Below, piece after piece: positions 1 through 64,000 of a stretch of DNA of 64,000 bases. The position numbers were made by a program, and so were the translations under genes. Numbering within the stretch: the stretch's first letter is position 1; each line of letters begins with the position of its first letter. Source of the DNA: Thuidium tamariscinum (Eukaryota; Streptophyta; Bryopsida; Hypnales; Thuidiaceae). The stretch is taken from NCBI GenBank assembly GCA_947034885.2, contig OX344756.2, positions 23,729,489 to 23,793,488 on the forward strand, given 5' to 3'. Under the pieces are notes generated by a model. That model did no database searches. It saw only the letters and a program-made list of their open reading frames with translations, and had not been told where the DNA came from.

Positions 1-3000
1 ATACAATATTGAATATGTACATAGTATTGAATACATATATAATACTTAATATGTATACAATATCACATACATATATTGAATAAGGTTACAGGTAAAACTC
101 CATATTGATTGTCAATCACATTGGCTTCTGGAAATTATAAGAGGTTTGGGGGAACACAAATTTAAAAAATTATGAATTATAAAAATTTTTAAAATAATTT
201 TTTGTTTGTTTGGGAGGTAGGTGGGTGGGTTGAGTTAATGATTTATTTTTTAATTTAGAATTCTTTTGGGTGGGTAGTAAGGCATTATGCCTCACTATCC
301 ACTATAGCGCATGACTAAAGAATGACTACTTGTTTGGTTTGACCCAAAATGACTGCAAATTCTGTAATTGTACAAAATTTGCACTATCCAAATGTTAATC
401 TAATGTAGATGTTCATCTGTAGGAATTTTGTGTGAACAAGGAAGGTCTTGTACACTAGATTGACCTCCAATGACTTGTAACTAGTTTTTTCTTAATCAAA
501 TGATTCACGTGATACTGGAAAAAGATGATTTCTACATGACCAACTTGTCCTTGTAAGCTTAATTGTATTCACCCCGTATTTTCATATGAAACATTTGTAT
601 GAATATGATGCAAAATGCACATCCTCGAGAAATTAGAAATTAGAAATGTGCATCTTCAAGTAAAGTTGTGAACTACTTGATCAACTCTTTCTATTGAAAA
701 TACTTTGTTATTGTACATTCCATATAAATCTTGACTATCTCTAATCTTATAATTATGCAAATATGATTGGACAACTTCTATATGACAAGATGTGTTTAGG
801 TGTGAACATGTGTCATAATGTATTTAGAGGCCATACTATTCTTCTAAGGTTGTATGGTTAGAGACAATTGAATGTAATCTTGCACATTACATTCTTCTAT
901 ATACTTAATAATATGATACAATTTTTAATTGAGTATTGTTTTACATAGTCTCTAGATTCAAAGTTGTCTATCAGGAAGAAAATCTTTGGTTTCATACTAC
1001 TTGAGTTACTTCATTTGTTGTGATTGACAACAATAATACTAATAGAAATCAATTTTAAATAAATGTGAATATGTAAGATACATTATTATAAAAGAACACA
1101 TCATTTTTAGAAAAATCAATACAATGTGGTCTACATTAGTATTGAACTATGTAAAATTGTATGATTATCTTTCATTTATCATCCACATTCATCTAATTTC
1201 ATCTTAGAATTTTCATCCAAGTTTTATTGCTAATTAGATGGCATGCACCTACAATTATTGTGTATGAATCTTTTGCTAATTGAATTGATTCTATTGTTGA
1301 CAATACAAATGAAGAAATTTTATCAATAAATTTCTTGATAATAGAATGTAGTATACCAATGAATTTACAAAATAAAGTGAATTAAATAGAAAGAAGATAT
1401 GTTTGCAAAGATTCAACCTCAAATTACTTTAACACTACTAACATTAGTATGGACTGATATCAATGCTTGTTTATAGTATGTTAAATTAAAATCAATATAA
1501 TTTAGTTAGTACTATTTTCATACTCAATTAGAATAGTTGTTATATAAATTTCATCCACATTCATCCAACTGTCATCCAAATGCTTACACTAATAAACTAC
1601 ATTCATTTCAAATCCATTAATTGAATGTGGGAGGATCTTGTCCTATTAGGGTTTTTTTACAATATCTAAATTGCACTAAATAGAATAGTTTCCAATCTCT
1701 AAATCACTCATGAATTTAATATATTTTCAACCTATGAGGCTTTCTTCCTTGCAAAATGAATCAATAATAAAGTATTTCTTTGAAATATTACTTTGAGTAT
1801 CCCTATGAAGGAGAAGAATTTGGGTTGTTCCAATTTTCATTTTATAGAAAATTAAAAAAAAATTTAGAAATATAAATTCATATTTACAATTAGATACAAA
1901 ACTAGCAAAGAAATGGCATGAAGTACAAAATTAACCCTTGAATGCCCAAAGCACTATGTTTTGGTGTTGACTAAACTTTGAACTTAGATGAATTCTTATC
2001 AAAATACTATTAAATAATAATTGAATATTTTTTGGTTGAATATCCTTTAAAGTCTCTTTTAAGCATGGCGAAAATTTTAATTTGATAAAATTTGCATACA
2101 ATAGTCTATTTAAACTTTTTTGCAAAGGAAACCTTTACAAATTTTGATTTTTTGTATTAAACAATTCTTGAAATGGGCCTCAAAAATACAGGATTTTGGT
2201 GAAAAAATCACATTAAAAATTCAAATTAGAAAATTGTAGCTTGGATTTTAATTAATTACAAATTGATTATGATTAAAAATATTTTGTCCTTAAACCTCAT
2301 TTTTTTGGCATAAATTCAACATTAAATTTTTGGCATAAAAGAAAATCATTGAAAGACTTGAATTCACTTTCAAATTTTTATCCCCTTCATGATTAAACAT
2401 TATAATCTTTCATTTTATATTTTATATTATTTGTGGTTTCTTTTCCTAAGCAAATCTTAAAAGATTTGTCTCAAAATTGTATTGCTATAATTTTAAACAA
2501 TGATATGGCTTATTAAAACTTAAATTTTTTTATTATAGCAAACTCCAAAATGCTCAACCAAAGGCCTTGGGAATTTAGTGGGGAACCAACCACAAAATAG
2601 TAGACATGTTTTTTTATTAACAATAGCTTCTTATAGTTGAAAAATAAGAATAAAGAGCCCATTTATCTCATAAAATGACACCAAGGCCATTTTTGGGTTG
2701 ATGAATGAAAGAACATCTTGCTATGTAAGAGAGAAATGCAACTATTCATTGTCAAATTTAGGAGTGAAAGGGAGATCTTCTACAATAGTTTGACTTCTAA
2801 GTGCGCTTTTGAATTTTTCTATTCTCATAATATCCAAATTGATGATTTATGTAGTCCGAGCTATAGTTACCAAGCCATTGTTTAAGGGTTAATTCCCAAC
2901 AAGTGCATGTTCATTTTGGTTGAGTTCAAATTCTTAAGTTAGCCTCTTGTGGTATAGCTCTCATTGTCATCAATGATGGTGGAAATGACAATTGAGCATC

Positions 3001-3540
3001 TTCTAAGGTAGTATTGGATGAAATCTAGTAGACAATGCTTTGAAAGGTTTTTTTTTGCCTTTTGGGTGGATTCAATTGACCAAGGTCATGGGACACAAGG
3101 GATCATGTTATACCCCCAAACTTGCAATTACTATAAGTACTTCCATTTGAATATATATATTCACTTATTATAATTGCAAATTCTATATATAAAGAAAAAT
3201 TCCACAAATTTAAATGAATTTTGTATGATTAAATGATTTTAAAACCAACATTTTATTTATTCCTATCATTGACAAATAAATAGCAATAATAATTGCACAT
3301 CTAAGGGTTTCATACTTGGGTAAATCACTTTAGCACTTTTATAATGAATATTTAATTTTTCTTGAGAATGCTAAATATAGAAGTAAAGTGAAAGATTTTT
3401 GTTCTTATACCACAAATTTTTATAGGGAAAAAAAAATTCCTAAAATTTTGGCATTGGTTTTACAAAATATTTCAAGCCAAATTTTTTTTTCCATCTAAAT
3501 CTTACCCTGGTACAATACTTTGCATTCACACGGTAAATGC
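1..3540. other. AT-rich gene-free region
   Basis: No open frame here has coding character; the longest are about 60 codons and low in complexity. The first 80 bases are a degenerate run of ATT/TATAC-type words. Part of 2150-2960 is an old dispersed repeat annotated separately. I see no RNA gene or splice-supported exon. Confidence 0.7.
2150..2960. repeat. Diverged dispersed repeat, related to 8995-10200
   Basis: Bases 2160-2460 read in the same order as 9690-9970, sharing words such as AAAATCACAT, GAAAATTGTAG and AACCTCATxTTTTTTGG. Bases 2690-2800 resemble 9020-9110 (GAGATCTTCTA.AATA) and, inverted, the GAAGATCTTCC.TTTCCACCCCTAA unit at 10270-10350. This is an old dispersed repeat whose ends I cannot define. 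Confidence 0.45.
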
Positions 3541-3544
3541 ATGA

Positions 3545-4023
3545 TGTTAAATCCTACCATCAAAGGTGGGCCCAATAAGTTAAAATCTGAATTCTTAGAG
3601 ATAAAAGTGATAAAAAGCCCCCTATTTTTGTGTTGTGTCTAGTGTATATTTTTGATATTTCCCAACTAATTTGAGGTCTTTGATTGCAAATATGATTTGA
3701 AAATTTGCAAAAAACAAAAAATTCATGTGTCTTCCCCCAAGGCAAAGGATAGGATGTTAAATCCTACTATTGAAGGTGGGCCCAATAGGATAAATTTTAG
3801 GTTCTTTAGGTAAAAGTGAAAAAAGCCCCCTATTTTGAATTGTATCTAAGGTATGTTCCAGACTTCACCTTGCAAATTTGGGGTCTCCGATTGCAAATAT
3901 GAATTCATCATTTGCAAAAATAAAAATTTGCAAGAAATTTTTTTGGCAAGAAATAAAAAATTCCTGCGTTTTCTCGCAAGGTGAATCCACCTGCTGGGCC
4001 CACCTTCGATGGTAGGATTTAAC
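3545..4023. repeat. Tandem plus inverted repeat cluster upstream of the protease gene
   Basis: A word GTTAAATCCTACCATCAAAG followed by GTGGGCCC occurs at 3546-3573, again in direct orientation near 3755-3782 with small changes, and inverted at 3996-4023. Between the direct copies a unit of roughly 205 bp is duplicated, sharing AAAAGCCCCCTATTTT and GATTGCAAATATGA. The outer inverted pair makes the segment look like a small element of about 480 bp with terminal inverted repeats that contains an internal duplication. It abuts the CpG-rich promoter region. Confidence 0.65.
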
Positions 4024-4589
4024 GTCCTCCCCGGTAAATAGTCACGTGGTCGGCAAAGTTAGAAATGATTGAAGTACCAACAAAAGTCTGCACCGGGACG
4101 AAGGGCAGGCAGAACGGGCACGCAACGAAAAGTTTCGACCGCCCGGACCTTGGGTTTTGCTTTATATATACGTCCTCGTCCACCCTCGACCTAATAAGAG
4201 ACCCCCACAAGCACTTTCCCTCATCACTTCCCTCACGCATCCGTAGCTCGTAGCGTGACGGAATCGCCTCGCGGAGTGTTCAATTTTGCTCTTACTGGTT
4301 CCTCTCGCGGTTGCGTATCTAGGCAGCTTCACCGCATCGACTTTGGTACATATTTTGGTAGTCGGAGCCTGCTCTGATCATCACAGCCCTGCATTTGGGA
4401 TCGCTTCCTTTAGTGAGGATTGCCTCGCGGAGCATTGAATTGGGCTCTGCGAATTGGGTCGCGAGGTTGCGTGTCTAGGGAGCTTTGCCGCGTCGAATTC
4501 CGTCGAGATTAGGGCCAGAACCCTGGTTTTCGAGAGCGTAACACATCGAGGTTTTTCAATCTTGAGTGAGGATTTGTGCTGCATTTGAG
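4024..4589 (+). promoter_or_regulatory. Promoter and 5' leader of the RD21-like protease gene
   Basis: Base composition switches sharply from AT-rich to GC- and CpG-rich near 4020. A TATA box (TTTATATATA) lies at 4161-4170, which would place transcription start near 4195-4200 and give a leader of about 390 nt. The leader contains a duplicated segment described separately. There is no upstream ATG in frame with the CDS. Confidence 0.6.
4256..4502 (+). repeat. Direct duplication inside the 5' leader
   Basis: Bases about 4260-4340 and 4419-4500 are diverged direct copies, about 160 bp apart. Both contain GCCTCGCGGAG, then a CAATT/GAATT word, GCTCT, CGCG-GGTTGCGT, TCTAGG-AGCTT and CCGC-TCGA. The two copies differ at many sites, so the duplication is not recent. 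Confidence 0.6.
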
Positions 4590-8311
<3,722 letters not shown>

Positions 8312-9550
8312 AGTAACCTACTTACCTGTTCGTGAGGGCTCAGGGTTCTGGTACTGCCGGTCCAGAGGGAGGACGTCAGTGGTTTCGGCAATTTCTTTCC
8401 TTAGGCAAACACTCTGAGCTTCAGATCGTAGAGGGAACCTGTCATCTGCGTTTGCGTTCCGCAATTCCCAGCGTATGTTGTACGAGGAGTTCCTGTATTA
8501 GGTTTGCTAAGTATTGGTGAAGGTAGTTACTAGCTTGTGCTCGGTTGTATAGCTAGCGGTGGAGCGCATGCCTATTTGTTTGATTGGTTTGTATATATGA
8601 ATTTATGGTAATGAAATTGGAGTAGTGGTGCTGATGAATTTTCAGCGCATTTGTAGAAATGCTTTGTGGCCCAATGTTATTATCTGTCACGTGCACAACA
8701 TGTTTACAATTGTCTCTCTCTCTACCAAGTTAGTGTTCCGTCTCTTTCTTGAATCAGACCGTTTGCATGCAATGAACCAATTCGCCAAGTTTATGCGTAC
8801 CTATTTAGCTCAGTTCTTTTTATTCTGTGCACCAGAACAAGTTACGACAATTGCCACATGAACACCATGAATGCATCTGCACTAGCTCTCAAGTCATTGC
8901 AACTCAAGGGGAGGATGCTTGAAGGATGAATACATTGTAGATTGGAAGACCGTTCTCTGGATCGTCTGTATGGTGTAACTTAATCCTGAACGTGTAGGCT
9001 GATGTTTTGTGTCCGATAAATGACAAAATCTTTCTTTGTAGGACAAAAGTGCAACTACTCATCCCCTATTATTAGAGGGGAAAGGGGAGATCTTCTATAA
9101 TACTTGGACTTTCAGTGAGTGTATTTGGCTTATTCAAAGTAAAATAGGGATATGATAAGCACCACGTTCCTAAAATCTTGCATTCTTTGGTGCATTAGAA
9201 CATGCTTTCACTTGCCAAGAAGATTGCATGAAAATGTGAACAAGTTAATAACAATAATTAGGTACAATATGAATAAGTGACTTTTGGATGTACCCACCTT
9301 AGACTAGTGTGCCTTGTGCCGTTGTCACAATCAAAATCAAAGTAAAAGTCATTAAATTTTTTTTTTAATCCATAAAAACTTTGAAATTCAATAACTTTCT
9401 TGTTGTGAATGCAAATGCCACGAAATCAAGCCCGTGCACCCTTCCTTGCTAAGAGCTTTCTGATGGTACTAAGTATGCGACTAGGGGACACATGGTCTGA
9501 GAGATCTCAATGTGACAAACAAACATTGAAAACAAAATAGATATAGATGT
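8312..9550 (+). other. 3' region of the protease gene and intergenic DNA
   Basis: The mixed-composition sequence up to about 8950 is probably 3' UTR; I cannot place a clear AATAAA signal. Beyond about 8995 the AT-rich dispersed repeat also seen at 2150-2960 begins. No gene is visible. Confidence 0.4.
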
Positions 9551-10204
9551 TTTGAAGTATAGATGTCACATGGTATCAAAATGCATGATTTTCACAACTA
9601 CTAGTCTGTTACTTGAGGGTTAATTGTCTACAATCAAAAGATTTTGTGCAAGGGTGTTCATTGCAAATCTTCATATTTTAGTGTTGAGGGCTTTTGGAAA
9701 TGAATCTCAAATACAATTGATCTTTGAGTAAAAATCACATTTAAAATACATTTAAGAAAATTGTAGAATAGATTTCTTAAAATTGTAAAATGAATGAGGT
9801 TACCCATGTTATGACCTTTAACCTCATATTTTTTGGTAACTTCAATCGAAGGTTTGACATTTGTAAAGAGAATTGATAAACTTCAAGTCACTTTCACAAA
9901 CATAATGAAACGTTGTAACATTTCAATCAATAAATTATACTATTATATTTTCTTTTCCTTTGTGATATCTAGTTAAAATTTGTAAGGTTACAATTTCAGA
10001 AACTTTTCAAAAAGTTGACTTTTTGTTCAATCTAGAGCAAGTTTTGAGAAGCTCAAAAAAAATTTAGGCATTTAGGAATAATTTTAGTATTTTGTAACCT
10101 CCAAAGACTAATTTGGAGTTTATGATTCCAAATTAGGTTTCAAAATTTCACCATCCATAGTCAATTACATTTGTGCATTTTCCACACAGACTGTGGCCAT
10201 GGAA

Positions 10205-10600
10205 ATCATACATTTTGATACCGTGTGAAATCATCTACTTTGAAAAAGCCAAAAATACTCATTGAAAGTCAAAAAATGGTAGAAGATCTTCCCTTTCCAC
10301 CCCTAAAACCAAGGATGAAAAGTTGCACTTCTATCCTACAAGGAAAGATTCTTTGTCATTCAAAGGACACTAAACATGATCCGCAACATCATTTAAAGGT
10401 TAGGACAGATTGGTGGTTGTCGAAATCATGCATTTTAATATTCTATGACATCATCTACTTTAAATAAGCCAAATATACTCATTGAAACTAAAAGTACTTT
10501 AGAAGACCTTCTCTTTCCACCCCTAATACTAAGGATAAAAAGTTGCACTTCTATCCTATAAGGAAAGATTCTTTGCCATTCAAAGCACACCAAAAGTCCA
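10205..10600. repeat. 220-bp tandem duplication in copy A
   Basis: Two direct units start at TCATCTACTT, 10231 and 10451. Each continues with ACTCATTGAAA, a GAAGA.CTTC.CTTTCCACCCC word, AAAAGTTGCACTTCTATCCTA and AAGGAAAGATTCTTTG. Diverged counterparts lie at about 33700-34030 in copy B. The inner word also recurs inverted near 2700-2800 and 9030-9100, so the unit belongs to a dispersed family. Confidence 0.7.
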
Positions 10601-11346
10601 TGGTAGCATTCAAGAGTTAAAATTCCATAAGAAGTGAATTAGCCCTAACCTTGGTCACTCATTTCAACTTCAAATTTCTTTGTGATTCAAAGATAATTGC
10701 ATTAAACTACAATTTTTCTTTTCACCAAAATTGTCTATACCAACACATACAAGCACATAGTGCAATATAGTTAGAAATGGCAATTTCTAATGGCCTACAT
10801 GATATTGAGCCCAACTTCTTCTAAATGGAATATGCATCATTATATTGATTATGGAGACACTGGAGTTGGAATCCATGCTGTCTTTACGGAACACCAATCT
10901 TTACTTGTTTTGGCCCCTTGTCCCGCATAACCTTCACAAGCATAATCATGACCATTTTTTTCTTTTAATTTGATTAGTGCATTTTATACAAATTCTTCCA
11001 AAGTAGAAAACCTAAGCTTGGTGTAAACATACACATTTCAAATTGGAGGTTTAATGCAAACATAACACTAGTAATCTTTTAAGGTTCATAGTGTGACATT
11101 TCTTGTTGAAAACCACCTAATTTATAGTTGTTGGACCTTAAAGGGTTAAACACCATTACATATATTGCTTCCAACTTGCTTGACTATCCAAGTTAAAAAT
11201 GCTCTCTTGATTCATCACAAAACAAATTTGTATTTAAGTCATTGACCCTTGACCATTTTTTTCACCATTGAAATTTGAATCCCTAAAATCTCAAGAAATA
11301 ACTAAAGAAAATCCAAAAAATATACAAAGTAGCGTTGCAATGCCAT

Positions 11347-12015
11347 TTAAGAATGCCATGAGTTGTTGGAGGGTAGATTAACATTCACAATTTTAGTTGC
11401 TTCAAAGCATGTATTGCTTTCTATACATACAACATCACATCCTTGAACCAAATTGTTGACATATCCTTTTGGTGGAAAAAATGGTAGAGAAGATGATGGA
11501 TGACTCAAATGACAAGGAAAGAATAATAGAAACTCATAGGAGCCCAAAAAAATACATTTACAAGAATTATTTTGTTATTGAAATAAGATGTCTTTAAGTG
11601 CATTAGGAATACGTCTAAAAGATGAATTGTACTCTTTCCAAGAATGTTATAAAAACTCACCAAAATAGCGGTAGAAGTTGTAACGTTGTGTTGGTGTGAG
11701 ATTTGTTCTACTAGCTGTAGTATTCTTTAAGTTTGATGTGCCCTCATATACAACTCCTCTTTTTTGCTTCTTAGAAGAACTTGCTGATTTGTGCACCATT
11801 TTTCGCTTACCATTGTAGGATTGTTGTGGGCTTTTTGTAGAGCTTAGAGACTTTGATCTTGACCCAGAGCTTGATCCCAATCCACATCCCATTTTCCCAA
11901 TGCAAGATCCCACGTTGGCTTCTTGGTCATTGTCTTCCCTATCATAGATTAATGTTTGGGTTATGTTTTGGTTCAAACTACAGAATTTCAAAAGATTGGC
12001 ATTTTCCATATCCAT
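11347..12015 (-). CDS. Unrecognised two-exon candidate gene, copy A
   Basis: Proposed exons are 12015-11661 and 11465-11347 on the minus strand. The donor is TTTTG/GTGAGT and the acceptor CCAAAAG/GATATG, with a phase-1 junction, giving 157 aa. The first exon is rich in Ser, Lys and Asn with a basic low-complexity stretch (SSSKKQKR) and ends LTPTQRYNFYRYF. The second begins GYVNNLVQGCDVVCIES. I recognise no domain. Support comes from copy B, where both frames stay open and the one indel in exon 1 is exactly three bases. The protein could instead be a remnant of a mobile-element gene. An upstream exon is possible because only two Met codons sit close to the start. Confidence 0.3.
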
Positions 12016-13223
12016 GTCAATCACATTTTTTTCTTAGAATTTTGTGAACTTTGGTGTCACAATCTTCATGCTCTTAAATACTCCAGCTTAACAAGTATGA
12101 CCATTTTTTCAAAAACATGCCTTATAGCAACTCATTGACTCTTCATAGGACAAAAGTAATGTAAAATATACAAGTCCAAATTATACTAGAAAATTGAAGT
12201 TTTTCAAATTGTAATTGGATTGATCAACAAACTATACATGGATTTTTGAAAGGTGAACTTCTTTGTTTGCAATAAAAGGGCAATTTTCAAATGTGATCTT
12301 GAAACTTTGGGAAGGGAATTGCAATTCAAAAACAAGATTTTAGGGCTCAAAATCACATAATTATGACCAAAGTAAAAAAGAAATGTTCTATGTGCTCATC
12401 AATTTTTTATATAATTAAGTGAAATCAAATATTGATCAAAGTGTTATAAAGTCCTATTTGTCTTTGTGGAAAGAATCTTTTTATTTTCTACATGTTTTAA
12501 AACTAATAGTGGAAATATACCATAAAAGTAAACTAGTCTATGATAGATAAAATGATTGGTTAGCCTTGTTGCATTATTGAGATTTTTAAAGTTTTCTTCC
12601 ATGCAAAGAAATCAGGAGTGCAATTGAACTTTTTTTTGACAAAATAAATTTTTTTAATGTATTTTTTGAATGTTGTGCCAATTAACCCAATAGAATCTAA
12701 ACTATTTGCCAAACAATAAGAGTGCATCTATAATAGTCATCTTACTCACTCAAAGTGATATTTCCTAATATATCCTAGGTACAACATGAAGGTCCACAAA
12801 AGTCTTTAATGTGATAAATTTATACTTTATAGGTGGAAGTTCCTATTAGAGTCAGTCATCATTCCATCACCATCACCCAAGATATGATTGTAGCTGCTAA
12901 CTCAACCTAATTGGGACCCCACATCTCATTTCTTGAATTTTTTTTGTCATGGGTTGATGCAAGACTACAATGGGTTGTTTCGAGAGTATTTGTGCTTCTT
13001 CTTTTCCTTGTCATAGGTTCATTTACCTTAGTTAAACCTCACTCTTGTTCAAAGATTTGACTCTTTGTAATTGCTTCCTACAAAACACTCTCAAGAATAC
13101 GATAGCCCTCTCTTGATATTCCTTATAGATTGCTTCGGTTTTGGTAATTGTTTGGATGCAAAGTGGTTGAAAAAGATGGAGAGTGTACTTCCATCTGGAA
13201 TGAAGCTTGTGGTGAAGGCGATC

Positions 13224-13499
13224 TTACTGATAGTTGGAGCCAATCTTTAGGGAAGACAATGGCAGCTTGGGGTGCACCTTCTTCACAAGGTGCGGGTGCT
13301 CTTCCTTGATGTGGTCCATCAACATTTGAGGGTCATGTCTTTGAGCCCCGTTGAATTGGTTCATCATCTCGGTCACGTACATATCCGTACTTGGTGGACC
13401 AGACTTGTTTGGGCAATTACAATTTCCCAGCTTGGGTGATGTAGGCAATTTGGAACACGATAAATTTTGTATTCCATCTACACAACAAAGAATTACCAC
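13224..13499 (-). pseudogene. Possible gene remnant, copy A
   Basis: An open frame of about 90 codons whose middle has coding-like composition (MMNQFNGAQRHDPQMLMDHI). No domain is recognised. In copy B (about 36960-37500) the matching sequence has a one-base deletion near 37040 and is split by the CACTA-type insertion at 37162-37430. The frame is therefore not conserved, and this is either non-coding or a decayed fragment. Confidence 0.2.
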
Positions 13500-13672
13500 A
13501 ATGGATAATCTATTTATGGAATGACCTATTTATACCAATCAACTTTATTACTCCTGGAAGATAATATTGTAACTTATGACACTCATGTGACAAAATACTA
13601 TTTTTTTTAAGATGCCACATAAGGATATAAGTGTCACGCTTCATAGTTTCATGATCATAAATATGGCTTTTT

Positions 13673-13815
13673 CACTACAAAAAAACAAGGGTATAAATGA
13701 CTAGCTTGCAATGATTGTAGAAGTCATTTCTTGTCCACAATGATTACAAAACAATCACTTTGTAGTCATTGTTAAGTTACAATCATTGTGGACAATCATT
13801 TGTTTTTTTGTAATG
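13673..13815. mobile_element. Short CACTA-like MITE, copy A
   Basis: The 143-bp segment begins CACTACAAAAAAACAA and ends with the near-perfect inverse TTGTTTTTTTGTAATG. The interior holds inverted words around CAATGATTGTAG and GTCATTGTTAAGTTACAATC. CACTA-type termini suggest a non-autonomous CACTA (En/Spm) relative. It occupies the same place in copy B, so it predates the duplication. Confidence 0.6.
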
Positions 13816-16800
13816 TTTTTTTGCTATTCTTGTTGAATTTTGTCCATATTATTACAATAATACAATAAAATACATGTATAATTCCTCTGTGTAATGGTCA
13901 ATTTGTAAGAAATATGCTAAATTTTACAAATGGTGCTATTTTTTTTTGAGACACATCAGTCATTTTTGCACAATCAATCCACCAATGAGCACATAAAGGG
14001 TATTGATATCATTCTATTTCTTCTCATTAAAACATGTAGCCACTTCTAAATAGTGGTGGGTGAAGAGGATTTAAGACGGTGAGTTAGTACTCATTGTTAC
14101 CAGAATTACAAAATGTTTGACCACATGAAATTTTTAACTTTTCTAGCTGAGCTTTTGCGAGTTGCAACTTGCCGCTTAAATTTTCACATTTCTTTGAGCA
14201 ATCCTTGTGAACCTCCCGACTTTTCATGACCTATTTATCCCTCATCATTCAAGTTCAATTGGGTAAGATTTTAAAAATCTTGAACAAGGAATCAACAACA
14301 ATGACTATTGATAGCAACGATTATAGGAGAAGGCTGATAAATCGCTTAGGCTTTTGCACCTCTCCACTAGGAGGCTCTGAAATGGATAGTTGATTGTGAG
14401 AAAATGAATTGTGGATTACATTGAAGTATGCTAAGATTTGTTTTTTACTAATTGAATGGATGGTTTCATAGTCCCAATGGATTCATTCTTAACTAAGAGG
14501 ATAGGTGTCTATTGATTATATTCAAGAGTTGGTTGTTGAACTACCTTCCTTCAAGTGTTAAATTTTTGAAATAATGATTTATTCAAGCATTCGTTTTAGT
14601 TTTAGAAATGGAGGCATTTAGAAACAAATTCTATTACTTTTTACATGTTGCAGTGCTAGTTTTTGAACCAAGCCATATTTTTTTTCAAACTACGCATATA
14701 TAGGTTTGCAAGGCCTATAGATCACAAATAGGGTCCTATGCTAGACGGTGTTTAAAAATTCACAACTAATTCAAAAATGCTTCAAAAAATAAATGAAATG
14801 ACTTGTGTTAGATTCCTCTTCTATTTTTCCTTATTTAAAAAATATACTAAAAATATTCCCATATAAGAAAAGACATTAAAAAAAAGGCAGACTAGCTCTT
14901 AAATGAGTGGTTTATGAGCCTCTTACCTTATCTCCCAATTTAACATTTTAAACTTCTTCCTCACTTTTTGTTGTAGAGACAAGAAACAAGAACATAAGCT
15001 TACCTCTCTTTGAATGGAAACATAAAACTTCCCGTACTCTGAGTTTGAGGTTTGCCATCTCCAACAGTCCTTCCTTGGATGACAAGTAGCTGGTTGGTGC
15101 ACACATTACTAAGTTTATTAATGCCCTAAACCCCAAAAGAATGCATCAAATACGACCATCCTTACCTCCAAAGCCTCATGAATAACTTAGTAACCTTCCA
15201 ATTGCACTAAAAAACAACGACACCAGCATAAACTTAAAACTTCTAAGCAAGAACATTTTCTAACTCACATCTACACAACTGGAAATCATTTTGCATGTCA
15301 ATAACTCAAGAAGGAATTCAAAAGAGTCAAGAAAATTACAATTTAGGACCCCAATTTATGCCATTCAATTCACATCAATTTCTTCAATAAATATCCAAGA
15401 CAATCGCCTCATTCAATTGGCCTTGTGTGGTTTTGTTTAGTAACTCTTGCCATTACCACAAGTGAAATCATCATTCAATTTTTGAAGCAAGCAAACAAAT
15501 AAGATGTGCAAGATTAATGAATGAAGGATGCTTGAGCCATAGAAGGATTGTAAGTTACTCATGGTAGGATTTTGCATGCCCTAGTTTGCATTTAATTTGG
15601 CCAATTTAAATTGGAGGCACACAATGCATCACCACTTTCATTATATGTTTGGAGATTGCCATTTTTATCAACTGATATTCTTTTGCAACCCTAAATCTTT
15701 AAGATGGGCACCTTGGAATTTGAATGTATTGTATTTAATGTCTTTATCAAATAAAAAGAGGGCACAACAATGGTGAGCAATGTTCAAATGATCAAAAGTT
15801 ATGCAATTGAATGAAAATGAGATAAGATAAAATCACAGATAAAATACTATAGTGGCATGTTAGAAACCTCCAATCTAATTTGACAATCATTCTAAAATTG
15901 TGTAATCAAATTATTGTACATTTCTATCAATGATGATTGATGATTCTATTGATAACTATATGAGAAGAAACATATGCAAATATTCTTGGAGGGATTGAGA
16001 TACTTACTATAATTGTGAACATGAGAATTGATGAAGGTCTAGAAATTAGGGCAAGAGGAACAAAGAAGGCATCTTATAAGAGTTGGAGAGTTAAAGTGTA
16101 GAGTAATCATTGAATGAATTTCTCTTAGGAGAGTATTATTTGAAGTTTTGATAGATGTGAAGTTTTTGAAGTAAAGTAGTGTGCTATATTCAAAAGGAAG
16201 GACCAAAGCAAGTGATGTGTGCAAATGGATGAAGATTGGTAAGAAAGATAGATGCATGAATAGAAGTATATACTTAGGGCTAAGAGACAAAATAACCTAG
16301 TGGTGATGAAGGGGTCCAATGTACACAGCTTGACTACTTTTGGCAACCTTTCAAAATAATTAAGAGACACTTGAGCTTGTTTGGACTTCATAATCATCAT
16401 TTAATGTCAAAAGTGACATGATTTTATGTGGGGCATCTATCAATACAATTATAATCTATCATAATTTTTTTGTACAATTTCCATATATTCAAGAAATTCA
16501 TGATTCAAGGACTGAGAAGGAAGGTGATAAAAATAATTCAATATATAATCTTTTGATCAATACCAGAATACAAATTACAACTAATTTTGAGTATCCCTAC
16601 TTTAGAATAAATGATCATTCATTCAACCTTCTTGAATGACACATTTTATAATTGAACTTTAGAATTAAAATCAAGCTAGGATCAAAGAGACAAAGAATGA
16701 CTTTCAAGACTTTCAAGGTAATTCTATTGTGAATTTTGTTAACACTAGTTTTAACTAAATATTTTACACATGCGCATTAAAAAAATGGAAGATGTAATAA

Positions 16801-16870
16801 ATTATGTATACATATCAACTACATATCATTCATAAAATCAATTCTTAGTTCATCAAAATGGATTTGTATA

Positions 16871-18484
16871 ACCCCTAAATGCCCAGGAAGACGAAAAGTG
16901 TCTTTATAGTTTAGAAGTTGAAGTGTTGTAATTTTGTATTCAATGTCCAAATTCAATCAAACTTATTGTAAAAATTATCTGTATTTTGTATTCTAGTTTG
17001 AGTGTTAAAATTTTCAAATCAATCCAAGATGCACAAGTTTATTGGAAGCCAATCAAAGTTTATAAGTTCAATTTAATTCACCAAACTATAGTTGATGGTT
17101 GGAACTTTGGAGGCTTGTATCTCCTTAATCCAATGTTTGATTTCAATAATATTTGTGGAGTTATGTTCTTCAAAAAGTATAGTTATTGTGGTAAAATATT
17201 CATGAAAATCCAAATTGTTTTGAATATTTGGGAGCAATTCAAAGTCCAAAAACCAAATATTTTTGGATTATTAATAGTGAGCTTCGATAGCTTGTTTTGT
17301 CTTCATCATACAATGTCTAATTCTAGTAATTTCTTTTGGAAAAGTTGTGTGCTATAGTCTTGTTTGTATGGCTAAAGTTTTATATCAATCCAAAGAGTTA
17401 TGAGTGACAAAGAAGCATATTAGTAGGACGTTGAACCTCCTTGAAGTTGCAACTACTTTCTCTCATTTCAAAGTCATTTTGTAAACACAATGATTCAATT
17501 GAAGGATATTGTCTTATACCAATGTGTTGGTATGTTGGTTTTGAAGCACTTTACAGTCCAAATTTTTTTCATTTGAATAGGTTAAGAAATTAAATTTCAC
17601 CTCCAAATGTGTTTTTTGGAACATTTCATCATCTTTTTTCAACACCAAAAAATTACAATCTCTCAATCTATGTGGCCAAATGACTCCAAATTTGATTTAT
17701 GTTATGTGAAATATATACACTACAAGATTTTATAGTTGAGATTTTTGTACCCTAATGACATTTAGACCTATAACACTTCAAAAGCAAATGATATTTCTAA
17801 CCCCTTAAAGGACTTGGGCCAAATGTTAGGGATTAACCCCAAAACTCCCAAACTGTGTTTTTTTGGCAAGATAGCAATTTTGTGTAGTTCACTACAAATG
17901 GAGTTTTTAATTTTTTTTCTTTGAAATTTCCATACAACATTTTCCCAAGGAGTACCTTCAAGGCCCAACAATTTTCATAGCTTTTGACTATATAGTTTAA
18001 AAGTTATTGTAAGATATGCAATTTTCATTGATCTTTGGGCAATTTGGGCAACAAAAAAAAACTTCTTAGAATTTTTCTTAAGAGATGTAAAAAATTGAAA
18101 TTGATTCTTTAGATTTACATTGACATGGGAAGAGACTCCAAACCTACCCGCAAGCTAAAACTCCTCATAACTTTCACCTCATTGATTCAAAGCTTCCCAT
18201 TTCAATATAAATCTAAATAATCAACTTTAATTTTTTGTTTCTTAAAAGAACATTTTAAAAGAAGCTTTTTGAGGTGCCTATGTGTAAAGATTAAAAAAAA
18301 TCACATATCATGCAATAACTTTTTAACCACATATTCAATAGCTATGAAAATTTTTGGACCTTAAAGCTACTCCTTGGGCACATGTTGTGTGAAATTTTCA
18401 AAGAAATAACAAGCAAACTCCATTTGTAGTGAGTTATCCAAAATGGCTATATTGCAAAAAAAAAAAGTGTTCGCATTTAGGGGT
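16871..18484. mobile_element. Old element with ACCCCTAAATGC termini, copy A
   Basis: The left end ACCCCTAAATGC at 16871 is matched by inverse GCATTTAGGGGT at 18473-18484. The termini match the TTAA-flanked elements at 25442-26277 and 31745-32980, though flanking TTAA is degraded here (ATAA and TGAA). No transposase frame is present. Similar AACCCC and GGATTAACCCC words near 17795 and 17830 suggest that more than one insertion is merged. Its copy B counterpart hosts the 13.2-kb transposon. Confidence 0.45.
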
Positions 18485-20600
18485 GAAATACTTAGACTTC
18501 AAAATTTCTATTCTAATATTCCTATGAAACATTTCTAAACTGGAAAATTCAGTAATATTCAGTAATATGCTCACATGAAAATGAACATTCAAAAAAGAAT
18601 TTTCATAAAACTTTTTGAATAAAAAGGATAAACAACAAAATTATTGACTAGTGGATAATAATTTATAATAAAACATAAAAATATCAGATTGATGTAAAAG
18701 AATTTATTCTATTTATTTAAATATACAAATCAAATGTTCATAACTTCAAATTCTACCTCCAAGACTGCAAGCTTCATTATTATGAAATTTGTAGAACATA
18801 TAGTATACTTTGTTGCATGCAATGTCTTTAAAGAATCTAATACATTAAACACAATCTCAATTTTTAATTTTTTTAGTAATGATAACATAATATCAATACA
18901 CCAAACAAAAAAATATTGATTTAACCATAATTGTCACATTTTTATATTTGTCCATGATTCTCTGGAAAATCTCAAATTAATTCTTACAATGCACTAGGAT
19001 CCAATGAAAGATACCATGAATTGATTTCAACTTATGGGCTTCAATTTCTATAAAAGTGTCTTTGTCTTCTATTATTTGTTTATGAATATAATTGCATGAG
19101 ATTTTAACCAAGTAGTTGAAACAATAACTATTACACTCACGAGAACCCTATATCCTCACTATGCATGGAGGTGGAGGGATGACAAAGAATGTACAATCAT
19201 GACTACTCCTAATATTATAGGTCCAACAAGATTGACCTTAATTCTTGGCCTATTGTCACCATTGATTCTAGTGTGGCATATATCCAATGGATATCGCACA
19301 CAAGCATTCACATATATAACCTTCTTTTGTGGACTTTAACCTAAGTCATCAAATCTTACATAGAAAAACTTCTATTAGTTCTTGTACAAAGTAATATGTT
19401 GTATAATAGAATACAACTTTGGAGCTTGATTTTGTTTCTAATATATAAATAATTTTAAGAAAACAAACTTTCAATAATTGATCATTATTCTTAGTATGCA
19501 TAATTAGACTTGTTTTGAGGTGATATTCTCAAAGATGGTCAAGGTTGAATTGTTATTGCTCCAAGACTAAGTCTACAAGAGACATCTTTAATTGCTAGAA
19601 GAAATTAATTTCTTGGTGTCAAAAACAAGCTCTTTAATCTCCAAGTGGCAGTTTCTATAAAATAAAATTGAAAGGTTCATAATCAATATGTCATTATTAA
19701 TTGAATATAAGGGATAGAAGAAAATGATTCATGCTAAGTATAAGTCGCAAATATACTATTTTATTTAAAATCTGCCAAATAAATAGAAGATATGTAAAAA
19801 TTGTTTCCTACATTATTTGACATCAAATTCAATTTTAAAGTAAAGAAAGTTAAGACCTAGCAAATAGGGGATTGAATACTACACTATTAATTCTATAAAA
19901 CTAATGTTTTATTTGTAGTATCATAAATTTATTTCACAAGTTTCAATTTTTTATTGGATTCCTATTCAAAATATTTATCAATCATTTTTGTGTAAAGAAA
20001 TAATGAATATGTACTTTCCATATGAAGTTTATATTTAAGAATTAAGTTCAAAGTCTAAAAAAATTCAAAGAAAACAACACTTTATTTATTTTTTGAATTT
20101 ATAAATTAAATTTAGGTATATGATTAAGAAAGCAACTAATTGTTAATAGCTCTAAGATGGGATTGAAATATAACAATTCCAATAGTCAGCTAGTTCTAGC
20201 AAGCAAACATAACCTTGTCAAACAATTTTTTTGTAAATTGTGAAAATTGCATTTGGAAATGAATTCTTTACTAAGTATTTTTTTTCAAGAGGATGCTAAG
20301 ATTGTCCCCAAAACAAGACACTTATTCGAATGCAATAAATCAAAGTTTCACTTATAGACAACACTATATCTATTAAGATTTTTTCTTAAACTTTGTAAAA
20401 AGCATTTGTGGGTATTTTACTCACCTTGCTCAATTAAAATTTAGGCTTATTTTAGAATAATTTTTGTTTTTCGACACCAATTGAAAAAAAAATTATATTT
20501 TTACAAAGCTAGTATTTTTTCTATATTATGAGAAAGTTTCAAGAAGTTTCAATAGAAATAGAGGCCATAGGAAATTGTTGAAAATTAAAACATTATATTT
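17500..20600. other. AT-rich intergenic DNA, copy A
   Basis: No gene is visible, only short low-complexity frames. The sequence is collinear with 41500-42035 and 55219-57850 in copy B. The pre-insertion target of the 13.2-kb transposon is intact at 18030-18042. Confidence 0.6.
18030..18042. other. Empty target site of the 13.2-kb transposon
   Basis: Copy A reads GATCTTTGGGCAA once, followed by TTTGGGCAAC. In copy B the same 13 bases occur on both sides of the transposon (42023-42035 and 55219-55231). This demonstrates insertion in B rather than deletion in A. Confidence 0.9.
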
Positions 20601-20849
20601 TTTTAAAGAGAAAATTATGGTCTTTTAGGGATGTGTGGTCCTTTAAAGATCAAACATGTGCTAATCTGATTACAAACATCGTGGTGTTGTATTTGATGAA
20701 TGGAAATCCAATTTTAAAATCTCAAAACTATACTTGTGTGGAAAGAAAAACAATGGCATTGGTATATATTTCAACGGCTAGTTTGTTATATATTAATAGC
20801 ACTTGTTGTTTATTTTCCTATAATTTACATGCTTTCAAGCTTTAAAGAT

Positions 20850-20995
20850 TCATTGGATGTTTTTGGCAATTTTTGGAAGAATGTGGGTTCATGGACTATG
20901 GGAGTCGGCTTGGAACTCTAGCATGTAAGCAATTTGATGTGGCCATCTTTTGGCTACATCAAATAATATTAACAAAGTATTTTTGAATTTGAAAA
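20850..20995. mobile_element. Degraded MITE remnant, copy A
   Basis: Contains the family's internal palindrome TGATGTGGCC...GGCTACATCA (20936-20960) and a preceding GGGAGT/GGAACTC segment. It resembles the MITEs at 28672, 34930 and 58036. The right end is missing here. Copy B (58430-58720) keeps a fuller version ending near ACATCTTATA. Confidence 0.45.
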
Positions 20996-21537
20996 AAACT
21001 TAAATCAACTATACTATTTTGAAAACAAAAATTGCTAAAGGATAGAGTTCATACTGTAATCAAGGTAATTGACAATCCTATACAATCCCAAGAATTCAAC
21101 AAAATTAACATGTATCAAATTGGCAAGAGTAGAAGCAAAAGTATGGAATTTTTTTAATTTACACAAAAATAAAATTAACTACAATATCTAAGTTATTACA
21201 ACATTCCATCTATAATTTCATTATATACCTTAGGTTGTTTGAGAGTATTGTATATAATTATATTCTTTTCAATCAATTAATACCATGTTCTAGAATTGTT
21301 TATCTTTAAAATTTAAATGTTATAGAATTAAATGCAAAATTGAATGTCAATTGAACAATCAAAGACATCAAATGCTTAATCACTCATCCAATGAATTAAA
21401 TCTACAATATAGTAGACCTTCATGCTTCACAAACTATCATTCCTACCATTGCTTTCACTAGCATATTCTATGAACCATCATCTTTTTCCTACATCATCTA
21501 AATGATGTTAACTAATACTCTAACACTCCATGAACCA

Positions 21538-24500
21538 TCATCTTTCTCCTCTTTCATCCTCTAATACTCTATACCAGAATCTTATCTGAGCTACCTCACT
21601 TTGATGAATCCTTTTTCTAATTTGAATGTTCCGTGGCCTCTGCTCCCAGAGATTTTTGCATAAATATGCTACACTACCAACACACACTATTCCCCCTACC
21701 ATTGTAGGAACTATCATGTACCATTGATACCTCAAAATAGGTATCAATACAAGAAAACCTGCAATTCCGAATGCTAGGACTACAAAAATCATTGAAAATG
21801 CTAAGAAGACAGACATTAGTATTAGATTTTGGGATAGCTTCTTCACATTTCCAGTGATGAACAATTGCCTCCTTGGTAATACACTACTAGCCCCAAGGAC
21901 AACTGTTCCGACTGCAAAATAGAAGGAAAGGGAGTTAAACACCCAAAAGCATCCCAAGGCAACGTTGTGCTCAATATCAACATACTCCACAGAACTACCA
22001 TGATATGATGTGGTGTAGTTCAATGGCGGTTGCAGCCACGAGGTAAATGTGGCACTGGCAATGAAAGCTGCCCCCACAAGAATGGCACTGGAAGTGTCGA
22101 CATAGCCTTGCCGCTCTCGAATTGTTGAGTCAATGTACCATTGCACATCGTCACATCTCATCAGTGCAGTTTCAATGTCTTTGAAGCCCTCTTCATGCGC
22201 AATTTGGATTGGTGGTCGGCCATCTCTACATGCCTCGTTGAGTTGGATCTTGTCTGGCCACTCCAAAAGCTGCAAGACAGCGTTGGTCTTGCCCAGGGCA
22301 ACTGCGAGATAGAAGGCGGAATATCCACGACCATCCTTGGCTTTTACATCGATGCCCTTGCGGACAAGCGATCGAATGATTTTGGAAGTCTTCTCCGGTT
22401 CCTCGGCACGTGCGTGAACCACTGCCAACTGAAGTGAACCAGGATAAAGGCAGGTATTAAACCTTGCGTTCTTTTCTAGAAGGGCATCCACGATCTCGCT
22501 CTCCCCAACCGCAATGGCCAAGTCGAGAGCCGAGTAAGAGGCCCAGGCCGCAACGATGCGGGAGTCGATATGGACTTCGTTCGGTATTGAGCGGGTTTCC
22601 AAGATCTTCTGCACCATCTCAAGATCCCCCATCACGACTGCAAAGTGCAAGAGACGCGCGTCCGTCAGATCAAAAGGGACATTTTCCTTGAACTTTACTC
22701 TGGAATTTTCCAGAAAGGGATCAGCTCTTTGTTCCGCCACAACTCCCACAAACCAGGGACGGTCCTCGATATCTGCCCAATCTGCTCTAGAATACAGGAT
22801 GCCCCCAAAAGCTCGCCTGCAATTATTCTTTAAATTTCGCAAGTGTTCCTCCTGCGTGAGTGACCATGGACAAGGTGCTCTGGCACTCCCATCTCCTCCG
22901 CCGCTACAGTCTGAGGGCGTCGGATCCGCACCGTGGCCGGACCACATCGACGGGACTGAAGTGATCTCAGCCTTCTGCAAAGTGAGGGCAGTCGTGAACC
23001 GTGATTCACTCAGCAATCATGCCAATCGCAGCAAACTCGATCTAAATACGCATGCACTATCAACAAATATGTGACTAGAGTATTTCACCCATTAAGCTGT
23101 TTTCTTTCCATGAAGTTGTGGTGTAGTTCCCAGAGCAATAGTGGCACATTATGATTGGTTGCAAGGCTCTCATAAATGCAACTAACCCTTGGTTGATTTT
23201 GCATTCAGTCTATATTATCATTATAGGTGTGAAGAGAATCTTCTACTAAAAAAATTCATTGTAATTATCATTTGTGTGGTAAAATTCTGGAAAAATATGG
23301 CATCCTTGCGAATTCTATTTCTATACATGAAAAAGAATTTGCATTCAAAAAAGCTACACTCTACATATGTGTAATTGCTCAAGTGATTGGAAATGGATGA
23401 AATACTCTACTGTGATCAATCTCAGTTTCCTGCAAAGGGGGTCACCGCGACAAAATCCCAGCACACATCATCTGAATAGTATCACTTATACCACACGTGT
23501 CGGGACATACTCAATACATAATCTCGTGATTAATGGGACAAGCCTGGCAATGAATTGCACATTTGCACAAAGCAGTGGGACGGGAAATTTCAGAGTTGCT
23601 GGCAGTGCATGTACTGATGCTTACCTTATCTGGAACTTTCATCTCGTCGAGGAGATTATCGTCGGGTCCCATGGGCCTTTCCACGACTTCACCTCGATCC
23701 TCCAAATTCTGCACTTGTTCCTGGTGTCTGCGTGACGACGGATGAGAAGCTCCACTCTCGTCAGCTCCGCCGCTACGGTCTGAGGACGTTGTCTTCGCAG
23801 CTGATGCGCCCTCGGGATCCTGGGCAACGAAGCGGAAGTCGTCAGAGCTTCACTCAGCAACTGTGCATGTTCCAACAGGTCTACACGATCGAAATCTGCA
23901 CTACTAACAAGTGAGTCATTGTTGTGAGTGTCGACATCTCGGTTTTCTGCAAGGGAGGTCACCGCCACTATCCCCCAACATACTGTAACATCTGTACAGT
24001 TTCATGTATAAGGTAGAGGCACCTAAAAACGACACTTGTTTCAAATTGACAAATCTTGAGGGTAGCTTCAAAGTAAAATGATGTGTGTTTGTAAGGAAAT
24101 GGTTCAAGAAACTATCAAAATTGGTTTCATATTTTCCCAAGCTTGTATCAGTAATTCAATGTAATGTAACTTTTTGAAAACAACTACATAGATGCACCTA
24201 CTGCGCACACTAGACTAACTTTAAACTTGGCACACAAAGCGACACACTCTAACCTTGGATCCTGCACAGGTGATTGACCATTTTTTGAAAGAGTGACAAC
24301 TACTTAGAACCTCACTAGTCTACTTTAAAACCCCAAGTTTTGGGTCCACTTGTGCTTGAAATTAGGTTCTTTTCTGGATGTCATAGAACGACTAATGTTA
24401 CAAAGTAGGGCGCTCCTACCTTACCACCACTGCTATCGGGACACGTTCACTACTCTCGTGGTTCCTGGACACTTCAGCCCGGATTACGCACAGTTGCAGC

Positions 24501-24598
24501 AGAGTTGCGGGATGGGAAAGTTCAAAGTAGCGGGCAGTCGTTCTTACCTGCACCGGTAGCATCGGATCGGTGACGCAAGTGTCGTCGCCGGATCCCAT
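21538..24598 (-). CDS. Ankyrin-repeat, four-TM (PGG/ACD6-like) protein, copy A
   Basis: Three phase-0 exons: 24598-24548, 23819-23625 and 22974-21538, with GTAAG donors and CAG acceptors, giving 560 aa. Exon 1 encodes a short N-terminus starting MGSGDDTC. Exon 2 is a Ser/Asp/Glu-rich linker. Exon 3 opens with a related linker, then about four ankyrin repeats (e.g. DARLLHFAVVMGDLEMVQKI, SALDLAIAVGESEIVDALL, SAFYLAVALGKTNAVLQLL). Four hydrophobic helices follow: AILVGAAFIASATF, a second near LSFYFAVGTVVL, a third near MIFVVLAFGIAGFLVL, and a fourth near MVGGIVCVGSVAYL. The first matches the PGG-domain helix, although the PPGG signature reads PPLNY. Plant relatives (ACD6/ITN1 type) are membrane proteins linked to defence or salt responses; the exact role here is unknown. 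A TATA box lies about 225 bp upstream of the ATG. The exon 3 frame is open upstream to a TTG, but the acceptor at 22975-22977 and the conserved upstream exons favour the spliced model. Confidence 0.8.
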
Positions 24599-24819
24599 GT
24601 AAATGGCACAGCAACTATGTTAAACAGAAACCAAGACGCTCCCGCTAGCAAGTCTGTGCTCGAGTTAGCAAGCCTCAAACGACCAGAAGATTGAACACGA
24701 AGATCGAACCTGCGAAAGACAACGTAACGTTCGTTCACCGGTTCAGAATGCCGACCTCATGGCGGAAACTCGACCGATCTACTAGTTCAAAGAAACCAAA
24801 CGATATCTCAAGGATGCAG

Positions 24820-24827
24820 TATATATA
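24820..24827 (-). promoter_or_regulatory. TATA box of the copy A ankyrin gene
   Basis: TATATATA read on the minus strand, about 225 bases upstream of the ATG at 24598 and inside a CpG-rich island (about 24550-25020). Copy B has lost four bases here and reads only GTATAC (62562-62567). Confidence 0.45.
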
Positions 24828-25169
24828 CGTACAGTCTCACCGCGGGTGTCGATCAATCGCTCGATTCTCCGATGCAAGTGTTTCTTTAAGGAGCGCAAGT
24901 GCGGCACGTACATCGGCAGCACCTCCAGTCCCGGCGTCACCTCCAAATGGTTCCGTTCTCTCCCAACATTTCATGAAAGCACACGAGCATGGGCTGAACA
25001 CAGGGACGAAACTAAACTGAGAACCCGGATGCAGGTGGAACGAAACCTCTGAAGAGGAAGAAAAAAAGAAGGAAAGAAAGAAACCTCTGAAGAAGCAGAG
25101 GATGCACAGGAGGATCAAACATGTCGAGACTTCAAACAAGGGGAAAAGCAGCTCACACTGCTCCATTGA

Positions 25170-25440
25170 CTTTTATGTGGACTCAGTGTGTCGGAGGGAT
25201 ATAATTAGAAAAGTACAGGTATTAAGTTAGATTCTCTCAAGCTTGCTAGGTCTTCACCTGCCCTCTCAAATTTATTTTTGATTTTTATCTCCACTTGCCA
25301 GGCAGGCACGCATGTGGATTGCAAGTCAAATTTTTTGAAACTGAGCCTGTAATTTGTACTGGACAGGTTACAATACTTTCTCTTTTACTTTAGTATTTTG
25401 ATTATACATTTCTTTTTGGCTAGAAACTTCCAGCTACTTA
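25170..25440. other. Intergenic sequence conserved between copies
   Basis: No gene is visible. It matches 63070-63325 in copy B closely, up to the insertion point TTA at 25438-25440. Confidence 0.6.
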
Positions 25441-25441
25441 A

Positions 25442-26277
25442 CCCCTAAAAGCCCAAGGGGTTAGGACAAAACACAAATGTGCTATAAAATATAAGAATTA
25501 CAACTTTTCTGAAGTTAGTATCAAAGAAGATAATGTAAAGCATAACAAGTAGAAAGTATCCATACAGTCAAAGTAAAAAAATGTTTTTAGATTATTTTTA
25601 AATGAATTTTGAAGATATAACTTCAAAAATTCACCAAAAATACAATTTCTATTTTTAGGATTTGAAATTTTTTTTGATTGGTCAAAATTGTGTTTTTTAT
25701 TGATTTATAGAAAAATGCAAAATATTCAACCTCTAAAAGCCCAAGGGATTAAGACAAAATACAAATGTGTTATAAAATATAAGCTTTACAACTTTTTTGA
25801 AGTTAGCATCAAAGAAGATAATGTAAAGCACAAAAAGTAGAAAGTATACATATGATCAAAATTATAAAAATATTTATAGATTCTCTTCAAATGAATTTTG
25901 AAGATATAACTTCAAAAATTCACCAAAAATACAATTTCTATTTTTATGATTTGAAATTTTTTTTGATTGGTCAAAATTATGTTTTTTATTGACTTGTAAA
26001 AAAATAAAAAGTATTTACTAATGAGAGCATCAGTACTTCCCCCAAATAGTAAGTTTTTCAACACTAAGCAATTTTAGACACTTTGTACTATTTCTCCTTT
26101 TTTTTGCTATAACTTTTGCTTGACCGTACTGGTCTTAGTTTTGAATATCAATGTTGAAAGAAAACCCAATTTTTTCAAAACTGAAAAAAAAAATTTTGAT
26201 AAAAGTTTTTTTTTTGCTCGAAAATTCTGCCCGAAGTCAGGCAGCGACCAGAAAATGGTCGCTTGAGCGCTTAGGAG
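25442..26277. mobile_element. TTAA-flanked non-autonomous element
   Basis: Flanked by TTAA at 25438-25441 and 26278-26281. The left end is CCCCTAAAAGCCCAAG and the inverted right end CTCCTAAGCGCTCAAG. The first 288 bp, including the terminus, are tandemly duplicated (second unit from 25729, ACCTCTAAAAGCCCAAGG). It is absent from copy B (site 63323-63326). TTAA target and CCC-starting ends resemble piggyBac-type elements; no transposase is encoded. Confidence 0.6.
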
Positions 26278-27495
26278 TTAAGGCCTATTCCCACCTGTTG
26301 CTAAAAAAGATACAGGTGCATTTACAGGGGGCATGGTTAGACAAAATGTCCCTATTGGGCCTCTTTCGGGGGCAGGGATGAAATGCGGGCAGATTAAAGG
26401 CTGCTCCCCATCTCTTTGAGGACCCATCAATCTAATTCTGATTTCGGTTTAAATTTGATTTTTTCAACAAAGTAGATGAGAATGCTATTGAACACAAGAT
26501 TTTCAATAAGAAAATCAAAGCAATGATGTGGGTTTTGTGCAACATGTTCACTTGAGCCTCATAGCCTATCTTGTGTCAAAATGGGAGAGGAGAGAAACTC
26601 TTTATACTAGTGGAGTAGTGGTGGGTGAAACAAACCATGTGGGATATGTGATTTAGGAGGAAAAAGAGCTCCTCCATTCATGGTTGTGGAAATGCAGGAA
26701 TTGTGATAAAAGTTAAATTTCAGGCCTCATTTAAACATAGTAGAATATATTTTTTTCAAAAAACTCCAAACTAAAAAAAGTTGGGGAATCAAGTACACTT
26801 TTACTTCCAAAAATCTGTTTGAGATTTCAATACTCCACCTAAAAGTTATGGACAAATTTCAGAGGAGGTGTTCAAAAATGTCCCCAAAAAATGTCCTTTC
26901 TACACACACTCCTCTAGAATTTGTCAAGAACTCTTACATGAGGCTTCAAAACCTCAAGTGCATTTTTAGAGATAAATGTTAGCTTGCTTCTCCCACTTTT
27001 ATTTGTTCTATTTTTTTTTTGGACGAAGCTATTATACGATGCCCAAATAAAGTCTAAAATTCAACTTCAAACATAATTCTTGCATTTCTAGTTACATCTC
27101 AAATTCTTAAGTACTTTAAACTAATATTTCACCATTATTGAAACAACATGACAAACACTAAGTAGACACTTAAGGTTGTCTTAACAATGTCACAAGTTAT
27201 ATTGAATCAATGTTGTGAATCAAAAGCATTGTGCCATTAATTTGAATATGGTGATGTAGGAATACTGAATCCACAATTATTCAAAGGTATTGTAGGTACA
27301 ATTTTTGATATGGTGTTGTAGAATATTGAATGAACAATTACTCGAAGGAATTGTTTCACTTTTTCAATATGGTAGTGTAGAATATTGGATCAACAATTAT
27401 TCATGGTTGAATTCTGGGAAATCATCTTTTACAAGGATTTCTCAAGACTTATAAAAAAAAGTGGTCACCTCATTCTATGCTTGTGAGGAATTGCT

Positions 27496-28222
27496 GGGTG
27501 ATTGCAAGAAACACTTGTCCTATTTTTTGTACCCTTGACCTCCAACAAGTAGTTTTTTGCTCATAACTTTTACATCGTTTTTCCTATCAACTTCAAATTT
27601 GGAATGAAGGTGCACACAAAAGTTTTATATGTTGTGTAGTTTTTTCAATTTAAAAAAAATTAGTTTACTATTTTTAAACTGCCCCCAATTGGCTGTCTAC
27701 CTTGGCCATTTGGGGGGTTTTAGTCCTATTTTTGACCCAAAAATAAAAATTTTGACCTGAAAATTGGCATGCAAAGACCTCACCTAAAGTTACACAAGAC
27801 CACGAAGAGATTTTTTGAAAATACTATACTATTCAACCTCCACATGTCATCAAAGTGGTTGACTTTGCGCAAGTGTAGAGAATAGAATTTATTTTCCAAA
27901 GATGAAATTTGTTGGAAAAGAAAGACCTTTTTTTTGAAGAAAAAAAGCATTTTTCATTTTCATTTTTTGAATTTTTTTACTATTTTTACCAAATTAGTGA
28001 AAAAAGAGCTATTTTCATTGTATTTTCCATTGTCTATAACATTTAGAGAAAAACTTTCTTAGGTCTGAATTTCAAGAGACATGATATTCTCATTGCTCTT
28101 CAAATTATACATATTTTTTTCAATTTAAAATTTTTTTATTTCAAAGGGTCATAGGAATCACATGACTCATTGATTTTGAGCCATTTTGAGCCAAAACCAG
28201 TAAGTGTTTCTTGCAACGACCC
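27496..28222. mobile_element. Nested element with TTGCAAGAAACACTT termini
   Basis: Left GGGTGATTGCAAGAAACACT and right inverse GGGTCGTTGCAAGAAACACT share about 20 bases with two mismatches. It lies inside the long-inverted-repeat element and has no coding capacity. Target duplication was not resolved. Confidence 0.45.
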
Positions 28223-28671
28223 TGCTCTATTTTAATCAATTCATACTTTCAAGTTTAAATGTTTAAATTTTAATTCCAAAATACTATCAAATTTTAATTC
28301 TTTTGCAATAAAATTGCTCTCAAAATTGTGACAGAGAGTGCTTCGGAGTTTTAATGAGGGAATAATACCCTTTTATAATTCATACCTTTCAATTGATGTT
28401 CATAGTCTACATCAACACAACATTAAAAATTTTGAAATGTTGGTGGATATTTTTTGCCAATTGTTCATCCCTTATTTATTGCAAGCACTTTATGATAAAT
28501 TAATGATGATGAAAGAAACTTGTTAGTGTCCAAAATTCCAATTACTTGAGAATGCAAAAGGAGACTATTTCCTCTTTCAAGCTAATTAAATTGGATTAGA
28601 ATATTGTATTGTGATGCAAGTATTTATTTATTTATATACTAGGTTTGTATAAGGAAGGTATTGTATATACA

Positions 28672-28973
28672 CATAAGAGGATTTTTAGCTACTCTGGAAG
28701 ACCGTGAGTTCTCAGGCCGTGGGAACTCTCTGAACGCTGCCACTGAGGCGATCTGATGTGGCCAAGAGACTGCCACATCAGATAATCATATTTAATTAAT
28801 ATTTTATTTTATTTTTTTGAAAAAAAAATATTTTTTTATTATTTTTAAAATTTAAAAAAAAAATTTTAATGTTAAAAAAATATTTTTTTATTATTATTAT
28901 TTTATCTGACGCGTTCGCAGCCTGGGGAATAGGGCTGAAACGGTCTCCTGAAGCCCTGAAAAATCCTCTTATG
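28672..28973. mobile_element. CATAAGAGG-family MITE, member 1
   Basis: 302 bp bounded by CATAAGAGGATTTTTAGC and inverse AAAAATCCTCTTATG. Subterminal features shared by the family are GTGGGAACTC, an internal palindrome TGATGTGGCC-GCCACATCA, an A/T-only core, and GCTGAAACGGTCT near the right end. It is nested in the 4.6-kb element. Confidence 0.75.
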
Positions 28974-29624
28974 ATAACCCTTTTTGTTTAGTAGGATGTC
29001 AAAGCATGTCGAAGCTCTTATCACATAGACATAGAGGGTATCTTACAGGAAATGGAACTTCTTATGAGAAGGTATGAAATATGTATTAATTTCAAATTTA
29101 ATTGTCTATTGATGACATGATGTTAAAACAATTTTACTTTTGTTATACACTTAATCATTAGGTAAACATGGTAAAATATTCCATTGTTGTTTCAAATAAC
29201 ATTGGACTAATTTTTAGTTGTGAAAACATCTTTGAAAAAGTGTAATAATGCACCAAATGTTGAAACAAGGGGGAAGCAAAATTTGAGATGTAACTATGAA
29301 TGGCTTCATTTTCTATAAACAAAATTGAGAAGTGTTGAATATGGTACAATGTTAGTGGTGGAGTATTATCAATTTAGACCACACCTACATGTGCTATTAA
29401 TAATAAGTAACATTGTTCAACTTTTTTGACATTCTTTCTTTGTTTGATGTTCAAATTTATGATTAGAAAATATTCATATCAAGCTTCTAATATCTTTAAT
29501 GATTAGTATTTGTCAAATAAAGTAAAAAACACATAACTTTCAAGTACTTGAAAAGTACAATTTTATTTCATTGCTTGAATGAAAGTTTGTTGTCACTGAC
29601 AAAACTTATGCATTACATACAGAC

Positions 29625-29631
<7 letters not shown>

Positions 29632-29664
<33 letters not shown>
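29632..29664. repeat. TA dinucleotide microsatellite
   Basis: An uninterrupted run of about 16 AT repeats inside the 4.6-kb element. Confidence 0.9.
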
Positions 29665-29669
<5 letters not shown>

Positions 29670-30884
29670 AATATTTACAATGGAGAGGTGAGGATAAAAC
29701 CATCACTATTTAGATTCTCATTAAGCAACTATGCAAATATATGATTGAATATGCAATTGCACATTGTTTGTATAAAAAAACTACCAAATTCTTGTATGAT
29801 TTTAGTGGAAGTTAGTCGAGTACTCTAAAATCTCCAAAAACGCATTTCTTTTTACATAAGATATGAATAAATTATGAATTTTCACAATGCTAAAAACTTA
29901 GTGTTCCTACAACAATACTATACAAATTTGATAGGAATTTGTAAAGACCATCACCTTAAGAAAAGTATCACAATTGGATTCAATTACTCAAATAGAAAAT
30001 TCTACACCTCTAAGATTGTACACTTTTCAACACTTTCCAATTTTGTTCATAGGAATGAAGTTGCTAATGGTTAAGCAAAAACACAAGAATTGTGTTTGAA
30101 GTTGAATTTTAGACTTTATTTGGGCATCGTATAATAGCTTCTTCCCCCCAAAAAATAGAACTAAAAAAAGTAGGAGAAGCAAGCTAACATTTATCTCTAA
30201 AAATGCACTTGAGGTTTTGAAGCCTCATGTTCTCTTGACAAATTCTAGAGGAGTGTGTGTAGAAAGGACATTTTTTGGGGACATTTTTGAACACCTCCTC
30301 TGAAATTTGTCCATAACTTTTAGGTGGAGTATTGAAATCTCAAACGGATTTTTGGAGGTAAAAGTGTACTTGATTCCCCAACTTTTTTTAGTTTGGAGTT
30401 TTTTGAAAAAAATATATTCTACTATGTTTAAATGAGGCCTGAAATTTAACTTTTATCACAATTCCTGCATTTCCACAACCATGAATGGAGGAGCTCTTTT
30501 TCCTCCTAAATCACATATCCCACATGGTTTGTTTCACCCACCACTACTCCACTAGTATAAAGAGTTTCTCTCCTCTCCTATTTTGACACAAGATAGGCTA
30601 TGAGGCTCAAGTGAACATGTTGCACAAAACCCACATCATTGCTTTGATTTTCTTATTGAAAATCTTGTGTTCTATAGCATTCTCACCTACTTTGTTGAAA
30701 AAATCAAATTTAAACTGAAATCAGAATTAGATTGATGGGTCCTCAAAGAGATGGGGAGCAGCCTTTAATCTGCCCGCATTTCATCCCTGCCCCCGAAAGA
30801 GGCTCAATAGGGACATTTTGTCTAACCATGCCCCCTGTAAATGCACCTATATCTTTTTTAGCAACAGGTGGGAATAGACCTTTA

Positions 30885-31735
30885 TTGATATATGAATGGC
30901 AACTTCCAAATTTTTCTTATAATTATATTCTTTGGCTATGTGAATTTTTGGTGTCTTAAATTAATCTCTAAAAGAGCACAGACTATAGAGTTTCGGAAAC
31001 TAATATGGGAACACTTTCCCTTACCTTCAATATCACTATTGCCCTAAAAAATTGTCTACCAAAATTCTTGGCTCTCTATTGTGATGCTCTCCTTGACTAT
31101 TTACTTCACCGAACTACTATAAGCCTACAACAAGAAATAATTAACTACAAGCTGCACCAAACCTTACTATGGCACACTGTCAACATCTAACCGCTTCAGG
31201 GAGGGCACATAGAAAAACATCAAACTTAAACCTAGCTTGAATGTGAAGTAGGGGGACGGTAGATGTGGTTTGTGGCTATTCAATTGATTTCCAAATGAGG
31301 TCCCATTAGCAACATAGTAGCACCAAACATAGCGCCTCATCTAAATGGCACCTAGCCATCTTGAGATTTTGTCTACTTATTTTATTTTCCTCCTTTATTT
31401 CATAGTATAGTACTAGTACAATCAAAATTGAACTAAAAATTTTGCAAAATTTAGCCAAAAATATCAGCATTAGTCGTCACCAAATAATGAAATTGTCCAC
31501 CAGAATCGGTGTAATTTCTCCTCCTCCTTTCGTATTTGTCAACACTGGCAAGACAAGGTGGGTGCAAAAAACACTATTCACTTTTCGTAGCGTTTTACTG
31601 GGGACTGCATTTTTGCCACATAGGTACTATGAGCCAATATTACAGTAAATATGAGCAAATTGCCAATGTACTGTACTTTTGACATTTATATTGGAGTCAG
31701 AAGTTAATGTGGCCATTGAATGACATTACATATTA
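30885..31735. repeat. End of copy A, matching the window end
   Basis: Collinear with 63326-64000 (e.g. ATGAATGGCAACTTCCAA, GGTGTCTTAAATTAATCTC, GAGCACAGACTA). Short open frames are present but differ between copies, so I call no gene. Confidence 0.7.
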
Positions 31736-31744
31736 CATCATTAA

Positions 31745-32980
31745 CCCCTAAAGGACCAAAGTGCCTTTCTGGCAACATAGCGATTTTGGGTAGGTACGTG
31801 TAACTAGAGATTTCTATGTTTTGGAACAAAACTTCAATAGAAGGTGGGAACGAGGAGTATCTTTAAAGCCCAACAATTTTTATGACTTTTGACTACATAG
31901 TTGAAAAGTTATTGCATATGTAATATGTCGTTTGTTTCTCAACTTGAGCAGTTCGGGGAGATTAAAAAAAGCCTCTTTTTCTACAAACCAAAATTTGAAA
32001 TTGATTTTATAGATTTATATATACATATAAAGCTTTGAATCATTCCATTTGGATTAATGAATCAAAAGTTATAAAGAATTTTAGTTTGTAGGTAGTTATG
32101 GATTCTCTACTCTAAAATAAACTTTGAAGTCCTTTATTTGACCCAATTTTCAATATTTAAAAAAAATAAATTGGTTGTAGATTGTTTATTACAACATTTG
32201 AACCATTGGGATTGGCATTTTTCAATTCAACAAATAAATTGTATTCAATTTAGTATTTTGAATCATTCTCTACTTCTTTCTACTTACTATTTTTTTTGTA
32301 CATGTTTTACAATTCCAAATGATTTGAAAATTTTCAAGCATGTAACCAACTTGAATTGAAAAATGAATCTGAAGAGTAACAACCATCTTGAACATTTTTT
32401 CATACAAATGTGGCCTTTTGAAGTACAGCTGCCCGGATTCTCGTAGTGGTAAAAAAAAGAATTTTTATAACTTCAAACACTAATATCTTGCAATCTACAT
32501 GGTGAAACTTTTTGAATTTTTTTCTACACCTTCTCAAACTAGTGCACTAAAAGATCTATGGTTACATTATTCCAAAAGTGATTTTTTTCTAAAATTTGGT
32601 AGTTGACTTAGAAATGACAGTTTTAGAATAGTTTTGGTAAAAACATAGATAGGGAATTTCGTTAAAATGGCACCATTTCGTTAAATTGGCGCTTTTGAGC
32701 AGTTTAGACTGCGCGGTCTGAACCGTTTTTTCTATCCTAGGATCTACACCTGTACTAGATTTTGGAAATCTACAACTCTCCTAGATTTCTGAAATCTATA
32801 CCAATCCTAGATTTTTTAGATTGTTTGGTCTAATATCTATGCTTGTCATAGATTTCAGAAATCTAAAAGTGTCCTAGATATTAGCAATGTATACTTGTCC
32901 TAGATGTCAAGGTGTGAAAATGGCATGTGGAATACCGCCATTTTAACGAAATTCCCTATATAGTCAAAAACCTTTAGGGG
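31745..32980. mobile_element. TTAA-flanked element between the two duplication copies
   Basis: Perfect flanking TTAA at 31741-31744 and 32981-32984, with inverted ends CCCCTAAAGG and CCTTTAGGGG. No transposase frame. The right part contains a nested element (32652-32956). It lies at or near the junction of the tandem segmental duplication. The ends match those at 25442 and 16871, defining one family. Confidence 0.65.
32652..32956. mobile_element. Nested 305-bp MITE
   Basis: Perfect 20-bp inverted ends GGGAATTTCGTTAAAATGGC and its inverse, flanked by TA (32650-32651 and 32957-32958), consistent with a Tc1/mariner-like TA target. The interior has several copies of a CCTAGATTTCNGAAATCTA palindrome, roughly every 35 bp. 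Confidence 0.65.
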
Positions 32981-34715
32981 TTAAAAAAGTTTGAGAGGTG
33001 GACGAATGTGGGATTAAAGTTAGATGTGGGAGTATTATGCACTACTATGTCCACGCATCATTACTTAGGAGTAGAGGATTACAATTTCCTTCAGAAAGTA
33101 TAGGGATCCAATTTTAAATCACAAAAAATCAAAAGTGATTTATTTATTTATTTTTAATTGTGGAAATTTTTTCAAAGCTCCTTGTAGTCACTTTCATCCA
33201 AAAAATTAAAGCCAAAGTATTTTTAGAATTTATAAATGTGTGCTCCATTGAGCTATATTATGTAGCATGTATATCGTACAAAAATAATTAAAAATTGGAT
33301 TACAACCCAAATTCATAAGTCTACTAAGTGGAAGAATGCACCATCAAAATATCAACTCAAAAACATTCTTTTTGATTATTAGGAATGTACTGAATCCTTG
33401 TTCATCCAATATGTGCCCAAAGAATAAAATTAATTAATTAATTATCTTGTCTTAAGGTATACATGACGTCATACAGTATCAAATTGCATGATTTCTACAA
33501 CCACTAGTTTGTTGTTCAAGGGTTATTTGTCTAAAATCAAATGATTTTGTGCAAGGATATTCATTGCAAATCTTCATAGTCTAGTATTGAGGACTTTTGG
33601 AAATGAACCTCAATTACACGATCTTTAAATAAAAATCACATTTAAAATGCATTTGACCCTTGAAGTATGGATTGGTGGCTGTGGAAATCATGCATTTTGA
33701 TATTGTGTGACATCATCTACTTTGAAAAAGCCACAAATATTCATTAGAGGTCTAAGCACTAAAGAAGATCTTCCCTTTCCACTCCTAATATTGAGGATGA
33801 AAAGTGGCTGAACCTCTCAATCAATAGCTTAGTCCTGAACTAGTGGCTATGAAAATCATGCATTCTAATACCATGGGACATCATCTACTTTAAATAAGCC
33901 AAATATAATCATTGGAAGTCAAAATACTATAGAAGATCTTTTATTTCCACCCCTAATATTGAGGATGAAAAGTTGCACTTCTATCCTACAAGGAGAGATT
34001 CTTTGTCATTCAAAGTACACCAAACATCTACGATGACATTCAAGGATTAAAGATTCTCTAAGAAGCGAATTAGCCCTAGTGTTGGTCATTCAATTCAACT
34101 TCAAATTTCTTTTTAGTTCAAAGATAATTGCATTAAACTACAATTTTCCTTTTTACCAAAATTGTCTATACCAACACATACAAGCACATAGTGCAATATA
34201 TTTTGAAATGGTAGTTTCTTTCTAATGACCAATATAATATTGAGCCCAACTTCTTCTAAATGGAATGTGCATCATGTTGTTTATGGAGACACTGGAGTTG
34301 GAATCCATACTGTCTTCACAGAGTACCAATCTTTACTTGTTTTGGCACCTTGTCCCACATAACCTTTACAAGCATAATGATGACCATTTTTTCTTTTTAT
34401 TTGATCAGTGCATTTTATGAAAATTCTTCAAGAGAAGAAAACCTAAGCTTGGTGCACCCATACACACTTTAAAATTGGAGGTTTAATGCAAACATAACAC
34501 TAGTAATCTCTTAAGGTTCATAATGTGACATATTTTTTTTAAAACAATTAATTTATAGTTGTTGGACCTTAAAGGGTTAAACAACATTACATACATTAAT
34601 TGCTTCCAACTTACTTGAGTACCGAAGTTAAAAGTATCTCTTGATTCATCATCAAATAAATTGTATTTAAGTCATTAACTCTTGACCATTTTTTTCACCA
34701 TTGAAATTTGAATCA

Positions 34716-35786
34716 CTAAAATCTCAAGAAATAACTAAAGAAAATCCAAAAAATATACAAAGTAGCGTTGCAATGCCATTTAAGAATGCCATGAGTTGTT
34801 GGAGGGTAGAATGGTAGATTAACATTCACAATTTTAGTTGCTTCAAAGCATGTATTGCTTTCTATACATACAACATCACACCCTTGAACCAAATTGTTGA
34901 TGTATCCTTTTGGTGGAAAAAATGGTAGACATAAGAGGATTTCTAGCTGGTTTACAAGACTGCGAGTTCCCAAACGCTGGGAACGTTGAGAACTCGATGC
35001 TAATGTGGTCGACCGATTGCCACATTAGAAAATAATAATTTTTTTATTAATTATAATTAATTATTAAATATTTTTAAATCATTTTCTTTTAAATCATTTT
35101 TTTTCTCTTTAATACATTCTGAAGTTTTTTGAAAAAAAAATTTTAATTTTTTTTTTTTCAAAATTCAAAAATTCAGACCAGCAGGGGGCTGGTCTGCAGC
35201 AATGGGAACAATTTCGGGGAACACCCCTGAAACGGTCTTCTGGGGGCCCAAAAATCCTCTTATGAGATGATAGATGAGTCAAATGACAAGGAAAAAACAA
35301 TACAAACTCATAGGAGCCCAAAAAAATACATTTACAAGAATTATTTTGTTATTGAAATAAGATGTCTTTATGTGCATTAGAAATACATCTAAAAGATGAA
35401 TTGTACTCTTTCCAAGAATGTTATAAAAACTCACCAAAATAGTGGTAGAAGTTGTAACGTTGTGTTGGTGTGAGATTTGTTCTACTAGCTGTAGTATTCT
35501 TTAAGTTTGATGTGCCCTCATATACAACTCCTTTTTTCTTCTTAGAAGAACTTACTGATTTGTGTACCATTTTACGCTTACCATTGTAGGATTGTTGTGG
35601 GCTTTTTGTAGAGCTTAGAGACTTTGATCCTGACCCAGAGCTTGATCCCAATCCACATCCCATTTTCCCAATGCAAGATTCCACGTTGGCTTCTTGGTCA
35701 TTGTCTTCCCTATTATAGATTAATGTTTGGGTTATGTTTTGGTTCAAACTACAGAATTTCAAAAGATTGGCATTTTCCATATCCAT
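34716..35786 (-). CDS. Unrecognised two-exon candidate gene, copy B
   Basis: Counterpart of 11347-12015. Proposed exons are 35786-35435 and 34906-34716, giving about 180 aa. Exon 1 differs from copy A by scattered substitutions and one in-frame codon loss in the basic stretch. A 335-bp MITE (34930-35264) is inserted in the intron, 24 bases from the acceptor. A short insertion near 34810 changes the reading frame late in exon 2, so the last residues differ from copy A and the stop lies further downstream. Confidence 0.28.
34930..35264. mobile_element. CATAAGAGG-family MITE, member 2
   Basis: 335 bp with CATAAGAGGATTTCTAGC and inverse AAAATCCTCTTATG ends, flanked by AGA on both sides (34927-34929, 35265-35267). 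Absent from copy A (site near 11486-11495). Shares the TAATGTGG-CCACATTA palindrome, the AT-only core and the CCTGAAACGGTCT subterminal word with the other members. Confidence 0.8.
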
Positions 35787-37161
35787 GTCAATCACATTTT
35801 TTTCTTAGAATTTTGTGAACTTTGGTGTCACAATCTTTGTGCTCTTAAATACTCCAACTTAACAAGTATGACCATTTTTTCAAAAACATGCCTTATAGCA
35901 ACTCATTGACTCTTCATAGGACAAAAGTAATGTAAAATATACAAGTCCAAATTATACCAGAAAATTGAAGTTTTTCAAATTGTAATTGGATTGATCAACA
36001 AACTATACATGGATTTTTGAAGGATGAAACTTCTTTATTTGCAATAAGAGGGCAATTCTCAAATGTGATCTTGAAACTTTGGAAAGGGGATCGTTATTCA
36101 AAAACAAGATTTCAAGGCTCAAAATCACATAATTATGACCAAAGTAAAAAAAAATGTTCTATGTGCTTATCAATTTTGTATATAATTAATTGAAATAGAA
36201 TATTGATGAAAGTGCTATAAAGTCCTATTTGTTTTTGTGGAAAGAATCTTTTTATTTTCTACATGTTTTAAAACTAATAGTGGCAACGTACCATAAAAGT
36301 ATACTAGTCTATGATAGATAAAATGATTGGTTAGCCTTGTTGCATTATTGAGATTTTCAAAGTTTTCTTCCATGCAAAGAAATTAGGAGTGCAATTGAAT
36401 TTTTTTTGACAAAATAAAATCTTTTAATGAATTTTTTGAGTGTTGTGCCAATTAACCCAATAGAATCTAAACTATTTGCCAAACAACAAAAGGGCATCTA
36501 TAATAGTCATCTTACTCACTCAAAGTGATATATCCTAATATATCCTAAGTACAACATGAAGGTCCACAAAAGTCTTTAATGTGATAAATTTACACTTTAT
36601 AGGTGGAAGTTTCTATTGGAGTCACTCATCACTACATCACCATCACCCAAGACATGATTGTAGCTGCTAACTCAACCTAATTGGGACCCCACATCTCATT
36701 TCTTGAATTTTGTTTTGTCATGGGTTGATGCAAGACTACAATGGGTTGTTTCGAGAGTATTTGTGCTCGTTCTTTTCCTTGTTATAGGCTAATTTACCTT
36801 AATTAAACCTCACTCTTGTTCAAAGATTTGACTCTTTGTAATTGCTTACTACTAAACACTCTCAAGAATACGATAGCCCTTCCTTATAGATTGCTTTGGT
36901 TTTGGTAATTGTTTGGATGCAAATTGGTTGAAAAAGATGGAGAATACAATTCTGTAGTAAATGAAGCTTGTGGTGAAGGCAATCTTATTGGTAATTGGAG
37001 CCAATCTTTAGGGAAGACAATGGCAGCTTGGGGTGCACCCTCTCACAAGGTGCGGGTGCTCTTCCTTGATGTGGTCCATCAACATTTGAGGGTCATGTCT
37101 TTGAGCCCAATTGAATTGGTTCATCATCTCGGTCACGTACATGTTTGTACTCAGTAGACTG

Positions 37162-37430
37162 CACTATAAGAAATCCGTGTTTTAGGTGATGAGCCCTAAT
37201 TTTTTATGACGGATTTTAGGTGATGTCAATGTTGACAATCCAAAAATTTTATGTCAACAAAAATGTCCAATGTAATATCAATATTAACATAAAAACACTA
37301 GACTATCAATGTTGATGTTAAATTGGACATTTTTATTGACATAAAATTTTTGGATTGTCAACGTTGACATCACCTAAAATCCGTCATAAAAAATTAGGGC
37401 TCGTCACCAAAATAGGGGTTTCTTATAGTG
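37162..37430. mobile_element. CACTA-type foldback element
   Basis: Begins CACTATAAGAAA and ends TTTCTTATAGTG. The arms are inverse of each other for about 110 bases with few mismatches, so nearly the whole 269 bp can fold into one hairpin. Absent from copy A (site near 13400). Flanking CTG and CCG may be a diverged 3-bp target duplication, as expected for CACTA elements. Confidence 0.8.
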
Positions 37431-37688
37431 CCGGACTTGTTTGGGCAGTCGCAATTTCCCAGCTTGGATGATGTGGGCAATTGGGAACACGATAAACCTT
37501 GTGTTCCATCTGCACAATGAAGAATTACGACACTGGATAACCTATTTATACCAATTAGCCTTATTACTCTTGAAAGAGAATATTGTAACTTATGACACTC
37601 ATGTGACAAAATACTATTTTTTTCAAGATGCCACATAGGGATATAAGTATTATACTTCATAGTTTCATGATCATAAATATGCCTTTTT

Positions 37689-37863
37689 CACTATAAAAAA
37701 ACAAGGGTATGAATGACTTCTTTACAATGACTCTACAGGTCATTTCTTTGCCACAATGGCGACAAAATAGTTATTTTTTATAGTCATTGTTAAGTTACAG
37801 TCATTGTTAAATTACAGTCATCGTTAAGTTACAATCATTGTGGACATTAGTTTTTTTGTAATG
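37689..37863. mobile_element. Short CACTA-like MITE, copy B
   Basis: Orthologous to the element at 13673-13815, with CACTATAAAAAAACAA and TTTTTTTGTAATG termini. It is 175 bp because an internal word (AGTCATTGTTAAGTTAC) is present about three times instead of once. Confidence 0.6.
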
Positions 37864-40800
37864 TTTTTTGTTGTTCTTGTTGGATTTTGTCCATACTATA
37901 GCAATAATACAATAAAACACATGTATAATTCCTCTGTGCAATGGTCACTTTGTAAGAAATATGCTAAATTTTACAAATAGTGGTGCTAATTTTTTTGAGA
38001 CACATTAGTCATTTTTGCACAATCAATCCACCAATGAGCACATAAGGGCTATTAATATCATTCTATTTCTTCTCATTAAAACATGAAGCTACTTCTGAAT
38101 AGTGGTGGATGAAGAGGATTTAACAGGGTGAGTTAGTATTCATTGTTACCAGAATAACAAAGCATTTGACCACATGAAATTTTTAACTTTTCAAGCTGAG
38201 CTTTTGCGAGTTGCAACTTTCCGCTTAAATTTTCACATTTCTTTGAACAATCCTTGTGAACCTCCCGACTTTTCATGACCTATTTATCCCTCATCATTCA
38301 AGTTCAATTGTGTAAGATTTCAAAAATCTTGAACAAGAAATCAACAACAATGACTATTGGTAGCAACAATTATAGGAGAAGGCTCATAAATCACTTAGGC
38401 TTTTGCACCTCTCCATTAGGAGGCTTTGAAATGGATAGTTGATTGTGAGAAAATGAATTGTGGATTACATTGAAGTATGCTAAGATTTGTTTTTTACTCA
38501 TTGAATGGATGGTTTGAGAGTCCTAATGGGTTCATTCTTAACTAAGTGGATAGGTGTCTATTGATTATATTCAAAAGATGAATTGGTTGTTGAACTACCT
38601 TCCTTCAAGTGTTAAATTTTTTGAACTAATGACTTATTCAAGCATTCATTTCAGTTTTAGAAAATGAGGCATTTAGAAACAAATTCTTTTACTTTTTACA
38701 TGTTGCAGTACTAGTTTTTGAACCAAGCCAAATTATTTTTCAAACTACGCATGTATAGGTTTGCAAGGCCTATTCATCACAAATAGGGGCCTATACTAGA
38801 CTAAGTTTTAAAATTCATAACTAATTCAAAAATGCTTCAAAAAATATGAAATGACTTGTGTTACATTCCTCATCTATTTTTCCTTGAGTGAAAAACATGG
38901 TAAAAATATTCCCATATCAGGAAAGACATGAAAAAGGCAGACCAACTCTTGAATGAGTGGTTTATGAGCCTCTTACCTTATCTCAAATTTAACATTTTTA
39001 ACTTCTTCCTCACTTTTTGTTGCAGAGACAAGGAACATGAACATAAGCTTACCTCTCTTTGAATGGAAACATAAAACTTCCCGTACTCTGAGTTTGAGGT
39101 TTGCCATCTCCAACAGTCCTTGCTTGGGTGACAAGTAACTGGTTGGTGCACACATTACCAAGTTTATTAATACCCTAAACCCCAAAAGAATGTATCAAAT
39201 ATGAGCATCCTTACCTTCAAAGCCTCATGAATAGTAACCTTCCAATTGTACTAAAAAAAAGAACAACACCGGCATAAACTTAAAACTTCTAAGCAAGAAC
39301 ATTTTCTAACTCACATCTACCCAACTAGAAATCATTTTGCATGTCAACAACTCAAGAAGGAATTCAAAAGAGTCAAGAAAATTACAATTTAGGACCCCAA
39401 TTTATACCATGCAATTCACATCAATTTCTTCAAATGAATATCCAAGACAATCGCCTCATTCAATTGGCCTTGAATGTGTGGTTTTGTTCTGTGACTCTTG
39501 CCATTACCACAAGTAACTTCATCATTCAATTTTTGAAGCAAGTAAACTTAAGCAAGCAAGATGTACCAGATTAATGAATGAAGGATGATTGAGCCAAAGA
39601 AGGATTGTAAGTTACTCATGGTAGGATTTTGCATGCCCTAGTTTGTTTTTAAATTGCCCAATTCATTATACATTTGGGGATTGCCATTTTTATCATCTGC
39701 TAATCTTTTACAACCCTAAATCTTTAAGATGGGCACCTTGAAATTTGAATGTGTTGTATTTAATGTCTTTATCAAATAGAAAGAGGGTGCAACAATGGTG
39801 ATCAATGTTCAAATGATCAAAAGTTATGCAATTGAATGAAAATGAGATATGATAAAATGCTATAATGGCATGTTAGAAACCTCCAATCAAATTTGACAAT
39901 CATTCCAAAATTGTGTAATCAAATTATTGCACATTTCTATCAATGATGATTGATGGTTCTATTGATATCTATATGAGAAGAAACATGTGCAAATATTCTT
40001 GGAGGGATTGAGATACTTACCATAATTGTGAACATGAGAATTGATGAAGGTTTAGAAATTAGGGCAAGAGGAACAAAGAAGGCAACTTATAAGAGTTGGA
40101 GACTTGAAGTGTAGAGTAATCCTTGAATGAATTTCTCTTAGGAGAGTATTATTTGAAGTTTTGATAGATATGAAGTTTTTGAAGTAAGGTAGTGTGCTAT
40201 ATTCAAAAAGGAAGAACGAAAGCAAGTGATGTGTGCAAATGGATGAAGATTGGTAAGAAAGAGAGATGCATGAATAGAAGTATATACTTAGGGCTAAGAA
40301 ACAAAACAACCTAGTAGTGATGAAGGGGTCCAATGTACACAACTTGACTACTTTTGGCAACCTTTCAAAATAATTAAGAGACACTTGAACTTGTTTGGAC
40401 TTCATAATCATCATTTAATGTCAAAAGTGACATGATTTTATGTGGGGTATCTATCAATAAAATTATAAGCTATCATAAGTTTTTAGCATAATTTTTATAA
40501 ATTCAAGAAATTTAAGATTCAATGACTGAGAAGGAAGGTGGTAAAAACACTTTAATATATAATCTTTTGATCAATACTAGAATACAAATTACAACTAATT
40601 TTGAGTATCCCCACTTTAGAATAAATGGTCATTCATTCAACCTTCTCGAATGACACATTCTATAATTGAACTTTAGAATTAAATGTAAGCTAGGATCAAA
40701 GAGACAAAGAGTGACTTTCAAGACTTTCAAGGTAACTCTATTGTGAATTTTGTTAACACTAGTTTTAATTAAACATTATACACATGTGCATAAAAAAAGT

Positions 40801-42035
40801 GCAAAATGAAATAAATTATGTATACATGTCAAATACATATCATTCATAAAATCAATTCTTAGTTTATCAAAATGGATTTCTATAACCCCTAAATGCCCAA
40901 GAAGACCAAAAGTGTTCTCATAGTTTAGAAGTTGAAGTGTTGTAACTTTGTATTCAATGTCCAAATTCAATCAAACTTATTGTCAAGATTATCTACATTT
41001 TTTATTCTAGTTTGAGTGTTAAAAATTTTCAAATTAGTCCAAGACGCACAAGTTTATTGGAAGCCAATCAAAGTTTATAAGTTCAATTTGTTGATGGTTG
41101 CAACTTTGGAAGCTTGTATCTCCTTAATCCAATGTTTGATTTCAATAAAATTTGTTGAGTTATGTTCTTCAAAAGTATAGTTATTGTGGTCAAATATTCA
41201 TGAAAATCCAAATTGTTTTGAATATTTGGGAGCAATTCAAAGTTCAAAAACCAAACATTTTTGGATTATTAATAGTGAACTTCGGTAGCTTGTTTTGTCT
41301 TCACCATACAATGTCTAATTCTAGTAAATTCTTTTGGAAAAGTTGTGTGCTATAGTCTTGTTTGTATAGCTAAAGTATTATATCAATCCAAAGAGTTATG
41401 AGCGACAAAGAAGCATATTAGTAGGAGGTTGAACCTCCTTGAAGTTGCAACTACTTTCTCACATTTCAAAGTCATTTTGTAGACACAAGGAGTCAATTGA
41501 ATGATATTGTCTTATACCAATGTGTTTGTATGTTGGTTTTGAAGCACTTTATAGTCCAATTTTTTTTCATTTGAATAGGTTTGGAAATTAAATTTCACCT
41601 CCAAATGTGTTTTTTTGAAAATTTCAGCATCCTTTTTCAACACCAAAAAATTATAATCTCTCAATCTATGTGGCCAAATGACTCCAAATTTGATTTATGT
41701 TATGTGAAATATATACACTACTAGATTCTATAGTTGAGATTTACGTATCCTAATGACATTTAGACCTATAACACTTCAAAAGCAAATGATGTTTTTAACC
41801 CCTTAAAGGACTTGGGCCATTAGGGATTAACCCCAAAACACCCAAACTGTGTTTTTTGGCAAGATAGCAATTTTGTGTAGTTCACTACAAATGGAGTTTT
41901 TAATTTTTTTTCTTTGAAATTTCCATACAACATTTTCCCAAGGAGTACCTTCAAGGCCCAACAATTTTCATAGCTTTTGACTATATAGTTTAAAAGTTAT
42001 TGTAAGATATGCAATTTTCATTGATCTTTGGGCAA

Positions 42036-42110
42036 CGACGCTAAATTGTGAGCCTAAAAGCGTGAGCCTGAGAGCTGTGAGCGTACATTATGCGAGCCTA
42101 GATATTTAGT
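42036..42110. repeat. Left terminal inverted repeat with GAGCC subterminal repeats
   Basis: Within 75 bases the word GTGAGCCT/GCGAGCCT/GTGAGCG recurs about four times. The first 37 bases or so mirror the right terminus at about 55178-55214. Confidence 0.75.
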
Positions 42111-42229
42111 TGAAGTAAATTGTAATTTTTTTCAATATTCCCAAAAAAATTCAATGGACTTTTGATTTAAGGTGACCCGAGTAGTATACATCTACCCCCA
42201 GTTCATTGGTTTTGGATGTGATAGAGACC

Positions 42230-42285
42230 CTATAACCGTGGACCTAAAACCGTGGACTTTGAACCATGGGTTAAGGGTCTAAAAC
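42230..42285. repeat. Short direct repeats near the transposon left end
   Basis: ACCGTGGAC is repeated (AACCGTGGACCTA, AACCGTGGACTT) with a third, degenerate copy GAACCATGGGTTA. Function unknown. Confidence 0.45.
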
Positions 42286-42895
42286 CTATTAACATATACT
42301 ACTTCATGTACACCTTTTATTGAAGACTTTTTCCTATGATATAGAATTGAAGGCAAAGAATGTGAGATGATTGTAATGTCAAACAATCCGTTGATTCAAT
42401 ATTGGACTAAATTTAAAAGAGCTCCCAACTTTCCAAGCACTGTTTTTGCTGCTATGAAAGAATGACCCTCAATTTCAGGTTTAGGGCTTCAATAACCAAT
42501 CATAAATTTTGGAATCCATGTAGCATAAAATACAGATAATAGGAGAATGACATTTATTGGCTTAGGGTTCTTGAGCAACTTGAAAGCAAGCACGCAATTG
42601 ATAGAGTAATCAGTGGTTCAAAACAATTCATCATAAATCTATCATACAATCTAAGGTCAAGGGTTAGGGTTAGGAGGTTACAACGAAAAGGCATAAGAGT
42701 TTTAGAAAAAAAAAGGGTATTCAATGCAGAAAAAGATATATTTCTTGAAGACCGAGTACAAATGAAGGCCTACAACGACTTCATGAGGGACAGATACTCA
42801 TCCTCTATAGTTGTACCGGTGCTACATACAATCATGGATGGTGTAGAGTTTTCTAATAATCTGGTATAGATGTGCTGAATGCTAGTACTGCTAAA

Positions 42896-45800
42896 TCAGA
42901 CCTTTATTTTTATCATTCCTGCTTTCTCTAGTAGTGTCATAATCTCATCCATGCTAAAGCTAGGGGCGTGAATGAACTTGTCCGTCTTTTGGTGAACCTT
43001 GCACAAATAATGAAAAATATAATATAAATGTTTGCAGTTAACATATTTTCCTCTCTTGCCAATGGATGCAGACAACATACCAATGAAGTACAAGTAAGTG
43101 CAAGTTGGGAAACTTGAAATAGTGACACGATATACCATGTGATGAGGTTCTACACCAGACTGTAAAGTGATAACAGCTCCAAGTCCTGGATAAGGGAGGA
43201 TGTTCACTCCAAGGATATTGCCCGTGACATTTCTTGCACTCTCCCAATGATTTTGATGATCATTAGTGGGCGCCTTATCATTCCTCCGAATGTTTTTTCC
43301 ATTTCGAATGCAAGGAGGCTTATCGGAGTGAGCTGCCTTTGAATAGTTCCATTCCAAAACCTCGAAAAGTCTCGAAGATGTGAACAAGCGACGCGGAGAC
43401 AGTGATGGGCACTCTTGAAGGCGAAACCCAGCCTCTTCAAAAAGTATAATCTCATGAGAAGTAAGACTTGTACCCAGCATCACAGGCCAGATTTCAGGGA
43501 GTTGAGGGCGACTAAGGACATGAGACCTCCTAGGTCCCATAACGCAACGTTGAATGTCATCTAGACAAAACCAGAAGTCATCTGTTTCAACATTCGTACC
43601 TTTGTACTCACGTTTCTGGCCTTTATACATCGGTGCTGCAACAGCTTTAGCACCTCGAACTATGGACATCTTGCACTTCACCTCCGTCTGTGCTTGAATG
43701 GCATGGCACTTCCTCTTGGATTTCACGGAAATGCGAGCAATGTGCCACTGTGAAGGGTCACAATCCGTCTCCAATATGTGCATGGCATGAGGAAACACTA
43801 GAGCTCCTTCATCTGTGGATGCATTCAGAGCAGTGCCAGATTTCAATTGTACTCTAGGGTGAGAGAAATTGACCTTATCTGGGCGGTGAGAATCACCTTC
43901 AGCCCCAATAGGCTCATCATGCTTGCGCTTTGTGGAGCCGAAGACTTCCTCCCCTTCTAAATGGGGTACACGTGTGCACAGTTCCTTCGCACCAGGCATG
44001 CTGCACAATGCATCAATAATCTTCTTCCCGTCCATAGATGCTACTGCTCGCTTTAACTTCAGATCATGTCGGGACGGTCCAGTTCCAGAAGGTCCACCAT
44101 TTAGATACACGCGATAATTAGTCATCTGCATAAATACTCGAATCCAGTCGTCACAAGTGGCAACATATAAGTCGGTACCATGTTTCCCAGATGCTTGAAG
44201 CCACTTGTTGTGAATCGTTTCCGATAGGTTGTAGGATGGAATATCTGCTTCTTCGTCTGCAGACAAACTCTGGAAGTACAGAAATAGGACATGTTAATAA
44301 AAGTGGCAAATGAGAATAATATAACACAACCAAAATATCCATTTTAAAGTAGGGATGATCATTAAGCCAATACCATGAAAGGACTGTACCGAGACATCCT
44401 AGATACTTTTGACTATAGATACAAGAAAAACCAAATCCGCCTAGTACATATAAGTATTTTAGTTTAGAGATGTGGTTGAGGGGGGGGGCCCAGGCCCCGA
44501 CGTCAATCAATCAAAAAAGGGCTTAAGGACCCTTCTCAAAAGACGAGAGTTGTATACGGGCTACAAAATGGGCAACCACAATCCTATAGCGAAGGCCTCT
44601 CGGTGGCGAGACAGGAATCAGATGACGATCCCAGTTGCAACTGAGGGACAATTTCACTAAGTAGGAATAGTTAATGTGTGAAAATCTTGAAACTAAGGTT
44701 GTGATGAAGACAACATGGACTATGTAAAAGAAGAAATAAATAAAAGAAAAGACTTACTGTCTCCATGAATCCACCCCATTGGCGATAACGGAAGTGCCAA
44801 AAAGCTAACCAAAGCTCTAGCTCTCTCAGCGACTCTTCAGAGGCTGCACCAGACGAATACCACCATGCCTTGATTTGCAGATACCTGCTCTCCGCTTCGT
44901 CTAGAGTTTTTGCATCTTTGTAATCTCTACACAACCTCACGTGTTGAGCTTGCATATCTCTCTTGATGAGTCGTTCCGTGTGCTGCTTCAAAGAAGTTGC
45001 CCAGTGGAAAAGACACGTGCGTTCTCTATCAACCATTTTGATGGATGCATCACCGGAACCATAAACGATCCTAATGGCATTCCAATTTGCTTGAGCACTA
45101 TCTGCCATGAAGCCTTTGAAGTTGGGATTGTCCAATCCATTTTTCTCCATAACTCGATTCAAGCATCTCCACATGACGGTTTGGCCCTCCGTGTCCTCCG
45201 ATTGCATGTCGCAAACCGCTATAGTCATCACCTTGCAATAAATTGAATCATAAACATGGCAAGCGATTGTAGTCCACCCTTTGACACGCTTCACATGGTC
45301 AAACATAAGCCAACAATTCTCTAGATCCCCACCTGGTTGCATGCGCTTCACTAGATCGACTCCACTTCCAGGGCCGTCTACTAGCATCTTGAAGAGGTAC
45401 ACCTTTTCTTGTCCTTGTCCCGGAAATACACTGTCGTGAATGAACTCAATCTTGGCCTGCCTCTTCATTGCAAGTAAGCGGTCGATTTCACCTCCCCCGC
45501 TTCCATTGCTTCAGAAAGAGGCAATGATGTTCCGAACGTTTGGAGAACTTAAGACTTGGAACTTGTCCATCACTGCATCCAAAGCAGGGCCTTTCAACAT
45601 TTCTTTCGGAGAATCACCTGAATGAACCATAAAAGTATCCAAGAATTCCTTGCTAGCAGCTAAAGCTGTGGCGGAGGCTTTAGCTGTAGGTGTTTTTGCA
45701 ACCTCTTTTGCTAGAAGGCTAGAAACGGTGTCCACTGAATCTCGACAAAGACCATCTGGAACTGGGTGGTTATGATTGCCTAGATGAATGCAAGCCCAGG

Positions 45801-46914
45801 TCATATGAGATGATCCTACAACATAGTAGATCCTAGCATCACAGAAACTGACACAAGTAGGTGAAGTTTTACAAACTCTACAAGCTAAAGTGGAATCTCG
45901 TGGTGGAATTGACCCTACGAGGAACGGAGTACTAGTATTATCCAACCACTCAGTCTCGTTTCTCTTAGAGCACCTAGATATGTAATCGCAAGATCTGTTG
46001 GTACAGATAAGGTGGCCAACGCATGAAGACTTCCTGAATTTGAGGCCAAGATTGTTGTGAATGTTTGAGGTCATCGTGCGACACCACGTATGACCATCGT
46101 AGCGTTTGTCCATACCAGCCATACTCTTCGAAGAGCTCAACGAAGGTAATGAATGGCAAGGTGGCAATTCTAGGACAATATCACCGTCAAATGATGTTGG
46201 AAGAAATGGAACTGTCTTGTGCTCAATCGAATCAAAATCAATCTGGGCGAGCTCGTTTCTGCATCCTCGAATAGTTCGTAGCTTCTTCAGAGAGTCTATA
46301 ACACTCGAACTGCCTTGTTCTTGTGGATACAACGGCGGTCGAGAGAACACTGAACTACCAGCACTACTATCTCGCATACCAACGGATTCAGGTGTTCCAA
46401 GGTGCACATAAGTGCCAGCAGTTTGTGATTCGGATCCGAGACAATTGTACTTCACTGGGTCTTCCTCTGAATCACTAGACAACACAACAATAGGACAAGA
46501 GAAGCTTCCTTCATCATCCTTTGATGAAGGAAGACCGTAATGAAGAGAAGAGGGGGAGAGTCCATCAGGCTCCAGCTTGACGGCTCGCAACGTAGGAATA
46601 GAAGCTGCGTCGGCCACAGCCACTGGCATCAAAACCTCTGTTGAAGCATCCATGACTTCTGATGCTAATCCATAAGCCCTATAACGGCCAGCACCTAAGC
46701 TCCAGAAAGAGCCTTCCTCATTTCTAATTCTACGGATAAGAATGGAGTGGAGAAGCGTCCCAGATTCCGACTGTACTTCTTTCTCTACATAGATTGAAGA
46801 CTCAACAAAACCATAGCGCACGTGAAGCAAGTGGCTTGGAACATCAGCTATGCCAGAGGAATCAAGACAAAGAAAAAGTGGGACCTCGTGTCCATTTGCT
46901 CTGATAGAAGCCAT
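42896..46914 (-). pseudogene. Mutator-like (MULE) transposase, one in-frame stop
   Basis: Exon 1 runs 46914-44758 and exon 2 44269-42896, with a 488-bp phase-0 intron (GTAAGT donor, CTTCCAG acceptor). This gives about 1176 codons with a TGA at 45511-45513 (codon 468). Residues 141-152 (PIVVLSSDSEED) look like a SUMO-interaction motif. A Cys-rich region at 278-383 ends in HLGNHNHP, as in WRKY/GCM1-type zinc fingers known from MULE transposases. The core shows Asp539 (LMFDHVKRVKGW), Asp605 (GFMADSAQANWNAI), the MULE-typical CLFHW at 634-638, and Glu736 (YNLSETIHNKW). Near the C-terminus a SWIM-like finger reads FPTCTYLYFIGML followed by YVNCKH, with the second Cys of CxC replaced by Tyr. The start is the first ATG in frame. 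Apart from the TGA, which continues directly into a long open frame, the protein appears complete. It would cut and join the element's ends in the nucleus. Confidence 0.75.
44270..44757 (-). other. Transposase intron
   Basis: 488-bp GT-AG intron between the two open frames. It contains a run of 10 G (44477-44486) followed by a CCCAGGCCCC stretch. Confidence 0.7.
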
Positions 46915-47772
46915 CGCATCAACACAGTGTTGGAGAATAAAAACTAAATGAAGTCTTCTATGTGATGCAGCATGACTTGAAGTTGAGACGGTCTGGTTTT
47001 AAGCTCATGAAATTCTAGAATGTCTCCAAAATATTCAATCATGAAACTCTCATAAGATAATCTGGGAAAGGTGACATGAAATGGATCAAACTCCCATGTA
47101 TGTAGTATTGACGAGCATTAAAGAATAAATGAATATCATGCAATAAAATCAAGTTATATTGCGCTTGTCAGACATGGTTGTGCTAATAGGCGAGTTAAGC
47201 TTGTTGAGTTTTATCTCCAAGTAGGTCACCTAACTTACCATAATGAACACAGGTACCTGCATAGACTGTCAGAGTTACCTAGAATAAAATCACATCGAGT
47301 GGATCCGAAATACATACAAATCCAGAGAAGAATCTGATAATATTTCTCCTCCTAGAGCAATAGAAAATCAACATATAAGTAACTGTAATATATATAGTAA
47401 TATCATAATAGATCAACCAATCCGTTGGGAACTTCTTAGGAATTAAGAAACCAAAAATCATAAACAAGATTGTCTTTTGAAAAGAAAGATCGATAAATGC
47501 GTTTGTTTAATACTATAACAATGGTGATTTTTGAATCTACACAACAAACGACTCGTATCGTAATTATAAGATCAAATGAAATTCGGAGCTCTATAATTAA
47601 TAATTGGAGCACTAACGGACAAAATTAATCTGCACACATATAAATCATGGCTACAAACATTGGAATGATTCATTTTCAAGATCCAGGAGACACGCTACAG
47701 TAGACATGTATCCAACACTATGTTACGAGCCATTCACTACCTGGGGGAGTGTAGTTCTTATTGACAGGCCAG
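46915..47772. promoter_or_regulatory. Divergent intergenic promoter region of the transposon
   Basis: 858 bp between the start codons of the minus-strand transposase and the plus-strand cargo gene. AT-rich with no open frame of note. A TATATATAG word lies at about 47389-47397. A short leader exon for the cargo gene could end at the TTGACAG just before 47769. Confidence 0.4.
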
Positions 47773-48069
47773 ATGATAGTTGAATCCAATGCCGAATGCA
47801 GTAGAAAGTGTGTAGGTAAGAAAAAGAAGAGGGGGATGAGCCGCTGCTTCAATAGTTTGAAGTCCTTGAAAATGTCTCTTGAAAATAGGCGCAGACACCT
47901 CATACTTGCTCAGACATCACCGAATTTGGAACAAGATGTCATTGGGAATCCGGAGGCTACTTCTATTGATGGAAGCAATGAAAATGATCTACACCCTGGA
48001 TTGAGTAGTCTCCCCGAATTCCTTTCACTTATCCAGGATGACAACGGCATCAGAATTGGACCATGTAAT

Positions 48070-48611
48070 GTAAGTTTCCTTTCTCAACAATTCTACTTTA
48101 CTGTATTCCAAATACGCAAGCACCGCCTCATACTATTCAACATGTTCTAAATTCAATCCACATTGCAAATTTAGATTTAAGTAGGTCTCGACAGTGTGAA
48201 CTTATCTTTAACTGGCGTGATAATTTTATTTAAAAACAAATGACTATTTTTCCTTTTTTAATTAAAATAAAAAAAAATAAAAAAAAAACGGGCCCCGATC
48301 GGCCCGATCCAGATGGGACCCCGATTAGGGTTCCGTAGACAGAGCCTTTCGATCGCAGGCCCCCTCCTTGCCTCCGACCCTCCGAGCCGCGGTGCCACCA
48401 GCTCCTCCTCAGGAAGGCTATCGCTCCGGTCATTGAAATTTCAACTCACCTTCACGTCGTCCATCCTCCTCTTGGTGTGGATATTGATTCTATACTTGTG
48501 TAACTCCCACATTCAAAATGTTTGTGTCATTATGAAACTCAAACTCCCGAAATCATTCTCCCCGATTGATGTTCTCATGCGTTTTTCTAACGAGACAATC
48601 ACATCTTGCAG
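48070..48611 (+). other. Intron 1 of the cargo gene, with GC-rich insert
   Basis: 542-bp intron. Bases 48290-48430 are GC-rich (GGGCCCCGATCGGCCCGATCC), preceded by a long A-rich run. A 136-codon frame at 48313-48723 overlaps the insert and exon 2 in another frame. An alternative first exon or promoter here is possible but unsupported. Confidence 0.4.
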
Positions 48612-48749
48612 ATTGTCGGAGTATCTACAATGGAGACAAGGAGCGGAGCTATTGCGAGGACGGAGGCCACGGTTGCGCCCCCCATTGAGAAAGAGCCTCC
48701 AGATCTCGAGGTATGACAATTGAAGCTCAAACCCTTGAATTTGTTTTTC

Positions 48750-50515
48750 TGAGATCCCTGTTTGCGTTCAATCAGGGTGGGCAATCACACCCCACCCCGT
48801 TACCTGCCGTGCCCCAGGGAGCCCTCTCGCCACCGAGAGCCCCCATCGGGGTCGCACTTCATTGATTTTTTTATCTGTGATCCCTGTCGGGATTCACCGG
48901 GGGTGGGCAATCACACCCCACCCCGTTGTCTGCCGCGCCCCAAGGAAGCCTTCTCGCCACCGAGAGCCCCCATTCGGGGTCGCACCTCATCGTTTTTTTT
49001 TCTCTGTGATCCTTGTCTGTTTCACCCGGGGTGGGCAATTACACCCCACCCCATTGCCTGCTACGCCCCAGGGAGCCCTCTCGCCACCGAGAGCCCCCGA
49101 ATGGGGTCGCACCTCATTGTTTTTTTTTGTTTGTGATCCCTGTCTGTTTGACCAGGGGTGGGCAATCACACCCCACCCCGTTGCCTGCCGCGCCTCGGGG
49201 GAGCCCTCTCGCCACCGAGAGCCCCCATTCGGGGTCGCACCTCATCGTTGTTTTTTTCTCTGTGACCCCTGTCTGTTTCACCCGGGGTGGGCAATCACAC
49301 CCCACCCCGTTGCCTGCTGCGCCCCGGGGGAGCCCTCTCGCCACCGAGAGCCCCCGAATGGGGTCGCACCTCATTGTTTTTTTTTCTCTGTGATCCTTGT
49401 CTGTGTTCACCCGGGGTGGGCAATCACACCCCACCCCATTGCCTGCCGCGTCCCAGGGAGCCCTCTCGCCACCGAGAGCCCCCATTCGGGTCAAGTCCCG
49501 TTGAATTTCTTTCTGTGATCCTTGTTTGTGTTCACCCGGGGTGGGCAATCACACCCCACCCCGTTACCTGCCGCACCCCAGGGAGCCCTCTCGCCACCGA
49601 GAGCCCCCATCGGGGTCGCACCTCATTGATTTTTTTATCTGTGATCCCTGTCGGGATTCACCGGGGGTGGGCAATCACACCCCACCCCGTTGTTTGCCGC
49701 GCCCCAAGGGAGCCCTCTCGCCACCGAGAGCCCCCATTCGGGGTCGCACCTCATTGTTTTTTTTTCTCTGTGATCCCTGTCTGTTTCACCCGGGGTGGGC
49801 AATTACACCCCACCCCGTTGCTTGCTGTGCCCCAGGGAGCCCTCTCGCCACCGAGAGCCCCCGAATGGGGTCACACCTCATTGTTGTTTTTTTGTCTGTG
49901 ATCCCTGTCTGTTTGACCAGGGGTGGGCAATCACACCCCACCCCGTTGCCTGCTGCGCCCCAGGGAGCCCTCTCGCCACCGAGAGCCCCCATTCGGGTCA
50001 AGTCTCGTTGAATTTCTTTCTGTGATCCCTGTTTTCACTCACCCGGGGTGGGCAATCAATCCCCACCCCGTTACCTGCCGCACCCCAGGGAGCCCTCTCG
50101 CCACCGAGAGCCCCCGAATGGGGTCGCACCTCATTGTTTTTTTTTCTCTGTGATCCTTGTCTGTGTTCACCCGAGGTGGGCAATCACACCCCACCCCGTT
50201 GCCTGCCGCGCCCCGGGGGAGCCCTCTCGCCACCGAGAGCCCCCATTCGGGGTTGCACCTCATTGTTGTTTTTTCTCTGTGATCCTTGTTTGTGTTCACC
50301 TGGGGTGGGCAATCACACCCCACCCCGTTGCCTGCCGCGCCCCGGGGGATCCCTCTCGCCACCGAGAGCCCCCATTCGGGGTCGCACCTCATTGTTTTTT
50401 TTTCTCTGTGATCCCTATTGTGTTGACCCGGGGTGGGCAATCACACCCCACCCCGTTGCCTGCCGCGCCGCGGGGGAGCCCTCTCGCCACCGAGAGCCCC
50501 ATTCGGAGCCACGGC
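48750..50515 (+). repeat. GC-rich minisatellite in intron 2 of the cargo gene
   Basis: About 14 direct units of roughly 125-131 bp, each with GGGTGGGCAATCACACCCCA, CCGTTGCCTGCCGCGCCCC, CCCTCTCGCCACCGAGAGCC and a T-rich spacer ending CTGTGATCC. Two dyads recur per unit: GGGTGGG/CCCACCC and CTCTCG-CCAC-CGAGAG. Spacer variants show higher-order structure: three successive unit types starting at about 48834 recur in the same order from about 49612, a 778-bp block duplication. It produces long spurious open frames on both strands. Confidence 0.92.
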
Positions 50516-53500
50516 CTTGTAATCTTTTACACGCTGCTGATCTTGGAATTTTCCATCCATTTGAATTGTCAGGTGGACAGTACTTGCAAGTCGTCCTCAG
50601 TTCCTTCCTCCACCGTTGCTGGAGCGCACGATTCTATAGAACGTAGCGTTCAATTGCCCCCAGTGCCGGCCCCCGCCAATGAAGATGAAGACCACATTCG
50701 CAGGTCCCAAAACGTTGATTCAATTTCAACAATAGCTAGTATGCGAATCTCCCCCAATCGCCTCTCCCGAATGGCGATCCCATTGTGTCGTATGGTCCCC
50801 ATGCCGATGGTGAGACCCACCTTGGATTGTAATGTGGACGAGTTGGAGACAAAATTCGTTCATGGGTATGAAGACGGAGCAAGAGTATTCTATGTTTCTG
50901 TCTCAAACGAAGAGGGCGAGGTAGGTGTGTTCTCTGAAGAGGAGAAGCTCGGATGGGGTCCGATTTGGAATGACGTGAATGCTGAGTTTAACAAGGAGCT
51001 CAGTAGTCATATTGAGTTGCAGCACTTGGTTGATGCCAAGTTCTACATTTGCGATGGCAATCACAGACATGCTGCATGGATGCGGCATATCAAAAGGCTT
51101 CACAGTGGAGAAGCTAAGTGGCACGTGCGTGTGGACTCCATCATCTTGGACACAAAGGATAGGCTTGGGGCAGCAATGCAAGTCATGCATGATGTGAACA
51201 AGTGAGTTCTCATATCTTATTATCACTCTTTTGTATTGAGATATCTTTTATCCATTTGGAATACTTACAGTGTGTTTGTTTTTGAAGGCACACAGAGAAT
51301 TCCTTCGTGAAGACGAATCTTGTCCACACACTCTATCGTGTTCGTAAGTATGGAACAATGTCCATTGAGAAGTTTTCCGAGATTTTGAGCTCAGAGGACG
51401 TTTGACTTTGCAGCGGCTACGCCCAAAAGAAGACTTGGTACACGATGCCGTTGGAAGTATTCACCACATTTATCTTTCAGGTTCGACATAATAAACTTCG
51501 TTTTCTGGGTTTGTAATCTTGTTTTTACAGTCATTGGTCTTGAATTTGCATCTTTATATGGCATTCAATTTGACCCATGACTTCTATGTTGTGCAGCAAG
51601 AGATATCTATTGCCTCAGATGCTGGAGTTCGCAAGTATCGTGAGGACACGGCCCCGGAAGATGTTACCAATACTGGTATTGGAAATGCAATGAGAAATGC
51701 AACGAAGGATGCCACGGACAAGCTTTACAAGAAGCTTTCGAAGATTGTGTCCGTTGCTAATCCTGCATTGGGAGATGATTGGCTGAAGGAGGTTCGTTTC
51801 TTTTAGCTTTACAATTCTTGTAACCTTTTAGGATACTTTGTATTCATTTTCGTTCTCTTATGTGTTGGTTTGTGCTTGCAGATTGAGAGGCACTGGAGTT
51901 TGTACAGTGTCCAGGAGTTGACGCTAGACAAACTTCAACTTATTGCTACTGCCAATGCGAGCCCACAACACAAGGTGAAGTGGTTGAAGTGGATAAATTC
52001 ATCCGCCCCTACTCGTGAAGCTCGTCGTGTTCCACCCAGACCAGCTAATGACGACAAGATTGGTTCCTTCTTATACAAGGCGGTTTGATTTGCAGGGGTA
52101 AGTAAGCATATTTGATTCATTGCTTTTGTTTCTTAAATAATTGGCCTAGTAACCTTGATTTACCTGGAGGACCTGATCTGATTCAAATTTGTGTTCAGTT
52201 GGAGGATGTAGCTCTTGAGTTGTATGACAGCATACTGAAGTCTGACAACATCCAAGTTAACATGGACGTGCCCGCTGAGCCAATGTCTCTTTCTGAATAC
52301 ATCGAGACTTGGAGGATGAAGTTGTGGGAACACTCGTATCCTGGAGTCTTCAAAGGAGTTGAGTCATTCAAGAAATCTGAGTCCTTTAAGGACTATAAGG
52401 GCTCCCTTCTCGCCGTGAGACGGGTCCTATACAGGTACTTCTTTTACTTCATTTTGATCTACAAAGTCAGTTATTTTCCCTAGTTTCTATTTGGAATTTG
52501 ATATGTAGGCCGTGTCTTTGCAATCTAATATACTTATTGACTAAATCGAAGATAACCAAAGCATCATTGTTCATTGATTCCATCACAAGTTCTAATTAAT
52601 GTCTAATTCTTTTTGGCCTTCTTCACTGTCTAGTATGGGCATAGTATGATGTTTAATGTTATGGTTTTTATTTGGATATGATCTTGACTTATGATTTGGG
52701 TTACTTCTTTAGGTACTTCACATTCGAATTATATGGAAAGCAAGCTATCTCCAAGTCCGATTTACCGCCATTCTTACGTTCGTGGCGTGACTCTACATCA
52801 TCGGATTGTATGTTTTCACCCACTCAACTGAAGTTTTGGCCAATCGGCCATCTTCAACTTGGTGCGTGGTACTTGGATTGTACCAAGGGATTTACGGCAC
52901 CGGAAGAAGTGGCCCTATTCCAGAGCATCAAGGACTGTGTTGTTGTGCAGTCAGAGGTTGACGAGTTCTCCGGATTGGAAGGTGAGGCTCGTGACAAGGC
53001 CATCAAGAAGCGGGAGTTGGAGAATAAGAAGAAGGAGGAGAAGTTGGAGTTAGCCAAGAAGAAGCTTGAGGACACCGCGGTGAGAAAGAGAGACAAGTTG
53101 GCTGAGACGGCGAAGAATGACGGCAAAGAGAAGAAGAAGGGGAAGAAGCGCAAGGCGGAGGCTGCCCCAGTGGAGCATGCAACAAGTGATTTGGCCGCCA
53201 ACCCCACTTCCTCGGGTTTCTCACTTACGAAATCTCAGATGCAACAGGGAAATCTCACTTTGGCTCCGGTTGCGGTTGTGGATGCCAATGTGGATGAATG
53301 CATTCTGAATGAGTCTCTCACCAATTTGCTTGGTTCAGATGATGGCCCTATCCCCGCTTCATTCACGAAGGTTCTCTCCCTTCTAGAAAAGGTAATTACC
53401 TCTATAGTCAATGCTTTGAACTATGAACATGTTTTGTCTTTATAGTATAAGGGTGAGTGTGGTAAAATTCTTTGTGTTTGATCTTGAACTTCTATGAAAT

Positions 53501-55139
53501 TATTAATAAAAGTGTCCCTTGTTTTCTCTTATCTGCAGCATGCTTTGGACAAGGATCGTTTCTTCGATGGTGATGTTACTAAGCAGGCCTTAGTTGATCT
53601 CATTATAGTGGATGTTCTTGAGGGCTTACCTGTCCCTAACATCTCTATTCCGCCATCCTCTGTTCCAAATTAGAACAACTTTTCAGAAGAGTGGCTACAG
53701 ACGATTTTTGATTTCGCAGAGAACTATCTTCATGATGGTGGTGGCCTTGTTCTCATGTACTCTCTGAGTCGTGAGATTCGATCTTATGTTTTGGATTTCT
53801 CTCGGAAGTATGGATTTACATCGAAAATGGAGTGGATGGTGTGGAACAGACTACGTCTTACCAATCCACTAGACCGTTCTTCCACGGTATGTTCTTCTGG
53901 TCTAAGAAAATAGACTATTTTCTTTTCCTTTTGAAAATGTTACATTGATTCTAATGTATTGGAGTGGATTTGCAGACTGTGCGCTTCAAAATGAACTTGT
54001 ATGTAAAGTCTGAGAAGTCCCGCTTTACATTTCGTCATGTTCCAGCGCACCAGGCTATCGACCTTGACATTGGCAGAGATGATCTTGTCCTAAATTGTTG
54101 TGAGAAGGAGGATTTGGCAATGAATGGTACCATTCCATGGCGTGGTTCTCGTGAAAAGGCACGATCTTTCATGCAAATGATCATTGAGGGAACTACCTCG
54201 CCTGGTGACATCATCATGGATTGCACAGCCTCTACAGGTTCTATTCTTTACTGTATATCACCTTATTTAGTGTTTTAACACATGTCTTTTGCATTTGAAC
54301 TTTGAACTTCATATCTTATTTCTTTTAATGTGATTGGGATTCTGCAGGAGCAAGCATCTACGCTTGTCGGGCTACTGGCCGCCACATTGTAGCGTTGGAG
54401 GCTGACAAGAGCATTTTTGATGCACTTCTAGCTCCGCTCACACGTCCCATTTCAGCTCCAGAGCCAACTCCACAAAGCTCTACACCTGTCCCGATTGCTG
54501 ACGATGAGGAGGTGGTACCAATCCGGCAATTGCAGAAGACTTCGCGCTTTAGTAAGTAAGTCATTTTTTTTTCAATACTTTGACAATGTGAGTTCCCATT
54601 GTTTAGTATCTGACATTTGGTGTCATGATTTTGTAGGCAGGAAGCCAAAATGAAGATGCAGAGATCCTGACCATTCTTTGCTAAACCGACGTTTTTCCCT
54701 AGCCCTCCTAAACCTTTTTTGTTACCCGTGTATGCTGAGGCAGTAGCCACGCATTCTCAGACCATAGATACTCAACCATCTTTTAGATCTCGTAGAACGG
54801 ATCCACGAGTATCATTGTTTGTAGATGAGTCTGCTATAGAGTCAGACAGTGAGCTATCGATGAGTGGTGAGAGCTCTACATCAAGGTCTTCTAGTAGTAC
54901 CTAGACCCACCTAAACTCTCTGATTTTGAACCCACTTTACTCGTATTTGATATTTTGTGTTGCTATCTATTTGGTTCTATATGCCATCACTGTACTGAAT
55001 GTATAACCGCTATTTTGTTACTTTCAATCCTTTCTATGCCCTCTGCTGGACTTTGGTGTTCTAACTTCATTTGTTCCCTATTTCTAAACCGCCCTAAAAC
55101 TTTTTCCACGGTCTTAGGCCCCACTTTCAAAAATTCCAA

Positions 55140-55218
55140 AAAAAGTTGAGAAATTCCTAGGCTCGTAGGCTCTTGGGCTCTTGGGCTCACGCTCCTGAGC
55201 TCGCAATATAGCAACCCC
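55140..55218. repeat. Right terminal inverted repeat with GAGCC subterminal repeats
   Basis: Read on the minus strand: GGGGTTGCTATATTGCGAGC, then GCGTGAGCCC, AGAGCCC, AGAGCC and ACGAGCC words, mirroring the left end. Confidence 0.75.
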
Positions 55219-55231
55219 GATCTTTGGGCAA

Positions 55232-58030
55232 TTTGGGCAACAAAAAAAAACTTCTTAGAATTTCTTTTAAAAGATGTAAAAAATTAAAATTGATTCTTTA
55301 GAATTACATTGACATGGGAAGAGACTCCAGACCTACTTGCAAAATAAAACTCGTCATAACTTTCATCTCATTGATTCAAATGGAATGATTCAAAGCTTCC
55401 CATTTCAATATAAATCTAAATAATCAACTTTAATTTTTATTTATGAAAAAAAACAGTTTAAGAGAAACTTTTTGAGGTGCCTGTGTTGCCTAAAGATCAA
55501 AGAAAATCACACATCATGCAATAACTTTTTAACCATGTATTCAATAGTTATGAAAAAATTTGGACCTTAAAGCTACTCCTTGGGCACTTGTTTTGTGAAA
55601 TTTTCAAAGAAATAACAAGCAAACTCCAATTGTACTGAGTTATCCAAAATGGCTATATTGCGAAAAAATAAAAGTGTTAGCATTTAAGGGTGAAATACTT
55701 AGACTTCAAAATTTCTATTCTAATATTCCTATGAAACATTTCTAAACTGGAAAATTCAGTAATATTCAGTAATATGCTCACATGAAAATGAACATTCAAA
55801 AAAGAATTTTCATAAAACTTTTTGAATAAAAAGGATAAACAACAAAATTATTGACTAGTGGATAATAATTTATAATAAAACATAAAAATATCAGATTGAT
55901 GTAAAAGAATTTATTCTATTTATTTAAATATACAAATCAAATGTTCATAGCTTCAAATTCTACCTCCAAGACTGCAAGCTTCATTATCATGAAATTTGTA
56001 GAACATTTAATATGCTTTGTTGCATGCAATGTCTTTAAAGAATCTAATACATTTATCACAATCTCAATTTTTAAATTTTTTTAGTAATGATAACATGATA
56101 CCAATATCCCAAACAAAAAAAAATACTGATTTAACCATAATTGTCATGTTTTTATATTTGTCCATGATTCTTTGAAAACCTCAAACTAATTCTTACAATG
56201 CATTAATTAAGATCCAATGAAAGATACCATGCATTGATTTCAACCTATGGGCTTCAATTTCTATAAAAGTCTCTTTGTCTTCTAATATTTGCTTATGAAT
56301 ATAATTGCATGAGATTTTAACCAAGTAGTTGAAACAATAACTACTAGACTCACAAGAAGGCTACATCCTCACTATGCATGGAGGTGTAGGGATGACAAAG
56401 ATTGTACAATCATGACTACTCCTAATATTATAGGTTCAACAAGATTGACCTTAATTCTTGGCCTATTGTTTCCATTGATTCTAATGTGGCATATATCCAA
56501 TGGATATGGCATACAAGCATTTACATACATAACCTTCTTTTATGGACTTTAACCTTAGAGTAATCAAATCTTACATAAGAAAACTTCTATTAGTTCTTGT
56601 ACAAAGTAATATGTTGTATAATAAAATACAACTTTGTAGCTTGATTGTTTTTGTAATACATAAATAATTTTCAAAAAATAAACTTTCAATAATTAATCAT
56701 AATTCTTTAGTATACATAATTGAACTTGTTTTGAGGTGGTATTCTCAAAGATGGTCAAGGTTGAATTTTATTGTTGTACGAGTCTACAAGTGATGTCTTG
56801 TATTGCTAGAACAAGTTAATTTCTAGGTGCCAAAAGTAAGCTCTTTAATCTCCAAGTGGTAATTTCCATAAAATAAAATTGAGAGTTTCATGTTCAATAT
56901 GTCATTATTAATTGGATATAAGGGACAAAAGAAAATATTTCATGCTGAGTATAAGTCACAAATATACTATTTTATTTGAAATCTGACAAATAAATAAAAG
57001 ACATATAAAAATTGTTTCTTATATTATGCAACATCAAATTCATTTTTTAATCAATGGGTTCGCTCCGCCATTTATTCAAAAAAAAATTCATTTTTAAAGT
57101 AAAAAAAGTTAAGACCTAGCAAATAGGGGATTAAATACTACACTATTAATTCTATATAAATATATAATTAATGTTGTATTATTAGTATCATAAACTTTTT
57201 TCAGAAGTTTCAAATTTTTATTGGATTTATATTCAAATTATTTATCAATCATTTTTTGTATAGTGAAATAATGAATATGTACTTTTCATATGAAATTTAT
57301 ATTAAAGAATTAAGTTCAAAGTCTCAAAAAAAACTCAAAGAAAACAACACTTGATTTTCATTTTTATGAAATTTATTAAATAAAATTAGGTGTATGATTA
57401 AAAAAAAATAATTTTTAATAGCTCTAAGATGGGATTGAAACATAACAATTCCAATGGGGAGCTAGTTCTAGCAAGCAAACATAACCTTGTCAAACAATTT
57501 TTTTTAAATTGTAAAAATTGCATTTGGAAATGAATTCTATACTAAGTTATTTTTTCAAGAGGATGCTAAGATTATCTCCAAATCAAGATTTTTTATAATA
57601 ATTACATCACTTATCCAAATGCAATAAATCAAAGTGTATCTTTAAAGATTTTTTTTTAGAAATTTGTAAGAAGTTTTTGTGGATATTTTATTTGCCCCGC
57701 TCAATTAAAATTTAGGCTTATTTTGGAATAAATTTTGTTTTTAGACACCAATTGGAACAAAATTATATTTCTATAAAAGTAGTATTTTTTTCTATATTAT
57801 GAGAAGGTTTCAAGAATTTTCAATAGAAATCGAGGCCATAGGAAATTGTTGAAAATTAAAACATTATGTTTTTTAAAGAGACAATTATGGTCCTTTAGGG
57901 ATTTATGGTCCTTTAAAGATCAAACATGTGCTAATCCAACTACAAACATTGTGGTGTTGTATTTGATGAATGGAAATCTAATTTTAAAATCCCAAAATTG
58001 TATACAAGTGGAAAGAAAAACAGTAATGTG
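55232..58030. other. AT-rich intergenic DNA, copy B
   Basis: Collinear with 18043-20755 of copy A, with many small indels. No gene or RNA feature is visible. Frames present in one copy are broken in the other. Confidence 0.6.
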
Positions 58031-58035
58031 GCATT

Positions 58036-58338
58036 GATAAGAGGTTTTTTCAAGGTACTAAGAGACTATTTCAGCCTTGTTCTCCATTCTGTGAACTAGC
58101 CACTACTGGTTAGATTAAAAAAAATTTAATTTTAATTTTAAAAAATTAATAATAATAACAATTTAAAAAATAATAATATAAAACTTTTTTTCTGAAAAGA
58201 ATTAAACATTTAATAAAATATTATTATTTGATGTGGTAGTCTCTATGCCACATCAAATCACCTGTTGGAACAGGTTTCAGCAAGTTCCCACAGTCCAGGA
58301 ACTTGTAGTCACCCAACACAGCTAGAAAACCTCTTATG
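58036..58338. mobile_element. CATAAGAGG-family MITE, member 3
   Basis: About 300 bp with ATAAGAGGTTTTTTC and inverse GAAAACCTCTTAT ends, the TTTGATGTGG-CCACATCAAA palindrome and a near AT-only core. Absent from copy A (near 20756). The exact target duplication is unclear. Confidence 0.75.
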
Positions 58339-58429
58339 GGTATATATTTCAATGGCTAGTTTTTATATATAGTACTTGTTGCTTTCATAATCTCTATTTT
58401 CCTACAATTTACATGCTTTCAATCTTTAA

Positions 58430-58720
58430 AGATTCATTAGATGTTTTTAGCGATCTTTAGAAGATTGTAGGTTTATGGACTACAGAAATGTTGGGACTCT
58501 ACCATGTAAGTAATTTGATGTGGCCATATCTTGGCCACATTTAATAATATCAATAAAGTATTTTTGAATTTGAAAAAAAAAAATTTAATCAATTTTCAAT
58601 CCTTCTATACTTCCTAAATTTTTTTATTTTTTTGAATTTGAACCAACCGTGACTTATTCATTGATTGTATAAGGAATAGTTTCAAGGAACAACCCCAAAA
58701 CCCTACAAAAACATCTTATA
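58430..58720. mobile_element. Degraded MITE remnant, copy B
   Basis: Counterpart of 20850-20995. It holds the TTGATGTGGCC-GGCCACATT palindrome and a right end ACATCTTATA resembling the family's CCTCTTATG. Copy A has deleted the last 120 bp or so. Confidence 0.4.
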
Positions 58721-59216
58721 CATTCATCTATACCATTTTGCAAACAAAAATTGCTAAAGAATAGAGTTCATATTGTAATCAAGGTAATTGACCATCCTAT
58801 ATACAATCCCAAAAGTCTAACAAAATTAATATGTATCAAATTGGAGATAGTAGAAGCAATATTACTAAGTCTTTTTAATTAACACAAAAATAAAATTAAG
58901 TACAATATCTAAATTGTTACAACATTTCATCTATAATTTCAATATATATCTTAGGTTGTTTGAGAATATTTTATAAAATTTTATTCTTTTTAATCAATTA
59001 ATACCATATTTTAGAGCTTGTTTATCTTTAAATGTTATAAAATTAAATACAAAATCCAATGTCAATTGAACAATCAAGGACATCAAATGCTAAATCACTC
59101 ATCCAATGAATTAAATCTACAATGTAGTAGACATTAAAGCTTCACAAGCTATTACTCCTACCATTGCTTTCATTAGCAAACTCTATGAACCACCATCTTT
59201 CTTCTACATCATATGA

Positions 59217-62200
59217 TTATAAATCATAGAATGATCTTATGTAATCTACCTCACTTTTATGACTCCTTTTTCTACTTTCAATGCTTTGTGCCATCTCCTC
59301 CAATAGACTTCTAAGAATCCTTTCACAAATGTTCCGTGGCCATGGCCTTTGCTCCCATAGACTTTTGAATAAATATGCTACACTACCAACACACACTGTT
59401 CCCCCTACCATTGTAGGAACTATCATATACCATTGATACCTCACAATAGGTATCAATACAATAAAACCTGCAATTCCAAATGCCATCACTACAAAAATCA
59501 TTGAAAATGCTAAGAAGACAGCCATTAGTATTAGATTTTGGGATAGCTTCTTCACATTTCCAATGATGAACAATTGCTTCCTTGGTAACACACTACTAGC
59601 CCCAAGGACAACTGTTCCGACTGCAAAATAGAAGGAAAGGGAGTTAAACACCCAAAACCATCCCAAGGCAACGTTGTGCTCAATATCAACATACTTCGCA
59701 GAACTACCATGATATGGCGTGGTGTAGTTCAATGGCGGTTGCAGCCACGAGGTAAATGTGGCACTGGCAATGAAAGCTGCCCCCACAAGAATGGCACTGG
59801 AAGTGTCGACATAACCTTGCCGCTCTCTAATTGTTGAGTCGATGTACCACTTCACATCATCACATCTCATCAGAGCAGTTTCAATGTCTTTGAAGCCGTC
59901 TTCATGCGCAATTTGGATTGGTGGTCGGCCTTCGTGACATGCCTCATTGAGTTGGATCTTGTCTTGCCACTCCAAAAGCTGCAAGACAACGTTGGTCTTG
60001 CCCAGGGCAACTGCGAGATAGAAGGCTGAATACTTATAACCATCCTTGGCTTTTACATCGATGCCCTTGCGGACAAGCGATTGAATGATTTGGGAAGTCT
60101 TCTCCGGTTCCTCGGCACGTGTGTGAACCACTGCCAACTGAAGTGAACCCTTTCTGCCGGTATTAACCTCTGCGTTCTTTTCTAGAAGGGCATCCACGAT
60201 CTCGCTCTCCCCACCCACAATGGCCAAGTCGAGGGCCGAATAAGAGGCCCAGGACGGAAATGGGGGGAAGCTGAAAGCCGAGTGAGAGAAGAAGACAGCA
60301 ACGATGGGGGAGTCGATATGGACTTCGTTCGGTACTGAGCGGGTTTCCAATATCTTCTGCACCATCTCAAGGTCCCCCATCAGGACTGCCAAGTGCAAGA
60401 GACGCGCGTCCTCCAGATGAACACGGGTTTCCTTGATTTCTACTTTGGAATTTTTCAGAAAGGGATCAGCTCTTAGTTTCGCCACAACTCCCACAAAGCA
60501 GGGATGGTCCTCGATATCTGCCCAATCTGCTCCAGAATTGGGTGAGCCAAAAGCGCGTCTCCAATTATTCTTTAAATTTCGCAAGTGTTCCTCCTGCGTG
60601 AGTGACCATGAACAAGGTGCTCTGGCACTCCCATCTCCTCCGCCGCTACAGTCTGAGGGCGTCGGATCCGCACCGTGGCCGGACCACATCGACGGGACTG
60701 AAGTGATCTCAGCCTTCTGCAAAGTGAAGGCAGTCGTGAACCGTGATTCACTCAGCAATCATGCCAATCGCAGCAAACACGATCTCAACACGCATGCAAA
60801 TATGTGACTAGAGTATTTCACCAATTTGTGATCGCCCCCCATTTCCAATCATTAAGCTGTTTTCTTTCCGTGAAGTTGTGGTGTAGTTCCTACAACTATC
60901 GGCACATTATGATTGGTTGCAAGGCTCTCATAAATGCAACTAACCTTTGATTGATTTTGCAATCAGCCTATATCATCATTTTAGGTGCAAAGAGAATCTT
61001 CAACTAAAAAATTCATTGTAATTATCATTTGTTTAATGAAATTCTGGAAAAATATGGCATCCTTGCGAATTCTATTTTCTATACATGAAAAAAAATTTGA
61101 ATTCAAAAAAGCTACACTCTACATATGTGTAATTGCTCAAGTGATTGGAAATGGGTGAAATACTCTACTGCGATCAATCTCAGTTTCCTGCAAAAGGGGG
61201 TCACCGCGACGAAATCCCAGCACACATCATCTGAATAGTATCACGTATACCACACATGTCGGGACATACTCAATACATAATCTCGTGATTAATGGGACAA
61301 GCCTGGCAATGAATTGCACATTTGCGCAGAGTAGTGGGACGGGAAATTTCAGAGTTGCTGGCAGTGCATGTACTGATGCTTACCTTGTCTGGGACTTTCA
61401 TCTCGTCGATGAGATTATCGTCGGGTCCCATGGGCCCTTCCACGACTTCACCTCGATCCTCCAAATTCTGCACTTGTTCCTGGTGCCTGCGTGACGACGG
61501 ATGAGAGGCTCCACTCTCGTCAGCTCCGCCGCTACGGTCTGAGGACGTTGTCTTCGCAGCTGAAGGTCCCTCGGGATCCTGGGCAACGAAGCGGAAGTCG
61601 TCAGAGCTTCGCTCAGCAACGATGCATGTTCCAACAGGTCTACACGATCTAAATCTGCACTACTAACAAGTGTATCATTGTTGTGAGTGTCGACATCTCG
61701 GTTTTATGCAAGGGAGGTCACCGCGACTATCCCCCAACATACTGTAACATCTGTACAGTTTCATGTATAAGGTAGAGGCACCTCAAAACGACACTTGTTT
61801 CAAATTGACAAATCTTGAGGGTAGCTACAAAATCAAATGATGTGTGTTTGTAAGGAAATGGTTCAAGAAACTAACAAAATTGATTTTGTATTTTTTCAAG
61901 CTTGTTTTAATATAATATAACTTTTTGAAAACAGTTACATAGATGCACCTATCGTGCACACTAGACTAACATCAAAGTTGACACACAAAGCGACATACTC
62001 ATAACCTTGGATCCTATGTGAGTGATTGGCCATTTCTTGGATGAATGAGAACTTCTTCAAACCTCACTTGTCCACTTTAAAACCCCAAGTCTTGGGTCCA
62101 CTTGCGCTTGAAATTAGGTTCTTTTCTGGATGGCAGAGAACGACTAATGCTACAAAGTAGGGCACTCCTACCTTACCACTGCTATCGGGACACGTTCACT

Positions 62201-62347
62201 ACTCTCGTGGTTCCTGGACACTTCAGCCCGGATTACGCACAGTTGCAGCAGAGTTGCGGGATGGGAAAGTTCAAAGTAGCGGGCAGTCATGCTTACCTGC
62301 ACCGGTAGCATCGGATCGGTGACGCACGTGTCGTCGCCGGATCCCAA
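59217..62347 (-). CDS. Ankyrin-repeat, four-TM (PGG/ACD6-like) protein, copy B, probable start loss
   Basis: Exons match copy A: 62347-62297 (exon 1 by alignment), 61578-61384 and 60716-59217, all phase 0. Exon 3 encodes 499 residues with the same ankyrin repeats and four hydrophobic helices. It differs in three ways: an in-frame insertion of about 19 codons between ankyrin repeats (near 60240-60300, SHSAFSFPPFPS), a rewritten C-terminus with about 20 more residues, and many substitutions. At the copy A ATG position B has TTG, and an in-frame TAG lies seven codons upstream. The first in-frame Met is codon 13 of exon 1 (MLPVQ). The TATA region is also shortened by four bases. The long open exon 3 suggests recent or continuing function, perhaps from another start. 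Confidence 0.7.
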
Positions 62348-63325
62348 GAGTTCTTGGCACAGCAACTATGTAAAACAGAAACCAAGACGCTCACGCTAGC
62401 AAGTCTGTGCTCAAGTTAGCAAGCCTCAAACGACCAGAGGATTGAACACGAAGAACCTGCGAAAGACAACGTAACGTTCACCGGTTCAGAATGCCGACCT
62501 CATGGCAGAAACTTGACCGATCTACTAGTTCAAAGAAACCAAACGATATATCATGGATGCAGTATACGTACAGTCTCGCCGCGGGTGTCGATCACTCGCT
62601 CGATTCTCCGATCGATGCAAGTGTTTCTTCAAGGAGCGCAAGTGCGGCACATACATCGGCAGCACCTCCAGTCCCAGCGTCACCTCCAAATGGATCCGTT
62701 CTCTCCCAACATTTCATGAAAGCACACGAGCATGGGCTGACCACAGGGATGAAACTAAACTGAGAACCCGGATGCAGGTGGAACGAAACCTCTGAAGAGG
62801 AAGAAATAAAGAAGGAAAGAAAGAAACCTCTGAAGAAGCAGAGGTGAGAAGCACAGGAAGATCAAACATGTCGAGACTTCAAACAAGGGGAATGACCAGT
62901 AGAAGCAGCTCACACTGCTTCATTGAATTGGTAAACACGCTCTGCAATGCGCTGACGTTTCAGAAGAGATAATCGTACCTCACTGACAGCCTTAGAGCTT
63001 AGGGCCTCCTTACATGTCTGGGTGGAGAAGGAAACTTCACAGGGGAAAATAATCTTTGTACTTTTAAGTGGACTCAGTGCGTGGGAGGGATATAATTAGA
63101 AAGTACAGGTACTAGATTCTCTCAAGCTTGCCAAGTCTTCACCAGCCTTCTCAAATTTATTTTTGATTTTTATCTCCACTTGCCAGGCCGGCACTCATGT
63201 AGATTGCAAGTCAAATTTTTTGCAACCGAGCTTGTATTTTGTAGTGGATAGGTTGCAATACTTTCTCTTTTAGTTTAGTATTTTGAGTGTACATTTTTTT
63301 TTGGCTAGAAACTTGCAGCTACTTA

Positions 63326-64000
63326 TTGAGACATGAATGGCAACTTCCAATTTTTTTTTATAATTATACTCTTTCAATTGGCTATATGAATTTCTGGTGT
63401 CTTAAATTAATCTCTAAAAGAGCACAGACTACAGAGTTCCAGAAACTAAAATGGGAGCACTTTCCCTTACCTTCAATATCACTATTGCCTTAAAAAATTG
63501 TATACCAAAATTCTTGGCTCCCTATTGTGATGCTCTCCGTGACTCCTTACTTCACCAACCTATTATAAGCTTGCAACAAGAAATAATTAACTACAAGCAC
63601 CAAACCTACTATGGCACACTGTCAACATCTAGCTACTTCAAGGAGGGCACATAGAGAAACATCAAAACCTAAACCTAGCTTGAATGTGAAGTAGGGGGAG
63701 ATTAATGTGGTTTGTGGCTATTCAATTGGTTTCTAAATGAGGTCTCACTAGCAACATAGAAGCACCAAACATAGCGCCTCATCTAAATGGCACCTAGCCA
63801 TCTTGAGATTTTCGCTACTTATTTTATTTTCTTCCTTTATTTCACAGTATAGTACTAATACAACCAAAATTGAACTAAAATTTTTGCGAAATTTAGCCAG
63901 AAATATCACCATCAATTGTCACCAAATAATGAAATTGTTCACCACAATCAGTGTAATTTCTCCTCCTCCTTTTGTGTTTGTCCACATTGGCAAGACAAGG
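63326..64000. repeat. Copy B sequence matching 30885-31560
   Basis: Continues the duplication to the window end. The junction at 63323-63326 (TTAT) is the empty site for the two copy A insertions at 25442-30881. Short open frames are not conserved between copies. Confidence 0.75.

Follow-up and report, generated by a model that had tools for sequence, protein, structure and literature searches.

An accessory gene with ParB-like and methyltransferase-like parts and an intronic array of palindromic cores in a plant DNA transposon family

Introduction

Why does a plant DNA transposon carry, beside its transposase, a gene whose product resembles a ParB protein joined to a DNA methyltransferase? 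Few systems have been worked out that show how transposons escape silencing, and the question is open. ParB-methyltransferase proteins encoded by transposons have been reported from brown, green and red algae (PMC12477816), the green and red algal cases being attributed there to Iyer 2011 and Petroll 2025. We analysed a stretch of 64,000 nt (the window) in which a preliminary description, made from the sequence alone, had placed a Mutator-like transposon with such a gene. The window also contains other genes, encoding a granulin-domain papain protease and ankyrin-PGG proteins, which are indicative of a plant.

Results

Ends and transposase of the element

The transposon had been placed at 42036-55218. 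Comparison with the fetched copies confirmed the element itself and corrected its exact ends, taken as those common to the copies, to 42033-55219. All ten fetched copies have their right end within 3 bp of 55219, and in six the left end is no more than 4 bp from 42033; in the remaining four the left part is lost, rearranged or beyond the fetched stretch. The features that define the element are the following.

42033..55219, no strand: whole transposon, ends common to the fetched copies
42040..42075, + strand: left terminal inverted repeat, best-matching core, 28 of 36 positions identical to the right end
55177..55212, - strand: right terminal inverted repeat, best-matching core, pairing with the left repeat
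42024..42032, no strand: left target site duplication ATCTTTGGG, 9 bp
55220..55228, no strand: right target site duplication ATCTTTGGG, 9 bp

Both the matched terminal repeats and the target duplication proposed earlier were borne out. The inverted repeats are imperfect, and their score of 28/36 was equalled in none of 1000 shuffles. A duplication of 9-10 bp flanks all seven copies in which both ends were read (window included), with one mismatch in one of them.

The transposase occupies two exons on the - strand.

44758..46914, - strand: long exon of the transposase, 719 codons, with 146 homologues at up to 73% identity
42896..44269, - strand: transposase second exon, 457 codons

In the window the long exon is interrupted by an in-frame stop at 45511-45513; in another copy (C1_47.4m) it is open over its full length. 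The earlier designation of this protein as MULE-like gained support from the length of the target duplication and from a D...D...C-x2-H order read by eye in the transposase consensus, but not from the Pfam MULE models: neither PF10551 nor PF00872 matched the window ORFs. Among 62 transposase homologues, PF00872 was matched by two, at E 0.034 or weaker, and PF10551 by none; 33 matches to PF10551 were found elsewhere in the genome. A PDB search with the transposase profile returned nothing usable. Target duplications of 9-11 bp and terminal inverted repeats are traits of Mutator-like transposons, and the element shows both. The transposase appears to represent a distant Mutator-like lineage, in an element that behaves like a MULE and is a putative member of that group.

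The accessory gene is a standing partner of the transposase

The accessory gene lies on the + strand, divergent from the transposase, and was spliced by hand into 12 exons between 47836 and 54777. A divergent gene of 12 exons had been described earlier; of these, exons 1, 2 and 12 are tentative, as is the start codon. The GT/AG borders of exons 3-11 are conserved in the majority of the copies read, several of which have a single altered site. The beginning of exon 3 was not located in subfamily B, where its first ~93 nt differ.

47836..48069, + strand: exon 1 (tentative), open frame and GT donor only
48612..48710, + strand: exon 2 (tentative), hand splicing
50573..51201, + strand: exon 3, ParB-like segment, DGNHR at 51053-51067
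51288..51480, + strand: exon 4, TGA stop at 51403-51405 in the window copy
51597..51791, + strand: exon 5, hand splicing and copy comparison
51882..52097, + strand: exon 6, TGA stop at 52086-52088 in the window copy
52199..52434, + strand: exon 7, hand splicing and copy comparison
52713..53391, + strand: exon 8, Lys/Glu-rich stretch, coiled-coil-like by eye
53539..53886, + strand: exon 9, N-terminal half of the methyltransferase part, DVLE at 53611-53622, TAG stop at 53671-53673 in the window copy
53976..54237, + strand: exon 10, methyltransferase motifs X and I (PWRGSREK; DCTAST at 54219-54236)
54348..54555, + strand: exon 11, end of motif I and acidic motif (GRHIVALEAD at 54377-54406)
54637..54777, + strand: exon 12 (tentative), coding in its first codons only, hand splicing

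Because of the three in-frame stops in exons 4, 6 and 9, the full protein cannot be made from the window copy. Three other loci (L045, L046 and L047) have 988-codon frames without a stop from exon 3 on; L045 and L047 each have one altered acceptor, and the exon-3 acceptor is unlocated in all three. We considered C-to-T decay as the source of the window stops. Of 47 private changes, 21 are C>T or G>A, without clear excess over T>C, and this explanation is therefore not supported. A homology search with the whole window product, its stops written as X, found no match among 7996 scored candidates; lysine-rich words may have filled the list of candidates.

The family comprises at least 44 loci in the genome (its own locus possibly counted), and among these are some with intact frames, such as the preliminary description had proposed to seek. 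The association of the two genes is tight. All 40 scored DNA matches to the own-family transposase have, on the opposite strand and no more than 35 kb away, an exon of the ParB or methyltransferase part, which in 38 of them lies within 15 kb; conversely, a listed transposase lies near 37 of 40 methyltransferase matches. For more distant transposases the accessory gene is divergent and within 15 kb in at least 67 of the 111 matches listed, versus a mean of 0.8 and a maximum of 5 in 500 trials with random positions. The refuting condition set earlier, related transposons that consistently lack the gene, is contradicted both within the family and beyond it. The accessory gene is a standing partner of the transposase and not a one-off capture.

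The accessory protein is under selection. Between two subfamilies, dN/dS rises from 0.063 in the ParB exon through 0.095 (exons 5-7) and 0.147 (exon 8) to 0.29 in the methyltransferase part, and outside the family 86 of 106 ParB-exon matches at 50-67% identity are free of stops. The methyltransferase exons are highly similar in the two subfamilies, but stronger selection was discarded as the cause, since the introns there are as similar as the exons; the low methyltransferase dS is attributable to exchange between the subfamilies.

A ParB-like part and a methyltransferase part with an altered motif IV

The ParB-like and methyltransferase motifs were both found at the positions originally reported. 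Exon 3 encodes the G-x-x-R box of the ParB superfamily, ICDGNHR(Y/H)AAW, with DGNHR invariant across three aligned copies. With the ParB-like domain alone, Pfam returned DUF1015, which we take to be kin of the ParB superfamily, at E 0.005 and DndB at 0.025, both below cut-offs; NCBIfam returned TIGR DndB at 0.004, also below cut-off, and PHROGs, for which no cut-off is defined, the ParB-like PHROG 1033 at 0.007. DndB is an enzyme of the ParB superfamily (PMC10853773). These weak matches all overlap across the DGNHR box, and scanning the whole protein weakened them (DUF1015 0.03, DndB 1.1). The ParB_N model (PF02195) had no match in the whole genome at E<=0.1, PDB sequence searches found nothing ParB-like, and a search of phage records with the ParB part gave no match. 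Scans of viral contigs with the ParB and methyltransferase alignments, and of prokaryote genome contigs with the ParB alignment only, found no relative. Judged by its motif and the weak profile matches, the exon 3 product is probably ParB-like.

The C-terminal part has beta-class homology with the motif order IV-X-I, matching DpnA at 5e-6 over residues 19-229 and CcrM at 4e-5 (weaker, at 5e-5 and 0.002, with a two-row profile). PF01555 (9e-5 with the domain alone) and the NCBIfam CcrM model (2e-6) matched below their cut-offs; a whole-genome search with PF01555 found no match at E<=0.001. Searched with the methyltransferase part, 56 phage records gave weak matches; of the 20 listed, most cover motifs X-I only.

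Beta-class N4/N6 methyltransferases have the catalytic motif (D/N/S)PP(Y/F/W), and it is DPPY that carries out the reaction in enzymes of the class. In the alignment with the accessory methyltransferase, the DpnA sequence has DPPY; CcrM and the bacterial protein Bce_0392 also have it at motif IV. The transposon domain departs from this pattern: motif IV is DVPE in 16 of 17 copies of exon 9, DVLE in the window, and again DVPE in two distant relatives (P0121 and P0122, 60% and 45% identity). Decay of the window copy does not account for the odd motif, as the family reads DVPE and only the L of the window is private. One fixed DPPY-coding 12-mer is absent from the window, a single 12-mer being little informative. 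The earlier assignment to the beta class thus stands as to homology and motif order but not as to DPPY, and the proposed adenine methylation becomes doubtful because DVPE replaces DPPY. An altered motif IV would not in itself prove that methyltransferase activity is lost.

These data bear on the view that an active enzyme binds its own element and methylates it, at N6 of adenine or N4 of cytosine, as a mark of self or a permissive mark. The DpnA/CcrM homology, the beta-class motif order and the retention of the domain in distant relatives speak for such an enzyme, and self-binding and self-modification has been proposed for the algal ParB-methyltransferase transposon proteins (PMC12477816); against it stands the DVPE shared by nearly all copies and both distant relatives, and we regard it as improbable.

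A tandem array of palindromic cores in intron 2

Intron 2 of the accessory gene contains a tandem array, and a further core lies in the transposase intron.

48740..50506, + strand: tandem array, ~14 units of ~128 bp, intron 2 of the accessory gene
44597..44612, - strand: single palindromic core with one mismatch, inside the transposase intron

The array was overlooked in the preliminary description. Arrays have two conserved palindromic cores, GGGGTGGG-N9-CCCACCCC and CTCTCG-CCAC-CGAGAG, and over 94 array units the most conserved columns lie in these cores. An array is present in 10 of 11 copies, with 4-18 cores each. Exact matches to the 21-mer of one core number 197 genome-wide, as against none for the reversed control, and each of the 100 matches listed is upstream of a ParB exon and on its strand. 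A reverse-strand core occurs on the transposase side in 6 of 10 fetched copies, and the ends of the window copy gave no match to a core. The idea that the protein binds repeats of its own element, raised before the array was seen, gains some support from these cores, which would be candidate sites. Fixed in one family, the array may also be a passive minisatellite inherited by descent.

The last point leads to a wider possibility, namely that the whole gene is an old capture carried passively and that its array is a minisatellite without function. In favour, many copies are broken, that of the window among them, and copying alone can spread intron minisatellites. The selection data disfavour it, with dN/dS of 0.06-0.15 across the ParB and middle parts and open ParB exons in most matches from families at 50-67% identity, as does the pairing with the transposase kept in diverged families; we hold it to be very improbable.

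The position of the cores also bears on a role in transposition, in which the protein would bind ends or subterminal regions, nick DNA or help assemble the synaptic complex, its ParB-like part being a nuclease or NTP-driven clamp. Pairing with the transposase fits such a co-factor, and ParB-like nicking or nuclease domains, including a ParB-adenine methylase fusion, have been reported (PMC5512222). The conserved repeated cores, however, sit in introns and not at the ends of the window copy, and we regard this role as unlikely.

The parS site of bacteria is about 16 bp long, and canonical ParB contacts it through a helix-turn-helix domain. An array of 16-bp palindromic sites beside a ParB-like motif recalls ParB-parS partition, here of an extrachromosomal form of the element whose copies would be maintained, but Pfam scans revealed neither ParA nor a helix-turn-helix in the element's proteins, and we consider partition extremely improbable.

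Discussion

Our preferred reading, held tentatively and at somewhat less than even confidence, is that the accessory product is a large DNA-binding protein that loads on cores in its own intron, with a ParB-like N-terminal part, a middle region, a mainly non-catalytic C-terminal methyltransferase fold and an anti-silencing or self-regulating role. The protein would recognise the palindromic cores of its intron array, as well as the one in the transposase intron, and load there; the role of the methyltransferase-derived domain would be to bind DNA and the cofactor (SAM) more than to transfer methyl groups; and the divergent promoters of the element would be kept open, in a VANC-like anti-silencing or self-regulating manner. 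It is conceivable, with a lower likelihood, that a bacterial-type ParB-methyltransferase has turned into a non-methylating reader that loads on a parS-like palindromic array within its own gene and spreads, so that the whole element stays unsilenced, as an anti-silencing system convergent with VANC but with a dead methyltransferase.

VANC proteins contain, to our knowledge, no methyltransferase domain. The VANDAL elements of Arabidopsis are likewise Mutator-type, with an accessory gene beside the transposase (PMC5735166, PMC10398659). The motifs targeted by VANC are arranged in tandem, among other places in introns of VANC21 and VANB21 (PMC5735166). VANDAL accessory-gene introns, too, hold short-motif tandem repeats whose number varies by copy. 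VANC proteins bear DUF1985 and DUF287 (PMC5735166), neither of which had a Pfam match in the 988-aa accessory protein, and VANDALs are described as non-TIR elements, unlike the plant element studied here with its inverted repeats.

The algal proteins are closer in domain content. They are described as combining both domains in one protein of ~1000 aa, encoded on the strand opposite the transposase of a large DNA transposon (PMC12477816); the plant protein, compared by description only, likewise joins a ParB-like to a methyltransferase part, lies opposite its transposase and spans 988 codons from exon 3. The algal case is a Sola1 element of a brown alga (PMC12477816), as opposed to a Mutator-like lineage with many copies in a plant, which has DVPE in place of DPPY and an intron array of palindromic cores. 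In our literature search, no report of a ParB-methyltransferase pair came up for Mutator-like elements or for land plants.

Other relatives share single traits. We know of no transposase partner of Bce_0392, DpnA or CcrM. Bce_0392, quoted in PMC5512222, pairs ParB and methylase domains in a bacterial fusion, and DpnA and CcrM share the methyltransferase homology; all three are prokaryotic. Fungal TET/JBP transposons (KDZ, hAT, EnSpm, Helitron and others) also carry a DNA-modification-type enzyme in several lineages, proposed to counter silencing (PMC12730594), but with another enzyme and reaction, and in fungi. The DNMT retrotransposons of Symbiodinium and Klebsormidium encode a DNA methyltransferase-type protein as well, in their case C5-cytosine enzymes on retrotransposons (PMC5890265).

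Transposon ParB-methyltransferase genes are thus already known from algae, and the plant family appears to be a variant with DVPE and an intron array. It has many copies and stop-free relatives in the genome, with the candidate protein and the array in one element. If its methyltransferase domain is inactive, the published self-modification proposal would fail for the plant lineage.

Boundaries of the transposon and identity of its transposase

The genome searched comprises 363 Mb in 19 contigs (window at G000:C8:23729489-23793488), and we retrieved ten additional copies of the element from it.

42033-55219, whole transposon, 13.2 kb, flanked on either side by ATCTTTGGG

In all ten retrieved copies the right end falls no more than 3 bp from position 55219. 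The left end is no more than 4 bp from position 42033 in six; the other four have lost the left end or did not reach it. Target duplications of 9-10 bp were found in all seven copies with both ends readable, one of them with a mismatch. The terminal inverted repeats match at 28 of 36 positions; short and imperfect as they are, they exceed chance (0 of 1000 shuffles). The transposon is nested in another repeat with long inverted arms of its own (41852-42036 and 55485-55668; 131 nt at 79% by one comparison, about 185 nt by another), having inserted at the inner end of that repeat's left arm. Further out, it is flanked by two similar minus-strand ankyrin-PGG protein genes (21538-23016 and 59217-60758), a duplication by eye. 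The window also holds a gene for a papain-type cysteine protease with a granulin domain (4566-7356), which suggests a plant host. At 25440-26005, a 289-bp unit is present twice, head to tail, with 89% matches.

The transposase is encoded by two minus-strand exons, with one stop in the window copy. Residues 260-715 of the open copy C1_47.4m retrieved 146 relatives (best identity 73%), and none of the 120 listed carries a precomputed Pfam domain. Transposase models gave no match to the window's ORFs, PF00872 was weakly matched by only two of 62 relatives, and none of the 33 genome places matching PF10551 represents the element's transposase lineage. The consensus of the 62 relatives retains FDHV...CDMQSED...ADSAQANW...RERTCLFHW, which we read as the D...D...C-x2-H residue order of MULE transposases. 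Because of this order and the 9-10 bp duplications, 'Mutator-like' is the best label, rather than a proven membership.

Pairing of the transposase with the cargo gene

DNA searches were conducted with three parts of the element, scoring 40 matches each out of 53, 155 and 64 candidates. For each of the 40 scored transposase matches, among them that of the window, a ParB or methyltransferase exon lies on the other strand no more than 35 kb away, and for 38 no more than 15 kb away. A transposase is listed for 37 of the scored methyltransferase matches, and a ParB exon for 35. The window's own family has at least 44 methyltransferase-exon places. Protein searches, with the best 150 scored of 568, 607 and 815 candidates, reached down to 36% identity for methyltransferase exons, 50% for ParB exons and 67% for transposases. 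Once own-family matches had been set aside by eye (46 methyltransferase, 44 ParB and 39 transposase), 104, 106 and 111 remained, the last including one possible family member (C3:20919823). A divergent partner lies within 15 kb of at least 67 of these 111 transposases, compared to a random-position expectation of 0.8 on average and 5 at most, and within 25 kb of at least 72; the random control used assumed lengths for contigs C5 and C10 (C10 is in fact longer), and the margin is too wide to be affected. Another arrangement occurred within 15 kb for one transposase with a ParB match and one with a methyltransferase match. For at least 35 of the 104 methyltransferase matches, a same-strand ParB exon is listed no more than 10 kb to the 5' side. 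Some 34 kb past the window end, at G000:C8:23827450-23827788, is a methyltransferase exon (41% identity) that belongs to another family of this kind.

Structure and conservation of the cargo gene

The cargo gene was spliced by hand into 12 exons. We followed exons 3-11 in up to 17 sequences, leaving out copies L049 and L051, and their borders are conserved apart from single exceptions. The window copy has three stops; copies L045-L047 are stop-free over 988 codons from exon 3 onward, with one altered splice acceptor each in L045 and L047. The exon-3 acceptor was not located in subfamily B, which leaves the first ~31 residues of its product uncertain.

The ParB part contains a DGNHR box. Scanned alone, this domain weakly matches DUF1015, DndB (two models) and a phage ParB family, all overlapping the box; these matches fade when the whole protein is scanned, and the Pfam ParB_N profile matches nowhere in the genome. 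We regard the ParB identity of the N-terminal part as likely rather than proven. Outside the family, 86 of 106 ParB exons among the best-scored matches have no stop.

Comparison of the two subfamilies gives dN/dS values of 0.063 for the ParB exon, 0.095 for exons 5-7, 0.147 for exon 8 and 0.29 for the methyltransferase (five copies per subfamily, stop codons skipped; L049, L051 and any copy with a frameshift, an insertion or a missing exon left out). Inter-subfamily identity rises abruptly near 53.3 kb, and does so in both exons and introns. The breakpoint is at about 53300 for the window copy against L045-L050; against L046, the 3' third is 92-98% identical across exons and introns and the 5' part 66-91%. 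This pattern is a sign of exchange of 3' parts of the cargo gene between subfamilies, which makes the methyltransferase comparison young and its dN/dS less telling.

The methyltransferase domain matched DpnA (5e-6) and CcrM (4e-5) in a phmmer search of PDB sequences, and more weakly with a two-row profile (5e-5 and 0.002). In the phmmer alignment, VDVPE falls onto TDPPY of DpnA. At motif IV, 16 of the 17 exon-9 copies carry DVPE, whereas the window copy has DVLE. DVPEG is also present in two database proteins of 60% and 45% identity, the sole matches of that search, so the change is old and retained.

A palindromic array in the cargo gene intron

Intron 2 of the cargo gene, tandem array, about 14 units of 128 bp

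Every unit contains GGGGTGGG-N9-CCCACCCC and CTCTCG-CCAC-CGAGAG, with a mismatch in some, and the most conserved columns fall in these two cores (94 units, 10 of 11 copies). The array region is lost in copy C1_6.1. Copies hold 4-18 cores, the count for C6_24.83 being limited by the extent of the retrieved stretch. A 21-mer that surrounds the second core has 197 exact matches across the genome (reversed control, 0). All 100 listed places of these 197 are on the 5' side of a same-strand ParB exon and no more than 8 kb from it, spread over 15 elements, two of which have the subfamily-B pattern. The window's transposase intron has a single core with one mismatch, and six of the ten retrieved copies have a reverse-strand core on the transposase side. 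As single-stranded DNA, one array unit by itself folds somewhat better than shuffles (z -2.6).

ParB-methyltransferase transposon genes are a kind already known, as described in PMC12477816. Our literature search found no report that combines such a pair with a Mutator-like lineage, a probable land-plant host, replacement of the catalytic motif and a matching intron array.

The preliminary description had proposed that the cargo may mark or protect the element's DNA or bind its repeats. Because DPPY is lost, methyl marking is the less likely role. In the Arabidopsis VANDAL/VANC system, the accessory protein binds short, tandemly repeated motifs that also occur in accessory-gene introns (PMC5735166) and strips methylation from its element (PMC5735166 and PMC10398659). 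The array layout in an accessory-gene intron is alike here, although the protein is another one. Together, this layout and the loss of DPPY suggest array binding as the best explanation. By analogy with VANDAL, the cargo protein would bind the palindromic cores in its own intron, and this binding may protect the element from silencing.
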